Positions 1-64,000 of a DNA stretch of 64,000 nt are shown piece after piece. Where the stretch lies: the NCBI GenBank assembly GCA_944332995.1, contig CALVKR010000003.1:124001-188000 (forward strand). The letters are read 5' to 3'. This stretch comes from an uncultured Clostridia bacterium. Its GTDB lineage: Bacteria; Bacillota; Clostridia; Christensenellales; CAG-917. Position 1 is the stretch's first letter. Each line of letters begins with the position of its first letter. The notes beneath the pieces were generated by a model, which ran no database searches, was not told where the DNA came from, and saw nothing but the letters and a program-made list of their open reading frames with translations. A program made the translations under genes and the position numbers.

Positions 1-335
1 AAGTCGTATTTGGCCGCCACGACCCTGAACTGAAGATTGGGATTTTCCTCCACGTCGACGGCGGCAATCCCCTTGAGTCCGTCGGGGCAGTTTTTATTGT
101 AAAGTGGCAGAAAATCCTTTGCCTTCATATCCGTGCATACCGTCACGTATTCCGCAAAGGACGTGAGCCCGAGCGGAAGCGGCGAGGAAAAATATATGAG
201 CATATGCGGATTGAATCCGTTTGAAAACCTCACGTCTATCCCCGCTCTGCGGAATATCCTCTGAAAGTGACGGAGCGTGTCTATATGCGAGATAAAACAA
301 AAGTTATCCGTTTTGTTAAATTTCAACAGTATCAT
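1..335 (-). CDS. DUF2344 / TIGR03936 radical-SAM-linked protein, N-terminal part
   Basis: Only the first 111 codons lie in the window; the gene runs off the left edge. The frame opens at an ATG at 333-335 that overlaps the TGA of the upstream radical SAM gene (ATGA), which points to translational coupling. The protein begins MILLKFNKTDNFCFISHIDT and continues with LRHFQRIFRRAGIDVRFSNG, the typical opening of DUF2344 proteins: a 'FISHLD' segment, then an arginine-rich helix and a 'S.GFNPHP' loop, here NGFNPHM. In Clostridia this family almost always follows the TIGR03960 radical SAM protein and precedes a ribonuclease E/G-like gene and rplU, so those would be expected just left of the window. 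The molecular function of the family is not established. Confidence 0.88.
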   Translation of the reverse strand, partial: MILLKFNKTDNFCFISHIDTLRHFQRIFRRAGIDVRFSNGFNPHMLIYFSSPLPLGLTSFAEYVTVCTDMKAKDFLPLYNKNCPDGLKGIAAVDVEENPNLQFRVVAAKYD

Positions 336-2101
336 AATATCGTGCACCTGCCAAGTTTAGACGCTCCGCAGCCGTTGCATTTTTCACGGCAGTTGCAGGT
401 GGTTTTTTGTTCCATCGCCTTGAGATATTCCTTTTTGAAATACTCTTTGGGGACGCCCGTATCGATAAAGTCCCACGGCAGAGGACTGCCTAAATCTATC
501 GCCTTTGCAAATTTATCGACGGCGACGCCGTTTTCGGCAAACGCCTCCGTCCATTTTTCCCAATTAAAATGCTCGCTCCAGCTGTCGAAACGGCAGCCCT
601 TTAAATACGCCGTCTCTATGACGGAGCACAGCGAGCCGTCTCCCCTTGCGAACGCACCCTCGAGGCAGGACGTTTCCGCACCGTGCCAGGAAAATTTCAC
701 GCCCTTTATCCGCCTTAGCTTTTCCTTTAAATACCTCTGCCTTGAAAGCATTTCCTCTATCGATATCTGCTCCGCCCACTGAAACGGCGTGCAAGGCTTC
801 GGCACGAATACCGAACAGCTTACCGAAAGCGTAAGCGAACGGCTTCTTTCTTTTTTGCGGAAAAGCTCTTTAAGCCTTAGGCATATATCCGCTATGCCGT
901 CAAGGTCGGCATACGTTTCGGTAGGAAGTCCCATCATAAAATACAGTTTTACCGACGTATATCCCGCATCGAACGCCATTTCGATATTGTCTATATCGGC
1001 GTCCGTTATGTTTTTGTTTATGACGTCTCTTAGCCTTTGCGTGCCTGCCTCGGGAGCAAAAGTCAGCGAGCTCCGCCTCGAGTTTTGAACGATATCCCCC
1101 TCGAAACTGTTGAGCCTCAGCGACGGCAGAGATAAATCGACGTGCTTTTCGTCCGACATTTTTTTCAGATAGCCTATAAGCTCTTTAAGGTGGCTGTAAT
1201 CGCCTGTGGATAGCGAGCAAAGCGAAAGTTCCTCGTAGCCCGTCGAATCGATTATCTTTTCGGCGAGAGAAGCTATTCTCTTTGCGCTCCTCTCCCTTAT
1301 CGGGCGGTAATAAAATCCCGCCTGGCAGAATCTGCACCCCGACGCACAGCCTCGGTATAATTCCATAACCGCCCTGTCGTGCACAATGTTTATGTTCGGC
1401 ACCAAAAGCGACGTGGGATAAGGCGAGTTTTCAAAATCGGCAACTATCGCCTTTTTGACTATTTCCCCCTCTTTGTGAAGGGCGGGACAGTATACCCCCG
1501 TAAGCATAGCGCATTTTTTCAACAACTCGGATTTTGTCCAGCCTTCCTCTTTTGCCTTAGCTTTCAGCTTTAAAATTTCAAGGTCGACTTCCTCTCCCTC
1601 GCCTATGACTATCAAATCGAAAAAGTCTTTAAACGGCTCGGGATTGACGGCGCAAGGTCCGCCTGCGATTATCAGAGGATATTCCTCGCCCCTGTCCGAT
1701 GCCCTGAACGGAATTTTGGCAAGGTCGAGCATATAAAGTATGTTGGTGTATAAAAGCTCGAATTGCAAAGAAAATCCCACGACGTCAAAATCGGAAAGCG
1801 CCGTTTTTGTTTCGAGCGAAAAGAGCGGAATATCGTTTTGCTTTAGCTTTTCTCCTAAATCCGTCCAAGGAGCGTAGCACCTTTCTGCGATAAAATCCGA
1901 TTGCGAATTTATAATGTCGTAAAGTATCTGTAAACCGAGATTTGACATTCCTATTTCATAGACGTCGGGAAAACAAAAACAAAATTTTGCCCTTGCTTTT
2001 TTCGTCATATCGGGCGTATTAAACTCACCGCCGAGATACCTTGACGGCTTTTCGACGGTGAGCAGTATTTCCTTTAATTTTTTTAAATCTACAAAGTGCA
2101 T
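332..2101 (-). CDS. Radical SAM protein, TIGR03960 family (B12-binding-like N-terminus)
   Basis: This 589-residue protein carries the radical SAM cluster motif CASGCRFC (CX3CX2C), in the context YRGCASGCRFCQAG, near residue 255, in a TIM-barrel-like domain. The preceding 200 residues resemble the cobalamin-binding-like domain of this family (FCFPDVYEIGMSNLGLQILY). The C-terminus is cysteine-rich (CNCREKCNGCG). I chose the ATG at 2099-2101 (MHFVDLKKLKEILL). The frame stays open further upstream, but that part lies inside the ROK gene and is arginine/histidine-rich nonsense. The gene overlaps the ROK gene by 13 bp and the DUF2344 gene by 4 bp, so the three form one operon. The family is conserved in clostridial genomes beside DUF2344 and ribonuclease G; its substrate is unknown. 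Confidence 0.9.
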   Translation of the reverse strand: MHFVDLKKLKEILLTVEKPSRYLGGEFNTPDMTKKARAKFCFCFPDVYEIGMSNLGLQILYDIINSQSDFIAERCYAPWTDLGEKLKQNDIPLFSLETKTALSDFDVVGFSLQFELLYTNILYMLDLAKIPFRASDRGEEYPLIIAGGPCAVNPEPFKDFFDLIVIGEGEEVDLEILKLKAKAKEEGWTKSELLKKCAMLTGVYCPALHKEGEIVKKAIVADFENSPYPTSLLVPNINIVHDRAVMELYRGCASGCRFCQAGFYYRPIRERSAKRIASLAEKIIDSTGYEELSLCSLSTGDYSHLKELIGYLKKMSDEKHVDLSLPSLRLNSFEGDIVQNSRRSSLTFAPEAGTQRLRDVINKNITDADIDNIEMAFDAGYTSVKLYFMMGLPTETYADLDGIADICLRLKELFRKKERSRSLTLSVSCSVFVPKPCTPFQWAEQISIEEMLSRQRYLKEKLRRIKGVKFSWHGAETSCLEGAFARGDGSLCSVIETAYLKGCRFDSWSEHFNWEKWTEAFAENGVAVDKFAKAIDLGSPLPWDFIDTGVPKEYFKKEYLKAMEQKTTCNCREKCNGCGASKLGRCTIL

Positions 2102-3039
2102 AACAAACTTGCGCCGATAATGCCGGCGTCGTTGCCGAGCGTGGCTTTCGACACCTTTATCTTGGGATTGTATTCCTTTCCGTATACGTTTGTGTCCACG
2201 TACGACTGAAGCGGTTTTATGAGGCTGTCGCCCTGATTGGACACTCCGCCGCCGATGAGCACGATTTCGGGATAGAAGATATTGCAAAAATTGACGATGC
2301 CCTCGCCGAGATATTTGATATATCTGTCAACCACTTCCATTGCCGCCCTGTCGCCCTTTTCGGCGCAGTCAAACGCCACTTTGCCGTTTAAACCGCCCTT
2401 TTCAACCGCCTCGGCAAGAAGACTGGTCGGGTTTTTGAGCACGGCGGCTTTAGTCTGATTTATAAGCGCCGTAGCGGAAGCGTATGCCTCAAAGCAACCC
2501 TTTCTGCCGCAGCCGCATTGCTCGCCACCGACAAAAAGCGTCGTGTGTCCGCCCTCGCTGCCTGCCGATATGTTGCCCGTTATAAGGTGTCCACCCGAAA
2601 TTATGCCCGTGCCTATGCCCGTGCCTATCGTGAACATCAAAACGTCTTTAGAGCCCTTTGCTCCGCCGTATCTCGCTTCGGCAAGCACGGCGCAGTTGGC
2701 GTCGTTGGAAATTTTTATCGTCTTTTGAAAATCGAGACCGCTTCTGAAAAGTTTTACGAACTCGACGTTTTTAAGATTGAGATTGCAACAATACCTGACA
2801 ACGCCGGCTTCGTCCGCTATCGAGCCGGGAAAGCCAAGACCGATTCCGCCTATATCGTCAAGCGTCAATGAACAGTCGGTAAGCAAGTCTACTGTAAGAT
2901 GCACCATATTGGCGATAAACTCAACCGTATCCGTTCCCTTGTCCGTTTCGGCTGTCCTCTTTGCCACTATCTCGCCGAGCTCATTGACAAGCCCCGCTTT
3001 TGCGCTCATTCCGCCGATATCGATTCCTATATATTTCAT
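2089..3039 (-). CDS. ROK family sugar kinase, probable glucokinase
   Basis: This 316-residue cytoplasmic kinase probably phosphorylates glucose or a related hexose with ATP. The N-terminus MKYIGIDIGGMSAKAGLV is the ATP phosphate-binding loop. FTIGTGIGTGIISGGH and EGGHTTL correspond to the sugar-binding and ROK regions, and CGCGRKGCFEAYAS is the zinc-binding CXCGXXGCXE motif of ROK proteins. The start is set by a GAGGTG ribosome site four bases before ATG 3037-3039; a longer frame without that site is not favoured. The gene has its own consensus promoter and is first in an operon with the radical SAM and DUF2344 genes. That association is not typical of the clostridial cluster, so the kinase looks like a lineage-specific insertion. 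ROK repressors would carry an N-terminal HTH, which is absent here. Confidence 0.88.
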   Translation of the reverse strand: MKYIGIDIGGMSAKAGLVNELGEIVAKRTAETDKGTDTVEFIANMVHLTVDLLTDCSLTLDDIGGIGLGFPGSIADEAGVVRYCCNLNLKNVEFVKLFRSGLDFQKTIKISNDANCAVLAEARYGGAKGSKDVLMFTIGTGIGTGIISGGHLITGNISAGSEGGHTTLFVGGEQCGCGRKGCFEAYASATALINQTKAAVLKNPTSLLAEAVEKGGLNGKVAFDCAEKGDRAAMEVVDRYIKYLGEGIVNFCNIFYPEIVLIGGGVSNQGDSLIKPLQSYVDTNVYGKEYNPKIKVSKATLGNDAGIIGASLLCTL

Positions 3040-3081
3040 AAAGCACCTCGCATTGATTGCGTTTAAAGTGATTGCGCATAA

Positions 3082-3110
3082 ATTATATTGCACCTAAAAT
3101 AAAATGTCAA
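3082..3110 (-). promoter_or_regulatory. Sigma-A promoter of the ROK operon
   Basis: On the minus strand the sequence reads TTGACA, 17 bases, TATAAT, a perfect consensus. The -35 is at 3105-3110 and the -10 at 3082-3087. It predicts a leader of about 35 bases before the ATG at 3039. Confidence 0.85.
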
Positions 3111-3157
3111 CAACAGGCAGGCATTATATCTTACTAAGCATGGCAAGGCATACCCTC

Positions 3158-3190
3158 AAACAAAACAAAAAACCGCCCGTATGGGGCGAT
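3158..3190 (-). terminator. Intrinsic terminator after the M50 protease unit
   Basis: Read on the minus strand, a CGCCC/GGGCG stem (3174-3188) with a five-base loop is followed by a T-rich run (TTTTTTGTTTTG). It separates the protease unit from the ROK operon. Confidence 0.7.
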
Positions 3191-3355
3191 TTGGATTTTT
3201 TGTTCAGCTGTTAATCTTTAAAATCTTCAGTCCTTTTGATTTTAAAAATCCGATTGTTTTTATAATTTACGAAATACATTAAAATTTTTATGAATATATT
3301 AAATTCTTAAATTTTTTTGCGTATTGATTTTTATTTAGTTCCTTTTATTTTTTGA

Positions 3356-3410
3356 TTTTCACATCTATATTTTCACACCTATATTTTTAATTTATATTTT
3401 AACGGTTTTA
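3356..3410. repeat. Degenerate tandem repeat, period about 14
   Basis: Four consecutive units on the plus strand start at 3356, 3370, 3384 and 3397: TTTTCACATCTATA, TTTTCACACCTATA, TTTTTAATTTATA, TTTTAACGGTTTTA. The first two differ at one position. The array abuts and just covers the stop codon of the M50 gene. Confidence 0.6.
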
Positions 3411-4286
3411 TTTATACGTCTTATAAATGTTTTTCACTGCGTTCTGAGTTTTATCCCGATTTGAACCGTCAGTATTAAGCGTTTTGCCGATAGGCTTTAA
3501 AAGTTCGTTTTTTTCAAATAGTATTCCAAGCTGTTTTTCGTCGAGCGTTCGTCTGATTCCGTCCGATTCCACCACCACGGTTATCTCGGTATTGCAATTC
3601 ATTTTTTTTAGCAGATTGACAAGAGGAGCGGAGGAGGAAACTATGACGGTCTTTTTTTCCACGCCGTTGAAATAGTCCTTTCGGCGGTTGGAATATACGT
3701 GACAATACGCTTCCTTTTCCGAGCCGAAAACGGCGCCGATAAATAAAAACACGGCGATTATGCCAAGCGAATAGTTTATATCAAAAAAAGCGCTTGCCAA
3801 AAACAGCGCAAACATAATTAAGGACAGAGCAATCCCCACCCCCTTGAGAATTTTCAGCGTCCTGAGTTTGTTTTTGGATACAGCCAAAATCAACCTGCTT
3901 CCGTCAAGCGGAAAGGCAGGCAGAAAATTGAACGCCAATAGAGAAAGGTTTGCCCAAAAAAATGTCTTTAAAACCTTTTCCGTTTCCGGGAACGCCCACC
4001 ACACCGCCATAACGGCAAGCAACACGACAAGGTTTGCCAAAGGTCCTGCCACGGCGATATACGCCATCGAGCGGCTGTCCGTCTTTTCCTCTCCCCAAAG
4101 ACATGCGCCGTAAGGCATTAAGGTAAGTTCCCCCAAAAGGTATCCTCTTGACTTTGCGGCGAGCATATGCGCCGTTTCGTGAAAAAACAGCGCCAAAAGC
4201 GTCCACAGAAACAGAGCGCCCTTGCCTAAAAATATTAAAATCACTCCAAGTGCCAAAAACAGCGGATGGAGCTTGATTTTAGCCAA
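3408..4286 (-). CDS. M50 intramembrane metalloprotease, SpoIVFB-like
   Basis: This 292-residue multi-pass membrane protein is a site-2-protease type zinc protease. The zinc motif HETAH (context FFHETAHMLA) lies in the first long hydrophobic segment, and the second motif NFLPAFPLDGSR matches the family NXXPXXPLDG. About six hydrophobic segments precede a soluble C-terminal region of roughly 90 residues, as in SpoIVFB, which cleaves pro-sigma-K during sporulation. The start overlaps the stop of the small upstream membrane gene by 8 bp. Placement between min genes and the TIGR03960/DUF2344 pair is the clostridial position of spoIVFB. Whether it processes sigma-K in this organism is inference; it could be a general M50 protease. 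Confidence 0.85.
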   Translation of the reverse strand: MAKIKLHPLFLALGVILIFLGKGALFLWTLLALFFHETAHMLAAKSRGYLLGELTLMPYGACLWGEEKTDSRSMAYIAVAGPLANLVVLLAVMAVWWAFPETEKVLKTFFWANLSLLAFNFLPAFPLDGSRLILAVSKNKLRTLKILKGVGIALSLIMFALFLASAFFDINYSLGIIAVFLFIGAVFGSEKEAYCHVYSNRRKDYFNGVEKKTVIVSSSAPLVNLLKKMNCNTEITVVVESDGIRRTLDEKQLGILFEKNELLKPIGKTLNTDGSNRDKTQNAVKNIYKTYK

Positions 4287-4521
4287 GCGACGTCAGCACT
4301 CCGCCGAGCAACGCCACGCCGGTAACCATTTTGGCGATATTGAAACAGAGATATCCGAACGATACAAAAGCGCCCACTCCCGTCGCTATGATTGCGGCGT
4401 CGAAAATGCCGAATTTCTTTTTTTGCGGTATCTCCTCTTTTTTTGCCTTGCCCACGTTTTTTTCAACGTAATTGTTCTCTTGAATAGATGCTTCAGTTTT
4501 TTGCATAGCGTCGAATTTCAT
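4279..4521 (-). CDS. Small membrane protein upstream of the M50 protease
   Basis: This 80-residue protein is not recognised by family. A charged N-terminal half (KKEEIPQKKKFG) leads into a long hydrophobic C-terminal half (FDAAIIATGVGAFVSFGYLC, then a second hydrophobic run ending GVALLGGVLTSLG). The start at 4519-4521 is supported by GAGGTGG three to four bases upstream. It overlaps the M50 gene by 8 bp and sits where spoIVFA normally precedes spoIVFB, yet it is far shorter than SpoIVFA and has no M23 domain. It could be a small regulator or partner of the protease; that is inference from position only. Confidence 0.7.
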   Translation of the reverse strand: MKFDAMQKTEASIQENNYVEKNVGKAKKEEIPQKKKFGIFDAAIIATGVGAFVSFGYLCFNIAKMVTGVALLGGVLTSLG

Positions 4522-4536
4522 AAGCCACCTCGGTAG

Positions 4537-4564
4537 ACTATATGCTAAAAAAACAAATCTATTC
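4537..4564 (-). promoter_or_regulatory. Candidate sigma-E-type promoter of the spoIVFB-like unit
   Basis: The minus strand shows GAATAGA (4558-4564), 13 bases, then CATATAGT (4537-4544). This partly fits the sigma-E elements known from Bacillus (kmATATT and CATACAmT). The match is imperfect, so the call rests partly on spoIVFB being sigma-E dependent in Bacillus. Confidence 0.3.
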
Positions 4565-4672
4565 AAAAAATTTTCGTTTTCAAATAAAATTTTTAAAGGG
4601 TTTTAAAAGCTGTCGGGCAGCCTGTTTGCGGCTCTGTTTGATTTCCCGTCCGTCGCATTAACGCTCGTCTGC

Positions 4673-4835
4673 TTTACCGCTTGTTTAGCAGTATATAATT
4701 TGCCGATTGCGCTATATTGCCGTTTTACCCGTCGTTTGCTTGATTTACCGCACGCTTCAATTTAACCGCCTGCGCTAAATAGCATTTTACCGATTACGTT
4801 AAACAGTATATACTTTAACGATTGCTTTTTATCCC
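4673..4835. repeat. Degenerate repeat field, units of about 20-28 bases
   Basis: Units start with TTTACCG-like boxes and contain T/A-rich tails such as AGCAGTATATAA or AACAGTATATAC. Visible unit starts are TTTACCGCTTG, TTGCCGATTGC, TTTACCCGTCG, TTTACCGCACG, TTTAACCGCCTG, TTTACCGATTACG and TTTAACGATTGC. Similarity is loose, so this is a decayed or low-pressure repeat field rather than a clean array. Confidence 0.45.
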
Positions 4836-4904
4836 GTTTTGATTTTGCAACCTCTAAACATTTTCCGCACTTTAAAGCCGCTACTTAAACGCTTCAACGG
4901 CGCA

Positions 4905-5138
4905 CTAAGTGGACATAAACGTCTTTATCCTGTTAGCCCTTGTGTTTATGATAACGTAAAAATCGCCTTTGTCGGTCAGTTCGAGCTCTAAATAAACGTC
5001 GCTGTCCAGCTCGAAATAATCGCCGAGCAAATGCCTTAAATCGGATTTTAAAACTTCTAAAAATCCGGGAGTTGCCTTTACCTTGTCTTTTATTAAAATA
5101 TCCTTAAGCCTTTCGGTTGCAATACTTGCTTTATTCAT
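4905..5138 (-). CDS. minE: Cell division topological specificity factor MinE
   Basis: This 77-residue protein fits MinE: an N-terminal membrane/MinD-contact helix region (SIATERLKDILIKDKVK), then a short beta/alpha dimerisation domain ending VIINTRANRIKTFM. MinE stimulates MinD ATPase activity and moves the division inhibitor away from midcell. The start overlaps the minD stop by 4 bp (ATGA), so the two are co-translated. No MinC gene is present on either side, although MinC is the usual effector of the system. Confidence 0.85.
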   Translation of the reverse strand: MNKASIATERLKDILIKDKVKATPGFLEVLKSDLRHLLGDYFELDSDVYLELELTDKGDFYVIINTRANRIKTFMST

Positions 5139-5896
5139 CTCGCTCTCCTGAACAGTTTTGCAAGCAAACCTGTTTTTTGATATTCATAAAATTTTCTCGA
5201 GCCGTAAACTATGTTTTCGGCAATGAGTTTGAACGCTTTGTCGCTCGCGGCATAGTCGGGCACCTTTCCCACCTGCGAATATAAAGTTATGAGTTCGTCG
5301 TCAGGCACGACGCCTATCGGCTCCGTTCTGAGCAGTCGGGCAATATCGGCAGGCGACATCATCTCGCCTCTCGATACCATATCCCCCCTCACCCTGTTGA
5401 TGATGACGGATACGTTTTGCATCTGATATCCCGCCAGAAGCGACACCACCTTATCGGCGTCTCTTATAGCCGATACGGCGGGAGTGGTAACTACGATAGC
5501 CTCCCTCGCGGAGGACACCGCCCTGTGGAAACCGTTTTCAATACCTGCAGGGCAGTCTATCAGAACGTAATCGAAACCGACAAGCGAGTCGATGACGTTG
5601 CGAAAGGTCTGCGCAGTCATCAGAGGATTGTCCGACGATGACGGAAGTATAAACAAGCCGCTCTCTGCGTCCTCGATGAGTGCCTGAGAAACGCGACATC
5701 TTCCCGATATCACGTCCACTATGTCATACACTACTTTGTGTTCGAGTGCCATAACGACGTCCAGATTGTTGAGTCCGACGTCGGCGTCCACCAAAACCAC
5801 GTTTTTGCCCAAGTCGCTTAGCGCTCTACCGAGTGATGCGACAACCGTGGTCTTCCCGACACCACCCTTTCCCGAAGTGATAACAATTTTTCTCAT
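5135..5896 (-). CDS. minD: Septum site-determining ATPase MinD
   Basis: This 253-residue ParA/MinD ATPase has the deviant Walker A motif GKGGVGKTT at residues 9-17, the DADVGLNNLD segment of MinD proteins, and LIDCPAGIENGF as Walker B region. The C-terminus (GLLAKLFRRAR) is a basic amphipathic helix typical of the MinD membrane-targeting sequence. ATP-bound MinD dimers bind the membrane and normally recruit MinC. The start ATG at 5894-5896 has GGAGG upstream, and a TATAAT-like -10 box lies at about 5915, although no good -35 pairs with it. A terminator follows mreB upstream, so minDE probably forms its own unit. minC, usually directly upstream in Clostridia, is missing. Confidence 0.95.
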   Translation of the reverse strand: MRKIVITSGKGGVGKTTVVASLGRALSDLGKNVVLVDADVGLNNLDVVMALEHKVVYDIVDVISGRCRVSQALIEDAESGLFILPSSSDNPLMTAQTFRNVIDSLVGFDYVLIDCPAGIENGFHRAVSSAREAIVVTTPAVSAIRDADKVVSLLAGYQMQNVSVIINRVRGDMVSRGEMMSPADIARLLRTEPIGVVPDDELITLYSQVGKVPDYAASDKAFKLIAENIVYGSRKFYEYQKTGLLAKLFRRAR

Positions 5897-6001
5897 ACGC
5901 CCTCCGAGGAAACATTATATTCACTTGCACTCGGCAAAAAATGACTATGTTTGTTTTAATATGCCGAAAGAGTGCAAATTTTCCTTTATGTAAAAGGCAT
6001 T

Positions 6002-6024
6002 AAAAAAGAGCCTTTCGGCTCTTT
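6002..6024 (-). terminator. Intrinsic terminator after the mreB-like gene
   Basis: The minus strand reads an AAAGAGCC/GGCTCTTT stem with a GAAA loop (6005-6024), followed by a run of T residues. It separates ppx-maf-mreB from minDE. Confidence 0.85.
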
Positions 6025-6163
6025 AAGAAAAATTGTAACTTATCTTTAATAATTTTTTATATAAACTGTTTTAAACGAATTAATGTAGCCGTTAAAGCAC
6101 ATACGGCTTTTTATCAAATTCAATAAAATCGGATAAAATATCCCTTTTGATTGTGTTTTCGGT

Positions 6164-7153
6164 TTAATCGAGCTGAACGCCGATAAGAGAGGAAAGGGTC
6201 GCCATATTGTCCAAAAACTTTCCGCCGCCGAGTGCAGCCGCGTTTTCAACGTCGTCAAGCACCGTGCAATAAAGCCCCAATCTGTCGGCAAGATACTGGC
6301 TGAGCCCGGCAATCTGCGAAGACGCACCCGTGATAAAGAAGCCCTTTTTCATAATTTCCGCCGCAAGTTCGGGAGGCGTTGCCCCTAATACCGAGCTTAT
6401 TACGTCAACGAGGTCGTCGATGAGCGGAGCGATTGCAAAGAAAAGGTCGTTTGCCTTTATCTCGGCGTTTTTGGGCATACCGTCGCTTAGCCCCGTTCCG
6501 GAGATAAAATCAGAGCCTTGGTCGTTCTGATAAAATGATAAAGACTCGCATTTGAGTTTTTCCGCCGTTATGTCGCCTATCTTGATATAATATGTATCCG
6601 CTATGTAGTCTATAATTGCGTTGGTGAAAGCGTCGCCCGCTATATTGACCGTGCATCCTGCCACAATGCCCTCTCCCGACACGGCGTGCACTTCCGTCTT
6701 ACCGCCGCCTATGTCGACAAACAAACCTCCTATCGTGCCCGTATATTCATACAGAGCGAGCGGAGAATCGCAAACGTAAACCGAGGAAGCACCCAGCTTT
6801 GAAAACAATTTTTCCACCATTTTTCTCTCTTCCGTGTTCATCGCCGCCGAAACAATGGCGAGTACGCTGAATTTGGGACGTATAAAGCTTTGCGGAAGAA
6901 CTTTTTTGAAAAACTCTCCTACAACCAAAATAGCGGTATCGAGGTCGACGATTACTCCCTCTTTGACGGGGAAAGCGGGTTTTGACGAGCCGAGCGTGGA
7001 AACGTGAGTGCTTTTTGCTTTATATCCCGCTTCTCTTAAAACGTCGCCCTCGCCCGAAAGAAGCGCCATATTCGGCTCCCTTAATACGAGTCCCATTCCC
7101 TTTTGATAAATAGTTATATTGCTTGACCCGAGGTCAACCGCAAATTCAAGCAT
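6164..7153 (-). CDS. Divergent MreB-like actin homologue
   Basis: This 329-residue protein has the actin/HSP70 ATPase layout of MreB. AVDLGSSNITIY is the phosphate-1 loop near the N-terminus, FVDIGGGKTEVHAVS is phosphate-2 near residue 147, and GFFITGASSQIAGLSQYL stands where MreB has the GGGALL adenosine loop. MreB filaments guide lateral wall synthesis. The altered adenosine loop and other changes make this a divergent member, possibly an Mbl/MreBH-like paralogue. The start overlaps maf by 8 bp. In Clostridia mreC and mreD usually follow; here the gene is followed by a terminator and then minD. Confidence 0.82.
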   Translation of the reverse strand: MLEFAVDLGSSNITIYQKGMGLVLREPNMALLSGEGDVLREAGYKAKSTHVSTLGSSKPAFPVKEGVIVDLDTAILVVGEFFKKVLPQSFIRPKFSVLAIVSAAMNTEERKMVEKLFSKLGASSVYVCDSPLALYEYTGTIGGLFVDIGGGKTEVHAVSGEGIVAGCTVNIAGDAFTNAIIDYIADTYYIKIGDITAEKLKCESLSFYQNDQGSDFISGTGLSDGMPKNAEIKANDLFFAIAPLIDDLVDVISSVLGATPPELAAEIMKKGFFITGASSQIAGLSQYLADRLGLYCTVLDDVENAAALGGGKFLDNMATLSSLIGVQLD

Positions 7154-7688
7154 AATGCCTCCTGATTATTCTGCTTAATTTCTTTACGGGAAGTCCCACC
7201 ACGTTATAGTAGTCTCCCCTTATTTTTTCCACGCAAACGTTATCCTGTATGCCGTATGCGCCCGCCTTGTCGAGCGGATTGAATTTTTTTATATAGTCTT
7301 CTATCTCCCCGTCGGTAAGTTTTTTAAACTTGACGGCTGTCATTTCGTAAAAAACATCTTTGCCTTTGGGGGATAATATGCAAACGCCGCTGTAAACCTT
7401 GTGCCAACGTCCGCTTAGCCTTTTTAAACATTTTGCGGCTTCCGCCTCGTCTTTAGGTTTGTTTAACACTTCGCCGTCATATACCACCGTATCGCAGGAT
7501 ACGACTATATCCGACGGGTAGGACCGGAAAACGCAAAGAGCTTTCCTTTCGGCAAGCTCTGTTACGATTTTATCGGGTTTAACCTCGGTCGTATTTTCGT
7601 CCGCTTTGGGCGGTATTACGCTAAACTCGCTTGATATAGTCTTAAAAAGCTCTCTCCTTCTCGGAGAAGATGAAGCGAGTATTATCAT
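7146..7688 (-). CDS. maf: Maf family nucleotide pyrophosphatase
   Basis: This 180-residue protein fits Maf/YhdE nucleoside triphosphate pyrophosphatases, which hydrolyse non-canonical or modified NTPs and are linked to septum control in Bacillus. The N-terminal signature ASSSPRRRELF, the central SCDTVVYDGEVLNKP segment and the C-terminal DKAGAYGIQD block are all family hallmarks. The length is normal. It overlaps ppx by 4 bp (ATGA) and mreB by 8 bp, so the three genes form a tight operon. The maf-mreB linkage is conserved in Clostridia. Confidence 0.93.
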   Translation of the reverse strand: MIILASSSPRRRELFKTISSEFSVIPPKADENTTEVKPDKIVTELAERKALCVFRSYPSDIVVSCDTVVYDGEVLNKPKDEAEAAKCLKRLSGRWHKVYSGVCILSPKGKDVFYEMTAVKFKKLTDGEIEDYIKKFNPLDKAGAYGIQDNVCVEKIRGDYYNVVGLPVKKLSRIIRRHYA

Positions 7689-9199
7689 AAAATTTCAAGC
7701 GTCTTGCCGTATGCGTCTTTAAAATCGGCGGCGGCGGTAAGAGCGTCTTTAATTTCGAGAGAGCAATCGCCCTCCGTTTCCGTCTTGACGATAACCGAGT
7801 CTCCGAGCACGTCGCAGCTTATGCCCGTGATAACGCTTGACATACTTCTGTCAAAGCTTTCGGCAATTCTGAGTATGACCGAAAGTTTCTTGATTGCGTC
7901 AAGGTCTTCAACGTTTAAAAGGTCCTTATATTTAATGAGTTCTTCACGGTTAAATTCCACCTTGCGGTGACCGCCCGCCACAAACGACGCCAATATGATG
8001 TCCTTGTGAGGCACGCCGTAAAGATTGCTGTTTAAAATTATATAAGCGCTGTGTTTTTGATGGTGATAATATTTTATCCTCATACCGCTGTCGTGCAAAA
8101 GAGAAGCGATTTTTAATACTCTGACATACATACGCGGAAGTTTATGCAAAACTTTGAGCTGTTTAAAAAGCTGTATCGACAAATTATAAACGTGCTCCGC
8201 GTGCGTTTGATTTATGTCAAAATAGGTCATGAGCGTGTGCAGGCTGTGTCCTAACACGTCGCTGAGCGGTTTTTCGGCAATACCGGGCACTGCGTAACGG
8301 AACATCGCTCCCTCTCTCAAGCCGCAGCCCGATATAATGATTTTGTTGAATTCCACGTGCTTGACAACCGAACTGATTGCGGCAAGTGCGCTCGGGAAGA
8401 TATCCGCCCTGCCGCTCGACAGACCTTTGATTTTCATTGTGCTGTCGAGGTCGAGACATTTCATAGTCTTATAAATCTGCTCGAATTCGCTGATAGGCAC
8501 TTCATATCCGTGAGTCATGTTAAACGGATATTTTTTAATCATACGGCTTATCCTGCCGAGATTTCTGAACGAACCGCCGACTCCGACAAGCTGAGTGTCC
8601 GGCTCTATAGTCTTGAGCCAGGGTATCTTTTCAAGCTGCTCTTTGAAAAAGTCCTCAATCTTCTGATTTCGATCTTCGGGCTTGTCCGAATCGTTTTTAA
8701 ACAGGTCGGTAAGCGTTACCGCGCCAAAAGGCAACGACTCATAATTTATGAGGTTGCGGCGGTTGTAATAGATGAGATTGGTGCTGCCGCCGCCCATTTC
8801 CATAATGAGACCGCGCGGCACGTCCATACTGTTTATGACGCCCTGATATACGAGCATCGCCTGCTCTTCAACCGACAAAACTTTGATTTTTATGCCGCAC
8901 GTCACCGCCACTTCGTCAAGGAAGCTCTTTTGATTTTTCGCCCTTCTGACAGCCGCCGTGGCATATGCGTAAATTTTATCTATATGGTTTGCGTCGCAGA
9001 GTCTGCGAAACATTGTCAGAGTTTTGATAGTCTGAGCCACTCTCTGAGGCTTTAAAAAGCCGTCGGAATCGAGGTCCTGACCAAGTCTTACGCTCTCTTT
9101 TAGCTCGTCGAAAACGACAAAATAACCGCCTTCCAAAATATTTACAAGAACGAGCCTTGCAGAGTTAGAACCTAAATCGATTATTGCAATCTTTTCCAT
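7685..9199 (-). CDS. Ppx/GppA exopolyphosphatase/guanosine pentaphosphatase with HD domain
   Basis: This 504-residue protein has an N-terminal Ppx/GppA domain of the actin-like ATPase fold (IIDLGSNSARLVLV and the second loop MEMGGGSTNLIYY) and a C-terminal HD-type region (ASLLHDSGMRIKYYHHQKHS). The family hydrolyses polyphosphate or pppGpp. The start at 9197-9199 is chosen because GGAGA lies upstream and the family begins with EKIAIIDLGSNS; a longer frame is not needed. It leads the ppx-maf-mreB operon from a good promoter and sits in the place where radC or other genes are more usual. Polyphosphatase and pppGpp hydrolase activities cannot be separated from the sequence. Confidence 0.88.
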   Translation of the reverse strand: MEKIAIIDLGSNSARLVLVNILEGGYFVVFDELKESVRLGQDLDSDGFLKPQRVAQTIKTLTMFRRLCDANHIDKIYAYATAAVRRAKNQKSFLDEVAVTCGIKIKVLSVEEQAMLVYQGVINSMDVPRGLIMEMGGGSTNLIYYNRRNLINYESLPFGAVTLTDLFKNDSDKPEDRNQKIEDFFKEQLEKIPWLKTIEPDTQLVGVGGSFRNLGRISRMIKKYPFNMTHGYEVPISEFEQIYKTMKCLDLDSTMKIKGLSSGRADIFPSALAAISSVVKHVEFNKIIISGCGLREGAMFRYAVPGIAEKPLSDVLGHSLHTLMTYFDINQTHAEHVYNLSIQLFKQLKVLHKLPRMYVRVLKIASLLHDSGMRIKYYHHQKHSAYIILNSNLYGVPHKDIILASFVAGGHRKVEFNREELIKYKDLLNVEDLDAIKKLSVILRIAESFDRSMSSVITGISCDVLGDSVIVKTETEGDCSLEIKDALTAAADFKDAYGKTLEIL

Positions 9200-9253
9200 T
9201 TTAATCTCCAAAATACGATTTAAACTTTCAAAATTTGATAAATTATCCTTGAT

Positions 9254-9282
9254 ATTATAGCACACGAACATAGCGGTTTCAA
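9254..9282 (-). promoter_or_regulatory. Sigma-A promoter of ppx-maf-mreB
   Basis: The minus strand has TTGAAA (9277-9282), 17 bases, TATAAT (9254-9259), giving a leader of about 50 bases before the ppx start. Confidence 0.8.
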
Positions 9283-9345
9283 TACCCAATTTGAAAAAAA
9301 CGCCTTAAAATAGAGATATTTTGCCTCTTTTTTTTGATTTTTTAT

Positions 9346-9370
9346 AAAAAAAGCGCATTTTAAAATGCGC
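9346..9370 (-). terminator. Intrinsic terminator of the rnf operon
   Basis: A perfect 18-base palindrome (GCGCATTTTAAAATGCGC, 9353-9370) is followed on the minus strand by seven T residues. It lies 40 bases past the rnfB stop. Confidence 0.8.
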
Positions 9371-9409
9371 AAAACTTGAAAAAGTTTTAAATTTTATTTT
9401 TTACTTTTG

Positions 9410-10228
9410 TTATTTTTTGGCAGTATTTTGTTCTTCAAACACCTTTATGCACTTGGACGGACACTTTGCGGCGCACGTTTTGCAACCGTTGCATTTTGAG
9501 TAGTCTATCACGGGCAGATTGTCCTTCATGGTTATCGCTCCCTGAGGACACAGTTTGGCGCAAAGACCGCAGCCGAGACACCCGTTTTTACAGAATGTCC
9601 GAACGTCTTTGCCTTTGACGCAGTTTTTGCAGGCGATATATACTACGGCGGATTTGGGTATTCTTTCGATTAAATGCTTAGGACACGCTTTGATACACTT
9701 TCCGCAACCTATACATTTAGACTGTTCTATGACGGCATACCCCCCGTCACGGACGTTTATGGCGTGCGTCGGACAGGCGTCGGTGCAGCTTCCCATACCG
9801 AGGCACCCCCAATCGCATAGTTTTCTGCCCCCTGCCAAAAGTTCCATTGAACGGCAGTTGCCGTAGCCCTGATAGTCGTATTTGTCCACGGCGTCCTTTC
9901 CGCCGTTGCAGCACACAACGAGTTTTGTTTCCTCGCCCGACGAAGTTATTCCGAGAATTTCGGCAATCTCGTCTTTATTTTTCTTAGGCGTGGCATTGCA
10001 AGCCGATAGTTCCACCTTACCCTCAACCAGAGCCTTTGCGAAAGCCGCGCAGCCGGCGTATCCGCAGCCGCCGCAGTTTGCTCCCGAAAGCTTCTTTTCC
10101 ACCTCGTCGATCCGTTTATCCTGCTTTACCGCAAGCTTCGTTCCCAGCACGGCAAGCAATATCGAAAATACGACTGCAAGAGCTAAAAGGATAAGCGCAG
10201 AGTATAAAATCGTCATTGAATCTACCAT
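9410..10228 (-). CDS. rnfB: Rnf complex subunit RnfB (ferredoxin-accepting iron-sulfur subunit)
   Basis: This 272-residue protein has one N-terminal transmembrane helix (about residues 6-30), then a 4Fe-4S domain with CGGCGYAGC and a later cysteine, then four ferredoxin-type clusters (CLGMGSCTDACP, CIGCGKCIKACP, CLGCGLCAKLCP, CNGCKTCAAKCP). RnfB takes electrons from reduced ferredoxin and passes them into the membrane part of the Rnf complex, which pumps Na+ or H+ while reducing NAD+. The start has GGAGGAG upstream. It is the last gene of the operon, nine bases after rnfA. Confidence 0.95.
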   Translation of the reverse strand: MVDSMTILYSALILLALAVVFSILLAVLGTKLAVKQDKRIDEVEKKLSGANCGGCGYAGCAAFAKALVEGKVELSACNATPKKNKDEIAEILGITSSGEETKLVVCCNGGKDAVDKYDYQGYGNCRSMELLAGGRKLCDWGCLGMGSCTDACPTHAINVRDGGYAVIEQSKCIGCGKCIKACPKHLIERIPKSAVVYIACKNCVKGKDVRTFCKNGCLGCGLCAKLCPQGAITMKDNLPVIDYSKCNGCKTCAAKCPSKCIKVFEEQNTAKK

Positions 10229-10237
10229 AAACTCCTC

Positions 10238-10825
10238 CTATCCCACCATACCCGAAAATGCAACGAACGCCATGCTCATAAGGCAAGCGGATATAAGCGT
10301 TATCGGGAAACCTTTAAAGGGCTTGGGTATATCGGCGTATTCGAGCTTTTCTCTTATGCCTGCAAGTAAAAGTATTGCAAGCGTAAAGCCCATACCGCTG
10401 AATATTCCGTTGAGGAAAAATTGCAACAGACTCATTGCCGTTTCCGTGCCGTAAGTGTTGACGTTTAGTATTGCGACGCCGAGCACGGCACAGTTTGTCG
10501 TGATAAGCGGAAGATACACGCCGAGTGCGGAATAGAGCGACGGCATAAATCTTTTTAACACCATTTCAACAAGCTGAACGAGAGCCGCTATAACCAAAAT
10601 AAACGTTATAGTCTGAAGATACTCCACGTTCAGTGCGACAAGCGCCTTTTGAACGAGCCATGCGAATACCGAGGCAATGCCCATAACGAATATGACGGCA
10701 AAGCCCATTCCTAAAGCCGTATCCGTCTTTCTCGACACGCCGAGAAAAGGGCAAATTCCCAAAAACTGCGAGAGAACAAAGTTGTTTACGAAAATAGCGG
10801 AAATGATTAAAAGTAAGAATTCCAT
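10238..10825 (-). CDS. rnfA: Rnf complex membrane subunit RnfA
   Basis: This 195-residue membrane protein has six hydrophobic segments. LGICPFLGV and TTNCAVLGV carry the two cysteines that, together with those of RnfE, hold the intramembrane [2Fe-2S] cluster in known Rnf/Nqr structures. The ATG at 10823-10825 overlaps the rnfE stop as TGATG and lies seven bases after GGAGG; a GTG one codon upstream is possible but too close to that site. RnfA and RnfE are inverted paralogues. Confidence 0.94.
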   Translation of the reverse strand: MEFLLLIISAIFVNNFVLSQFLGICPFLGVSRKTDTALGMGFAVIFVMGIASVFAWLVQKALVALNVEYLQTITFILVIAALVQLVEMVLKRFMPSLYSALGVYLPLITTNCAVLGVAILNVNTYGTETAMSLLQFFLNGIFSGMGFTLAILLLAGIREKLEYADIPKPFKGFPITLISACLMSMAFVAFSGMVG

Positions 10826-11688
10826 CACCTATCCTCCCCCGCCAACGTATTTAAAGTACCGTCGGATAAAGCGTTTTTCAAAGCGTCTTTGGCGTCGTCC
10901 GCCTTTGCCTTATCCTCAATAGATGCTTCGTCATTTTTCTCTTTTAAGTCCGCCTCTTTGAAAGCGATATGCAAATCTTCCTTTCTGCCCTCTTTTAAAG
11001 CGTCCTCTTTTTTCGCCTCCGCCTTTAATTCCTTCTTTTTGTTATGCAGGTCGGTAAGATAGTTAATAAGTGCCATCAAAAGACCGAACACCAAAAAGCC
11101 GCCTGCGGGAAGCACGAAGATATTGAGCGAATAATCGGCAAGCGCTTCAATCTGTATGCCCGTTTCGATTCCCGCAAGGGAGCCGTAGAAGAGCGAGCCT
11201 GCTCCGAAAAATTCTCTTATAATACCTATGAGCATGAGCGAGGCGGTAAAGCCGAGACCCATACCTAACCCGTCTAACGCAGAATTGAAAACTTTGTTTG
11301 TCGAAGCAAACGCTTCCGCTCTTGCCAAAATTATACAGTTGACGACTATGAGCGGAAGAAAAATTCCGAGCGACTCATAAAGTGACGGAATAAATTTTTG
11401 AAGCAACATCTGCACAAGCGTGACAAACGTTGCGATTATCACTACAAAGGCAGGTATACGGATTTTGTCCGGTATTACCTTGCGCAAAAGAGATATCAGC
11501 ACGTTTGAGCATACGAGCACGAAAGTGGCGGCAAGACCCATACCCATTCCGTTTATTGCGCTCGACGTCGTAGCAAGCGTCGGGCAAGTGCCGAGCACAA
11601 GCCTGAAAACGGGATTGTTTGTGACAATGCCGTTCGCGATTATCGAGCCTTTTTGTTTCAAAAAGTCGTTAATCTGAATTTTATTCAC
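10825..11688 (-). CDS. rnfE: Rnf complex membrane subunit RnfE with charged C-terminal tail
   Basis: This 287-residue protein has six hydrophobic segments with LGTCPTLATT and VVNCIILARAEA, the cluster cysteines equivalent to those of RnfA. A GTG start at 11686-11688 is preferred: GGGAGG lies six bases upstream and the codon overlaps the rnfG stop by 8 bp. After the last helix comes a tail of about 75 residues rich in Lys, Glu, Asp and Ala (for example KKKELKAEAKKEDALKEGRK), which standard RnfE proteins of about 200-230 residues lack. The tail is probably cytoplasmic and helical or disordered; its role is unknown. Confidence 0.93.
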   Translation of the reverse strand: MNKIQINDFLKQKGSIIANGIVTNNPVFRLVLGTCPTLATTSSAINGMGMGLAATFVLVCSNVLISLLRKVIPDKIRIPAFVVIIATFVTLVQMLLQKFIPSLYESLGIFLPLIVVNCIILARAEAFASTNKVFNSALDGLGMGLGFTASLMLIGIIREFFGAGSLFYGSLAGIETGIQIEALADYSLNIFVLPAGGFLVFGLLMALINYLTDLHNKKKELKAEAKKEDALKEGRKEDLHIAFKEADLKEKNDEASIEDKAKADDAKDALKNALSDGTLNTLAGEDR

Positions 11689-12304
11689 CTGCCGCCTCCC
11701 TTGCAACGTATGTGTTGTAGCTATACGCTAAAGCCCTGAGACTGTTAAGAACGCCTCTTGTAGTCCTCGTAGCGCCCGAAACGTAAACCGCATCGCCCTT
11801 AGCGTCCGCTCCTCCCGCGATGTTGTAATTAGTTATCGAGGATAATTCTATGCCCTTATATTTGTTGAGGTTTTCCTGCTTTAAAACCTTTGTGCCTATA
11901 CCGCTCGTTTCGGAATGAGAATATACTTCGATATCGGCAATCTTGCCGTCTTTGACCGTGTATAACATTTCCACCGAACCGCTGTATGCGCCCGAACCGA
12001 CGACAAGGTAAACCAAAGCCTCAATCTCGTCCGTTGCAGTGCCGTCGACTTCTTTATAAACTACGTAACACCTTTCAACATAACTGTCTTCACTCTTGTT
12101 GTAGATATATGAATTGTCGCTTTTTACCGAGCTTTGCGCCACGTCGAATTTTTCCGAAAGAGAAGTCAGCATAACGGCATTGACGTCAACGTAAGTGAAT
12201 TTATTGACGACACCGAGAAGTATTCCCGCCACAAGGGCGATTGCCACCAAAACGAGAACGCATTTTAATACGTCTTTAGTAGTTGCGCTCATCTGCTTAG
12301 CCAT
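11681..12304 (-). CDS. rnfG: Rnf complex FMN-binding subunit RnfG
   Basis: This 207-residue protein has one N-terminal transmembrane helix (about residues 14-36) and an extracytoplasmic FMN-binding domain. SGATRTTRGV near residue 182 is the flavinylation motif in which a threonine is covalently joined to FMN. The start at 12302-12304 follows AAGGAGG by five bases; a frame ten codons longer has no such site. It overlaps rnfD by 8 bp. An ApbE flavin transferase is needed for the covalent FMN and is not in this window. Confidence 0.93.
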   Translation of the reverse strand: MAKQMSATTKDVLKCVLVLVAIALVAGILLGVVNKFTYVDVNAVMLTSLSEKFDVAQSSVKSDNSYIYNKSEDSYVERCYVVYKEVDGTATDEIEALVYLVVGSGAYSGSVEMLYTVKDGKIADIEVYSHSETSGIGTKVLKQENLNKYKGIELSSITNYNIAGGADAKGDAVYVSGATRTTRGVLNSLRALAYSYNTYVAREAAGE

Positions 12305-13442
12305 TTGTGCCTCCTTCTTCGATACCTTTAGCAAGGTCGGATAGCATATTTTCTTTTGAATTCCAAACGCCGAGAGCTCTGCCTTTTATCGCAGAAGCGT
12401 CGACGAAGTCTTTATTTTTATAAGCGGGGTATCCGCCGAAAGGTTTGACCTTTATCTTGTCGAGGAGCGGAGTGACGATATTCATAAGTAAAATCGCATA
12501 GGACACGCCCTCGCTCATCGACGAAAATTTCCTGATAATAACGGTAAGCAATCCAAGCCCTATACCGTAAATGATGACCGCCACGGGGGATTTGGGTGAG
12601 GTAGCGTAATCGGTCGCCATAAAGAACGCGCCGAAAAGCAATCCGCCGCCGAGAAGATAAGTCCATACGTATTCGCCGACGTATCCCGTGTCAGAGTAAA
12701 ATATCGCGGTAAATATAACTGTCGAAAGAATGTAAACGAGGGGTATTTTCCAATCTATAACCCTTCTTATCAAAAGATAAATGCCGCCTATTAAAATGGC
12801 AAGAGCGCTAACCTCGCCTGCGCTTCCTCCTATCGTGCCGAGGAACATATCGAGGGCGTTAATCCCTGTGGCGGGATTTGTGCCGAGTTCGAGAGCCTCT
12901 TTGACGTGAGCGAGCGGAGTCGCGCTTGTGACCAGGTCGGGCATCTTTATGTTGAAGACGTTGGATACCGTAAAAAACATATTGTTTTCGGCAAGATTTG
13001 ACCAATCGAGCGGAGCCACAAACGATGTCATAACGCCGGTCCAAGCCAAAAGCAGAAAAATTCGTGCCGATATGGCAGGGTTGGCAAAATTTCTGCCTAT
13101 GCCGCCAAAGAGCATTTTTGCAATCACGATAGCAAACAACGCTCCCACGACAGGAACGTATATGGGCACCACGGCAGGCAGATTTAACCCTAAAATAATG
13201 CCAGTGACTATCGCGGACAGGTCGCCTACCGTCTGTTCTTTCTTTCTTATGAGATTGAATAAAAACTCAAACAACACGCAAAAGCCTACGCAAACGAGCG
13301 TGTTTAAAAGCGGATAAAATCCGAAAATCGCAACCATTGCTATGACGGCAGGCATCAGAGCGATGATGACGTCAAGCATAATGTTTCTCGTTGTTCGGGA
13401 CGACGCTATATGGGGCGATGACGAAACAAGATATCTGCTCAT
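12297..13442 (-). CDS. rnfD: Rnf complex membrane flavoprotein RnfD
   Basis: This 381-residue multi-pass protein is RnfD. The N-terminus (SRYLVSSSPHI) is typical, and VTSATPLAHVKE near residue 155 matches the covalent FMN site of RnfD/NqrB, with Ser in place of the common Gly in SGAT. The ATG at 13440-13442 overlaps the rnfC stop (ATGA) and is preceded by AGGGGGA. RnfD forms much of the ion path and relays electrons between flavins. The longer open frame upstream lies within rnfC and was rejected. Confidence 0.93.
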   Translation of the reverse strand: MSRYLVSSSPHIASSRTTRNIMLDVIIALMPAVIAMVAIFGFYPLLNTLVCVGFCVLFEFLFNLIRKKEQTVGDLSAIVTGIILGLNLPAVVPIYVPVVGALFAIVIAKMLFGGIGRNFANPAISARIFLLLAWTGVMTSFVAPLDWSNLAENNMFFTVSNVFNIKMPDLVTSATPLAHVKEALELGTNPATGINALDMFLGTIGGSAGEVSALAILIGGIYLLIRRVIDWKIPLVYILSTVIFTAIFYSDTGYVGEYVWTYLLGGGLLFGAFFMATDYATSPKSPVAVIIYGIGLGLLTVIIRKFSSMSEGVSYAILLMNIVTPLLDKIKVKPFGGYPAYKNKDFVDASAIKGRALGVWNSKENMLSDLAKGIEEGGTNG

Positions 13443-14734
13443 TTTATCCCCCTTTCTTTTAGTGTCTTTTTGGCAAGTCTTACGGCAAACAAAAGCGGAC
13501 GCTTTGCGGGACACGCAAAAGAACACACTCCGCATTCTATACACGAGAACACGTCGAGATTTTTAAGTTTATCCGTGTTGTCCGCAAGCGTATTTTCCTC
13601 TATCGCCTTGGGATTGAGGTTCATCGGGCAACCTCTCATACATCTTCCGCAGTTAATACACTGAGTCGGCTTTAAAGTATTTACGTTCTTTGCCGTCAAA
13701 AACAGAAGCGAAGAGCATGTCTTTCCCGTAACGGGCAAAAGACTCGACTGCGCTATGCCCATCATCGGACCGCCCACAATTACCTTTTTAACTTTTTCCT
13801 CGTCTATATTGCCTCTCGTCTTTTCGTAAATAAAAGAATAAGGAATTCCGCCTCTGACCCAGAAGTTTCCGCCCTTTTCAATGCCGTCGCCGGATACCGT
13901 CATAGCCCTCATATAACAGGGCTCGCCGTTGTCTATCGCTCTTGCGATGCTGTATGCCGTGTGCACGTTAACAACGACGCAGCCCGCGTCCATGGGCAGG
14001 CCGCCGGCAGGAACCACTCTTTTTGTGACGGAATAAATCAGCTGCTTTTCCGCGCCTTGAGGATATTTTGATTTTAAGGCGACCACTTTAATTTCGGGAG
14101 GACATATTTGAGCAAGTTTTTTGATTGCGTCCTTTTTATTGCTTTCAATGCCTATGTAAGCCTCCCCCACACCGAGAATCTGAGCCGTATATTTTATTCC
14201 GTTTATTATTTCCTGCCCCTTTTCAAGCATGAGTCGGTAGTCGCAGGTGATGTAGGGCTCGCATTCCGCTCCGTTTATGATGAGCGTATCCACCCTCTTT
14301 TTAGGCATCAGCTTGACGTGAGCGGGAAATCCTGCGCCGCCCATACCGACAATACCTGCCTGTTTGACCCGTTCGAGTAAAGCAGCAGGCGTCCTTTCGA
14401 GAAGCGGAGGCAGACTTTCGGTTTCATATTTGAAATCGTTTTCGATTTCGACGTGCATCACTTTAAAACCGTTAGAAGAAGGTAGTTTGACAAAACCTTT
14501 TACCTCACCCGACACGGAAGAAAACACGTTTGCCGAAACAAAGCCTTTTGCTCTGCCGATAAGCGTGCCCGCCTTTACCTTGTCGCCCTCTTTTACGACG
14601 GGTTCGCAGGGTGCGCCGGCGGACTGAGCCAGAGATACAAAAACTCTGTCCGGAGTTTCAAACTCGGAAAGAGGGTCGGATGCCGTATATTTGCTTTCGG
14701 GAGGGTGAACTCCCCTTTTAAATGTCTTTAGCAT
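13439..14734 (-). CDS. rnfC: Rnf complex NADH-binding subunit RnfC
   Basis: This 431-residue cytoplasmic subunit is first in the operon. It begins MLKTFKRGVHPPESK, as clostridial RnfC does. The glycine-rich GIVGMGGAGFPAHVK and the segment NGAECEPYITCD belong to the NADH/FMN-binding domain, and two 4Fe-4S motifs (CINCGRCMRGCP and CIECGVCSFACP) lie near residues 365 and 405. RnfC reduces NAD+ at the end of the chain. GGAGT precedes the ATG. The gene order C-D-G-E-A-B is the clostridial and acetogen arrangement. Confidence 0.95.
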   Translation of the reverse strand: MLKTFKRGVHPPESKYTASDPLSEFETPDRVFVSLAQSAGAPCEPVVKEGDKVKAGTLIGRAKGFVSANVFSSVSGEVKGFVKLPSSNGFKVMHVEIENDFKYETESLPPLLERTPAALLERVKQAGIVGMGGAGFPAHVKLMPKKRVDTLIINGAECEPYITCDYRLMLEKGQEIINGIKYTAQILGVGEAYIGIESNKKDAIKKLAQICPPEIKVVALKSKYPQGAEKQLIYSVTKRVVPAGGLPMDAGCVVVNVHTAYSIARAIDNGEPCYMRAMTVSGDGIEKGGNFWVRGGIPYSFIYEKTRGNIDEEKVKKVIVGGPMMGIAQSSLLPVTGKTCSSLLFLTAKNVNTLKPTQCINCGRCMRGCPMNLNPKAIEENTLADNTDKLKNLDVFSCIECGVCSFACPAKRPLLFAVRLAKKTLKERGIK

Positions 14735-14760
14735 TGTTGACTCCGTTTGAATATATTTTA

Positions 14761-14789
14761 ATTTTATTATATAGCTAAGTTATTGTCAA
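14761..14789 (-). promoter_or_regulatory. Sigma-A promoter of the rnf operon
   Basis: The minus strand has TTGACA (14784-14789), 17 bases, TAAAAT (14761-14766). A TATAAT lies four bases upstream of that -10 but would leave too short a spacer. Confidence 0.8.
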
Positions 14790-14974
14790 TAAGGTCGCGG
14801 GCAATTTTATCGATATTTAGCCGACAAATGTCGGCAAAAAAGAGGTGAAACGAATTGAAAGTCTTAAAAGGCGTTCAAACAAAGTCAACCCCGACGTTTT
14901 AATATTTATTTAAATCTTTTCGCTTAAAATTTAAAAAATCGGAAGACTGAATTTCAAAATTGAAATATACTCGA

Positions 14975-15340
14975 TTATTTTTTAGCTCTCTTTTTGATTA
15001 TCTCCCCTGCCACGCCTATGGCGGCAAGTAAAATCAAAAATATGCCAAATCCTTTCTGTAAAAATACGCCGTCTGCCTTGACTGCCAAAAAAGAGGACGT
15101 TATCGCCATGATTACGGCAGGAATTAAAATAAACAACACCTTTTTGAAATCGACCAGCTTGTTTTTAAAATGCAAAAACAGGCAAACGACGCTCATAGGG
15201 ATAAAGGCTACAAGGTTCATAAATTGGCTTGTCTTTTGCGCCATGGATAAAAACACGGTAAGTATCGGGACAAGCAACGTTCCGCCTCCCATACCCATAC
15301 CGCCGAATATTCCGCCGACAAGTCCTGCGATAAAACTCAT
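14975..15340 (-). CDS. TSUP (TauE/SafE) family transporter, second half-size protein
   Basis: This 121-residue membrane protein covers one half of a TSUP permease. GGIFGGMGMGGGTLLVPIL is the glycine-rich signature, followed by about three more hydrophobic segments and a basic C-terminus (KKRAKK). TSUP proteins export small anions or take up sulfur compounds. The start overlaps the upstream TSUP gene by 4 bp (ATGA). Complete permeases of about 250 residues carry two such halves in one chain; here they are separate, coupled genes and presumably form a heterodimer. Confidence 0.85.
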   Translation of the reverse strand: MSFIAGLVGGIFGGMGMGGGTLLVPILTVFLSMAQKTSQFMNLVAFIPMSVVCLFLHFKNKLVDFKKVLFILIPAVIMAITSSFLAVKADGVFLQKGFGIFLILLAAIGVAGEIIKKRAKK

Positions 15341-15732
15341 CTCAGCACCATCTGAAGTCCGGCAAAAGCCATGAGAAAATAAAAACTTAGTATGATAGAG
15401 GGCGTGCTGAGCTTTTTGAGCAATACGGCGCCGACGATACCGCCGATGAGCACACCTATAAGAACGGGAATAAATTCCGCTCCAAGCGTTATGGAACGGC
15501 TGTAAATTATCGAGCTTATTATCGAAAGGGGTAAAATTATAAGCAGAGCGGTGGCGTGCGCCTTTTTTTCGGGCAAGCCCAATATAAATGTGAGCGCAGG
15601 CACGGCAAGCATACCTCCCCCCGCTCCGAAAAAGCCGTTTGCGAAACCGACGAGCAATCCCGCAACGACTGCGAGAGCGTAACTCAGTTTCTGCTTTTTA
15701 TCCGATAACTCTAAATATTTTGCGCTTTCCAT
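15337..15732 (-). CDS. TSUP (TauE/SafE) family transporter, first half-size protein
   Basis: This 131-residue protein has four hydrophobic segments and the signature FANGFFGAGGGMLAVPAL. It is the partner of the following half-size TSUP gene. There is no clear Shine-Dalgarno site before the ATG at 15730-15732; instead a small inverted repeat lies directly upstream. The substrate cannot be read from the sequence. Confidence 0.85.
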   Translation of the reverse strand: MESAKYLELSDKKQKLSYALAVVAGLLVGFANGFFGAGGGMLAVPALTFILGLPEKKAHATALLIILPLSIISSIIYSRSITLGAEFIPVLIGVLIGGIVGAVLLKKLSTPSIILSFYFLMAFAGLQMVLR

Positions 15733-15754
15733 ACTAAACCGACTGTGGTTAGTA
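15732..15754 (-). promoter_or_regulatory. Inverted repeat at the start of the TSUP unit
   Basis: TACTAAACC (15732-15740) and GGTTAGTA (15747-15754) form an imperfect inverted repeat with a six-base loop, ending at the start codon of the first TSUP gene. It could be an operator or an RNA hairpin that limits initiation. This is a short repeat and may be chance. Confidence 0.3.
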
Positions 15755-15892
15755 TTGCACGCTATACGACTTTTATTTAAAAAGTTTAAAATCGGCTAAA
15801 AAAACGGCAGGATGGTAAACGCAAAAGCGGATATAAAGCAAAAAGATATATAAATTTTAATTTGACCCGACAGAGAATATTGGGCAAAATGT

Positions 15893-15921
15893 TTGCCAAA
15901 TATTTATATATATTATATAAT
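15893..15921 (+). promoter_or_regulatory. Sigma-A promoter of the large lipoprotein gene
   Basis: TTGCCA (15893-15898), 17 bases, TATAAT (15916-15921) leaves a leader of about 65 bases. AAGGTG precedes the start codon. Confidence 0.75.
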
Positions 15922-15992
15922 TTTAAAGACTATTGACAAAATAGATAAACTATCAGGCAATCGGCAAAAAAAATTCTATTAAGGTGTAGACA

Positions 15993-18900
15993 ATGAAGAA
16001 GAAAAACTTATTTATCAATCTTGTTATCCTCGTCATGGCTGTATCTCTCGTTATAGGTCTTTCGGCTTGCAATCCGACGGACCCTTCGTCGGATTCGTCG
16101 AATAACAACAGCTATGTCATCGACAACACAGAAGGGCTTTTGATAAGCAATTCCGATTTTAACGGAACGTCAAACGCTAAGGTATATCCCTACGTTCCCA
16201 AGGATTGGAAGGGCGCCGTTATGACTTCCTCGCTTCCGGCAGGCGTCACGGCAGGCACGATTAACGTAAACGCCGACGTATACGACGATTACAAATCCAC
16301 TTGGGACGACCTGGACAATCCGGGAAAAGCGGAAGGCAGCTCGGACGATAAAATGCTTATGATTTATATGCCCGAAAAGGCGGATTCCGACGACGCCAAG
16401 CACGGACCCACCGCTTACGGATATACGTCGAACAGCTTTACCATCACTCAATACGACTACTACAAGCTCAGCGTATCCGTCAAAACGGTCAACATCGAAG
16501 GCGGCGACGACGCAGGCGCAAGGATTTATCTTTCCACTTCCGCTTACGTCGATTTCCACAGCATAGACACAGAAGGCGAATGGACGACCTATACCATTTA
16601 TATCGAAGGCTCGGCGTCTAAAGATTATACCCTCACGGTAAACCTTTCGCTCGGATATTATTCCTCGAGCATCTCCTCCGCTCAGCTCACCACCGGCTAC
16701 GTCTTTTTTGACAACCTCGTTTTGGAAAAACTCGAGCCCACCGAAGACAAAACCCCTTATGAGCAATACAGCGAAGCGGTTACTAACGACACAACCAAAA
16801 AGATAACCTATCTCGTCCCCAACGGCGAGTTTGATTACGGTACCACCGTTTCCGGTTCTTCTTCCGCTCAGCCCTCCCTTTGGTCTGCCGTCACGGGCGG
16901 AAGCTCAACTTCCTTCTCCGCTCCGACGACCTACCGTTACAACGGACTTTTGGACGTAACAAACTATGAAAATCTTCAGTCAAAACTCTCCACCACAAGA
17001 TATATCTATACCCCCGAAGTCACCTTCTATACTCTCGAAGAATGGAACGGCTTGACAGAGGACGAACAAAAAGCCTACGACTCCGTATCCGATGTGACGG
17101 AGGGCGAATATGCCGGCGGTAAAAAGGCGGTCAAAAACAAGGTGTCCGCCATGGACTACACCAAAAACGTAGTCAACCCGTCCACTCCCGCAGGTTCTTC
17201 GGGCAACAGTGTATATATGCTTTCGCAAGTCTATATGACGGCGCAGGGCATCACTTCGAGCACTCCCCTCGTTGTGGAAAAAGGAAGCTATACGGCGATT
17301 TCCGTAAGAGTTTACACTCAGCACGTCTTCGGTGCCGGCGTATCTATACTCCTTAGCGGAAACGGCGACGACTTCGGTTTCGTCAACATTTCAAAGACCA
17401 CTTACACCAAAGATTCAAGCGGCGACGAGGTGGAAGTATATCAGGTTTACAACACTTCGACCAGCGACTTTGACTATTACAACTCCAAAGGCGAAAAACT
17501 CACCGTTTCCGACTATAACCCCGGCACGACGGGCGGTTGGGCAACCTATACCTTCTATATCAAGGGCAACGCCTATATGGACACCAGCTTCACCATGGAG
17601 CTGTGGCTCGGCACCGGCGATACGAGCGAAAACACCAAAAAGACAATCGACTCCTTTACTTCGAGCGGTTACGCTTCAAAGGCAAGTTTTTCCACCTACA
17701 CCTCTGACGGCACGTTCTCTAAAGGTTTCGTATTCTTTGACAACGTGACCATTTCAAAGGTTACCGAAGAAGATTACCTCAAAGCCACCGCAAGCGCAGA
17801 TTATTCCACTTCCACGGACGACAGGCTCGTCAACGGCGACGCCAACCAAACGTACGCCATTGACCTTGCCTTGGCAAACGACCTTGCGTCGGTAAACGGC
17901 AGCTTTGAAAACTCGACGCAAAACGCCGATATCCCCTACGACGACCTCACCTTGGGTACGCCCGACGGCTGGACGACTACGATAACGGACGGACAGATAG
18001 ACGGAGTTTATCTCTCGCCCGACACAGTCGCAGGCGTTGTCGATACGACAAATCAATCGCTTTTTGAAAGCCTCGGACTTACAAGTCCCGGCGTGCCTTT
18101 CGACTACGGCTCAAACAAGGTTTTGATGGTCTACTCCCCCACGGGACAGATTTACAAGTTTGAAAGTCAGCCCTTCACCTTGGAACAAAACAACTGCTAC
18201 AGAGTATCCGTTTGGATGAAGACGGAAAATATGCCCTCATCGTCGGGACTAAGAATCTCTCTTTACGATGCGGATACCGATACTTCGCTTAAGTCTTCGT
18301 CGGTCATAAATACCACCGACTATGAAAAGTATCACGACAACGATTGGATAGAATACACTTTCGTTATAAAGGGATACTCGGATAAATCGATAAACGCCAG
18401 CCTCGTTTTGGAATACGGCTACGGCGACAGATGGGCGTCGACGACACACGGCAAAGGAGCGGGTTATTTTGCAAACGTATCCGTCATGAACATTCCGCTT
18501 ACCACCTACACCACGCTCTCGTCCAACACGACCAACTCGACGAGCATTTCCTATCAGACGACGGAATCGGGCAAGACGGTGGCAAACTCTGCGTTTGACC
18601 TCATCGACCTCGACAATACTCAAGGTATGCAAAACGGCAAACTGCTCGAGGACGTCGGCGTACCCCTCAATTGGACGGCTACCGACAAAAAGATATCTTC
18701 CGACGACGTTTTGGCAGGTATCATTCAGTTTAATACGGACGACAACAAAAACTTCTATGCCGACGCGGCAGGACAAATTGCAACGCTTGCCGCAAAATAT
18801 CCCGTGCTGTCCTCGCTCGGAACCACTACCTCGAGCATATACGATATGTGGACGAATCCCAACGGCGGACCAAACGCTCTGCTTATCGCCAACGTGGACG

Positions 18901-20525
18901 GAACGGATAAATTCAGCCTCGGATACACTTCAAAAGCAATCAGCTTGAGCGCAAACAGCTATTATAAGATAAGCGTTTGGGCATACACCAACGGCAACAA
19001 CACGCTTTACAGCTTGTATCTCACCAGCGAAAACCCCGTCACCAACTATTTTGAGGAAGCACCCTATTTTGTCACTACCTCGACAAATGCGGGCTGGACG
19101 GAATACACCTTCTACGTGGAAGTCGGACTTAACGCCATATCGGCTACGCTCGACCTGTGGCTCGGCGTGAATACCGACGTAGTGTCTTATGCAAATGCGG
19201 AAGACGCAAAGACAACGGGATACGTCGTTTACGACTCCGTAAGCTGCCTTGCAATCACTGAAGAAGAATTCAACGAATACACTGCCGCCACGGAAAATCA
19301 AAGAAAGCTTTCCTTCCTTACCGACGGTTTCGACGCCGCTTCCACCGATGCGTCGAGCAAATCGTCTTTGACCTCGGTCACCGGTTGGACGAGCAAGATT
19401 GCCGAAGTTTCAAACCTCACCGACATCAAGAGCGGCATTTATTACTACTCGGGCGTCGAGGGCGACTATGAAATATCCGACCTGTTCGGGCTTGACCTTA
19501 AGGGCACGCTTGACCAGGAAAACGGCACGCACTATCAAAATAACGCCGACTCAAAAGAATTTATCCCGATATCCGATACGGTCGGCAAGTTATACAGCGA
19601 CGTGGCGTGCACCACGCTCAGCGAATCAGGCATCTATTATAAGAGAGCGGAAAACGACGTCGTCACATTAAAGACGACCACGGTTGACGACACGCAGGTG
19701 CTCGCAAAATACACGCTCAACACAGAGGACAGAAACAATTCGTTTATCCCGTATGAAAACCTTGCGACGAGAAGCGGAAATTATGCCCTTGCAATCAACA
19801 ACACGGTGGAAAGCTCTTACTACTACGTCAGCAGCAAATATTCCTTCAGCGCCGACAGCTACTACAAAGTTTCCGTTTTCGTAAAGACTTACGGCGTCTC
19901 AGAAGGCACGGGCGCATACGTCAGACTTTCCGCAAACGGTCTTAACTACACGACCGCCGAAAAAACTTTCAGTAAAATCAATAGCGAGTCGTGGACGGAA
20001 TATACCTTCTACGTTAAGACGGCGGACGAGGCTCTCTCGGATATCACGGTGGAGCTCGGACTCGGCGAATACGATACGGCAACGGAAGACAAGGACCTTC
20101 TCGCCAAAGGATATGCAATGTTCGACGATTTCTCGATTGAAAAAATCGACGAAGCCGCTTACGACGATGCAACCGAGGGCGACGCTCTCAAGAAGTTTGA
20201 GGCGACGGAATCCGACGTATCAACCGGCGACCCCGACTCCGACGGCACAGGCACCGTTCCTTATACTCCCGACCTCACCTATCTGTGGTGGATGATCCCG
20301 ACGATAATACTTGCCCTTGCGGTCATCATCGTCATCATAGTATTTGTCGTCAGAAAGATTAAAGCCAAGATGCCGGAGAAAGAAAGCGTCAAATCTGCTT
20401 CATATTCTTCCGAATCTACTACGAACGAGAACATAGAACAAAAGAAAGACATTTACAGCTCGTTTGAAGAAAACTCCGTCCCCACGCCTGCCGGCAAGAA
20501 AAAGACGGGTAAAAAGAAGAAATAA
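15993..20525 (+). CDS. Large repeat lipoprotein with C-terminal transmembrane anchor
   Basis: This 1510-residue exported protein is not assigned to a named family. The signal peptide ends in a lipobox (GLSAC, cysteine at residue 26), followed by a Ser/Asn/Asp linker. Five related units start near residues 45, 275, 635, 863 and 1109. Each opens with an N.(D/E)F motif (NSDFNG, NGEFDYG, NGSFEN, NSAFDL, TDGFDA), has a central strand pair like YYK(I/V)SV..KT and W.EYTFYV, and closes with a strand like FFDN(L/V)..(E/S)K. This matches jelly-roll, carbohydrate-binding-like domains (CBM4/9 or galactose-binding type). A transmembrane helix (about 1429-1452, LWWMIPTIILALAVIIVIIV) and a Lys/Ser-rich tail follow. 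The chain would be held at the outer face at both ends. Glycan binding is inference. Confidence 0.85.
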   Translation: MKKKNLFINLVILVMAVSLVIGLSACNPTDPSSDSSNNNSYVIDNTEGLLISNSDFNGTSNAKVYPYVPKDWKGAVMTSSLPAGVTAGTINVNADVYDDYKSTWDDLDNPGKAEGSSDDKMLMIYMPEKADSDDAKHGPTAYGYTSNSFTITQYDYYKLSVSVKTVNIEGGDDAGARIYLSTSAYVDFHSIDTEGEWTTYTIYIEGSASKDYTLTVNLSLGYYSSSISSAQLTTGYVFFDNLVLEKLEPTEDKTPYEQYSEAVTNDTTKKITYLVPNGEFDYGTTVSGSSSAQPSLWSAVTGGSSTSFSAPTTYRYNGLLDVTNYENLQSKLSTTRYIYTPEVTFYTLEEWNGLTEDEQKAYDSVSDVTEGEYAGGKKAVKNKVSAMDYTKNVVNPSTPAGSSGNSVYMLSQVYMTAQGITSSTPLVVEKGSYTAISVRVYTQHVFGAGVSILLSGNGDDFGFVNISKTTYTKDSSGDEVEVYQVYNTSTSDFDYYNSKGEKLTVSDYNPGTTGGWATYTFYIKGNAYMDTSFTMELWLGTGDTSENTKKTIDSFTSSGYASKASFSTYTSDGTFSKGFVFFDNVTISKVTEEDYLKATASADYSTSTDDRLVNGDANQTYAIDLALANDLASVNGSFENSTQNADIPYDDLTLGTPDGWTTTITDGQIDGVYLSPDTVAGVVDTTNQSLFESLGLTSPGVPFDYGSNKVLMVYSPTGQIYKFESQPFTLEQNNCYRVSVWMKTENMPSSSGLRISLYDADTDTSLKSSSVINTTDYEKYHDNDWIEYTFVIKGYSDKSINASLVLEYGYGDRWASTTHGKGAGYFANVSVMNIPLTTYTTLSSNTTNSTSISYQTTESGKTVANSAFDLIDLDNTQGMQNGKLLEDVGVPLNWTATDKKISSDDVLAGIIQFNTDDNKNFYADAAGQIATLAAKYPVLSSLGTTTSSIYDMWTNPNGGPNALLIANVDGTDKFSLGYTSKAISLSANSYYKISVWAYTNGNNTLYSLYLTSENPVTNYFEEAPYFVTTSTNAGWTEYTFYVEVGLNAISATLDLWLGVNTDVVSYANAEDAKTTGYVVYDSVSCLAITEEEFNEYTAATENQRKLSFLTDGFDAASTDASSKSSLTSVTGWTSKIAEVSNLTDIKSGIYYYSGVEGDYEISDLFGLDLKGTLDQENGTHYQNNADSKEFIPISDTVGKLYSDVACTTLSESGIYYKRAENDVVTLKTTTVDDTQVLAKYTLNTEDRNNSFIPYENLATRSGNYALAINNTVESSYYYVSSKYSFSADSYYKVSVFVKTYGVSEGTGAYVRLSANGLNYTTAEKTFSKINSESWTEYTFYVKTADEALSDITVELGLGEYDTATEDKDLLAKGYAMFDDFSIEKIDEAAYDDATEGDALKKFEATESDVSTGDPDSDGTGTVPYTPDLTYLWWMIPTIILALAVIIVIIVFVVRKIKAKMPEKESVKSASYSSESTTNENIEQKKDIYSSFEENSVPTPAGKKKTGKKKK

Positions 20526-20544
20526 AACGGCATTCGCAAAAAAC

Positions 20545-20575
20545 AAAAAAGAAGGCTAAACGCCTTCTTTTTTTT
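20545..20575 (+). terminator. Intrinsic terminator after the lipoprotein gene
   Basis: The stem GAAGGC/GCCTTC (20551-20567) with loop TAAAC is followed by eight T residues and flanked by A residues upstream. Confidence 0.9.
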
Positions 20576-20733
20576 GCCGTTAAGATACTGTCAAATCTGA
20601 ATTTTTTAATTTATAAAATTTAAATTTATCTATTATGATATATCCTTTCGTATCGGATTGCCTCAAACAGACCTTTTTCAAAATATACAAACCGCAAAAT
20701 TCTATTTAACCGGCGGGCAGAATATATTTTAAT

Positions 20734-21009
20734 ATGTTAGTTTATCGAGTGGAAAAAAACGATTCTATTTTATCCATTGCAAAAAAATTCAACACGACGG
20801 CGTCAAAAATAAAACAGCTCAACAACGTCGAAACAGTCGTTGAAGGCGAAAGACTCGTCATCGAGGAAACGGGCGGAAGCTACGTTGTCGGTCCTTTTGA
20901 AACGCTTGAAAGCATTTCAAAAAAACTTGGCGTCAGTCTTGAACAGCTTAAAATGCTCAACGGAGAAGCCGTGTTTTTAGGCGAAAGGATAGTGCTGCCC
21001 CGTGAATAA
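20734..21009 (+). CDS. Small protein with two LysM-like domains
   Basis: This 91-residue protein consists of two LysM units: residues 2-45 (YRVEKNDSILSIAKKFNTT) and 49-91 (YVVGPFETLESISKKLGVS). LysM domains bind N-acetylglucosamine-containing glycans such as peptidoglycan. There is no signal peptide, so the protein would stay in the cytoplasm or, during sporulation, in the mother cell, as with coat and cortex-associated LysM proteins. It overlaps the flippase-like gene by 8 bp. There is no Shine-Dalgarno site; a TATATT -10-like box sits five bases upstream of the ATG, so the mRNA may be leaderless. A spore role is inferred from the SpoVB-like neighbour. Confidence 0.8.
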   Translation: MLVYRVEKNDSILSIAKKFNTTASKIKQLNNVETVVEGERLVIEETGGSYVVGPFETLESISKKLGVSLEQLKMLNGEAVFLGERIVLPRE

Positions 21010-22519
21010 AATTTTTAAATCCGTCTTAATCGTAACCGTCCTCGCAGTAGCCACAAGGCTGCTTTCTTTCATATTCAAAATATATCTGTCAAGGGCATAC
21101 GGCGCAGATACTGTGGGACTGTATCAGATGTGCCTTTCCGTATTGCTTCTGCTCCTTTCGGTATCGATAGGCGGTTTCCCCACCGTCCTGTCAAGAAAGA
21201 TTGCCGAGTGTGAAGCAAAATGCGACTATTCAAGGCAAAACGCCCTGCTTACCGCTTCCGTGCTTATAAGCGTATTGACCTCTGCGCTGATTGTGGCGTT
21301 CTGTTTTTTGTTTAAAAACTATTTAAATTTCCTCTTTTCGGACGACAGATGCGGCAATCTCTTTCTGATAATGATACCTGCCCTGCTTTCGTCGTCGATA
21401 TATTGTTCGATAAGAGCATGGCTGAACGGCAAGAAAAGATTTTTCGCATTTTCCTTTACCGAGCTGCTTGAAGAAATATTTAAAATTGCTTTTACCGCAT
21501 TTTTCTCAATAGGGCTTGTAGCTCAAATAACGGGAGCTACGGCAATCGCCGTTGCGTTCACCGTGGCGGACGTATTGTGCGCCGTAATACTGATTATAAT
21601 ATTCCTTTCTCAAGGCGGAAGATTTTCAAAACCGAGCGGATTTTTGGAGCTTTATAAATCCGGCGTTCCTTTGACAACGCTGAGGATTTCCACGTCTTTG
21701 GTATCGTCGCTCACCGCGCTCGTCGTACCCATGATGCTAATTAAAGACGGCGTGCAAAATGCCACCGCCCTATACGGCGTCGTATCCGGTATGGCGCTCC
21801 CCCTCATCACCGCCCCTACAACCATTATAGGCTCGCTTGCCATCGTGCTCATTCCCGATATGGCGCAGGCAAACGTGCTCGGCGACACGGATTCAATAAA
21901 ATCCAAACTGTCTTACACTATTCTGTTTTCGGTGTTTGTCTGTTCGCTTTTCTTTATCATGTTTACGGGGCTCGGCGAGGAACTCGGACTCTTTTTATTC
22001 GACGACGTCATGGCAGGCGAATACGTAAAATACACGTCGAGTATGATGTTTCTTATCGGTATAAATGCGTCTACCACCACCGTGCTTAACTCGCTCGGGC
22101 TCGAGAGAAAAACTCTGCTTAGCTATTTTTGCGGAATAGCCGTGTTTATCCCCCTGATTTTCTTGCTGCCCTCCGTCATCGGAATATATTCGATAGCCGT
22201 TGCCTCGGCTTCCATGAGCCTTGTCTGTATCACCGTGAACTTTATAATATTAAAAAAGAAGGTGGGCGCAAAACTCGAGCATCTTTCAAAAAACTTATTG
22301 CTTTTGCTCTTTACCGCTCCGTGCATTGCGCTCACGGTATTTTTAAAGGGAATCCTGTGCGTCTATCTCAGCCCGTTTTTCGTCATATTGTTTGCAAGCC
22401 TCATATCCCTTTCTGTTTATATGCTGCTTGCACTGTCGTTTAATTTGCTTCCGTTCAAATTTACCGTTTTCAAACGGAAAAAGAATAACGCAAAACACTC
22501 TTTTTGTCGCAATAAATGA
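21002..22519 (+). CDS. SpoVB-like polysaccharide/lipid II flippase (MOP superfamily)
   Basis: This 505-residue polytopic protein has about 14 hydrophobic segments and the N-terminal layout of SpoVB/MurJ-type transporters (VATRLLSFIFKIYLSRAYGA, then SVSIGGFPTVLSRKIAE). Members flip lipid-linked cell-wall precursors; SpoVB is needed for spore cortex. The GTG start at 21002-21004 lies inside the end of the LysM gene (8 bp overlap). A short basic C-terminal tail (KRKKNNAKHSF) faces the cytoplasm. It could also be a capsule-repeat flippase, but no glycosyltransferases are nearby, which favours the SpoVB type. Confidence 0.85.
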   Translation: MNKIFKSVLIVTVLAVATRLLSFIFKIYLSRAYGADTVGLYQMCLSVLLLLLSVSIGGFPTVLSRKIAECEAKCDYSRQNALLTASVLISVLTSALIVAFCFLFKNYLNFLFSDDRCGNLFLIMIPALLSSSIYCSIRAWLNGKKRFFAFSFTELLEEIFKIAFTAFFSIGLVAQITGATAIAVAFTVADVLCAVILIIIFLSQGGRFSKPSGFLELYKSGVPLTTLRISTSLVSSLTALVVPMMLIKDGVQNATALYGVVSGMALPLITAPTTIIGSLAIVLIPDMAQANVLGDTDSIKSKLSYTILFSVFVCSLFFIMFTGLGEELGLFLFDDVMAGEYVKYTSSMMFLIGINASTTTVLNSLGLERKTLLSYFCGIAVFIPLIFLLPSVIGIYSIAVASASMSLVCITVNFIILKKKVGAKLEHLSKNLLLLLFTAPCIALTVFLKGILCVYLSPFFVILFASLISLSVYMLLALSFNLLPFKFTVFKRKKNNAKHSFCRNK

Positions 22520-22561
22520 TATCCGCCGTATAAAATCAAAACTCCAAACAAAACTAAAATT

Positions 22562-23266
22562 ATGTTAAACAATTTTTTGCGTTGCATAATTTTATATATG
22601 TTATTGCTTGTCGTTATGCGGCTTATGGGCAAAAGACAGATAGGCGAGCTTCAACCTTTTGAATTTGCCATCACATTGGTAGTGGCGGATCTCGCCTGTC
22701 TTCCCATGCAGGACAACACAATTCCCATTCTATACGGCGTAGTCCCCATGTTCACCATGCTGCTGCTACACCTCATTATCACAAAGCTATGCGTCAAAAG
22801 CGTGCGCTTTCGCAGACTCGTGAACGGCAAGCCTTCCGTCATCATAAACGAGGGCAAAATAGATATCAAGACGATGGACAAACTCAACATGAACACCAAC
22901 GACCTGCTCGAGGCGTTAAGATGCGCCGGATTTTTCAAGATAGGAGAAATCGAATGCGCCGTCGTCGAAACAAACGGAACGGTTACCGTTCTTCCTAAAT
23001 TCGCCAATTCTCAGGTCACCAACGCCGACCTTAAAATCGAAGGCGGAAAAAATCAGCTGCCATATTCCATAATCGTAGAAGGCAGACTTTTAGAGGATAA
23101 CCTCAACAAAACCAATTATAAAAAGGAAGATATATTCAAACTTCTCACTCGGCTCTCCCTCGAGCAAAAGGACGTCTACCTTCTTTCGCTGTCGGGTGAC
23201 AATGCGTTTATTCAGCCATATAAAGGCGACGCAAAAAATGCGCTTGTCGGAGAGAGTGTCCGATGA
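22562..23266 (+). CDS. DUF421 (YetF-like) membrane protein
   Basis: This 234-residue protein has about three N-terminal transmembrane helices and the signature VMRLMGKRQIGELQPFEFAI of DUF421, followed by the soluble domain with GKPSVIINEGKI and LLEALRCAGF. The family occurs widely in spore-formers, and several members are linked to spore or stress functions in Bacillus. No strong ribosome site precedes the ATG. It overlaps the DUF4363 gene by 4 bp, a pairing common in Clostridia. Confidence 0.9.
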   Translation: MLNNFLRCIILYMLLLVVMRLMGKRQIGELQPFEFAITLVVADLACLPMQDNTIPILYGVVPMFTMLLLHLIITKLCVKSVRFRRLVNGKPSVIINEGKIDIKTMDKLNMNTNDLLEALRCAGFFKIGEIECAVVETNGTVTVLPKFANSQVTNADLKIEGGKNQLPYSIIVEGRLLEDNLNKTNYKKEDIFKLLTRLSLEQKDVYLLSLSGDNAFIQPYKGDAKNALVGESVR

Positions 23267-23643
23267 GCAAGACGATATTTTCCGTTGTCATGCTTGCGCT
23301 CATTCTGACTTCGGGCATTTTGGCAAACGTATATATCAACAAAACGTTTGACTCTTTAGACGTAAAACTTTGCGAAATAAAAGAATGTCTTGAAAACGAC
23401 GATATCGACGGAGCGGAACAGAAAACGGCAAATTTAAACGGCTGGTGGGATTCAAAAAAACACGGGCTTGAATTTATCACCTATTCTCAGGACTTGAGGC
23501 TCATTTCGTCCAGCATAGGCGAAACGCTTGGCAGTTTAAACAACGCCGACAAAAACAACGCAATGTCCAAAGTGGTATCCTTGCTCGTCATATCCAAAAC
23601 TACGAGAGATATGCTAAGCGTAACTATTGAAAATATTTTCTGA
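23263..23643 (+). CDS. DUF4363 family protein
   Basis: This 126-residue protein has an N-terminal membrane segment (VVMLALILTSGILANVYI) and an alpha-helical extracytoplasmic domain with a central tryptophan pair (LNGWWDSKKH). This fits DUF4363, which usually sits next to DUF421. Function is unknown. The 3' end overlaps the convergent murC gene by 20 bp, leaving no room for a separate terminator. Confidence 0.82.
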   Translation: MSKTIFSVVMLALILTSGILANVYINKTFDSLDVKLCEIKECLENDDIDGAEQKTANLNGWWDSKKHGLEFITYSQDLRLISSSIGETLGSLNNADKNNAMSKVVSLLVISKTTRDMLSVTIENIF

Positions 23644-24910
23644 TATTGTCGATATCGCCTGCGCCGAGCACCAAAACGTTGTCGTAACGCTTGGCGTTTT
23701 TTATTATAACGGCGTATAATTCGTCCAAACTTTCAAGGCAAACGGTATTAAGTCTTGCGGCAAGCGCCCTTGCGCTAAGCCCGTCTGCCTCCTTTTCCCT
23801 TGCGGAAAAAGTTTTATAGAGTATCACGTCCTTTTTGCTTAACACCCTGACAAAGTCGTCAAAATACCTTGCCGTTCTCGAAAAGGTATGCGGCTGAAAA
23901 ACTATAAGCGTTTTGCCATTTGTTGCAGATATAACGCTGTTAATCTCCGTCGGGTGGTGCGCATAGTCTAGTATGATATTAGCGCCGTCCCTTTCGCACA
24001 GCACTTCGTATCTGCGTTTGACCCCGTCAAATGAGGCAACGGCCTCGCAAATTGTTTTTTCGTCAATTCCCCTGTCTCGGCAAACGGCATAAACAAAAGC
24101 TATGTTTACGGCGTTGTGTCTGCCTTTGAGCTTTGTCTTCATTTCAACCTTTTTCGACTTATAATCGATTGCAACCTCTCCGTCCGCCGAGTCAATGACT
24201 AATACGTCGCCGGATTTTCCCTCGGAATCAATCAAACAGCGGTCCGTTCCGCTCGGCAAAAGATATTCGCATTGTTTTATGGCGTATATTTTGTTTTTCG
24301 TCAAAGACGCAAACTGTTTAAATGCTTCAAACAGGCTCTGAGGCGTGGGATAGCAATCCGGATGATCATGATCTGCGTTGAGTATCAGTGATATGTTCGG
24401 CTTTAGGGCTAAAAAACTTTTTTTATATTCGCACGCCTCGGTCAGAAAGATATTTCCGCCGTCGCATACCTCCCCCAACGACTCTCCGCCAATATGCGCC
24501 GTCGTTTTAATCCCGGCACGGCAAAATACGTGTTCGAGCAAGGCGGTAGTCGTCGTTTTGCCGTGAGTGCCGGCAACGGCTATCGTTTCTTTGTGAAGTC
24601 TTGAAACGGCGCCCAAAAAAACATATCTTTCAATACACGGCACTTTTAAATTTTTAGCCTTTATAAGCTCGGGGTCGTCCTCTTTTATGGCAGAAGAATA
24701 TACGACGGCGTCAAAATCGGCAAACGAAGGCAGATATTCGTAATATACAAATCCCCCCGCCTTTTGCACGGAAAGCGTATTTTCGCTCACAGCGCAGTCG
24801 TATCCGCTGACAATCGCCCCCTCTTTTATGGCAAAAAGGGCGAGTTTTGACATACTGACACCGCCCACACCCAGAAAATGTATTTTGATTCCGTCAAACG
24901 CCCTGCTCAC
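23624..24910 (-). CDS. murC: UDP-N-acetylmuramate--L-alanine ligase MurC
   Basis: This 428-residue cytoplasmic enzyme adds L-alanine to UDP-MurNAc in peptidoglycan synthesis. IKIHFLGVGGVSMSKLA is the N-terminal Rossmann motif, AGTHGKTTTTALLEHVF the ATP loop near residue 115, NADHDHPDCY the metal/substrate histidine region, and LDYAHHPTEI the C-terminal domain hallmark. It is slightly shorter than typical MurC (about 450). The start is a GTG at 24908-24910 without a Shine-Dalgarno site; a TATATT -10 box ends five bases upstream, so the transcript is probably leaderless. It diverges from spoVG. Confidence 0.93.
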   Translation of the reverse strand: MSRAFDGIKIHFLGVGGVSMSKLALFAIKEGAIVSGYDCAVSENTLSVQKAGGFVYYEYLPSFADFDAVVYSSAIKEDDPELIKAKNLKVPCIERYVFLGAVSRLHKETIAVAGTHGKTTTTALLEHVFCRAGIKTTAHIGGESLGEVCDGGNIFLTEACEYKKSFLALKPNISLILNADHDHPDCYPTPQSLFEAFKQFASLTKNKIYAIKQCEYLLPSGTDRCLIDSEGKSGDVLVIDSADGEVAIDYKSKKVEMKTKLKGRHNAVNIAFVYAVCRDRGIDEKTICEAVASFDGVKRRYEVLCERDGANIILDYAHHPTEINSVISATNGKTLIVFQPHTFSRTARYFDDFVRVLSKKDVILYKTFSAREKEADGLSARALAARLNTVCLESLDELYAVIIKNAKRYDNVLVLGAGDIDNIRKYFQ

Positions 24911-24915
24911 ACGCC

Positions 24916-24945
24916 AATATATGAAAAAGCGGCATTTTTTGCCAC
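24916..24945 (-). promoter_or_regulatory. Promoter of murC, predicted leaderless
   Basis: GTGGCA (24940-24945), 18 bases, TATATT (24916-24921) on the minus strand. Transcription would start at or next to the GTG at 24910. Confidence 0.5.
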
Positions 24946-24973
24946 TCTTTGGTAAAAAAAATTAAATTAGGTA

Positions 24974-25002
24974 TTGAAAAACGGCAAAAAATATATTAAA
25001 AT
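24974..25002 (+). promoter_or_regulatory. Sigma-A promoter of spoVG
   Basis: TTGAAA (24974-24979), 17 bases, TAAAAT (24997-25002). Bacillus spoVG uses sigma-H; here a vegetative-type promoter is what can be seen. Confidence 0.7.
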
Positions 25003-25033
25003 AAAGTTACCAAAGATAAGGATGGGGAATGTT

Positions 25034-25306
25034 ATGTTAAATATCACAGACGTAAGAGTCAGACTCGTTAAAAAAGAGGACGCAAAGCTGAAAGCGGTTG
25101 CGTCAATCGTAATTGACGATTGTTTCGTCATTCACGACATCAAAATCATTGAAGGAACGGAAGGCAACTTCATCGCTATGCCCTCAAGGAAAACTCCCGA
25201 CGGCGAATTTAAGGATATAGCGCATCCTATCAATCCCGAAACAAGAGAAACCATCAGACAAAAAGTATTCGAGGCTTACGAAGTAGCATTAAAAGAACAA
25301 GCGTAA
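25034..25306 (+). CDS. spoVG: SpoVG family nucleic-acid-binding regulator
   Basis: This 90-residue protein matches Spo[18 protein letters not shown] at the N-terminus, a central [17 protein letters not shown] block, and [20 protein letters not shown], which is nearly invariant. SpoVG binds DNA and RNA and affects sporulation and division in Bacillus and virulence factors in other Firmicutes. The ATG at 25034 was chosen over upstream in-frame codons because family members start with this segment and GGGG lies six bases before it. It is monocistronic, with a terminator after it. Confidence 0.93.
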
Positions 25307-25319
25307 GCGTCCCTTTTAG

Positions 25320-25343
25320 CATACCGCCCGTTGCAGGCGGTAT
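25320..25343 (+). terminator. Hairpin just after spoVG
   Basis: ATACCGCC/GGCGGTAT stem (25321-25343) with a seven-base loop, followed by a weak T-rich stretch. It may stabilise the 3' end or act as a partial terminator before the stronger one downstream. Confidence 0.6.
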
Positions 25344-25403
25344 TTAAAGTTATTTTTAAACCGTTTTTACGTCTGAGAAGATTATTTAATATTTATAAAT
25401 CAT

Positions 25404-25430
25404 AAGTCCGCTGTTGCGGACTTTTTTTTG
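25404..25430 (+). terminator. Intrinsic terminator downstream of spoVG
   Basis: Stem AAGTCCGC/GCGGACTT (25404-25423) with TGTT loop, then a run of T residues. Confidence 0.85.
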
Positions 25431-25682
25431 CCTGTCATCCTATTCTCAAACGGCGCAACGTCTACACGCCATTTACCGTGAAGGACGAATTTTTCACTAT
25501 ATGTTTTACGGCAAATTCATAATACGCAAAAGGCATATGGCAGTCTTAAAATCAAAGGCAAACGGAACGCGCAAATCAACGAAAATCTGCCACAATAAAA
25601 TTTGCAATAAATGTCGCAATAAATTATATGAAAATTATATAAAAATCACTTTCTTAATTCGACGCCTTTTTTCAAATTTTTT

Positions 25683-25707
25683 AAAAGGACGGGCAATCTG
25701 CCAGTCC
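25683..25707 (-). terminator. Intrinsic terminator of the AMP-forming ligase gene
   Basis: On the minus strand GGAC-T-GGCA, loop GAT, TGCC-C-GTCC forms a stem with one mismatch (25687-25707), followed by TTTT and more A/T. Confidence 0.6.
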
Positions 25708-25738
25708 GTAAATTTTCCGTGGTTTAAGTGTTTTAAGT

Positions 25739-27301
25739 CTATTGTCCGCCGGTAAGAATTTTTACTCCCTCGTTTAAATAATCGTCTTTAGATAAAAGTT
25801 TATAATCTATTTTGCCCATTTCCGTATAAGGCATTTCGGCAAGCTGCTCGATTTGCGAGGGTATATTCCAACGGGAAAGTTTTGTTTTGACAGCGTCTAA
25901 TATCTTTTTGGCAATAGCGTCGTCTAAAACGAAACCTTCTTTGAGTTCTACAAACAATTTAATAAACGGCTTGCCCGTTTCATCGTATTTGCAAACGGCG
26001 CAGCTACAACACACCTCGTCGATAGAATCTGCGACAAGTTCGATTTCGATGGGAAATACGTTTATTCCCGATATTTTTATAAGTCTTTTTTCTCTACCCT
26101 TGAAAAAGAGATTTCCGTTCTCGTCCTGCGTGGCGAGGTCGCCGCTCTTTAGCCATTTCACGCCGTCAACTTCTACAAAAGGATTTTTGCTGTCGCCGAC
26201 GTACCCTTTCATAAGCTGGTCGCCGCTCATCAAAATCTCGCCGACCAAGCCGCATTTTACTTCCTTTAAATTTTCGTCGACGATTTTAATATCCACGCCC
26301 TTTAACGGCTTGCCTATCGAATCTTTAACGCAGTCTACGTTTAGGGTGCAAACGCTCGCCATCTCGGTCAGACCGTATCCCTGCGTGATTTTAAGATTAA
26401 GTCCCGCTTCGGCAAACTTTTTCTCCGCCGCTAAAACGAGCTCCTCCGACAGGGTATCTCCCCCGACGTATACGAACTTGACCGTTTTGAAACACTCGGC
26501 AAAGTTTGGCTTTTTTATCATTCTTTTTAGCATATTGGGGATTATGTTGATACAGGTAACCTTATAATGCTTCAGTGTCCAAAGCGCCTTCGTTGCGCTG
26601 AAGTTGGGAAGCAGACAGCATGTCATTCTTGCGCAAAGAGAGGCGTGAATCGTTGCCACAAGTCCGAATCCGTGAAAGAGCGGAAGGCAGGCAAGCATTT
26701 TATCTCTCTCGTCGAAGTGGTGGTTTATCGTATCGAACATATTCGCTACCAGTGCGTTTACGTTTTTGTTGGTAAGAGCGCTCGTCTTAGGCGTGCCGCT
26801 CGTTCCCGACGAGTGCATATATACCGCCACGTCATCACCGTCACTGTGATACGGCTCAAACTTGACCGATTTTTTGAGCCCTATATAGAGTTTTTCGTAT
26901 ACCGGACAAACGACTATCTTTGCGTCACCGACGAGCTTTTTGTATTTAAAATAATTTATGTCGGATAGCAGACAGATTTTGGGTTTGATGAGGTCCAAAG
27001 ATTTCTTAAATGTTTCAGGATTCGATTTGGGATAATGCACGCTCACCGCCGCACCTATTCTGTTTGCGGCATACATTGCCACAAGCGCCTGCGGACAGTT
27101 GGGCAAACTCATGGCGATATTGTCGCCCGCTTTTACGCCCATAGCCACGAAACTGCCGGCGACTCTTTCTACCTCTTTTAAAAAAAGAAAAATCTCCCGT
27201 TTTTCAAAACGGTAGATATAGGCGTCGCCATAAAACGTAGTGCGATAATTTCTCATAAAATCGAACATCGTTTGATTTAGTTTTACTTTTGAATAATCCA
27301 T
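25739..27301 (-). CDS. Class I adenylate-forming enzyme (acyl-CoA synthetase-like)
   Basis: This 520-residue cytoplasmic enzyme activates a carboxylic acid as acyl-AMP, most likely giving the CoA thioester. Motifs appear in order: HSSGTSGTPKTSALTN (P-loop, about residue 163), GYGLTEMASV (about 308), KSGDLA with GREKRLIKISGINVFPIEIE (about 390-425), and the catalytic lysine in MGKIDYKLL near 500. The length is normal for fatty-acid or aromatic acyl-CoA ligases; substrate specificity cannot be told. GAGGT precedes the ATG. It is monocistronic with its own promoter and terminator. Confidence 0.88.
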   Translation of the reverse strand: MDYSKVKLNQTMFDFMRNYRTTFYGDAYIYRFEKREIFLFLKEVERVAGSFVAMGVKAGDNIAMSLPNCPQALVAMYAANRIGAAVSVHYPKSNPETFKKSLDLIKPKICLLSDINYFKYKKLVGDAKIVVCPVYEKLYIGLKKSVKFEPYHSDGDDVAVYMHSSGTSGTPKTSALTNKNVNALVANMFDTINHHFDERDKMLACLPLFHGFGLVATIHASLCARMTCCLLPNFSATKALWTLKHYKVTCINIIPNMLKRMIKKPNFAECFKTVKFVYVGGDTLSEELVLAAEKKFAEAGLNLKITQGYGLTEMASVCTLNVDCVKDSIGKPLKGVDIKIVDENLKEVKCGLVGEILMSGDQLMKGYVGDSKNPFVEVDGVKWLKSGDLATQDENGNLFFKGREKRLIKISGINVFPIEIELVADSIDEVCCSCAVCKYDETGKPFIKLFVELKEGFVLDDAIAKKILDAVKTKLSRWNIPSQIEQLAEMPYTEMGKIDYKLLSKDDYLNEGVKILTGGQ

Positions 27302-27317
27302 CTTTTACCTCAAATTC

Positions 27318-27346
27318 ATTATAGAAAATGTTTAAGGCAAAGTCAA
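27318..27346 (-). promoter_or_regulatory. Sigma-A promoter of the acyl-CoA-synthetase-like gene
   Basis: TTGACT (27341-27346), 17 bases, TATAAT (27318-27323) on the minus strand. Confidence 0.8.
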
Positions 27347-27521
27347 TATCCATTTTTATTTATTACTTTAATTTTACCTGCCCTATATAGCTTTAACCGC
27401 CTTAAAAACTGCTTAAACAAAAACGCCACATATGAGTCTAAAGATTATTCACGGCGCAAAGCTGCGAGCCTGAGTTAAATGCCGTGGCTCTGCCTTAGTC
27501 TATAAGCCGCTGTTTAAATCC

Positions 27522-27600
27522 CTTTTTTTATCCGCCTTATTTGTCCGTTTTATTTATCCGCAGTTATTTTTCTTCCGTTATTTTTGCAATTTTTGCCAAG
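27522..27600. repeat. Degenerate T-rich repeats with TCCG boxes
   Basis: Plus-strand units such as TATCCGCCTTATT, TGTCCGTTTTATT, TATCCGCAGTTATTTT and TCTTCCGTTATTTT follow one another with a period of 13-16. They resemble, in style rather than exact sequence, the repeat fields near 3.4, 4.7 and 44.5 kb. Confidence 0.4.
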
Positions 27601-27781
27601 GGTTTCGCCGCAGTTTTTTACCGTTTATTGTCCTGCCGTTATTTTATACCCCTTCCCGATTTTCAAACGAAAGCGCAACGAGATAAGCCTAAGCCTTAGC
27701 TCACCTTAAAAGCAAGTGGGAATAACTAGGCACTTATGCCGAAGGCGAATATCAAAGCGGATATGGCAAAAGTTTTGAAAT

Positions 27782-27809
27782 AAAAAACCGTCGCACAAAT
27801 GTGCGACGG
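27782..27809 (-). terminator. Intrinsic terminator of gap
   Basis: A perfect nine-base stem CCGTCGCAC/GTGCGACGG (27788-27809) is followed on the minus strand by TTTTTTATTT. Confidence 0.9.
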
Positions 27810-27828
27810 CTTGTTTATTTTATAGATT

Positions 27829-28842
27829 TTAGAGTTCAGCAAAGTATTTGATTGTTCTGACCATCTGAGAAGTATAGCTGTTTTCGTTGTCATACCAAGA
27901 AACAACCTGAACTTGCGTGTTGCCGTCTTCCATAGGAGCAACCATGGTTTGGGTGGCGTCGAAGATAGAACCGAATTTAGAACCGATGATATCGGAAGAA
28001 ACGATTTGGTCTTCATTGTATCCGAAAGACTCGGTTGCGGCGGCCTTCATAGCTGCGTTGATGCCTTCAACAGTTGCCTGTCCTTTAACGACAGCGACCA
28101 AGATAGTGGTGGAGCCGGTAGGAGTAGGAACACGCTGAGCGGAACCGATAAGTTTGCCGTTGAGCTCGGGGATAACCAAGCCGATTGCTTTAGCTGCGCC
28201 GGTGCTGTTAGGAACGATGTTGCAAGCAGCGGCTCTCGAACGACGGAGATCGCCTTTTCTTTGAGGTCCGTCAAGAGGCATTTGATCGCCGGTGTAAGCG
28301 TGAACGGTGGTCATGATACCGGACATTATGGGCATATAATCGTTAAGAGCTTTAGCCATAGGAGCAAGACAGTTGGTGGTGCAGGAAGCTGCGGAGATGA
28401 TGGTGTCGTCCTTGGTCAAGGTCTTGTGGTTTACGTTAAATACGATGGTGGGAAGGTCTTTACCCGCGGGAGCGGAAATAACGACTTTGCGTGCGCCTGC
28501 GTTGATGTGAGCCTGAGCCTTTTCCTTTGAGGTATAGAAACCGGTGCACTCCAAAACGACGTCAACGCCGATTTTACCCCAGGGGCAGTTTGCGGCATCC
28601 TTTTCCGCATAGATTTTGATTTCTTTTCCGTCAACGATGATTGAATCCTCGGTTGCTTTTACGTCGTGAGTCAAAGCGTAGTTGCCTTGAGTTGAGTCAT
28701 ACTTCAAAAGATGAGCCAACATAGTGGGGCTTGTGAGGTCGTTGATAGCGACGACTTCATATCCTTTTGCTCCGAACATTTGTCTGAATGCAAGACGGCC
28801 GATTCTACCAAAACCGTTGATAGCGACTTTTACATTTGCCAT
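27829..28842 (-). CDS. gap: Glyceraldehyde-3-phosphate dehydrogenase
   Basis: This 337-residue glycolytic enzyme oxidises and phosphorylates glyceraldehyde-3-phosphate with NAD+. The NAD-binding start [18 protein letters not shown], catalytic cysteine in [10 protein letters not shown], catalytic histidine in [10 protein letters not shown] and the C-terminal [13 protein letters not shown] block are all intact. Length is standard. GGAGG lies before the ATG. It stands alone and is not joined to pgk or tpi. Base composition and codon choice look like those of a highly expressed gene (many GCT, GTT and AAG codons). Confidence 0.97.
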
Positions 28843-28878
28843 TATTAAATTCCTCCAAAATTTAATCTTATTTTATTT

Positions 28879-28907
28879 ATTATATTCTATAATTTTTTAT
28901 CGATTAA
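28879..28907 (-). promoter_or_regulatory. Putative promoter of gap
   Basis: TATAAT (28879-28884) with TTAATC (28902-28907) 17 bases upstream; an alternative is TAGAAT with TTGTCT, also 17 bases apart and shifted five bases. One of the two is likely used. Confidence 0.55.
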
Positions 28908-28945
28908 GACAAGCAATTTAAGCAATTTTTTTAATTTACTTTGCA

Positions 28946-30064
28946 TTACTTGAGAAAGTCGGGATTGAGCCCCTTAAGCTCGGGAAGAATAAACAGTCCG
29001 TTTTTCCTGACGAGTTTTCCGTCAAAATAGATTTCCCCTCCGCCGTATTCCTCGGTGTGAACCTGCACCAAATCCCAATGGATAGCGCTCTGATTGCCGT
29101 TATAAGCGTCCTCGTAACACGAGCCCGGGGTAAAGTGTATAGAGCCGGATATTTTTTCGTCGAAAAGGATATCCCCCATCGGTTTTTCTATATACGGATT
29201 GAGCCCGAAAGAAAACTCTCCTACGTATCTTGCCCCCTCGTCCGTATTGAAAACCTCGTTTATCTTTTCACGGTGGTTGGCGTCCGCTTTAACTATCTTT
29301 CCGTCTTTAAACTCAAGACGCACGTTTTCAAACATAGTGCCGTTTTCGATTGAGCCGACGTTATATGTTATCACCCCGTTTACGCTGTCACGGACGGGAG
29401 CCGTGTAAACCTCGCCGTCGGGAATGTTGCATTTGCCTGCGCATTTGATTGCGGGAATACCTTTGATTGAAAAAGTGATATCCGTATCCTTTGCCAAAAT
29501 TCTGACTTTATCCGTCCTGTTCATAAGCTCGACAAGCGGAGTCATGGCGTCGGACATCTTTTGATAATCGAGGTTGCAAACGTCGAAAAAGTAGTCCTCA
29601 AACCTTTCCGTGCTCATTTTCGACAGTTGGCTCATTCCTTCGGTGGGATAGCGCAGTATGACCCACTTCGTCTTTGCCACCCTGATATTGTGATGCACTC
29701 TTTGGGCGTATACGCTGTTATAATTTTTCATTTTGGCGGCTTTGACGTCGCTTAGCTCGAAGTTGTTCTGACCGCCCCTGACGCCGATATAGGCGTCCAT
29801 CTGATTCATAAACTCTTCGTCGCGCTTTGCCATTATCTCCCAGTATTTTTCGTCTGAGCCCATCAGAATCTCTCTTTTGATGCGATTGTCCGACATAAAC
29901 ACGAAAGGATATCCGCCCACGGCGTATATTTCCCTTACGAGATGCGCTACAAGCTGATAATCCACGCCCGATACGTCAATCCAGACCTTTTCGCCCTTTT
30001 TGACTGAGCAGGAATAATTAACTAAATTTTTTGCCAATTTTTCGAGTCTTGCGTCTGTAATCAT
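28946..30064 (-). CDS. M29 family aminopeptidase (AmpS/PepS type)
   Basis: This 372-residue protein matches thermophilic-type M29 metallo-aminopeptidases, which remove N-terminal residues in the cytoplasm. Metal-site segments are visible: NIPDGEVYTAPV (Glu ligand, near residue 218), RYVGEFSFGLNP (Glu, about 282), GSIHFTPGSCYED (His, about 312) and SAIHWDLVQ (His and Asp, about 330). The length is close to the family norm of 370-410. AGGAGG lies six bases before the ATG. It is divergent from fba. Confidence 0.92.
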   Translation of the reverse strand: MITDARLEKLAKNLVNYSCSVKKGEKVWIDVSGVDYQLVAHLVREIYAVGGYPFVFMSDNRIKREILMGSDEKYWEIMAKRDEEFMNQMDAYIGVRGGQNNFELSDVKAAKMKNYNSVYAQRVHHNIRVAKTKWVILRYPTEGMSQLSKMSTERFEDYFFDVCNLDYQKMSDAMTPLVELMNRTDKVRILAKDTDITFSIKGIPAIKCAGKCNIPDGEVYTAPVRDSVNGVITYNVGSIENGTMFENVRLEFKDGKIVKADANHREKINEVFNTDEGARYVGEFSFGLNPYIEKPMGDILFDEKISGSIHFTPGSCYEDAYNGNQSAIHWDLVQVHTEEYGGGEIYFDGKLVRKNGLFILPELKGLNPDFLK

Positions 30065-30086
30065 ATTGCCTCCTGTTTACTTTTAT

Positions 30087-30115
30087 ATTTTAGACCTTAC
30101 ACCTTAAAAATACAA
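30087..30115 (-). promoter_or_regulatory. Promoter of the M29 aminopeptidase gene
   Basis: TTGTAT (30110-30115), 17 bases, TAAAAT (30087-30092) on the minus strand. Confidence 0.6.
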
Positions 30116-30147
30116 TAAATTTTAATCAAAATTAAATAAATAATTTG

Positions 30148-30190
30148 ACAATGTTATTGTGTTATTTTTCAAATTGTTATACAATATAAC
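30148..30190 (+). promoter_or_regulatory. fba upstream region with two small inverted repeats
   Basis: ACAAT-GTT-ATTGT (30148-30160) and GTTATA-CAA-TATAAC (30176-30190) lie 30-75 bases before the fba start. The second contains a -10-like TATAAC. A TTGACA at 30145-30150 has no good -10 at 17 bases. The repeats could be operator sites for a glycolytic regulator, or chance features of AT-rich DNA. Confidence 0.35.
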
Positions 30191-30220
30191 TAATCTTTAA
30201 AATATTTTTTGGAGGGAATT

Positions 30221-31183
30221 ATGCCTTTAGTAACATCAACCGAAATGTTTAAAAAAGCATACGAGGGCGGATACGCAATCGGCGCTTTTAACGTAAACAA
30301 TATGGAAATCGTTCAGGCTATCACGGAAGCCTGCAAGGAAGAAAAAGCCCCTGTCATTTTGCAAGTCAGCAAAGGCGCAAGAGCTTATGCCAACCACACC
30401 TATCTTGTCAAACTTGTGGAAGCGGCGGTCATCGAATGCCCCGATATCCCCATCGTTTTGCACCTTGACCACGGCCCGGATTTCGAAACCTGCAAAGCCT
30501 GTATCGACGGCGGTTTCACGTCCGTTATGATTGACGGCTCGAGCCACTCGTTTAAAGACAATATCGAATTGACCAAAAAGGTAGTCGAATACGCTCACGA
30601 CCACGGCGTCGTCGTCGAGGGCGAGCTTGGAACGCTTGCCGGCATCGAAGACGAAGTTAGCCACGAAGAGGGCTCTTATACACGCCCGGAGGAAGTGGAA
30701 GAATTTGTTTCCAAAACAGGCGTCGACTCACTCGCTATCGCCATCGGCACAAGCCACGGCGCATATAAATTCAAACCCGAACAATGCACGGTAAACGAAA
30801 AGGGAATACTTGTTCCCCCCACTCTCCGTTTCGACATTCTCGAGGACGTCAGCCGCAGATTGCCCATGTTCCCGATAGTCTTGCACGGAAGCTCATCCGT
30901 TCCTCAAGAATATGTCAAAATGGTCAACGACAACGGCGGCAAAATGCCCAACGCTATCGGCGTTCCCGAAGAACAGCTCCGTAAAGCGGCAAGCCTCTCC
31001 GTCTGCAAAATCAACATCGATTCAGACCTGCGCCTTGCCATGACGGGAACGATTCGTAAGTTCTTCAACGAGCACCCCGACAAGTTTGACCCCAGAGAAT
31101 ATCTCAAGCCGGCAAGAGCAAACATAAAAGAAGTCGTCCGCCACAAGCTCATCGACGTGCTCGGCTGCGCAGGCAAAGCATAA
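30221..31183 (+). CDS. fba: Fructose-bisphosphate aldolase, class II
   Basis: This 320-residue zinc-dependent aldolase splits fructose-1,6-bisphosphate in glycolysis. HLDHGPDFETCKACIDGGF (first zinc histidine), EGELGTLAGIEDEV (catalytic/metal acidic region), LHGSSSVPQEYV (phosphate and metal site) and INIDSDLRLAMTG near the C-terminus are intact. The start at 30221 follows GGAGG by six bases; an upstream in-frame codon lies before that site and was rejected. It is monocistronic, with a strong terminator after it. Confidence 0.96.
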   Translation: MPLVTSTEMFKKAYEGGYAIGAFNVNNMEIVQAITEACKEEKAPVILQVSKGARAYANHTYLVKLVEAAVIECPDIPIVLHLDHGPDFETCKACIDGGFTSVMIDGSSHSFKDNIELTKKVVEYAHDHGVVVEGELGTLAGIEDEVSHEEGSYTRPEEVEEFVSKTGVDSLAIAIGTSHGAYKFKPEQCTVNEKGILVPPTLRFDILEDVSRRLPMFPIVLHGSSSVPQEYVKMVNDNGGKMPNAIGVPEEQLRKAASLSVCKINIDSDLRLAMTGTIRKFFNEHPDKFDPREYLKPARANIKEVVRHKLIDVLGCAGKA

Positions 31184-31223
31184 CCGCTTGACGTATCGGT
31201 AAACAGACAAATAAAATTGCAAC

Positions 31224-31253
31224 AAAAAACCCGCTCCCAAGAGCGGGTTTTTT
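31224..31253 (+). terminator. Bidirectional terminator between fba and the COG2426 gene
   Basis: Stem CCCGCTC/GAGCGGG (31230-31247) with CCAA loop, six T after and six A before, so it works for both converging genes. Confidence 0.9.
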
Positions 31254-31320
31254 AAACCGTTTTTAAACTTTTTCAACCGACTGACGGTCGGACGAATATA
31301 ACAAATCGAAAAACAAAAAT

Positions 31321-32277
31321 TTACTCTTTTGAGGCGTCGGTTTTTGCCTTAGCGTTTTCACCGTCCGATTGTTCCTTGGCATTTTCGACGTCTGCGCCGT
31401 GTCCCAAGGCTTCGTTTTCGCCTTCGCTATGCAAAATGCCCATATCTGTTTTTTTGCCGCCCTGCGGCTTTAAAAGGTCTGCCGTGTCCGTGCTGTCGGT
31501 GACAGCGTTTACACTCTCGGCTGTTTCTTCCGCAGTCGATTGCGAGGTTTTATCGCACAAAGCCAGGCATTCGGTATTATCCGTGCTCTCCTGTCCGTTT
31601 TCGATTGCCTGAACGTCGCCGTCGTTTCCGGCGTTCTCTCCCGATAAAGCCTTTTTCTTTTTCCTCTTTATTACCGCAACGGTAAAGGATATGACAAGCG
31701 ACAAAACGACGAGAGCAAGGAACGCATATAAAATGATGTCTATATATTTAACGGGAATAAACGCCGTAAGCAAAGTGAGGATACATGCCGCAATAAAGTT
31801 TCCGATAAACACGGCAAGAGCCGCTTTCCACAGCTTGAAATCCATAAAAGCACCCACGCCGCTGCCAGTCCATGCGCCCGTAAAAGGCAAGGGCACGCCG
31901 ACAAACAGCGTCAGACCCAAAAACTTTTTAGAATCGGAACTCATCTTTTTTGTCAGCTTTCCTCCCTGAGCCTTTTTGTTTACGCCCTCTGCCCTGCTTT
32001 GAAAAAGGTCCTCGAAGAACGCCGCGATTTTGCCGAACACTTTTGTCTTTTTCAGCTTATTTAAAATGGGTCTTAAACATAGCAACAGCGGAATAATCAC
32101 CACGCTGGAGCCTGCAAGACTGACGAACATACCGGCAATACGGTGCACGTCCGGCATACCGGCGATAAGAATAATCGCTCCTCTCAATTCGATGATAGGA
32201 ATGATGGAAATCAAAAATAACGTAAGATAATTATTCCCCGTAACGGATTGAAAAAAATCTACAATAGTTTGTGTCAT
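31321..32277 (-). CDS. COG2426 / small multidrug export family membrane protein with acidic tail
   Basis: This 318-residue protein has about four to five hydrophobic segments in residues 1-220 and the family motifs IIPIIELRGAIILI and FVGVPLPFTGAWTGSG. PF06695 was named after small multidrug export proteins, but function is poorly supported. After a basic stretch (KRKKKKALS) follows a hydrophilic tail of about 100 residues rich in Glu, Asp, Ser and Thr, which is not part of the usual 150-180-residue family. There is no Shine-Dalgarno site; the promoter -10 ends only 11 bases before the ATG. Confidence 0.85.
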   Translation of the reverse strand: MTQTIVDFFQSVTGNNYLTLFLISIIPIIELRGAIILIAGMPDVHRIAGMFVSLAGSSVVIIPLLLCLRPILNKLKKTKVFGKIAAFFEDLFQSRAEGVNKKAQGGKLTKKMSSDSKKFLGLTLFVGVPLPFTGAWTGSGVGAFMDFKLWKAALAVFIGNFIAACILTLLTAFIPVKYIDIILYAFLALVVLSLVISFTVAVIKRKKKKALSGENAGNDGDVQAIENGQESTDNTECLALCDKTSQSTAEETAESVNAVTDSTDTADLLKPQGGKKTDMGILHSEGENEALGHGADVENAKEQSDGENAKAKTDASKE

Positions 32278-32288
32278 ATTACTTTTTA

Positions 32289-32317
32289 ATTATAAACAAT
32301 TTCTTGATTATAGTCAA
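32289..32317 (-). promoter_or_regulatory. Promoter of the COG2426 gene, predicted near-leaderless
   Basis: TTGACT (32312-32317), 17 bases, TATAAT (32289-32294) on the minus strand. The predicted start of transcription is about 4-6 bases before the ATG at 32277. It overlaps the divergent promoter at 32304-32332. Confidence 0.75.
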
Positions 32318-32332
32318 TCAATACATTATAAT
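32304..32332 (+). promoter_or_regulatory. Promoter of the TtcA-like gene
   Basis: TTGATT (32304-32309), 17 bases, TATAAT (32327-32332). Its -35 lies inside the spacer and -35 of the opposite promoter, so the two cannot be bound at the same time. Confidence 0.75.
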
Positions 32333-32364
32333 ATTCCCGTAACCTTAATATGACAAGGAGCTTT

Positions 32365-33096
32365 ATGCAAAAGATTTTAAGTGCTTTAAGACGAGCGGTA
32401 AACGACTTTAATATGATAGAGGACGGCGACAAAATCGTTGTCGGGCTTTCGGGAGGCAAGGACAGCATTCTTTTGGTTTCTGCCTTAAAAGCGTTCCAGA
32501 GGTTTTCCCCTGCCCGTTTCGAGCTTGAGGCGGTAACTATCGATATAGGCTTTTCAGACGTCGACCAAGCGGAAGTGGAAAGGACAGTCGAATATCTCAA
32601 AAAAATTGACGTCCCCTACCATAGAGAAAAAACTCAGATAGCCGAAATTGTTTTCGACGTAAGAAAGGAGAGCAATCCTTGCAGCCTATGCGCAAAAATG
32701 AGAAGGGGTGCGCTCAACAACTATATAAACTCTGTCGGAGCAAACGTGCTTGCGCTCGGACACAACGCCGACGACGTAGCCGAAACGCTTTTGATGTCTA
32801 TGTGTTTTGAAGGCAGGCTTTCCACTTTTCAACCCGTATCGTTTATGGACAGAAGCAAGGTAAGACTTATCCGTCCGCTCATATATATCGACGAAAAAGA
32901 TATAAAGGGCGTCGTAAAGAGATACGATATGCCAATTATACACAACCCCTGCCCGAGCAATTTCAATTCTAAAAGGCAATGGGCAAAAGAAACGATAGCG
33001 GCGCTTAACAAGCAAATTCCGTTTGCCGAGGACAGAATCAAAAGCGCAATATTTCACCCGGAAAGAAACAATCTTTGGGAAAAACCGAAAAAATAA
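32365..33096 (+). CDS. TtcA-like tRNA 2-thiocytidine biosynthesis protein
   Basis: This 243-residue ATP pyrophosphatase has the PP-loop SGGKDS near residue 31, a CXXC pair in NPCSLCAKMRRGAL, a GHNADDVAETLLM segment, and a third cysteine in HNPCPSNF. This is the TtcA arrangement in which three cysteines hold a 4Fe-4S cluster. TtcA thiolates cytidine 32 in some tRNAs; clostridial members of the family are less well tested. AAGGAG lies four bases before the chosen ATG at 32365; the in-frame ATG five codons earlier lies before that site. Confidence 0.88.
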   Translation: MQKILSALRRAVNDFNMIEDGDKIVVGLSGGKDSILLVSALKAFQRFSPARFELEAVTIDIGFSDVDQAEVERTVEYLKKIDVPYHREKTQIAEIVFDVRKESNPCSLCAKMRRGALNNYINSVGANVLALGHNADDVAETLLMSMCFEGRLSTFQPVSFMDRSKVRLIRPLIYIDEKDIKGVVKRYDMPIIHNPCPSNFNSKRQWAKETIAALNKQIPFAEDRIKSAIFHPERNNLWEKPKK

Positions 33097-33118
33097 AAAG
33101 ACGGCGCTGCCGTCTTTT
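33096..33118 (+). terminator. Bidirectional terminator after the TtcA-like gene
   Basis: AAAAGACGGC/GCCGTCTTTT stem with GCT loop begins at the stop codon. A/T runs on both sides allow use by the converging M23 gene as well. Confidence 0.8.
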
Positions 33119-33198
33119 CATTTACCTTAATTTATCGGTTTTCATAAAACGATTTATGCAAGTTGGTTTATTTGACGTTTTTGAATTGCCGTTTTAAA

Positions 33199-33846
33199 TT
33201 ATTTTTCGTCATAGACGAGCACTTCCGTCGGATTGATGAGTTCGCCGTCACGGTAAACTTCAAAGTGAAGATGCACGCCGTCAAGATATTCGCTTCCCAT
33301 GCTGTCGGACATCTCGCCGATAACGTCGCCGCCTTTAACGGTATCGCCCACTTCAACGGGCACTTCTGCCGCTAAAGAACAGTATTTCGTAGTGATTGAA
33401 TCCTCGTGCTCGATGACGACGTAGTAGCCGTCCAAAATATTGTAGTCCACTTCGATGACGGTGCCGTCTGCGCTTGCGTATACGTTTTTATCGCTGTCCG
33501 AAACAAAATCGATTGCCTCGTGCGTCTCGTATTTGCCGAGCGACTGATTGTAAAATACCGACGAAGCGGTATAATCGTTAGTTACCGTTCCGGTTGAAGG
33601 TGCGGCAAAAGTAGTCGTTTCGGCAGGCTTTTGCTCGTCGCCGTTATCCGGCGTTTTGTCGTCGTCGTCGTCGACTACGTCGGCAGGTCCGTCCACGCTT
33701 ATGTTTGCGTTTGTATCGGTCTTACTTTGAGTTACCGCAACGCCCACCATAGTGGCTACAGCGCCTATACACAAAACTATTAAAAAATAATAGCCGTTCT
33801 TTTTAAAAAAGGTCTTTACCTTTGTCCATATTTCTTTTTTATCCAT
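33199..33846 (-). CDS. SpoIIQ-like M23 (LytM) peptidase
   Basis: This 215-residue membrane-anchored protein has one transmembrane helix (about residues 19-39), an acidic linker (DVVDDDDDKTPDN) and a C-terminal M23 domain. Zinc-site residues are kept: His and Asp in THEAIDF and the HXH pair in VHLHFEVY. SpoIIQ sits in the forespore membrane, faces the mother-cell protein SpoIIIAH and forms the engulfment channel. Bacillus SpoIIQ lacks an active zinc site, whereas clostridial versions often keep it, as here. GGAGG precedes the ATG, and a sigma-F-like promoter is visible. A vegetative M23 endopeptidase is the alternative. Confidence 0.85.
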   Translation of the reverse strand: MDKKEIWTKVKTFFKKNGYYFLIVLCIGAVATMVGVAVTQSKTDTNANISVDGPADVVDDDDDKTPDNGDEQKPAETTTFAAPSTGTVTNDYTASSVFYNQSLGKYETHEAIDFVSDSDKNVYASADGTVIEVDYNILDGYYVVIEHEDSITTKYCSLAAEVPVEVGDTVKGGDVIGEMSDSMGSEYLDGVHLHFEVYRDGELINPTEVLVYDEK

Positions 33847-33865
33847 AAATACCTCCGCTGAGGTG

Positions 33866-33893
33866 AGTATTGCCTAAGATTTGATTTTTATAC
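33866..33893 (-). promoter_or_regulatory. Candidate sigma-F promoter of the spoIIQ-like gene
   Basis: On the minus strand GTATA (33889-33893), 14 bases, GGCAATACT (33866-33874). This fits the sigma-F elements GYWTA and GGNNANANT known from Bacillus, with a spacer one base shorter than usual. It lies about 19 bases before the start codon. Confidence 0.55.
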
Positions 33894-34053
33894 GAAAAAT
33901 TTTATTTTTTTAAATTTTCAATTTTATCTTCATTGAGCTGTTTAAATTTTAGATTGCTTGGGATAATTCGACTTGTTTATCCAAACCCTGCCCTGCCTTG
34001 CCGTATTTTATTAACTTTTAAATTCCCTCTTAAATTGCAAATGTCGATAAAAA

Positions 34054-34077
34054 CAAAAAAAGGCGGTCAATCCGCCT
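34054..34077 (-). terminator. Intrinsic terminator of the symporter operon
   Basis: AGGCGG/CCGCCT stem (34061-34077) with a five-base loop, followed on the minus strand by a run of T residues. Confidence 0.85.
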
Positions 34078-34154
34078 CTTTAAACGTCAATAAATTTAAA
34101 CTGTCATTTGTGTTAACTTGCCGAAAACAGTTTGCTTTAAGCCCTGCTCGTTTT

Positions 34155-34200
34155 TTTTATTTCTGCTTTTTATATTCTTTTATTTCTGCTTTTTATTTTC
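34155..34200. repeat. Tandem duplication of a 23-base T-rich unit
   Basis: Two adjacent copies, 34155-34177 and 34178-34200, both beginning TTTTATTTCTGCTTTTTAT, differ at one position. The second copy covers the symporter stop codon. Confidence 0.75.
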
Positions 34201-35992
34201 TTTTTTTGGCAGGCGTCGCATTTGCATCTGTGTTTTCGCCAAGGTTTGAATCTTCCACATTACGGTTTTCAAGCTCAGGAGCGTCGCCGCTTTCAGTATT
34301 CTCGCCGTCATAACTGTGGGTAAACGTAGCTTCTTCACTCTTTACTGCCTCAAGAGCCGCCAGCATTTCCTCTTTGGTATCCCATATTCCTATTACCTTT
34401 CCGTTGATAGCGTCGACGTCTATTTCAAGCGGTTCAAAAAACGCAAGGTCAATCGTCTTTTGCGACGGATTCAGCTTTTTGAATATCAGACTGAATACCG
34501 GGGTTACCACCATGGATACCGCCATAGATACCACGCCTATAAACGGACTTCTTGCAATACCCGTTTTGATGGCCTGCCCAAAGGTTACTCCGTCGGCGGA
34601 GAGTCCGTATCCCAATGCCAAAATCAAAATAAACGTAACGAGCAACGATGCGATAATCGAAGCGTATGCGCCCGCCTTGTTCATTTTTTTGGAATACAGT
34701 CCGAGCACGTAAGGTCCGATAAAACAGCCTGCCAGAACGCCCCAGCTCAGCGACATAAGTGTCACTATTGCGTCAACCTCGAATATGGCAAACACTGCGC
34801 TTAAAGCGACAAACACCAAACAAAGGCATCTTAAGAGTATGTTGGTATTCTTTTCGGGCAAATCTCGCTTTATATATCCCTTTACAAAATCCATCGTTAC
34901 CGTAGATGATGACGAGAGCGACAGTGCGGCAAGCGTCGACATACTAGCGGAAAACAACAATACCACAATGAGCCCCAAAAGTGCGGACGGCAGATTGTTC
35001 GTTATCATATAAGGAACAATCATATCGTAAGAGCCGAGTTTTTCAAAGGTTTCGGGACTGACGAAGCGGGTAACCATACTTCCCATAAAGTATGCTCCGC
35101 CGCCGACAATCAAAGAAAATATCGTTGAAATTATCTTTCCTTTTCTTATTGCGTCGTCGTCTTTTACGGCATAAAACTTATGTATCGACTGCGGCAGAGC
35201 CCAGATGCCGAAAGAGGTTAAAAGCACGAGAATTATGACGTTAAATGCAGGACTGTCGATAATCAACTCGCTTCCCGTCGCACCTGCGGGAATAAGACCC
35301 TTGCCAATCTGAGAGACATAGCTAAGCCCCTCTCCCCAATTCATCGTAGGGCTTGCGAGCAACACGAAAACGGTTACGACAATTCCGATAATCATTATAA
35401 TACCCTGAATAAAATCGGTTATGCTCGTGGCAAAATAGCCGCCGAAAAACAGATAAAGTGCGGTAAGACAGGCAAGAATTAAAATACACCAAACGGAATC
35501 GAGCCCGATGACCTGTTCAAATACATAGCCTAAACCTTGATATACCGACGACGAATAAGGAATTAAAAACACGAAAATGACTATCGACGAAATAAGTTTT
35601 ATGTGCTTGCTGTCATAGCGCTTTTCAAAGAAATCCGGCATGGTTTTGGCGCCGAGATTATTTGTCATTATTTTCGTCCGACGGGCAAGCACCTGCCAGG
35701 CGATATACGTTCCTATGACAGTATTGCCTATTCCTATCCAAACAGCGGACAGCCCGAAATTATAGCCGAATTTGCCGGCGTATCCCACGAACACGACGGC
35801 AGAAAAATAAGTCGCTCCGTAAGCGAATGCGGTAAGCCAACCGCCCACTCCCTTTTTTGAAAATAAAAACTCGTTTACCGACGCACTCTTACGACGGCAA
35901 ACGATGGCGACAACGATGATGATTAAAATATATACGGCAAAAATTATATATTGCGCAAATCCGTCGGCGGCACACAAAGCGTTTGAAAGCAT
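34193..35992 (-). CDS. Sodium:solute symporter (SSS family)
   Basis: This 599-residue transporter has about 13 hydrophobic segments. The N-terminal region with VNEFLFSKKGVGGWLTAFAY and SAVVFVGYAGKFGYNFGLSA and the FGIWALPQSIHKFYAVKD segment fit proline/pantothenate-type SSS symporters, which couple solute uptake to Na+. The substrate is unknown. The last ~80 residues form an acidic, Ser/Asn-rich cytoplasmic tail ending PAKKRK, preceded by GVWDTKEEM-like text (IGIWDTKEEMLAALEAV). The ATG overlaps the ribosome site region of the HAD gene end (stop only one base away), so the gene is translationally coupled to the HAD and dehydrogenase-like genes. Confidence 0.9.
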   Translation of the reverse strand: MLSNALCAADGFAQYIIFAVYILIIIVVAIVCRRKSASVNEFLFSKKGVGGWLTAFAYGATYFSAVVFVGYAGKFGYNFGLSAVWIGIGNTVIGTYIAWQVLARRTKIMTNNLGAKTMPDFFEKRYDSKHIKLISSIVIFVFLIPYSSSVYQGLGYVFEQVIGLDSVWCILILACLTALYLFFGGYFATSITDFIQGIIMIIGIVVTVFVLLASPTMNWGEGLSYVSQIGKGLIPAGATGSELIIDSPAFNVIILVLLTSFGIWALPQSIHKFYAVKDDDAIRKGKIISTIFSLIVGGGAYFMGSMVTRFVSPETFEKLGSYDMIVPYMITNNLPSALLGLIVVLLFSASMSTLAALSLSSSSTVTMDFVKGYIKRDLPEKNTNILLRCLCLVFVALSAVFAIFEVDAIVTLMSLSWGVLAGCFIGPYVLGLYSKKMNKAGAYASIIASLLVTFILILALGYGLSADGVTFGQAIKTGIARSPFIGVVSMAVSMVVTPVFSLIFKKLNPSQKTIDLAFFEPLEIDVDAINGKVIGIWDTKEEMLAALEAVKSEEATFTHSYDGENTESGDAPELENRNVEDSNLGENTDANATPAKKRK

Positions 35993-35993
35993 A

Positions 35994-36785
35994 TTACTTC
36001 CTCACGAGCGGCACGATATCTTTGACCTTGTTGCAAATAACGTCGGGTATTATTTTAGATTTCTCCGCCATTTCTTTGGTAGTTTCGCCGGACAAGACGA
36101 GCACGGAAACAAATCCGCAGTTTTTGCCGAAAGCGATGTCGGTATACAACCTGTCGCCCACCATTGCAATCTGCTTTGGATGAACGTTGTATCTTTTCGA
36201 AATTCTTTCGCCGGCTATTGTATGCGGTTTGCCCATTATATATTCAGGAACTCTGCCTGTAGTAAGTCTGATAGCCTCTATAAATGCGCCCACGTCCGGC
36301 ATAGGGCATTCGTCGGCAGGACAGTTATAATCGGGGTGAGTTGCGATATAAGGTATACCCTTTTTTATGAATTTGCAAAACTGATAAAGTCTGTCGTAAG
36401 TCAAGGTGGTATCGAATCCTAAAACGGCAATGTCCGGATTGGTATCCGAAAGCTCGAGCCCGTAGAGCAAAAATTCAGAACGGAGCCTTTCGTTGCCGAG
36501 AAGGAATATTTTCGCTCCCCTGAAATGGTCGAGGATATATTCGCAAGTGACCTGTCCGCTCGTATAAATCTCGTCGGAATAAACCCTGAGTCCTAAATTG
36601 TTGAGCCTTGCGATATAGTCGGTGTGCATACGGGAGGAGTTGTTGGTGAAAAAGCAAATTCTCTTACCCATCTGCCTCAACTCGTTAATGGCGTCAAAAG
36701 AGCCTTCGATTTCTTTGTCGCCGATATAAACGGTTCCATCAAGGTCGAACAGGAACAATTCTACGTTTTTGATATCTTTTGTCAT
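35994..36785 (-). CDS. HAD-IIA family phosphatase (NagD/AraL-like)
   Basis: This 263-residue protein is a HAD hydrolase of subfamily IIA. Motif I is LFLFDLDGTVYIGD, motif II is CFFTNNSSR, and motif IV with the acidic pair is MVGDRLYTDIAFG near residue 218; the lysine of motif III is in MGKPHTIAG. Such enzymes remove phosphate from sugar phosphates, glycerol phosphate or p-nitrophenyl phosphate. AAGGAG precedes the ATG. It lies 14 bases after the dehydrogenase-like gene, a pairing reminiscent of araL-araM in Bacillus, and directly before a symporter. Confidence 0.9.
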   Translation of the reverse strand: MTKDIKNVELFLFDLDGTVYIGDKEIEGSFDAINELRQMGKRICFFTNNSSRMHTDYIARLNNLGLRVYSDEIYTSGQVTCEYILDHFRGAKIFLLGNERLRSEFLLYGLELSDTNPDIAVLGFDTTLTYDRLYQFCKFIKKGIPYIATHPDYNCPADECPMPDVGAFIEAIRLTTGRVPEYIMGKPHTIAGERISKRYNVHPKQIAMVGDRLYTDIAFGKNCGFVSVLVLSGETTKEMAEKSKIIPDVICNKVKDIVPLVRK

Positions 36786-36799
36786 TTTATCTCCTTAGT

Positions 36800-37963
36800 T
36801 TAAATATAGTCCTCCAGCGCACCGCTCGCTTTCGCATATCCGAGGAGCCCTCCCGAGATTTCTCCGCACAGCGCCATAGAGGACAACAACTCTTTGGTAG
36901 TAAAATTTTCTTTGAGCCAGAATCCGGCGTCCTCGTAAAGCCTGCGCCACCTTCTTTGACTCTTTTCAAGGTCTATCGAATTGAGAATCCCTATAAGGTC
37001 GTCACGGTATTCGTCAAGAATATACTTAATTCTAAAATAGCCGTTTACCGTCAAAAAGTCAATTCTTTTAAGTAATAAATTAAACTCGAGCCCGCATTTT
37101 GTTTCAAGCAGTTTCATCGATTTCATCTTATCGGGAGGCAAAAGCGTGTCCTCGCACCCCGATTTTAAAAACAATCTGTAGTAAGCCCACAATACGTAGG
37201 AAGCCACGAACATATACTCCCCCCTGTGTCTTAACTTGTGATTTTTTTGCATAACTTCGCAAAAGGCATCAACGCCGCCTACAAAATTCTGTTTGCGGTT
37301 GCTGTCCGAAAGCCGCATCAAAAACCAAAACAGTTCAGCCGTTCCGTGGGTCATCTGCACGCTGTTTGATGCGACTTCCCTTTTAAACGAATCGGCAATG
37401 CTTTCCGCTCTTCCGCTGTTTTCGGTGCCGAGTTTTTTTGCAACGCATCTTTCAAACGCCTTTAGCGGCTGACTTAAAGCAATTCCCCAACCTGCGGCAA
37501 TAAGGTCTTTTGGCGCAAGGTCCAAAACTTTTCTGTCTGCCACTACACATTTAGGGCAACAGGCTTCTTTTAATTTGGGAGTAGAATAAAGTATTCTTTC
37601 AGACGACGGCGCCGTAACGAACATCATATAATCAATGGCATTTACAGTGGCAAAATAGCTGCAAAGCATATTTATCCTGCCACACCCTACGCCTATAAGG
37701 TATCTGACGTATTCGGGCACGCTTTTTATTTGTTTTATCTCATCGTCCTCACTTTCCGATTTAGCTATTTTACACTCATAAACCAAAACCTTTTCTCTTT
37801 TCAATGCGGATATAACGTCAAAAGCTATATCTTTTACGTCCTCGTAATATACGACCCCGACGTGTCCCGCTTTTGCCTCGTCGGGAATCAGCGTCGGAAC
37901 GATTTCCGTTTGTGACAGATACACGTCGGTTGTGCCTATTCTTTCATAATCCGTATTTTCCAT
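36800..37963 (-). CDS. Degenerate sn-glycerol-1-phosphate dehydrogenase-like protein
   Basis: This 387-residue protein is not obvious, but its layout follows the iron-type glycerol-1-phosphate dehydrogenase family. GVGCGRINMLCSYFATV stands where active members have GSGTINDxxK, VTAPSSERILYST where they have PTAPSMDGYAS, and VVADRKVLDLAPKDLIAAGW followed by GIALSQ where they have AD.DVL..AP..L.AAG.GD. The Asp that binds metal in the last motif is Ile here, and NAD- and substrate-site Asp residues are also replaced. Histidines remain in MTHGTAEL and RHRGEYMFVA. A catalytically inactive, regulatory or altered enzyme is likely. The start at 37963 follows GAGG by five bases. It heads an operon with HAD and SSS genes. 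Confidence 0.6.
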   Translation of the reverse strand: MENTDYERIGTTDVYLSQTEIVPTLIPDEAKAGHVGVVYYEDVKDIAFDVISALKREKVLVYECKIAKSESEDDEIKQIKSVPEYVRYLIGVGCGRINMLCSYFATVNAIDYMMFVTAPSSERILYSTPKLKEACCPKCVVADRKVLDLAPKDLIAAGWGIALSQPLKAFERCVAKKLGTENSGRAESIADSFKREVASNSVQMTHGTAELFWFLMRLSDSNRKQNFVGGVDAFCEVMQKNHKLRHRGEYMFVASYVLWAYYRLFLKSGCEDTLLPPDKMKSMKLLETKCGLEFNLLLKRIDFLTVNGYFRIKYILDEYRDDLIGILNSIDLEKSQRRWRRLYEDAGFWLKENFTTKELLSSMALCGEISGGLLGYAKASGALEDYI

Positions 37964-38343
37964 ACACACCTCAAAAATTTCCTTTTGAAAAAATTTAACA
38001 CATAATATAGTAGATTAAAAAAAATCTTTTGAAGATTTATATCCTCTTTTGTCATTTTAAGGCAAACAAAAAACGCCCGTGCTTTCCGGGCGTTTTATTG
38101 TATAAAATGCTAAGTAAGCATTAAATTGCGACGTTTTTGTAAAACATATAAAACGTGGGATTTCTACAGTCCCTCACCGCTTAAATAATTAAAACGTTTA
38201 AACTCTGGATTCTTTGCCGTTTTACTCCATATTTACCGCACCGTTTTATCGCCGAAAAAGTTTTGCAAGTTTACTTATTCGTGCGTTTCGTCGCAAAACG
38301 AAAGTTTACGGCAAAAATAAGGACAGGCATTATCATGAAATTT
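37964..38343. other. Gene-free stretch between the dehydrogenase-like gene and the iron ADH gene
   Basis: These 380 bases hold a terminator (38068-38096), an AT-rich upstream region for the three-gene operon with an inverted repeat AAATCTT-CAA-AAGATTT (minus strand, about 38022-38038) and TATATT-like -10 boxes near 38005. From 38097 to 38343 nothing was recognised. Confidence 0.5.
38068..38096 (-). terminator. Intrinsic terminator of the iron ADH unit
   Basis: CGCCCG/CGGGCG stem (38074-38092) with a seven-base loop; T-rich on the minus-strand downstream side. Confidence 0.85.
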
Positions 38344-39510
38344 TTAAAGACAAGCCTTTAATATTTCCTCAATTTCCGATTTGGTCAAAACTTTGTATCC
38401 GCCTTCCATAATGAGCGTGCTGTCGGCGATTTTTTCAATCATATCTTTTGTCACGCCAAAGTTTGAAATCTTCATTTCAAGCCCTATCTTTTCCATCCAC
38501 GCCTTCATTTTATCAAGACCCTCGCTTGCCACTTGCTCGTCCGTCTTACCTTTGGGATCCACCTTCCATACGTTTATCGCATATCTTTTAAACTTGGGCA
38601 AGCCGTATGGCATGATATGACGATAATACGGAATAGAAACCGCCGCAAGAGTCATGCCGTGAGTTGCGTCCGTGTGCGCCGCTACCGCCTGCCCGAGCAT
38701 ATGCACTTCCCAATCGGTAGTTTTACCTTTGGCAATGAGCGTATTGAGCGCCCATGTAGCCGTCCACATTATATTGCTTCTCGCCTCGTAGTTTGTCGGG
38801 TCTTTAACCGCAACTTCCGCACTGTCGATAAGCGATAAGAGCAAGCCCTCCGAGATATAATCGGAAGTGTTGACATCGTCGCCGGAAAAATATTGCTCTA
38901 AGATATGCGACATTATATCGAATATTCCCGACACCATCTGATAGCGTGGAACGGTAAACGTGAATTCCGGGTTTAAAATGGAAAACTTGGGAAATACCTT
39001 ATACCCGAATACGTGTCCTATTTTGAGCTTTTGTGCATGATTAGTGATTACCGAGCCGCCGTTCATCTCACTGCCCGTTCCCACCATAGTGAGCACGCAT
39101 CCGACGGGAATGATTTTGCATTCCGGCTCCTCGAAGCGTATGAAATATTTTTCCCAAGGGTCCTCCTCGCAATAGGCAGATACCGAAACGGCTTTAGCAT
39201 AGTCGCAAGTGGAGCCGCCTCCCACGGCGAGTATCAAATCCACATCGTTGTCTTTAGCTATTTTACAGCCCTCGGCGAGCTTTTCCACCGTAGGATTGGG
39301 CATGACTCCGCCGTCCTCAAAAATTTCTTTGCCGCACTCTTTCAATATCTTCACGACCTTGTCGTAAATTCCGTTCTTTTTGATTGAGCCTCCTCCATAG
39401 GTCAGCATAACCTTTTTGCCGTATTTATCAAGCTCGCTCTTTAACGCCTCCATCGAATCAGGTCCGAAATGGACAGCCGTTTGATTGCAATAAGTAAAAT
39501 TACCTAACAT
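38344..39510 (-). CDS. Iron-containing alcohol dehydrogenase (butanol dehydrogenase/YqhD type)
   Basis: This 388-residue enzyme probably reduces aldehydes to alcohols with NAD(P)H. The cofactor loop GGGSTCDYAKAV near residue 97 and metal ligands in GIFDIMSHILEQYF (Asp, His) and VHMLGQAVAAHTDATHGMT (His, His) fit the YqhD/BdhA branch. The length matches. AGGAGG precedes the ATG. It follows the iron-sulfur flavoprotein gene by 19 bases, so the two are co-transcribed and may act together in redox balance. Confidence 0.92.
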   Translation of the reverse strand: MLGNFTYCNQTAVHFGPDSMEALKSELDKYGKKVMLTYGGGSIKKNGIYDKVVKILKECGKEIFEDGGVMPNPTVEKLAEGCKIAKDNDVDLILAVGGGSTCDYAKAVSVSAYCEEDPWEKYFIRFEEPECKIIPVGCVLTMVGTGSEMNGGSVITNHAQKLKIGHVFGYKVFPKFSILNPEFTFTVPRYQMVSGIFDIMSHILEQYFSGDDVNTSDYISEGLLLSLIDSAEVAVKDPTNYEARSNIMWTATWALNTLIAKGKTTDWEVHMLGQAVAAHTDATHGMTLAAVSIPYYRHIMPYGLPKFKRYAINVWKVDPKGKTDEQVASEGLDKMKAWMEKIGLEMKISNFGVTKDMIEKIADSTLIMEGGYKVLTKSEIEEILKACL

Positions 39511-39529
39511 AATTACCTCCTAAATTTTT

Positions 39530-40069
39530 TTATACTCCCTCTCCTGCCTCGTAGGCTTGCAAGAGGGCGTCGCTATTTTTAATTTCTCCTGCGCCTTCCA
39601 CTCCCGTTCCGCAAACGACGCCTTTTAGCGTTACGTTGTCAAAACAGTCTATAAACCCTTGAATGCATTTTATAGCTCCGTCCATAGCGCTTGTTTCGTC
39701 CTCGGCAGACGTTGCGAGCAGATAGACTTCCTTAAATTTATTATCTTTGGGATATAGCGGATTTAATCTGTCTATAAACGTCTTAAGCTGACCGGATACG
39801 GAATAATAATATATCGGTGTAGCAAAGACGAGCACGTCGCTGTTTTGAATTTCTGTATATAGCGAATTCATTGAGTCTTTTATGACGCAGCCGTCATGAC
39901 TTTGGCAATACATACAGCCAAGACAATATTTTAATTCCAAAGTTTTTATATCGATTTCCAAAACCTCGTTGCCGGCCTCTTTGGCACCTCTTGCAAACTC
40001 CTGCGCAAGCAGATAGGAGTTGCCGCCTTTTCTCATAGTGGAAGATATAACGCATATTTTTTTACTCAT
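39530..40069 (-). CDS. Iron-sulfur flavoprotein / NADPH-dependent FMN reductase family
   Basis: This 179-residue flavodoxin-fold protein begins KKICVISSTMRKGGNSYLLA (FMN phosphate loop). CLGCMYCQSHDGC near residue 50 is a compact CX2CX2CX5C motif, the 4Fe-4S motif of archaeal and clostridial iron-sulfur flavoproteins. ATPIYYYSVSGQLKTFIDR binds the flavin ring. GGGAGA precedes the ATG at 40067-40069; the longer frame has no site. It transfers electrons between ferredoxin-like donors and unknown acceptors. It is upstream of the iron ADH in the same unit. Confidence 0.88.
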   Translation of the reverse strand: MSKKICVISSTMRKGGNSYLLAQEFARGAKEAGNEVLEIDIKTLELKYCLGCMYCQSHDGCVIKDSMNSLYTEIQNSDVLVFATPIYYYSVSGQLKTFIDRLNPLYPKDNKFKEVYLLATSAEDETSAMDGAIKCIQGFIDCFDNVTLKGVVCGTGVEGAGEIKNSDALLQAYEAGEGV

Positions 40070-40255
40070 ATTTCTCCCTGTATCCTCATCAAAACTCATG
40101 AGGCAGATTGCTGAATCGTTTAAACGTTTGTTTGAGCTCGGTTCATACGATAACTTTACTCTATTTAATTGCTTTTACCGAATGCGGCAAACGCTCGACG
40201 ACCAAGCCTTCGTCTATTTATAGTGTACCAATTTTAAATAAAAATTAAGGCGTGA

Positions 40256-40822
40256 CTAACCAATCGTTTTTATCGCTTTGGCGGGAACGCCTCCGACAAC
40301 GGTATTGTCAGGAACGTCCTTTGTAACGACCGCTCCTGCGGCAATTATGCTGTTATCGCCAATTGACACGCCTGCAAGTATTGTGGCGTGGGAGCCTATC
40401 CAAACGCCGTTTCCTACCTTTATGGGACGAGGTATCATATCCGCCCTGTTTTCGGGAACCGGTGAATGGTTGAGCGTGGCAAATACGACCTGGTGCCCTA
40501 TAAGACAGCCGTCGCCTATAAACACACCGCCTTGATCCTGAAAACAACAGCCGGAGTTTATAAACACGTTTTTGCCCACCGTGATATTTTGTCCGAAGTC
40601 TGAATATATCGGCGGAAACAGCACGAATCCGTCAGGCGTTTCTTTTCCCGTCAAAGAGGAAAACAGCTTTTTAACTTTTTCCGAGCTATGATATCTTCCG
40701 TTTATCTTAGCGGTAATACGTCTTGCCCTTGCTGCCGCCTCGTGCATAAATATATGTTCGGGTGTGCCTGCCTTAATATAATTCGTCTTGGCAACGATTT
40801 CGTTATATTCATTTATGTCCAT
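40256..40822 (-). CDS. Maltose/galactoside O-acetyltransferase family (LbH)
   Basis: This 188-residue trimeric left-handed beta-helix enzyme transfers acetyl from acetyl-CoA to a sugar. The N-terminal helical part ([17 protein letters not shown]) is followed by hexapeptide repeats ([40 protein letters not shown]). The catalytic histidine is in [12 protein letters not shown], and [12 protein letters not shown] is the usual end. The sugar acceptor is unknown. Only a weak ribosome site (AGAAAG) is present. Confidence 0.9.
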
Positions 40823-40858
40823 ATATTCTTTCTAAAATAACCGACCTATTTTAATTTC

Positions 40859-40948
40859 AAAATTTTTGCGCTATTGTAAAACTCGCTAAATATACGTTGC
40901 CACGCTTTATAAATTTAAAATTTTAGTGCTCTTGTAAAATTCCGTAAA
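40859..40948. repeat. Imperfect direct repeat upstream of the acetyltransferase gene
   Basis: Two 32-base copies, 40859-40890 and 40917-40948, agree at 26 positions. Both have the frame AAAATTTT.G.GCT.TTGTAAAA. They lie 58 bases apart in the AT-rich region before the acetyltransferase start and could be regulatory or a decayed tandem duplication. Confidence 0.6.
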
Positions 40949-41016
40949 CTCAAATTGTAAGGTATCGTAATTGCAATTTGAAAAATATCTCGGCCGACGC
41001 ACAATGCAATCGACAA

Positions 41017-41038
41017 ATAAAAAACCGCCCTAAGGCGG
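41017..41038 (-). terminator. Intrinsic terminator of the DUF1858/XRE-cupin unit
   Basis: CCGCC/GGCGG stem (41025-41038), then six T residues on the minus strand. It starts only a few bases after the stop codon at 41043. Confidence 0.85.
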
Positions 41039-41042
41039 AATT

Positions 41043-41597
41043 TTATTCGTTGATGACCGTTAAAAACTTTGCGCTCTTTCCGCCCATAGCAAGCTGTGCG
41101 TGAGGTTGCTGCGGATTGAAATAAAGAGAATCGCCGGCTCTCAAGAAAAACTCTCTGTCGCCCACTATAACTCTCAGTTCTCCCTCGAGGACGAAGTTGA
41201 ACTCCTGTCCGCCGTGAGAAACAAGCTCGGGAGAATCGGACGGAGCGATAGTGACAAGCATGGGGTTCATCGATTTTCCCTTAAATTCTGCGGCAAGCGA
41301 CGTGAAAGAATAGCCCTCGTATCTTTCCACCGAAACGCCCTTTCCGTCGTAAACCACAACGGCGTTGTCGTTGGTGGGCATCTCGCCTCCGAGAACGTAG
41401 TTAGGTTCGGTACCCATTATTCTTGCAAATTTATAAATGAGGTTTATGGGCATTTCCTTTTTCGACGTTTCGTAGTCAATATATTCCGGCTCCAAAATTC
41501 CCAAAAGCTCAGCCATCTGAGCGGTAGAATAATCGGAAAAAGTTCTCAGCTCCGAAAGTCTCTTTGCCACTTTTGAATAATCGTTTTCCTTTACCAT
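41043..41597 (-). CDS. XRE-type HTH regulator with C-terminal cupin domain
   Basis: This 184-residue protein has an N-terminal helix-turn-helix of the XRE class (VAKRLSELRTFSDYSTAQMA, about residues 10-67) and a cupin_2 domain (HGGQEFNFVLEGELRVIVGD, GDSLYFNPQQPHAQ), in which histidines and a glutamate may bind metal or ligand. Members sense small molecules and regulate adjacent or polyamine/acyl-metabolism genes. AAGGAA precedes the ATG. It is co-transcribed with the DUF1858 gene 44 bases upstream. Confidence 0.92.
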   Translation of the reverse strand: MVKENDYSKVAKRLSELRTFSDYSTAQMAELLGILEPEYIDYETSKKEMPINLIYKFARIMGTEPNYVLGGEMPTNDNAVVVYDGKGVSVERYEGYSFTSLAAEFKGKSMNPMLVTIAPSDSPELVSHGGQEFNFVLEGELRVIVGDREFFLRAGDSLYFNPQQPHAQLAMGGKSAKFLTVINE

Positions 41598-41641
41598 AGC
41601 AATTCCTTTAAGCAGTTTTATTTAAAATAATTAAGCGAACG

Positions 41642-41842
41642 TTATTTAGCGATGATTTTGTTTAAAGCGTCGACTATTTCGTCTGGATTGAGTCCGTGAA
41701 CCTCGGCAGCTTGTTCGATAGTTTCGCCGTGAGCCAACATACAGCCGATACAGTGCATACCGAATCCCATCAAGGTAGCGGCCAATTCTTCCTGGTCACC
41801 GAGTTTCAACACGTCTGCGATAAGCATATCCTTTGTTACCAT
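41642..41842 (-). CDS. DUF1858 domain protein
   Basis: This 66-residue protein is a lone DUF1858 domain: VTKDMLIADVLKLGDQEELA at the start, then MHCIGCMLAHGETIEQAAEV with the conserved CXXC. The domain is related to small redox or hybrid-cluster-associated proteins; its function is unknown. AAAGGAG stands eight bases before the ATG. Confidence 0.92.
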   Translation of the reverse strand: MVTKDMLIADVLKLGDQEELAATLMGFGMHCIGCMLAHGETIEQAAEVHGLNPDEIVDALNKIIAK

Positions 41843-41942
41843 AAATTTATCTCCTTTAAAATTTATTTTGTAGTTATCTTATTATATTTATTTGACGGTT
41901 GCCGTTTTATCTTATGTTAAAATTTTCCGTCTGTTTGTATTT

Positions 41943-41970
41943 ATTTTACCCAAATTTGATTTTTTCGCAA
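41943..41970 (-). promoter_or_regulatory. Possible promoter of the DUF1858/XRE-cupin unit
   Basis: TTGCGA (41965-41970), 16 bases, TAAAAT (41943-41948). It predicts a leader of about 95 bases. A TATAAT nearer the gene (about 41880) has no matching -35. Confidence 0.4.
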
Positions 41971-42040
41971 TTAAAATAAATCAAATAATTCAAACAAATC
42001 AAACGTTTTTTGCTTTACAATCTGCCGTAAGTAACAGGCG

Positions 42041-43162
42041 TTACAGTTTTTCTCCGCACTCGGGACAGAACTTGCTTTTGCCTTTCACTTCCGTGCCGCA
42101 CTTCGGACATTTTTTGACGATAGCCGCTCCGCATTCCGAACAAAATTTAGCGTTGGCTTTAACTGTCGCTCCGCAATTGGGGCAAGTCTTACCCTCCTCC
42201 GTTTGCTTGGCTCCGCATTCAGGGCAGAATTTAGCTCCGACTTTAATGTCCGCTCCGCACTTTACGCACTTTGCGGTTTTGGGAGCGTCCTTTGCGCCCA
42301 TACCCTGAGTAAATTGCTGTCCCATCATCTGACCCATAGCCATACCGGCGGTAACGCCCATACCCATATTCATTGCGCTGTTTGAGCCGCCGGGATTTTT
42401 TGCCATATCTCTCATGGCGTGCGTGGCGTTGTATTGCTGATACGTGCCCATAACACCGCCGAGAATACCCATAGTAGACCTTTCGTCAAGTGCTTTTTCC
42501 ACTTCGGGGGGAAGCGAAAGATTTTGAATGGTAACGTCGGTTACCTCAAGGCCGAGGTCGGCAAATCTGTCGGAAGCAATTTCCTGCGTCTTATCGCCCA
42601 ACTCGCTGTATTTCGCCGCAAGGTCGAGAGCGGGAACTTTGCTTTCGCCTATACTGTCGGTCAGGGTTGACAAAATTATGTTTTTAAGATAATTTGAAAT
42701 ATCTTCCGTCGTAAATTTCTTGACCGTACCGAAAATTTCCGCCATAAATTTAGCGGGGTCTGAAACCTTAAACGAAAAATTGCCGTATCCTCTTAGACGG
42801 ATAGCTCCGAAATCGGCGTCCCTCATCATAATGGGGTTTGTCGTCCCCCACTTGACGTTGGTAAACTGTTTCGTGCTTACAAAATAGACGTCGGCGTCTT
42901 TAGGATTTTCAAACGCATATTTCCAATTGGCTAGCTTTGTCAAAATGGGTATGACGTCGGTATCGAGCTTGTAAGAGCCGGGTCCGAACACGTCGGCAAT
43001 CCTTCCCCTTGACGTAAATACAGCCGCCTGCGAGGGATTGACAATGAGTTTCGAGCCCTGCATAATGGCATAGCGGTCGTCGACGGGATAACGATAAACG
43101 ATGCTTGTGTGAGTATCGTCTTTCCATTCTATAACTTTAAGTAAATGATTTTTTAATCCCAT
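42041..43162 (-). CDS. SPFH/virion-core-like protein with three zinc ribbons
   Basis: This 373-residue protein combines an SPFH/Band 7 domain (residues about 20-230, with ADVFGPGSYKLDTDVIPILT and GLEVTDVTIQNLSLPPEVEK), a Gly/Met-rich linker (MGMGVTAGMAMGQMMGQQF) and three C-terminal double-CXXC zinc ribbons (CVKCG..CPECG, CPNCG..CSECG, CPKCG..CPECG). It is related to the YdjI-type family found in many Firmicutes, often described as virion-core-like by sequence similarity. No membrane helix is obvious, so it may be a soluble or peripheral scaffold. GGAGG precedes the ATG. Confidence 0.9.
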   Translation of the reverse strand: MGLKNHLLKVIEWKDDTHTSIVYRYPVDDRYAIMQGSKLIVNPSQAAVFTSRGRIADVFGPGSYKLDTDVIPILTKLANWKYAFENPKDADVYFVSTKQFTNVKWGTTNPIMMRDADFGAIRLRGYGNFSFKVSDPAKFMAEIFGTVKKFTTEDISNYLKNIILSTLTDSIGESKVPALDLAAKYSELGDKTQEIASDRFADLGLEVTDVTIQNLSLPPEVEKALDERSTMGILGGVMGTYQQYNATHAMRDMAKNPGGSNSAMNMGMGVTAGMAMGQMMGQQFTQGMGAKDAPKTAKCVKCGADIKVGAKFCPECGAKQTEEGKTCPNCGATVKANAKFCSECGAAIVKKCPKCGTEVKGKSKFCPECGEKL

Positions 43163-43199
43163 GATTTCCTCCGAGATTATCGCTTTTAAACTTTATAAA

Positions 43200-43228
43200 A
43201 TTATATCATATGCCGATAACGTTTTCAA
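43200..43228 (-). promoter_or_regulatory. Sigma-A promoter of the SPFH gene
   Basis: TTGAAA (43223-43228), 17 bases, TATAAT (43200-43205) on the minus strand, about 38 bases before the ATG. Confidence 0.8.
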
Positions 43229-43363
43229 CATATTTTAAAATTTAAAAATATATTTTATCCCTTGTCCTGCTGTAAATTTTAAAAAATTTTTGGCTTTAGA
43301 CGGATTGCGCAAAGCCGATTTTCGGCGCACTATGGCAAAAAGGCATTAAACGCCGTAACTTGC

Positions 43364-44368
43364 CTAAGCCATGAGTAGAAGCAGCGGAATGGTAACTACG
43401 CACAACAGAGTTGATAAAAGTATCGTATTTGCCGCAGTCTTAGAATCTCCGCCGTATATCTCGGATAAATTTAAATTTACCGAGGCGGACGGCATAGCCG
43501 ATAAAATAAAGAGAGTTACTTTGACAGAGTAGTCGATAGGTAAAAAATATACCGCGGCGTATGTCAAAAGCGGAAAAATAAGTATCTTTGTCAGCGATGC
43601 GACGTAAACTCCCGGGTGAATAAACAATTCCTTGAGCGGAGCGGAAGCAAATCTCATACCCAAAATTATCATACAAAGCGGAGTCGTCATCTGAGCGAGC
43701 AAATTGACGAGATTCATTGCCGGTTCGGGCAGTTGCACGTTTAAGAAAAACAACGGCAAAGCCACAACCAAAGTTATCGTAGGCGGATTTAAAAACGCCT
43801 TTTTGACGGATATATACTTCCTGTCGCCCGTCAAAACGTATGCGCCCACCGTCCAGCATAGGAAATTCATTGCGACAATAAACACGGCGGCATAAGCGAC
43901 AGCTTCGTGCATTTCGGGAAGCAGAACGTTTAAAATGGGTATACCCAAAAATCCGACGTTGCCGAAAACCGAACAGGTGGTAAGAACACGCATCGCCTTC
44001 CCCTTCATTACCTGCGATTCGGGCACGGCTCTGAAAGAATCAACGTTTGTTTGCAAAAAACCTTCCGTTTTTTTCGGCATTTTTTTGTTGTACCATCTTC
44101 TGTATATAAGACATAATATCAAAAGCAAAACTAACTGTGCGCCAAACGAAAAAGCAACCGATATCCCCAAATTTTTCAATAACGACGGTTGATAACTAAC
44201 TCTCAAAAAAGAATTGAGAGTCAAAAACGGCTGGTTGACGTAAAGCAAAACCTTGGCAAAAGGAGCTATTGCCGTTTGCTTGACAGCCTTTACTTTTATT
44301 AAAATGTATCCCGGTATTGCCATTGCCACCATAAGCAAAACGTTTACCGCAGTAACTTCAAAATTCAT
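43364..44368 (-). CDS. AEC (auxin efflux carrier) family transporter
   Basis: This 334-residue membrane protein has ten hydrophobic segments in two halves with a charged middle loop (NKKMPKKTEGFLQTN), and the family segment SVFGNVGFLGIPILNVL. AEC proteins in bacteria move organic acids such as malate. ATG 44366-44368 is chosen; it has no Shine-Dalgarno site and lies nine bases after a TATAAT -10 box, so the mRNA appears leaderless. An upstream TTG in frame lies in the -10 itself and cannot be used from this promoter. Confidence 0.88.
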   Translation of the reverse strand: MNFEVTAVNVLLMVAMAIPGYILIKVKAVKQTAIAPFAKVLLYVNQPFLTLNSFLRVSYQPSLLKNLGISVAFSFGAQLVLLLILCLIYRRWYNKKMPKKTEGFLQTNVDSFRAVPESQVMKGKAMRVLTTCSVFGNVGFLGIPILNVLLPEMHEAVAYAAVFIVAMNFLCWTVGAYVLTGDRKYISVKKAFLNPPTITLVVALPLFFLNVQLPEPAMNLVNLLAQMTTPLCMIILGMRFASAPLKELFIHPGVYVASLTKILIFPLLTYAAVYFLPIDYSVKVTLFILSAMPSASVNLNLSEIYGGDSKTAANTILLSTLLCVVTIPLLLLMA

Positions 44369-44377
44369 ATCGCATAA

Positions 44378-44407
44378 ATTATACAACCATTATTCGCCGT
44401 TTGGCAA
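44378..44407 (-). promoter_or_regulatory. Promoter of the AEC transporter gene, predicted leaderless
   Basis: TTGCCA (44402-44407), 18 bases, TATAAT (44378-44383) on the minus strand; the start codon follows within ten bases. Confidence 0.65.
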
Positions 44408-44537
44408 ACAATTAAAAAAATTATCGAATTTTATCATATATTTTTTGTTTTCAGAATTTTGGTTTTCGCTTTTCCTATTTCTTTTCTCGTTCACCGTTTT
44501 GGCTTATTTTAACAAAAGTCTTACGACTTCCCTACTT

Positions 44538-44575
44538 TCTTTGCCCATTCTTCCTTGCCCTTTCTTCCTTGCCTA
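44538..44575. repeat. Pyrimidine-rich degenerate tandem repeat, period about 13
   Basis: Consecutive units of the type TTTCTTTGCCCA, TTCTTCCTTGCCC and TTTCTTCCTTGCC lie inside a longer C/T-rich tract (about 44430-44720). Confidence 0.5.
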
Positions 44576-44794
44576 TTGTCGCTTTTTTCTTTTTTAATTT
44601 TGTCTCTCTTTTGCCTTTCCGTTTTCTCGTCTTCTTTCAATCCGTTTACGTTTTTCTTATCTTTTTCTTTCTCTCATTTTGTCGGTTTTTGCAAAACACT
44701 TTTCCCTGTCTTCACTTTCATTCTGATTTTACAGTTTTTTTGCCGATACTTTATACGATTTACTTTAATTTGTTTTCCCGCATTTCAACGCATT

Positions 44795-44821
44795 AAAAAA
44801 GGGACTTGAAGTCCCTTTTTT
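44795..44821 (-). terminator. Intrinsic terminator of the giant gene
   Basis: AAAAAAGGGACT/AGTCCCTTTTTT, a near-perfect palindrome with a three-base loop, 20 bases past the stop codon. It can act in both directions. Confidence 0.92.
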
Positions 44822-44840
44822 AGCGATTGTTTTTTCACCG

Positions 44841-47800
44841 TCAGTTTTTACTTACTATGGTGAATTTTGTTCCGAATCCGCCCTTTCCGTTAGGTATTGT
44901 ATCACCTTCCGAATAGACTGAACCTAAGCCGTAAGTGTTAATCTCATCCTGCGTTATCGTCCTCTTGGTGAGAACAGTTCCGTTCTTGTCGACCATGACT
45001 CCGAAGATAGGTACGAGTACGTAAGTTACTGGTCTGTTACCTTTGAACTTGGGCAAGTAGTAAGTTGTTTCAAGCGACGAGATTTCAACTTTATACTTTT
45101 TGTCCTCCTCAACGTAAGCATATCCTATAAATGCAACCGGTTTTCCGTCATACATAGTATTTACGTATGCGGTCGAGGAGTTGTTACCTCCGGAAATTTG
45201 TTCCGTTGTCGCAACCGAATCCGTGAACTCCGCAAGCGTTACTTTGACGTAAACTCTCTGTTGCGAACCAAACTTGATGGAAGCAAGATAGGTTTTTGGC
45301 TCTGAGTTAAACGCATATTCAAAGTCGGACGGCATCGTAACCGGAGCGTAGTTGATTGTCATCGGCGGCGTCGGGCTAACCTGCGTGAAGTCTGTTCCGT
45401 TATATGTCGACGTCGTAAACGTTACCTCGTATGCAGAAGGCAATGAATATGTGCTTGCGTCAAACGGTTTGATTATAAATGGATCTCCCTTGGCAATACC
45501 TGTTTCAATATCTACGGCTCTTTCAAAAGTACCGTTTTTCTCTTTAATGCTTGAAATCAACATCTTTTGAACGTAAAGCGTGATTCTGAGTCTTTGCGTA
45601 AGTCCGCTCGGCGTTGTGAGAATTGCATATACGTAAGTCTTGCCGCCCATATACGACGGATAGAATTCGGTGAGATCCCATTCAAGTTTATATCCGTTTG
45701 TTCCTTCCTCGGTGAAAGTCTCCTGTTCATTGCCGTCGGTGGACTTCATCACAATGGATTTCGGAAGCTCCGGCTTGCTGTAGCTGTAAGGATTGATGTT
45801 TGTCTGATCCGGATTCGAATACGATTCCGTCATCTGGTCTGCGCCTGCAAATCCCTCCCAATCCTTGATATCAGAGTTGGTGCTCATGTCAAGCTTCCAA
45901 GTTCTGTTCATATACTTAACGGTTTGCGTGACAGACAGCTGTTTGAGTGTGAAGTTTGTCACGCTATCCTGATAATTGAACTCGTTATTGCCGTTGATTA
46001 TAACTTTGGTATATCCGAGTCCGCCCGACATATCGATTTCAAGGTTGGTGAACGACCATTCAATATCCATAACCTGAGTCCAGACATTGCCTTTTCCGTC
46101 ATCAAAACTAATTGTCGTTTGGATCGGATAGTAATAATTGAATTCTGCACCCGTATAGTCAATAGCTGCGGCAGGATCAAATCCGTTTCCTGTTTTGGTA
46201 ATAGCTTCTATAAACACTTTTTGCTTGTCGGGATCCTGATGATTTTTATCCCATGTGGTATTATCGATATTCCAGTCAAAGCTGTAATTCGTGGAGTCGA
46301 CTACTTGAACAGGAACATTGTAGGTATGCTCGCCCGCATTGGTGTTGGAGCCGAACGTTGCGATAGCGTATGTCGTGCCGCCGTTTGCATTATAATCGAT
46401 GCTCGTCTTATCCCACGTTACGTTGTCGATTTTGAACGAGACGGTAAATACGTAAATGTAATCCGTTCCGCCCACGCTCTCATAACGACGCGTGAGTTGA
46501 TTGAGGTTGTAGTAGACAGGCTCATAAGTCTTCGACGCATCGATCAGCTTGGTGTCGGCAAGGTTTTTTTCGACGACCTTGCCGTCGGTATCTCTTGCCA
46601 AGGTCTTATAGCCGACGTAGTTGACCGCATAGTCTTTCTTGATCCACGTTCCGTCAAGGTATGCGATGAACGAATCCTTATAGTCCAATCCGAACGGATT
46701 ACGAACATTTTGTACGACGTCGTTGACTTTAATTTCCGTATCCGTTGTGTAAGCGTAAGGATATCCGACGTAGGTGTAGTCTGTATCGAGCGTATCGGAA
46801 GCAATCGTAGAATTGAATCTCGTTACGTTGAACGCTCTGACGGCGAGCTCGACTTCAAAGTCGGCAACCGTTATGTCTCTTTCCGTTGCTACGTGAGCGT
46901 TGAGTTTTACGAAGTCGGAAACGTTACCTGTAACAGTTTCGGGGATATTTTCCCAAGTGATGTTATAAACCATTTCCTGACCGTCGGTAAATACGACGCT
47001 AACGTTTGTCGGGAAGTTTGCCATGTTATAGGTGTACGGGTTTTTGATTTCAATCTTGACAAGCATACTCGTATCGACGTCGTAGTCGAACATAACGATT
47101 TGACTGTCTTTTTCGCTTGTAAAGATTTCTCTGTTGACCGTTCTGTAACCTATCGTATCGGTGAGCTTGTAGTCGCCGCCCATGATAAGACGCAATTTTT
47201 CAATCGTTCTGTTGATGACCGAAACAGGCACGTTGAATTGTTGCGATGCCTCGGTGGCTTTGTAAACGAGGTCAACCATATTGTCCGGCCAATTTGCACC
47301 GCCGAGCGCTTGCTCAGCTTTAGAGATGAGGGTTTCATCCCAAACGACGTCATATTGAACGTTGAGCGTGCCCGCATTGCTAACCTTGAAGTTTGTCTGT
47401 TCTCCGACAAGCTCCGTTGTTACCGTTTGATTTGCAGTCTGAGCATAAGTTGACGAGAAGAGGCTGAAGTCGCCGATGAACGGGTCGAACACAACTGTTC
47501 TGTCTGAAACAGAGGTTATCTTCTCTACCGTTCTGTCCATGACGTAAACCCGAACGGGAACGACTATACTGCCCTGTGCGTTGGTGAGCGTCACGTCAAC
47601 ATTGAGGACTTTGCCGAAGTGTTCTTTGCTCGTCATGATATCGGCAGGCAACTGATAGCTGCAAGTAACCTCTATTTTCTCTTCAGTATCCATACCGTCT
47701 GCAACGCCGGACTTATATGGAAAGTCTATCGTTGAACCGCTTTCGAAGAGAGGCGACACGGTATTTGCGCCCTCTTTGGTATAGCGGCGCAAAGTATCGA

Positions 47801-50800
47801 ATACATACATCTTCTCGAATTTTTTGGCGATATAATCGTTTATCGTATCGCTCGCAGCTTCAACCGTGAGGAAGCAAATCATGTCGGTGCTGTAGTTGAG
47901 ATAACCGATCTCGATTTGCTCCGGCTGAACGGTTTCAAAACCGCCCGCCGAAAGCATAACGAATTGTCTCTTGTTTTCAATACCGCTGCTCGTGTAAGTT
48001 ACGTCTCTCCATGTAGCGTTTACGGTAACTTCTTCAAAATCGGCTCTGACTTCCGAATTATATACTCTTACGACTATTTGATTCGGCAAGCCGTTAAAGA
48101 AGTCTTCCGCACCGAGAGTGTAGGTATAGAAATCCATACCCATATTCTGGTCGGTATATGTTCCGAAGCCGGGGTTATCTTCTACGTTGATTTCATACTT
48201 GTAGTAGTAGATAAATTCAACGTCTTTCGTTATTCCGGCAAAACTTGCGGTGAGCGTGAAGTAGTAAATTCCGTCGAGTCCGTTTCCGTCCTTAATTTCT
48301 TCCGCTATGACCTTTGCCATGTCAGGTCTTTGAGCTGCGTTGCCGTCTTTGTCGAACCAAGTTACGGGGACGTTTTCGTAAATGTTTCCGTTATAGGTGA
48401 CCTTGGCTGTGCTCGGAAGCGAGAAGTCTTTGAACACCGAGAAGCTCGGCGCCGCAGTCTCGCTTGCGACAGACGCTTCACTTGACGTTACCGCTTCATT
48501 GTTTACACTGAACGAAATTGCGCCCCAACCGAAATCTACTTCGACGTCATCGCCGTTGAGGTTGTGATTGATAAGTCTGATCTCGAGCGTTATTGTCTGT
48601 TCAAGTCCTTCGATACCCTCGTATACTACGACGTCTCTTAAGACGTAGGTATAGAGGACGGTGCCGTCTATCGCTTTCTTTTCGAGGAACTCGTCTTTAT
48701 AAGGTGCTCCGTCGGTGACGAACTTGATATCCAGCTGTTTGCTCGTGCCGCCCGTGAAGTAGACTGTCGCCGAGGTCGGGAGCGTATAAGCGGTGAGCAT
48801 ATCGTAAGAATATTCGCCGTTTTCGGACTTGATTGTCGTGCTTTCGTCAAACTCGAAGCGGTCGACAACGTAAGATTTGAAGTTTACGTTAATCTGATAT
48901 TCGCTGTTGTTGCCGATACTTGCTTTGACGATTGCACCGTTTTCCGCATTTGTTATATCGACATTCCACGAATCGATATAGGCAAAGCCTTTAGAGTTGT
49001 CGTTATAAACAACCTTTATCTTGACGCCGTCCTCAAAGTAATTTGCCGCACCCGTGAAGTATTCGTAAGCATCAATCGTCATCGCATTTACCGTGTAATT
49101 ATTGAGGTCGTCAATTCCTTCACCGTCTGTCAAATCGTCGTAGAAGAAGATATCTGAAACAGAGCGCTGTGCAACGTTGAGCGTAAGCTTGATTGCCTGA
49201 CGCTTGCCGTTGTAGTTTCCTATTTCGTTTCCTTCCTCGTCGAGGACGTAAGCCTCAACGGTCGCATAGAACATGCCGCCGGCAAAGATGTTCTTATCGT
49301 CGCCGACAAGTTCGTTCTTGTAAGCGTTGTCGGAATAGAGACGGTATGTAGACCAGTCAAGATACATTGTATGCTTGATGTTGCCCGCAAAGCTGACAGT
49401 CATCGACTTATATTCGTCCTTGTTGTACCACTCGGGGTTGAAGACGTCGGAAGCAATGGTGACGTTTGTTGCTTGCGCCGTCATCGTTCTGATATTAAGC
49501 GGAATCGTCATCGATTGATAGCCCATTGTCCTGTTACCGAGGAGAACGTTGAGTCTCGGAGTAATCGCACCCGAGTATCCGAGGTAAGACATTTGTTCTG
49601 CGGTAATCGAAGTTATTATATCGTTTACGGCGTCGGTGTAATCGAGCGTCTTGGGCGATGCAAGCGTGTTGTCATAATTGAATCTGACAGACTTTGTTTC
49701 AAGACCCACTCTTACGTTAGCCGACAGGCTTGAATCGATTGCCGCACCCACCTCAAGCGTTGTGTATTGATACGGGTCAACAGCAATTTCCGTCTTGGCA
49801 AGGCTTTCCACCCTACAGCTTGCCACCTTGACAGGAATGGTAACCGTCTGATACACATAGTAGCCTAATATCTCACCTGTCTCGGGATAACGTTTATACT
49901 TGACAAGGTCTGTATCTTCAGGGTAATTTGCAAAGTATTCGTTTGCCACAAACGTTCTTCCGCCAATGTAAGCGGTGACGGTCGTATCTATACCCTTATA
50001 GTAATCCCAGCAATCGTTTGTCGCATTCCATATCTCGTCGAGTGCCGCCTTGAGGTTTGCAAGACCCTCGAAGTTTTCACCCCAGCTGAGGTCAAGCTTA
50101 AACGAAGTTCCGTCCTGCGGACCTTCCGAGCTGACATAGTTGCTGTATTTGCCCGAAACCATATTTATGGCTTTAATGTAGCTGTAAAGGTCGAAGTTGA
50201 AGTCATAGTATTCGTCCTTATTCTTGGTGGCATCGAACTTTTGTCCGTCTCTCGACATAAACTTGTCGACGTCCAAGGTGAGCGAATCAGTCTTAGCGTC
50301 ATACTTGACCATCTTCGTGCTGTCGAACGAAGTGAGGTTGGACAGCTTGAGATTTGCATAATCGTTTGAATAGAATTGAGAGATGCTGTCTATCTCATAA
50401 TTTGCTATCGGAATGACTATGCTTCTCGTTATCTTGCCGCCGAGAGCCCATTGATAGGTGTAGTAAACTTCCACCGTTCCGCCGAGCCAATCGTATACGA
50501 AGTCGTCGTAGTTCCAAGTCAGAAGTCCGACCGGGAATTTGTTGGTAACGCCTTTAAACGTATCTTCGCCAGAGCTTGACGTTGCAATCGTTCCCTCGAA
50601 GCCGAAGTTTTCTTTGAGGTAGTTTGCATATTCAACGTATGCGTCACGTCCCGAAACACCGTATTCCACATAGTCCACATATTTAGTAGAGAAGGTATAA
50701 ACTTCACCGTTTTCGAACGTGATTTGTGCGTTATCGGGGAGCGTAATATTGAACTTGCTGTTTGCCGGCTCGTCTTCCTTTGACGGGTCTATAGTCCTCA

Positions 50801-53800
50801 TATCGACGGTAAGCGTCTTGGAAACGTATTTGCGTGTCGAGCTGTTATACGTAATTCCGCTTATCGAAGTCGGATTATAGTTTGAGCCTATGTATACAGG
50901 AATTGCATACACGACTTTATTTAATACGTAGCCGTAAATATATCCGGCAAGCTTATCGGACGCAGTATTGTTAGGCGTAAGGTCAACGCTCGACGCATCC
51001 CAGACAATCTGAACGCCTCCGTTTTCGTTGTATCCCGTGCCTCCGCCGTACTTATCTTCTGTTCCGTCCGAGAACTTAACGCTTGCTCTCTGCGGGAAGT
51101 ATGTCGGGTTAGTCAGATACTCGTGCGTGAGCGAAATTGTCTTTTTGCTTTCACCTACCGTGATTTGAACCGAGCGGTTTGCAATATCGAGAATATCCGC
51201 CCTCGAAGGAACAGTTGCCTGTCCTTCCGGAATTTCAACGGTTTCCACTTCACTGAGGTCAAGCAAGTTGCCGTCGGATTCCGTCGGTTGGTCGGATTCC
51301 GTCGGTTGAATGACAAGCTGCAGATAATCACTATCGTTGTCCGATTGAGTTTTCCTGTCGCCGTCAATATACAGCTCAATAGATTTAATACCGCCGTCCT
51401 TACTTGATGTTGTCATCGAATCGATATAAACAATCGCTTTCGCCTCCCTATTCACAAAAGGTATCGGGATCAGCAAATCAATCAATGCGCTTAACTCAAG
51501 CAATAATTTGTCAGTGTCCATAACGGCTTTAGTCAAATTGGCAAGGCCGGGTGTAAGACCATTTGATTCCAACAAATAAATTGGTAATGCTGCAGGCAAT
51601 GCCCTGGCATAATGTTTGACAATGGCGCTTCTCGCGGAGGAACTAGTCTCTGTTTCGATTTTCGTAAGCAGAGATTGAACGGTATTTTTTACTCCCGAAT
51701 ACGATCCGACAGCTTCATTCAAAGTAGAGACCAAAGAATCGTCATTTATCATGGAAACCACCATATAGAACAAATACGAGAGAAGATCATTAAATGTATC
51801 TTTGTCAAAAGTGATTTCGACGGTAGAGTATCTTGCCGAGTCGGAACCCTCCGGATTAGTCGTACTGCCACCCTTCTTGTAAGGCGTCCAATCTACATGA
51901 CTGGTTCCGAACATTTGGATACGCATAGAATCAATGAGATTATTGAGGTCAGGCGACCAAGTGTACATACTTGTTCCGTCGTCCTCATCGTTGGTAGAAT
52001 ATACTTCTCCGAACGCACCCTTCTTGGGATAGTTATAATAATCGTTATCCCCCTTAAGCATCTCTATAATGTTAAATACCTGACCTGTTACAGGGTCACC
52101 TAACATTTCTCCCAAATTGATAGTTTTGAGCGCATCCGTAAAATAAGAGATAATCCATTCAAAAAAACTATTGCTACCTAATTTCACATTATTTAATACA
52201 CCTCTAAGTACTACGTTATTGTTAAACAACCATCCGGTTACATTAAAAAGTTCGGATTTAGTCGTCGCTCCTGAATCCCTAAATGGATGGTAGCCTACGA
52301 TGCCAAGCTTAATTCTATGCATTTGAGTGGCGCCTTCTACCTTGTCATCATTGATGGACATATCCGAATATTTTTTCGAAACAGTGATTGTGACTGCCGA
52401 ACCGCCCTTTGCTTCAGCTGCATCTAAACTTCCTATGCTTCCGTTTTTATTTCCATACACCCATGAGTTAGTAGTTGCGTCTGTCACGGTGATTGTTGAA
52501 GCACTTCTCTTATTATAATACAACGTTAAATTAGGATCCATACTGTCGAGGATTTGCGCGACTACACCGCCTACACCTAACGTTCCGATATCCAGTGCGG
52601 CATAACCGTAGGCAACTTCGTTGACCATGCTTTCGACGTCGATGAGCGAATCGCCGCTGAACATAACGTCTATATCGCTGATATTGAGACCTATTGAAGT
52701 TCCCACACTGTCAAGCGCGACTTCGAGCGAAGCGCCGTTGAGTCCGTTGTCGAAGTCGAGTATAAGCGAGCCGTCCTGAATAGGCGGATTTCCGAACGTG
52801 AAGTTGAGTCCGAGCAGGTCGAAGATACGCTCGAAGAACGCCGAATTAAGGTTGATTCCCAAACGTGATTCTTCAATGATAAGTTCACCCGTTACCGCGC
52901 TCATATCGAGACCGCCGTCTGCAACGGTTTCCGCCTCTCCTGCGCTTGCCGTTGTGCCTTCACCCGTGTCGCCCTCTCCGCTGTTACCGCCGAGCAATCC
53001 GACAAGACCTGAAAGTTTAACTTTTCCGAGACCGAAAGAGGTGAGGTCAATGTAAACAGCGTCGTTGAATATTTGATATTCGTTTCCGTCATTTACACCA
53101 ACCGGTCTGTTTGAATTGGTTATTGAATCAGAATCACCAGGTTTACCTTTTAATGCAGATGAACCGAGATAATACAGCGATATAAACGGACTGTTAATCG
53201 GGTCACCGAACGAGATATCGAGATAGATATCGCTCTTGGTTATTCCGCCGAGGTTAAATCCGCCGGGCGTTATTATTTCCGCAAGGTTGAGGTCAACCTG
53301 TGCGTTGAGCATAAACGTTATCGATTCGGGCAGATAGAGTTTGAAATCGTCTGCGCCTTTTCTTGACGGATCCGCTTCAAGCAAGCTTTCGAGCAAGTAA
53401 TCCACAAGACCGCCAACCCAATATGCAAACGAATCATTTGAAATCGTAACAGGCGAAGTGAGCGTCATCGTGCCCTGCAAGCTGAGGCTGAGCTTTTCGA
53501 TGATGAGGTCGCCCGTTCCGATATCGAACACTGCAACGTAACTGTCAAGCTCACCCTGCGTGGGGAGTTTGCCGGTGGCGCCGTTGCCCTTTGCAATTTC
53601 TGCGTTATAATCGTCAACCGTGTTGAGCTGGAGCTTTGTGATATCGATTGACGCATAGAACGTTTCGTTGAACTTAGCAAGCAAGCTTGCTCCGAGACTT
53701 GTATCGTTGTCGTCTTCCGTTAAACGCTGCGTGAAGAGCTTGAGCATAAACTCGCCCGTTGTGTCGATTGTTTCTTTTTCTTCAAGACCGTCCGCCCTTC

Positions 53801-56800
53801 TGTAGAAGTTGACGATTTCGTTGATTGCGTTGATATTGATTGCTATGCCGAGCGCTTCGGGGCTGAAGAGAATGAGTGCGTAAGGCAAATCATGCATAAC
53901 GAGGTTTTCTGCATCCACAAGCGACGAAGTCGAGGCTTCGTTGCCTGGCAACACTCCGCCGAGCACTCCGTCAAGCATTCCGGCGAGGTCAAAGTTGGTG
54001 ATTGCGACCTTGCCTTGGTCGCCGAGCAAGAAGTAGAGGTTGGCGTAAATGCTATGTTTGCCCGTACCGTCGGGAGCGATAAAGATTGAGAGGAAGTCCT
54101 CAGTCGTGCCGTCGTCGAGCAATTTTTCAAGTTTTAAGACTACTTCCGTCTTGCTGAAGTCTTGCAAATCAAGGTAGATATAAATACCAATCTTGAACTT
54201 CAAGTCAAGGTCGTCACCGATACGTATTGTAAGTGACGTGCTGCCGAGCGAGCTGTCTTCTCCGAGCAACAGAGCGAACAGCCACGAAAGGTCAAGCGTA
54301 TTGCTTACTCCGCTTTCGTCAAGAGCGTCTGCATTCACTTCAAATGTTCCTTCAAACGCAAGGTTGAGCTTGAGCTCGTCAAGTTTGTTAAACTCGGTGA
54401 CTGCGGTATAGGTATACATATCGCCCTCACCCGTGTTGACTCCGGAAGCAACTTCGGTGACTGCACCGCTCTCGTCTCTTATCGAAATTTGCGATTTTTC
54501 AATTCCGTACTGAAGCGCAAGGTCATAGAGTTTGATTTCCATACTGAAGTCAGACGGCTTGATAAATCTTCCGGCTGAATGCTTATACGGAATATAAAGA
54601 TCTCCTCCTGCATACGAGCCGAGCTTGTCGGTAGGTTGATATTTTTTGAGCAAATCATTTTCGGAAGTATCCGGATTGTTGTCATCGACGCTTGCGTAGT
54701 CTTCTATCACGCGATAGAGTATGACAAGGCTATATTTATTTCCGCTTGAATAGTTTTCGTCAACGAGTTTGAATTCGCCGCCCGAAATAGTCTGAGCGGT
54801 AGCGGAGCTTCCGTCGAAATAATGGAGATCATTTGTGCCCGAGGTGACATAGTATTCGCCGTATTCGTTGTCGAGAACGAATGCATAGAGAATACCCTTT
54901 GTCGTTTCGGTGGCAGGACCAAACTTGTCGTCGTCGCCGTATCCGTAAACACCGTTGAGGTTCGCCAGCTTGCCGAAAGCGTAGAGGTCACCCTGCCAAC
55001 CATCGAATTCGTCTCCGACCCACATCTTCTTAGGCATATATTCTCTGCCGTCTGCGACTGCGAGGCTGAGGTCTATCATAACTTCAAGACCGTCTTTGAG
55101 CGACAAGGTAAGACCGCCGTTGTCAATCGTGGGCATCTTGATTTGGTCAATGAGCGTTTGATTATCGGTGAGGAGCGACAGGAGCGAATCGAACATGTCT
55201 TCGTTGAAGTTTAGCTTAATGCTGTCTCTCATAAGTTGAAGTTCTTTAAAGAGAGCTGCAATAATTTCAAGCGCGTCGCTTCCGAAAATACCCGCAGAGC
55301 CTTCATCGCCTTCGACGAATGAGGAGTCTGCACTCGAAACGGCTTCCGAGCTACCGGAGCCCAAAAATCCGCCTATGTCGAGGCCTTCAAATTTGAGCTT
55401 CTGGAACGCTTCGCCAAGTCCGAGTTTCGTGCCGAGGTCGGTCATGTCAAGGTATATCGAAAGTTTACCCTGCTCGTCGAATATGAGCGTGATCGACATT
55501 GCGATATCCTGCGATTCCTTAATTTCTTGGTCGCCCACGTGTTTTATGGTATTCGGCAAGATATCCGAGTTGAGGTTCATTATAAGGCTTATTTCCGTTC
55601 CTGCGAGTTTCTGGACAAACGTTCTGCTTTCGTCCATGAAGTAGTCGAGGTTGACAAAGCCTGTCAATGTTGCCGTGATATATGTGTCGTTTCTTACGCC
55701 CTCCGTCATATCCTTGTTGAGTGCCGCGATAAACGCCAACACTTCGGTATCGAGGAGTTCGCCGAATTCTTCGGAGAAGTTGATGATTCCTGCAAGCACT
55801 TCGATACTTACGTCCATCTTGGCGGAAAGTTCCGCATTTCCCCAATTGATTTCGATGCCGGAAGTATCGCCCGCAATGAGTGCGTCAAGGTCAACCGATG
55901 CAAGCAAACGATAGGTATCTCTTACCGTATCTTCTTCCCCTGCAAGTCCTTCGCCGTGCGTCTTGTTGTAGTCGTTGTAGATATCGATAACGACTTCGTT
56001 GGCGTTACGGTTGAGGTCACCTACAAGGTATGATATTGACTTAGCGTGACCAAGTAATGTATTTCCGTCGGAGAATATCATATGCGAGTAAGGAGTATCG
56101 AGGCCGTTTGCAATAAATCCGATATCGAGTATTTCCGTCGTGCCCATCGTATCGTAGAGTTTGGCGCCGAGGAATATCTTGCCGTCTTTCTCTGTCACGT
56201 CAATTCCGACGTAAGGAACGACGTTCGGGAGTTCGTCAACGATATTTCCGAGCAAGTCTTCGTCAGCAATGTAGTTGACGATGAGCGAAACGAGCTTCAT
56301 TGAAATAGAAGCGGTAAGGCAGTTCATGACGACGTCTACGTAGAATCCTGCAATGTCACGGTTAGCTCCGTGATGAACCTTATCGCCTTCCGTTCCGTCG
56401 GTAGCCGTAGACGCTTCCGAAGAAGCCGAGCCGAGGAGCGACCTGACAAGTTCTTCTATGGCGTTTTCACCAAGGTCAAGTTTGAACAAGCCGCCGTCGC
56501 TGAGGAAGAAGCTGAGGTCGATATAGACCACGCCGTCGAGATAGTATATACCTATAAACTCGCTTTCGTAATTGCCGTCCGCATCACACGTCCAGATATC
56601 GATAGCAAGGTCGATATTGTCAAGTTCGAAAGCATTGGAAATGGATTTGCTTCCGTTGAGCAATCCCATAATGTCGAGGTCGAAGTCGACTTTAAGACCG
56701 ATTGCGTATCCGAACTTCATGTGCAAGCCTTCTCCCTGTTCACCTATGGTGAGAGCGGAAGCAAGTTCGCCGAATACCGAATACATTATGTTGCTGAGCT

Positions 56801-59800
56801 GAGTCGACGAATAATCGCCGTTGAGCTCGAACGAACCGCCGAGCGACATAGTAATCGACTTGAGCTCCATAAGGTTGAGATAATCGAGTTTGTCGTAACG
56901 GCTGAACGCCTTAGGTTCTCCAATGCCCTCTTGTGCGTTTTCTTCGGTATAGTAACCCGTCTTGATATACTCTCCTTCGCCATACTCTCCTTCGCCGATC
57001 TTGGAATAGAGCTCCGTCATATCCGTAAGGATTCCTGCCGTGGCAGCCGTGGCATAGGGTTTGTAGGGCTCTTCGTCCGCTCCGTCGTAGACGTAGAGGT
57101 TATCTACGTTGAGGATAAAGCTGTGAGTATCCTCTGTAATATAACCGATGACGTTGCCGCCCTGTTCGGAAGCGAACACTTTGATACCATTGTTCGGATC
57201 GACATCCATTTGCGTAGAAGCATACTCATTGCTGTTAAACGCCGTCGAGAGGGATACGTAGGTATCCTTGCCGCTGACTTTTACGAACATCGGCAAGTAT
57301 GTATAGTCGTCAATCGTAACGTCATAGACGTATTCGCCTTCTGCATATCCGTAATAGTTTTCACTGCCGTCGGCAACTATGCTTGACGAGAGATTGGGTG
57401 CGGTGACGTATTGACCGCGGATAACGTTTCCGTTTTCGTCAAATCTTTGCTTGAATTCAAAGCCGAACCACTTATAGTAGGATACGCTTGATGCATTCTG
57501 TGAGCCGCCGTCCATCTGAAGTGCGCCGGTTCCGATATAGTTGAATGCAATAGACGAAACGTAGTCTTTACCGTTCTCTTTGTCTATTCTGATAAGATAT
57601 TCGTTTGTGATATTTCCCGTTTGCGTGTAGGAAATGAGCACGTAGTTGCCGCTGTTCGACTGCGCAATCTTCATACCGCCCGTATTACTGTTCATAGAAG
57701 CGTAGTCGGCGTAAGCGTAACGAACATCGTTAATTGTCTTTACGACATAGCTGTTTGCGGTGGCGGTTCCGTCAATCGTATAACGGATATCGTTTGTAAC
57801 TTCAAACTCATAGCCTTTTGACGACATATCGTCTATGACTATTTTGATTGACGAATGCGAAATGTCGTCGTCGACTTTTTCGTTAAATCCGAGTGCCTTG
57901 ATTTCCTCGTCGGAAAGTTTTTGGCTTCCGAACACGTTAAATGCGTCGTATGTCGCAATTGTCGGATAGCTTGAAGCTCCGCTCGACGTATAGACGTATC
58001 TTTCCAAAATAACGTTGGGCGTTCCGATATCTATGCCGACCGAGTGATCGAACAAGTAGAGCAACAGCTGAACTCTGGGCAGTACGTTGTAGTATGCCAT
58101 CTGGACGGAAGCAAGGCTGTATGCGCCGACCTCGTAGAGGAAGTCGGAAACGGCATCGTATGTCTTTGTCGTTCCGTCAAACGTTATGACGTACTTATCG
58201 TTTGCCTTTTCAAGCGTTATTTCATAGAGGTCATAGGTGAAGTAATCGAATCCTGCGACAAGTCCTTCGTATATAGCGTCAGGCAACATACTCTTGATGA
58301 ATATCGATGAGTTTTCCGAATTTTGTCCGTAGTTCTTCAAACCTGCCATAGCCTTATAGAAGTTCTGCATTCCTGCGGAGAAGTCTGCGCTGTCCTTGCC
58401 GGGGATAAGATTTATGATTTTCTCGATGATTTCCTCGGGAGTGATATCCGCGCCTCCTTCTTTCTTTACTAATTCCTCAAGGAAGCCCTTGTCATCGGCA
58501 GAGAGCTTGATAAGTTCGGTTGCCGTATTGTTGGACAAGACGTAGTTACCCGTATCGCCCTGTCTCGGTATCAACACGTAGAGGTTTACCTCACCCGAGG
58601 TGATATAATCTTCATATTTGACGTTGTTGCCTTCCGTGTCCTGAATGGGTTTGCCGTTGATTAAAACGTCGCCCTCGACAGCGGGTATCGAATTGTCGCC
58701 GGAGTCGCCCTCATCCGTATACGGTCTGATACTCGTGAACGAGTAAGCGTTGACGTCCGTATTGATACGGAGGAAGGAACGGTTGGTGAAGTTGTAGTCG
58801 AAGCTGAAGTCGGTATCGACAGACGTAACGAGGTCTGCGATGACGTTGAGGTACGCAGCGTTAATGACGAGCGAAATGTAGTTGGACGTCATTTGAATTC
58901 CGTAGAGGAACAGTCTGACGTATTCCGCAATATCGTCCGTGAGAAGCGGGAAGGAAATTCCCGTCTCTTCCGTCGTGCCGTCATCGGTTTCGTCCACAAC
59001 CGGCAACGGTTGCTCGTTTTCGGTTGACGAGGTTTCTTCTTCGACAATACCGGTTATCAATCCGAATATCTGTTTGAGCTGGTCAGCCTTGATTTCAAAT
59101 CCCGACAAACCGACGCCGGTAAGGTCGACTCTGAGACCTCCGAACACGTAACCGTATTTACCGTAGGGGTTTTGGTGAACGTTTGTCGAATCATAGAAGA
59201 ATCTTTCGGGGCTGTATTTTGTCGTATCGGAAAGGTCTAATTCCTCACCCTGCTCCAAAAGTTTTGCCTCGAGTTCTTTTATGTTTTCAAACGTCTTGGT
59301 TTCATAGACGTAAACATACGTTCCTTGAGCATGCTGGAAGTAATAGTCGTATCTTTGTCCCAATTCCATAGAATCGAGTTTATCATAATCGACTTCTGCA
59401 ATATAAGTTCCGTTTTCATCGAAGTAATATCCGCCCGAGTTCTTGCCAAACCACAAACCGTCGTAAGAATCGGGGCTGTTGCCCTCGCTCTCGGCGTAAG
59501 GCTTGTTGACCTTGTAGATATATTCTTCTTCGGGGTATTCGTTGTTGCCGTCGACATTCCACTTAACGTATGTAACGCCGTCAAGGCTGTAATACTTATC
59601 GCCCGTCCAATCGGGGCTCTCACCCGTCAAGGCGCTCATTCTCTCTACATAATCGGAGATGAGCTCATAGCCGTTTGTATATTCTTCGGGAGTATAGTAG
59701 TTTGCGACGTAGTTATATGAACCGCCGGCGAAGTAAATTCTCGCCACGTCGTATTCGTCACGGCGGTCGAATGCGTCCGTGCTTGCGTCGAAACTTTCAA

Positions 59801-62800
59801 CTTTGGTCGAGATGGTGATAGCGAGGTTCATAAGTCCGAAGAGTTCATAGATGTTGAGGTTTCCGCTCGTGACAACGTCGAGAAGTTTTCCGAAGTCGAT
59901 CTCGCCTTCCCAAGCGTTGACGACGGAATCTATCGTTTCTTGATCAAGCGACTGCTTCCTGAGATAATTTATCATAGCGGCAAGCTTAACGTCGAGGTAA
60001 ATCTCAAGGTATGTATTACGTTTAATATAATCGCCGTCCTCTTCCATAACGGTGAGGATACCCTCGAGGTCGGAAAGATCTTCGTTTTCAAAGAAGAGCT
60101 GAATCCATTCGCTGAGCACGAGGTCTCCGCCGTCAAAGTATGTGGTAAGGTCAATCTTTTCGTTGAGGATAAGATTTTCGATTTCAGAATAAACGCTGAA
60201 GTCGTCAATTTCCTCATCCGTCAAAGGTCTTTCACGGTCTGCCGTGGCAAAGACAATCTGAACGTTTCTGACTGCGAGCGAGATATCGACTGTCTTTTCA
60301 TAGACGTCGTGGTTTGAATCCTCGCCCTCAATGCAGATATAGTAGACGTCGTCTTCGTCTTCGGGGTCGCTCTGTATCAAGCCCTGCTGAACGGTAAATT
60401 CGTTGGAGCCATAAAGGTAAGGCGTGACGAAGTCACCTTCCGTCTGAGTGGTAACCTTTGTATAGATGCCGTTTGCCGGATCTGCAAGAGCGTATTCGCC
60501 GTTTTCGTCAAGGACGAACAAGACGAGGTTTTCATAAGTAATGCCCTCAAGATTGTTGGCAGCCGCAACAGCATTGATAGCCGCCGCAACGTCGTTGCTT
60601 GTAAGGTCTGCGCCGTCGCTGACCGTAACGGGAACATATTTCGTTCCTGCGGGGAGCTTGAAGATTGCCTCGACGGTAAGTTCTGTCGATTGCAAATCGT
60701 TGATGTCCGTCTTGAGGTCTACACTTCCGTTGAACTTGACGCCGTCATAGATGATTGTATCGAGCGTCTGACCGTTGTCGAGTTCGATGAGGCTGAAAGC
60801 GTATTTGAGCATTTGCTCGCCTATCGTGATTGTGAAGTGTTTGTTTGAAATGAGCATGGCGAGTGCGGTGTTGTTTTCAAAATCACTCGTGCCTGCCTCA
60901 TTGCCGTTGTCCTGAATTTCTTCGGAGCCGTAAACGTCCTCGCCGAAGATATCGAAAAGGATATCGTTGAGAGCGTCGGTTACGAATTCGAGCTCGTCGA
61001 TAGCTATCTTAGGCACACCGAACTTGGTAGCGTCTATATAGAGTTTGCCGTCCTGGAAGTAAACGCCTATGTAAACTTCCTCGATGCCCATACCGGAGAC
61101 AGCCACCAATTCCGCTTTAAGTTCCGACTTGCTGACGTCGCTGAAGTCTAAGAGCAAGTTGAAGGATAACTTGAAGTGGAGTTTGCTTATTCCGGTGGTA
61201 TATTCGGGTACCTCGAATACGACGCCGTCGAGGTCGCCAAGTATTGCGCTGAATATCTGACCGATGTCGATAGTACCTGCGGTCATGGAAGCGTTGAGGT
61301 CGAGGTCGAATCCGATGCTTACGGTAGTCTTGGTAAAGAGCACTGCGTCGCTGAAATCGTCAGGCAAGAGCGAGGAGCTCGAGCCAAAGCCGATGTCAAG
61401 TCCGGAAATGTTGATACCGAAATCGAACACGCCCGCTTCGATATCGATGGTGATACCGAAATCGGTAAGCGACGAATACTTGTTGGAAACTCTCATGAAT
61501 TCGCTTTGCGTTCTGTCAAATTCATAGCTTCCGGTATAAACGCCCGCCTTTTCGTTTCTTATTTGATATTTAGTTCCTTCGTGTCCGTAAGTGAGGACGT
61601 ATTTGGTGTAATTTCTATACGTCTGTTTTGCGGAAGCGGTAAGCGAGCGATAAAGCACCATACCGTCGCTGGTGTTGACGTAAAGAATGCACTGGTCGCC
61701 GTCGAGATTCTTCTCGGCGTCGGTAAGTACGCGGGCTTGTCCGCCCTCCTCTATCAAATACGTCTTGCCGTCAACGTAACGCTCGTAATCTCTGAACGTA
61801 TAGGTCGTATCCTGTTCGTAAGTGAAGATATCGATTGTCGCAACGTAACGGGTTGACGAGTTGGTCAAAGCCTTGAGGTCGTCCGAGAGAATCTCATAGA
61901 GGAGATATACGCCCGTCCTCTGAGCCTCTTCTCTTTCCTCGTCGGTTGCAAAATATCCGTCAAGCAAGAATTCGCTGTCCGTGCCCGTCGTCCAGATGCT
62001 GTCGGAAGTGAGAATATAATCACCCTCAATCGACGGATTGGTAAGGCGTGCTTCCGCTTCCGTCTTGTAAGAAACGGAATTTACAACCTTGCTGTAACGC
62101 AATGTGTGAATCGACGAATCATACTTGGTGTACGTCGCCACCGTCTTGCCCGAAGCGTCGGTGGTAAGAGTTCTGCCGTAATATCCGTTTGCGTCCTCTA
62201 CGTAGAGGTCGTCTTCGTGCTCAACAAGATATTTGAACAGGTAGTAGTTTGTAACTTTCTGATAACGTGTCGCCGACTTATACTGCGCCTTACCTGCCTC
62301 ATCGAGGTCGTCGTAGAGGACGTATGTTCCGAGTGCGCCGTAGTTAGCCTTTTTCGTTTCGCTGTAAGTGTTATACTCGGCCTTATCGATAGTGGTTTTA
62401 CCGTCCGACAAGAGAACATACCTTTCAGCATCATCTGCGATAAAGACGTAGTCGCCGTTGGCGTATTGACGGAAGGAGTTGACCTCGGTGTATCTTTCCT
62501 CGTAAGGAAGTATGAGCGAATATTCCGCTTCGACCCACTTGTAGTCGCCGTCGCCCGCATCTGTACCCAAAGCGGTCTTGAAGTAACCTTTATAGAAGAA
62601 GTATGTATAATCTCCCGAAGCGCCCTGTCCGTAAACTCTGTTGGAGTCTTTGACCTGAGCATAATCGCTCGTCATGATATCGATAACTCTGGTAAGCGAG
62701 GCTACGGGGACTCTCAGTCCGAGGTCGCTGACGTTGATGGTGGCAATTCTGCCTATGTTAGCTTCCGAAACGGCAAGTTGCTCGTCGTTGGCGTCAAGCC

Positions 62801-64000
62801 AGATGTAGCTGTTGAGCCTGTAAACGACGCCGTTGTAGAGGAAGTACCATTCCGTAACGGAAGTATCGTATTGAGATGCAAGATCGGCGTTGGCAAAATA
62901 TCCGTAGCCGTATCTCGTGTAGCTTTCATTACCCGCAGCAAAAGAGGCGTTCCAAGCGGTTTCAGTTCCGTCCTCGCCGATATAAATCTGAACAAAGCTG
63001 CGAGCGTTGATAACTTCAAACGTAGCTTGCTTTCTGTAAACGCCCGAAGCGTTCTTGTGCCAGCTGTAATCATACGTATCGACAACCGTCAAGGTTGCTC
63101 CCGCATTTGAAACGGTGGCGAAAGCGTAGAGCTGCGAATTTACTTCAACGTAAAGCGGTCCGTTCTCGAAGGTCTTACCGACGTCTGCGCCGGATACGTA
63201 AACGTATTTAGCTCCGTCGTAAGCGACTTCCGAGCGGTCTTGAGTAAAGAGACTGAGACGTCCGTATTCTCTCACGAGCGTAGCACGCGATATGTCGATA
63301 TAATTTCCGTCGGAGAGAATAAATTGTCCGATAGTATTTAACTGATAGTAATTGCCCTGTGCGGTAGCCGTCAAAGGAGCGTAAGTCTTGACGCCGTCGA
63401 CGTAAATTTCCGCATAGTCGCCGTAGGTTGACGAAACGTATTGGTCACCCACTTTGAAGAAGCGTCTTGCAATCTGATAATAGTTGCCTTCATACAATAC
63501 GTAGCTGTTGAGAGATGCGGCAACCGTTATTTCCTGCGTGGAAACAGGCGTCGTGGTATCGACGTAGCCGTTGCCTATCTTGATATAAGTTCCGCTTGCG
63601 CTTTCCGAATAGGTTCCGTCGCCGTTGGATACGTAGCGTGTCGGATAATCGGAAATGCGATAGTAGTTATTTTGATATTTGACGTAAGCGTTGCCGTAAA
63701 CGTTTTCGTTTTCAACGCCGTTGCCGTGGAGATAATATCCGATAGCGTATTTGTCGTTATCGCTTATTTCCTCGCTGAAGTCGAGCAATTCGTAATAGAG
63801 ACCGCCGGTAACGTAGTAGTCGCCGTTTTCGTTTTCATAATATACGTTTTGGTCGATATCGTGCTTTGTATAGAAAGTGGTATCTCTTGCAACGATATAC
63901 TGTCCGTCGTTGACGTCGATATAACCCGTTCCGACAGAACCGTCGATACCGCACTCAACTGCGTTGTCGATGAGAACGTATCTGTTGAGAGCCTTGTCGT
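44841..64000 (-). CDS. Giant repeat-rich surface protein, C-terminal 6385 residues
   Basis: One uninterrupted minus-strand frame runs from the right window edge to a TAA at 44841-44843; the true start lies outside, so the protein exceeds 6385 residues. Zone A (about 61.5-64.0 kb) is rich in Tyr and repeats motifs like NGDYYVTGG, YQNNYYRI..RYVSNGDGTY and LTASAKQTYRNYTKYV. Zone B (about 52.5-61.5 kb) has six related modules whose cores include YFQDGKLYIDATKFG, YYLDGVVYIDLSFF and NDAVYIDLTSFGLGK, each followed by a Ser/Glu/Ala/Gly linker. Zone C (44.8-51.4 kb) is a chain of immunoglobulin-like beta units closing with strands such as VPVRVYVMDRTVEKI. No LPXTG, membrane helix or SLH domain is seen at the C-terminus, which ends GTKFTIVSKN. 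The lack of a known enzyme motif suggests a structural or adhesive surface role; this is inference. Confidence 0.9.
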   Translation of the reverse strand, partial: DKALNRYVLIDNAVECGIDGSVGTGYIDVNDGQYIVARDTTFYTKHDIDQNVYYENENGDYYVTGGLYYELLDFSEEISDNDKYAIGYYLHGNGVENENVYGNAYVKYQNNYYRISDYPTRYVSNGDGTYSESASGTYIKIGNGYVDTTTPVSTQEITVAASLNSYVLYEGNYYQIARRFFKVGDQYVSSTYGDYAEIYVDGVKTYAPLTATAQGNYYQLNTIGQFILSDGNYIDISRATLVREYGRLSLFTQDRSEVAYDGAKYVYVSGADVGKTFENGPLYVEVNSQLYAFATVSNAGATLTVVDTYDYSWHKNASGVYRKQATFEVINARSFVQIYIGEDGTETAWNASFAAGNESYTRYGYGYFANADLASQYDTSVTEWYFLYNGVVYRLNSYIWLDANDEQLAVSEANIGRIATINVSDLGLRVPVASLTRVIDIMTSDYAQVKDSNRVYGQGASGDYTYFFYKGYFKTALGTDAGDGDYKWVEAEYSLILPYEERYTEVNSFRQYANGDYVFIADDAERYVLLSDGKTTIDKAEYNTYSETKKANYGALGTYVLYDDLDEAGKAQYKSATRYQKVTNYYLFKYLVEHEDDLYVEDANGYYGRTLTTDASGKTVATYTKYDSSIHTLRYSKVVNSVSYKTEAEARLTNPSIEGDYILTSDSIWTTGTDSEFLLDGYFATDEEREEAQRTGVYLLYEILSDDLKALTNSSTRYVATIDIFTYEQDTTYTFRDYERYVDGKTYLIEEGGQARVLTDAEKNLDGDQCILYVNTSDGMVLYRSLTASAKQTYRNYTKYVLTYGHEGTKYQIRNEKAGVYTGSYEFDRTQSEFMRVSNKYSSLTDFGITIDIEAGVFDFGINISGLDIGFGSSSSLLPDDFSDAVLFTKTTVSIGFDLDLNASMTAGTIDIGQIFSAILGDLDGVVFEVPEYTTGISKLHFKLSFNLLLDFSDVSKSELKAELVAVSGMGIEEVYIGVYFQDGKLYIDATKFGVPKIAIDELEFVTDALNDILFDIFGEDVYGSEEIQDNGNEAGTSDFENNTALAMLISNKHFTITIGEQMLKYAFSLIELDNGQTLDTIIYDGVKFNGSVDLKTDINDLQSTELTVEAIFKLPAGTKYVPVTVSDGADLTSNDVAAAINAVAAANNLEGITYENLVLFVLDENGEYALADPANGIYTKVTTQTEGDFVTPYLYGSNEFTVQQGLIQSDPEDEDDVYYICIEGEDSNHDVYEKTVDISLAVRNVQIVFATADRERPLTDEEIDDFSVYSEIENLILNEKIDLTTYFDGGDLVLSEWIQLFFENEDLSDLEGILTVMEEDGDYIKRNTYLEIYLDVKLAAMINYLRKQSLDQETIDSVVNAWEGEIDFGKLLDVVTSGNLNIYELFGLMNLAITISTKVESFDASTDAFDRRDEYDVARIYFAGGSYNYVANYYTPEEYTNGYELISDYVERMSALTGESPDWTGDKYYSLDGVTYVKWNVDGNNEYPEEEYIYKVNKPYAESEGNSPDSYDGLWFGKNSGGYYFDENGTYIAEVDYDKLDSMELGQRYDYYFQHAQGTYVYVYETKTFENIKELEAKLLEQGEELDLSDTTKYSPERFFYDSTNVHQNPYGKYGYVFGGLRVDLTGVGLSGFEIKADQLKQIFGLITGIVEEETSSTENEQPLPVVDETDDGTTEETGISFPLLTDDIAEYVRLFLYGIQMTSNYISLVINAAYLNVIADLVTSVDTDFSFDYNFTNRSFLRINTDVNAYSFTSIRPYTDEGDSGDNSIPAVEGDVLINGKPIQDTEGNNVKYEDYITSGEVNLYVLIPRQGDTGNYVLSNNTATELIKLSADDKGFLEELVKKEGGADITPEEIIEKIINLIPGKDSADFSAGMQNFYKAMAGLKNYGQNSENSSIFIKSMLPDAIYEGLVAGFDYFTYDLYEITLEKANDKYVITFDGTTKTYDAVSDFLYEVGAYSLASVQMAYYNVLPRVQLLLYLFDHSVGIDIGTPNVILERYVYTSSGASSYPTIATYDAFNVFGSQKLSDEEIKALGFNEKVDDDISHSSIKIVIDDMSSKGYEFEVTNDIRYTIDGTATANSYVVKTINDVRYAYADYASMNSNTGGMKIAQSNSGNYVLISYTQTGNITNEYLIRIDKENGKDYVSSIAFNYIGTGALQMDGGSQNASSVSYYKWFGFEFKQRFDENGNVIRGQYVTAPNLSSSIVADGSENYYGYAEGEYVYDVTIDDYTYLPMFVKVSGKDTYVSLSTAFNSNEYASTQMDVDPNNGIKVFASEQGGNVIGYITEDTHSFILNVDNLYVYDGADEEPYKPYATAATAGILTDMTELYSKIGEGEYGEGEYIKTGYYTEENAQEGIGEPKAFSRYDKLDYLNLMELKSITMSLGGSFELNGDYSSTQLSNIMYSVFGELASALTIGEQGEGLHMKFGYAIGLKVDFDLDIMGLLNGSKSISNAFELDNIDLAIDIWTCDADGNYESEFIGIYYLDGVVYIDLSFFLSDGGLFKLDLGENAIEELVRSLLGSASSEASTATDGTEGDKVHHGANRDIAGFYVDVVMNCLTASISMKLVSLIVNYIADEDLLGNIVDELPNVVPYVGIDVTEKDGKIFLGAKLYDTMGTTEILDIGFIANGLDTPYSHMIFSDGNTLLGHAKSISYLVGDLNRNANEVVIDIYNDYNKTHGEGLAGEEDTVRDTYRLLASVDLDALIAGDTSGIEINWGNAELSAKMDVSIEVLAGIINFSEEFGELLDTEVLAFIAALNKDMTEGVRNDTYITATLTGFVNLDYFMDESRTFVQKLAGTEISLIMNLNSDILPNTIKHVGDQEIKESQDIAMSITLIFDEQGKLSIYLDMTDLGTKLGLGEAFQKLKFEGLDIGGFLGSGSSEAVSSADSSFVEGDEGSAGIFGSDALEIIAALFKELQLMRDSIKLNFNEDMFDSLLSLLTDNQTLIDQIKMPTIDNGGLTLSLKDGLEVMIDLSLAVADGREYMPKKMWVGDEFDGWQGDLYAFGKLANLNGVYGYGDDDKFGPATETTKGILYAFVLDNEYGEYYVTSGTNDLHYFDGSSATAQTISGGEFKLVDENYSSGNKYSLVILYRVIEDYASVDDNNPDTSENDLLKKYQPTDKLGSYAGGDLYIPYKHSAGRFIKPSDFSMEIKLYDLALQYGIEKSQISIRDESGAVTEVASGVNTGEGDMYTYTAVTEFNKLDELKLNLAFEGTFEVNADALDESGVSNTLDLSWLFALLLGEDSSLGSTSLTIRIGDDLDLKFKIGIYIYLDLQDFSKTEVVLKLEKLLDDGTTEDFLSIFIAPDGTGKHSIYANLYFLLGDQGKVAITNFDLAGMLDGVLGGVLPGNEASTSSLVDAENLVMHDLPYALILFSPEALGIAININAINEIVNFYRRADGLEEKETIDTTGEFMLKLFTQRLTEDDNDTSLGASLLAKFNETFYASIDITKLQLNTVDDYNAEIAKGNGATGKLPTQGELDSYVAVFDIGTGDLIIEKLSLSLQGTMTLTSPVTISNDSFAYWVGGLVDYLLESLLEADPSRKGADDFKLYLPESITFMLNAQVDLNLAEIITPGGFNLGGITKSDIYLDISFGDPINSPFISLYYLGSSALKGKPGDSDSITNSNRPVGVNDGNEYQIFNDAVYIDLTSFGLGKVKLSGLVGLLGGNSGEGDTGEGTTASAGEAETVADGGLDMSAVTGELIIEESRLGINLNSAFFERIFDLLGLNFTFGNPPIQDGSLILDFDNGLNGASLEVALDSVGTSIGLNISDIDVMFSGDSLIDVESMVNEVAYGYAALDIGTLGVGGVVAQILDSMDPNLTLYYNKRSASTITVTDATTNSWVYGNKNGSIGSLDAAEAKGGSAVTITVSKKYSDMSINDDKVEGATQMHRIKLGIVGYHPFRDSGATTKSELFNVTGWLFNNNVVLRGVLNNVKLGSNSFFEWIISYFTDALKTINLGEMLGDPVTGQVFNIIEMLKGDNDYYNYPKKGAFGEVYSTNDEDDGTSMYTWSPDLNNLIDSMRIQMFGTSHVDWTPYKKGGSTTNPEGSDSARYSTVEITFDKDTFNDLLSYLFYMVVSMINDDSLVSTLNEAVGSYSGVKNTVQSLLTKIETETSSSARSAIVKHYARALPAALPIYLLESNGLTPGLANLTKAVMDTDKLLLELSALIDLLIPIPFVNREAKAIVYIDSMTTSSKDGGIKSIELYIDGDRKTQSDNDSDYLQLVIQPTESDQPTESDGNLLDLSEVETVEIPEGQATVPSRADILDIANRSVQITVGESKKTISLTHEYLTNPTYFPQRASVKFSDGTEDKYGGGTGYNENGGVQIVWDASSVDLTPNNTASDKLAGYIYGYVLNKVVYAIPVYIGSNYNPTSISGITYNSSTRKYVSKTLTVDMRTIDPSKEDEPANSKFNITLPDNAQITFENGEVYTFSTKYVDYVEYGVSGRDAYVEYANYLKENFGFEGTIATSSSGEDTFKGVTNKFPVGLLTWNYDDFVYDWLGGTVEVYYTYQWALGGKITRSIVIPIANYEIDSISQFYSNDYANLKLSNLTSFDSTKMVKYDAKTDSLTLDVDKFMSRDGQKFDATKNKDEYYDFNFDLYSYIKAINMVSGKYSNYVSSEGPQDGTSFKLDLSWGENFEGLANLKAALDEIWNATNDCWDYYKGIDTTVTAYIGGRTFVANEYFANYPEDTDLVKYKRYPETGEILGYYVYQTVTIPVKVASCRVESLAKTEIAVDPYQYTTLEVGAAIDSSLSANVRVGLETKSVRFNYDNTLASPKTLDYTDAVNDIITSITAEQMSYLGYSGAITPRLNVLLGNRTMGYQSMTIPLNIRTMTAQATNVTIASDVFNPEWYNKDEYKSMTVSFAGNIKHTMYLDWSTYRLYSDNAYKNELVGDDKNIFAGGMFYATVEAYVLDEEGNEIGNYNGKRQAIKLTLNVAQRSVSDIFFYDDLTDGEGIDDLNNYTVNAMTIDAYEYFTGAANYFEDGVKIKVVYNDNSKGFAYIDSWNVDITNAENGAIVKASIGNNSEYQINVNFKSYVVDRFEFDESTTIKSENGEYSYDMLTAYTLPTSATVYFTGGTSKQLDIKFVTDGAPYKDEFLEKKAIDGTVLYTYVLRDVVVYEGIEGLEQTITLEIRLINHNLNGDDVEVDFGWGAISFSVNNEAVTSSEASVASETAAPSFSVFKDFSLPSTAKVTYNGNIYENVPVTWFDKDGNAAQRPDMAKVIAEEIKDGNGLDGIYYFTLTASFAGITKDVEFIYYYKYEINVEDNPGFGTYTDQNMGMDFYTYTLGAEDFFNGLPNQIVVRVYNSEVRADFEEVTVNATWRDVTYTSSGIENKRQFVMLSAGGFETVQPEQIEIGYLNYSTDMICFLTVEAASDTINDYIAKKFEKMYVFDTLRRYTKEGANTVSPLFESGSTIDFPYKSGVADGMDTEEKIEVTCSYQLPADIMTSKEHFGKVLNVDVTLTNAQGSIVVPVRVYVMDRTVEKITSVSDRTVVFDPFIGDFSLFSSTYAQTANQTVTTELVGEQTNFKVSNAGTLNVQYDVVWDETLISKAEQALGGANWPDNMVDLVYKATEASQQFNVPVSVINRTIEKLRLIMGGDYKLTDTIGYRTVNREIFTSEKDSQIVMFDYDVDTSMLVKIEIKNPYTYNMANFPTNVSVVFTDGQEMVYNITWENIPETVTGNVSDFVKLNAHVATERDITVADFEVELAVRAFNVTRFNSTIASDTLDTDYTYVGYPYAYTTDTEIKVNDVVQNVRNPFGLDYKDSFIAYLDGTWIKKDYAVNYVGYKTLARDTDGKVVEKNLADTKLIDASKTYEPVYYNLNQLTRRYESVGGTDYIYVFTVSFKIDNVTWDKTSIDYNANGGTTYAIATFGSNTNAGEHTYNVPVQVVDSTNYSFDWNIDNTTWDKNHQDPDKQKVFIEAITKTGNGFDPAAAIDYTGAEFNYYYPIQTTISFDDGKGNVWTQVMDIEWSFTNLEIDMSGGLGYTKVIINGNNEFNYQDSVTNFTLKQLSVTQTVKYMNRTWKLDMSTNSDIKDWEGFAGADQMTESYSNPDQTNINPYSYSKPELPKSIVMKSTDGNEQETFTEEGTNGYKLEWDLTEFYPSYMGGKTYVYAILTTPSGLTQRLRITLYVQKMLISSIKEKNGTFERAVDIETGIAKGDPFIIKPFDASTYSLPSAYEVTFTTSTYNGTDFTQVSPTPPMTINYAPVTMPSDFEYAFNSEPKTYLASIKFGSQQRVYVKVTLAEFTDSVATTEQISGGNNSSTAYVNTMYDGKPVAFIGYAYVEEDKKYKVEISSLETTYYLPKFKGNRPVTYVLVPIFGVMVDKNGTVLTKRTITQDEINTYGLGSVYSEGDTIPNGKGGFGTKFTIVSKN
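51273..51308. repeat. Tandem 18-base duplication inside the giant gene
   Basis: Two exact copies of GTCGGATTCCGTCGGTTG (51273-51290 and 51291-51308) encode PTESDQPTESD in frame. This is a recent, frame-preserving duplication. Confidence 0.9.

Follow-up and report, generated by a model that had tools for sequence, protein, structure and literature searches.

Gene order around the pseudo-G1PDH

The 64,000-nt stretch of DNA analysed here (the window) carries a gene that we call PSE, for pseudo-glycerol-1-phosphate dehydrogenase (pseudo-G1PDH), followed on the same strand by genes for a HAD-IIA phosphatase (HAD) and a sodium:solute symporter (Table 1). As the initial annotation had held, the PSE frame is intact; an alternative GTG start six bases upstream of the ATG would extend the product to 389 aa. 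The PSE stop is separated from the HAD start (36785) by 14 bases, and the HAD stop (35994) and symporter start (35992) lie 1 base apart. HAD was found immediately 3' of PSE, on the same strand, in 34/34 PSE-carrying members of the window's family, the window included, and this order, together with the spacing, backs the earlier proposal that PSE heads an operon. The tight coupling claimed for both downstream genes holds for HAD and is looser for the symporter, which occupies the same place in 14/34 family members.

Table 1 Features at the PSE locus, in window positions.
Feature	Position	Strand	Basis
Terminator-like hairpin past the symporter gene	34057..34081	-	consensus match only
SSS-family sodium:solute symporter, 599 aa	34193..35992	-	Pfam SSF, 199 bits
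HAD-IIA phosphatase (HAD), 263 aa	35994..36785	-	TIGR01460, 162 bits (cut-off 100); four intact motifs
PSE, 387 aa	36800..37963	-	intact open reading frame, ATG start
Sigma-70-like promoter match ahead of PSE, weak (9/12)	38004..38033	-	consensus match
Terminator-like hairpin, 10 bp then T-run	38070..38096	-	consensus match only
Fe-ADH gene upstream of PSE, other subfamily	38344-39510	-	Pfam Fe-ADH, 143.8 bits

A terminator-like hairpin lies between the upstream Fe-ADH gene and PSE, and the Fe-ADH gene is therefore probably a separate transcription unit. The 3' end of the operon is possibly the hairpin past the symporter gene. The promoter match upstream of PSE does not stand above chance for the region, in which 13 sigma-70-like matches were found against 9.8 expected. 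Elsewhere in the window a giant single reading frame (44841-63788, reverse strand) encodes a repetitive, surface-like product of 6315 aa; adapter contamination was rejected for it, as the Illumina adapter core had no match there within 1 mismatch.

A G1PDH-type fold without the metal ligands

Sequence searches place PSE at the edge of recognised families. Against Pfam Fe-ADH_2 (PF13685) it scored 25.9 bits (E=1.1e-5), just below the gathering cut-off of 28, and the same model was matched at E<=0.01 by 21/40 aligned PSE relatives. The NCBIfam G1PDH equivalog NF002022 was matched at E=3e-9 with 36.3 bits, short of the cut-off of 413 bits, which only 3/14 control genomes exceed. Searching PDB with PSE by phmmer returned Bacillus subtilis AraM at E=0.009, and a profile of 40 PSE relatives found AraM at E=2.6e-28. 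We then compared structures using an AlphaFold2 model of PSE built from the 40-sequence alignment (pLDDT 90, pTM 0.89). Its top match was B. subtilis AraM (9h4x; Z 31.9), covering PSE residues 3-383 with 327 residues aligned at 2.9 Å and 14% identity. The next chain scored Z 24.6, with glycerol dehydrogenases and archaeal G1PDHs at 23-25, and Foldseek likewise matched the model to glycerol dehydrogenases, G1PDHs and other Fe-ADH/DHQS proteins. It is not in doubt that PSE is a strongly diverged homologue of G1PDH, with a fold predicted to be AraM-like. The G1PDH-family origin proposed at the outset is thus borne out by the structure comparison.

The related glycerol dehydrogenase binds its metal through one Asp and a pair of His residues (Asp173/His256/His274; PMC10127272). 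When PSE is aligned with true G1PDHs from its order, Ile161 (motif AAGWGIALS) stands in place of the metal Asp and Arg247 in place of the second metal His, both within well-aligned motifs; the first metal His corresponds to Asp232, in a stretch where the alignment is less certain. The change at both His positions, which the initial annotation had missed, is the strongest point. That annotation had instead described the acidic residues of the NAD, substrate and metal motifs as replaced, which is correct for the first and the last. The dinucleotide motif GxGxxxD is broken in GVGCGRINM, where G93 and G95 are kept and the Asp is Met99. At the substrate motif (TAPSSERIL) the Asp has become Glu122, still acidic, and across the window's family this position is Asp in 26/34 and Glu in 7/34, the relative of the same genus reading SSDRLL; this substitution is therefore weak evidence. 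A CCPKC cysteine cluster and His246 of the window's protein were considered as replacement ligands and rejected, since neither is conserved in the family.

Conservation of the loss across the order

PSE is present in 34/43 genomes of the window's family, and a profile search found it in about ten more families of the order, of which a few include uncertain members, deep and long-branched (L155, L171, L183, L184, L094). The metal Asp is absent from 80/80 PSE-type sequences of the order, each retaining at most one of the three ligands, whereas the full triad is intact in 29 G1PDHs from that order; the two sets were divided by ligand state first and compared with the tree afterwards. Chance alteration of a single genome therefore does not account for the loss. 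The dinucleotide Asp is kept in 26/46 pseudo members outside the window's family and is not among the residues listed for that family itself. In an unrooted tree the ligand-less and intact types fall on opposite sides of one branch (SH-aLRT 100). When rooted on glycerol dehydrogenase (Fe-ADH)/DHQS outgroups the ligand-less group forms a clade (86/99), with a weakly placed root. One genome (G070, family f29) has both types, an intact-ligand G1PDH and a ligand-less copy (L049 and L050); the metal Asp is Glu in the ligand-less copy, and the pair is a useful within-genome control.

Purifying selection acts on the ligand-less group: pairwise dN/dS is 0.09-0.16 for PSE against 0.015-0.037 for HAD, with dS saturated between the window and its genus relative. 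The clade also carries a C-terminal signature of its own, G248-E249, P276, E318-Y319-R320-x-D322, R340-R341 and Y343-x-D345-A346-G347. The residues that the clade has fixed and that true G1PDHs seldom share, E249, F252, P276, E318-Y319-R320-x-D322, R340-R341, Y343 and D345, lie in the C-terminal helical domain. Y319, R341 and P276 each occur in 100% of the window's family and 91% of other pseudo members, against 3%, 14% and 17% of true G1PDHs, respectively; for E318 the values are 100%, 85% and 31%. Among 391 genomes sampled from the class, no match outside the order (E<=1e-25) extended over this signature.

Purifying selection together with fixed new residues is the pattern expected of a new function rather than of decay. 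A gene degenerating towards loss is accordingly a very remote prospect: PSE does evolve fast and is missing from some family members (g3, G034), but its frame is open in family members with dN/dS of about 0.1, nearly invariant residues have been gained over the whole order, and the selection result already contradicts such a course. Because an entire branch shares the ligand loss, mostly beside an intact phosphatase gene, PSE is probably a repurposed non-enzyme, such as a regulator. The initial reading of PSE as a pseudoenzyme is well supported by the loss of ligands, by selection and by the homologues, all of which likewise lack the metal Asp and the His pair. We infer that PSE very probably has no metal-dependent dehydrogenase activity. 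Searches of the open-licence literature brought up no inactive G1PDH family.

The phosphatase neighbourhood and possible roles of PSE

All four catalytic motifs of HAD are intact in the window (DLDGT, TNNSS, GKPH, GDRLYTD) and in the other loci checked, save that L059 has its frame split and in L051 one motif pattern was missed. Among solved structures HAD comes nearest to a 4-nitrophenylphosphatase and to a putative NagD protein, and among named families to phosphoglycolate/pyridoxal-phosphate, glycerol-3-phosphate and NagD-type phosphatases. Outside the window's family, HAD also directly follows PSE in most loci of families f16, f18 and f32, and the symporter stands beside PSE in f7. True G1PDHs of f17 and f23 have the same type of HAD downstream, and in genome G064 the HAD beside the true G1PDH is 40% identical to that of the window, against 29% for the other HAD-IIA protein of that genome. 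The G1PDH-HAD pair is therefore probably older than the loss of the ligands. A gene for a HisC-like aminotransferase, hisC, lies directly upstream of PSE in f5, f7 and f32, and one gene further in f13 (L035, L129, L153, L176). HisC was rejected as a functional partner, being an ordinary histidinol-phosphate transaminase that is widespread in the order and encoded elsewhere in the window's own genome.

On balance the best explanation, to which we give about an even chance, is that PSE is a pseudoenzyme acting as a partner or regulator of HAD that senses a phosphorylated metabolite; the role suggested in the initial annotation, sensing or regulating a phosphorylated solute, thus stays a hypothesis. 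PSE would descend from a G1PDH that probably already adjoined a HAD-IIA phosphatase. It has retained the two-domain dehydroquinate-synthase-like fold, and probably part of the old pocket, while losing the catalytic metal site and, in the window's own family, the dinucleotide-motif Asp as well, and gaining the conserved C-terminal motif. Maintained by purifying selection, it would act as a partner in binding or scaffolding that has no catalysis of its own, most likely one that senses a phosphorylated metabolite and modulates HAD and, at loci that carry it, the Na+/solute symporter. Binding of a phosphorylated ligand and contact with HAD are the parts that we infer. A more general proposal, that an order-wide family reuses the G1PDH fold through the EYRxD, RR and YxDAG motifs as either a HAD-IIA regulator or a metal-independent enzyme, is put forward tentatively.

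Two other proposals were set aside. A role in G1P ether-lipid synthesis was rejected, as PcrB is absent from all members of the window's family and archaeal-type lipid synthesis is therefore not the context of PSE. A search of the window's genome for a second, active G1PDH that PSE might regulate brought up none, the two best other matches being a glycerol dehydrogenase-like gene and DHQS. The glycerol dehydrogenase-like gene (L095, C1:148500-153500) is flanked directly by a dihydroxyacetone-kinase gene on one side and has a glutamate dehydrogenase gene on the other.

The partnership with HAD itself is not strict. PSE stands without an adjacent HAD in f5 (11 loci), f7 (2) and f8 (1), and the three genomes of these families that were searched (G046, G048, G049) had no HAD of the PSE-linked type at E<=1e-30; conversely, the g3 genomes and G034 keep HAD without PSE. 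In G034 (L091, 6092-8465) HAD and the SSS symporter lie side by side with PSE missing, a natural loss for comparison. PSE also evolves several times faster than HAD, as an obligate tight partner would not usually do. These separations would suit a pseudoenzyme that works independently of HAD, for example as a free-standing metabolite sensor or scaffold, the adjacency being inherited and serving co-expression only; the true G1PDH-HAD pairs of the same order suggest that the adjacency may indeed predate the loss. We nevertheless regard this as unlikely, since the adjacency has been kept throughout the window's family and in most f16, f18 and f32 loci despite deep divergence.

Less probable still is that PSE remains an enzyme with a moved active site or a changed chemistry, for instance a metal-independent one using E249, E318-Y319-R320 and R340-R341. 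The residues gained carry charge and hardly vary, E249 lies two residues past the second metal-His position, and the dinucleotide Asp is often kept outside the window's family. However, the metal triad is gone, as is the dinucleotide Asp in the window's own family, and the new residues might just as well serve structure or the binding of a ligand.

In this one bacterial order the disappearance of a dehydrogenase active site is linked to a single split, living relatives that still have the site provide controls, the phosphatase gene has for the most part held its place and new residues have become fixed, so that a change from enzyme to non-enzyme can be studied directly. For annotation, labelling PSE-type genes of such Clostridia as G1PDH would wrongly suggest archaeal-type glycerol-1-phosphate chemistry.

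The closest known counterpart, the Ni2+-dependent G1PDH AraM/EgsA of B. subtilis (9h4x), shares with PSE the fold over its full length, the dinucleotide GxG, APS and AAGxG motifs and a HAD-IIA phosphatase gene as partner. PSE differs in lacking the metal Asp and both His, in lacking the dinucleotide Asp within the window's family and in its new C-terminal signature. B. subtilis pairs the HAD-IIA protein AraL with AraM (PMC3207120, PMC5132288), their genes being adjacent in the ara operon araABDLMNPQ (PMC3207120). As in the PSE-HAD pair, a HAD-IIA phosphatase and a G1PDH-type protein are encoded side by side; unlike it, araL precedes araM, the G1PDH is active and the operon serves arabinose, whereas PSE and HAD have no arabinose genes seen alongside and no PcrB in the family. 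As cited in PMC12997753, the Fe-ADH-like protein ErcA of Pseudomonas aeruginosa, which is also an NCBIfam name, has been implicated in regulation; ErcA belongs to another Fe-ADH subfamily than PSE and would offer a precedent for a regulatory protein with the Fe-ADH fold.
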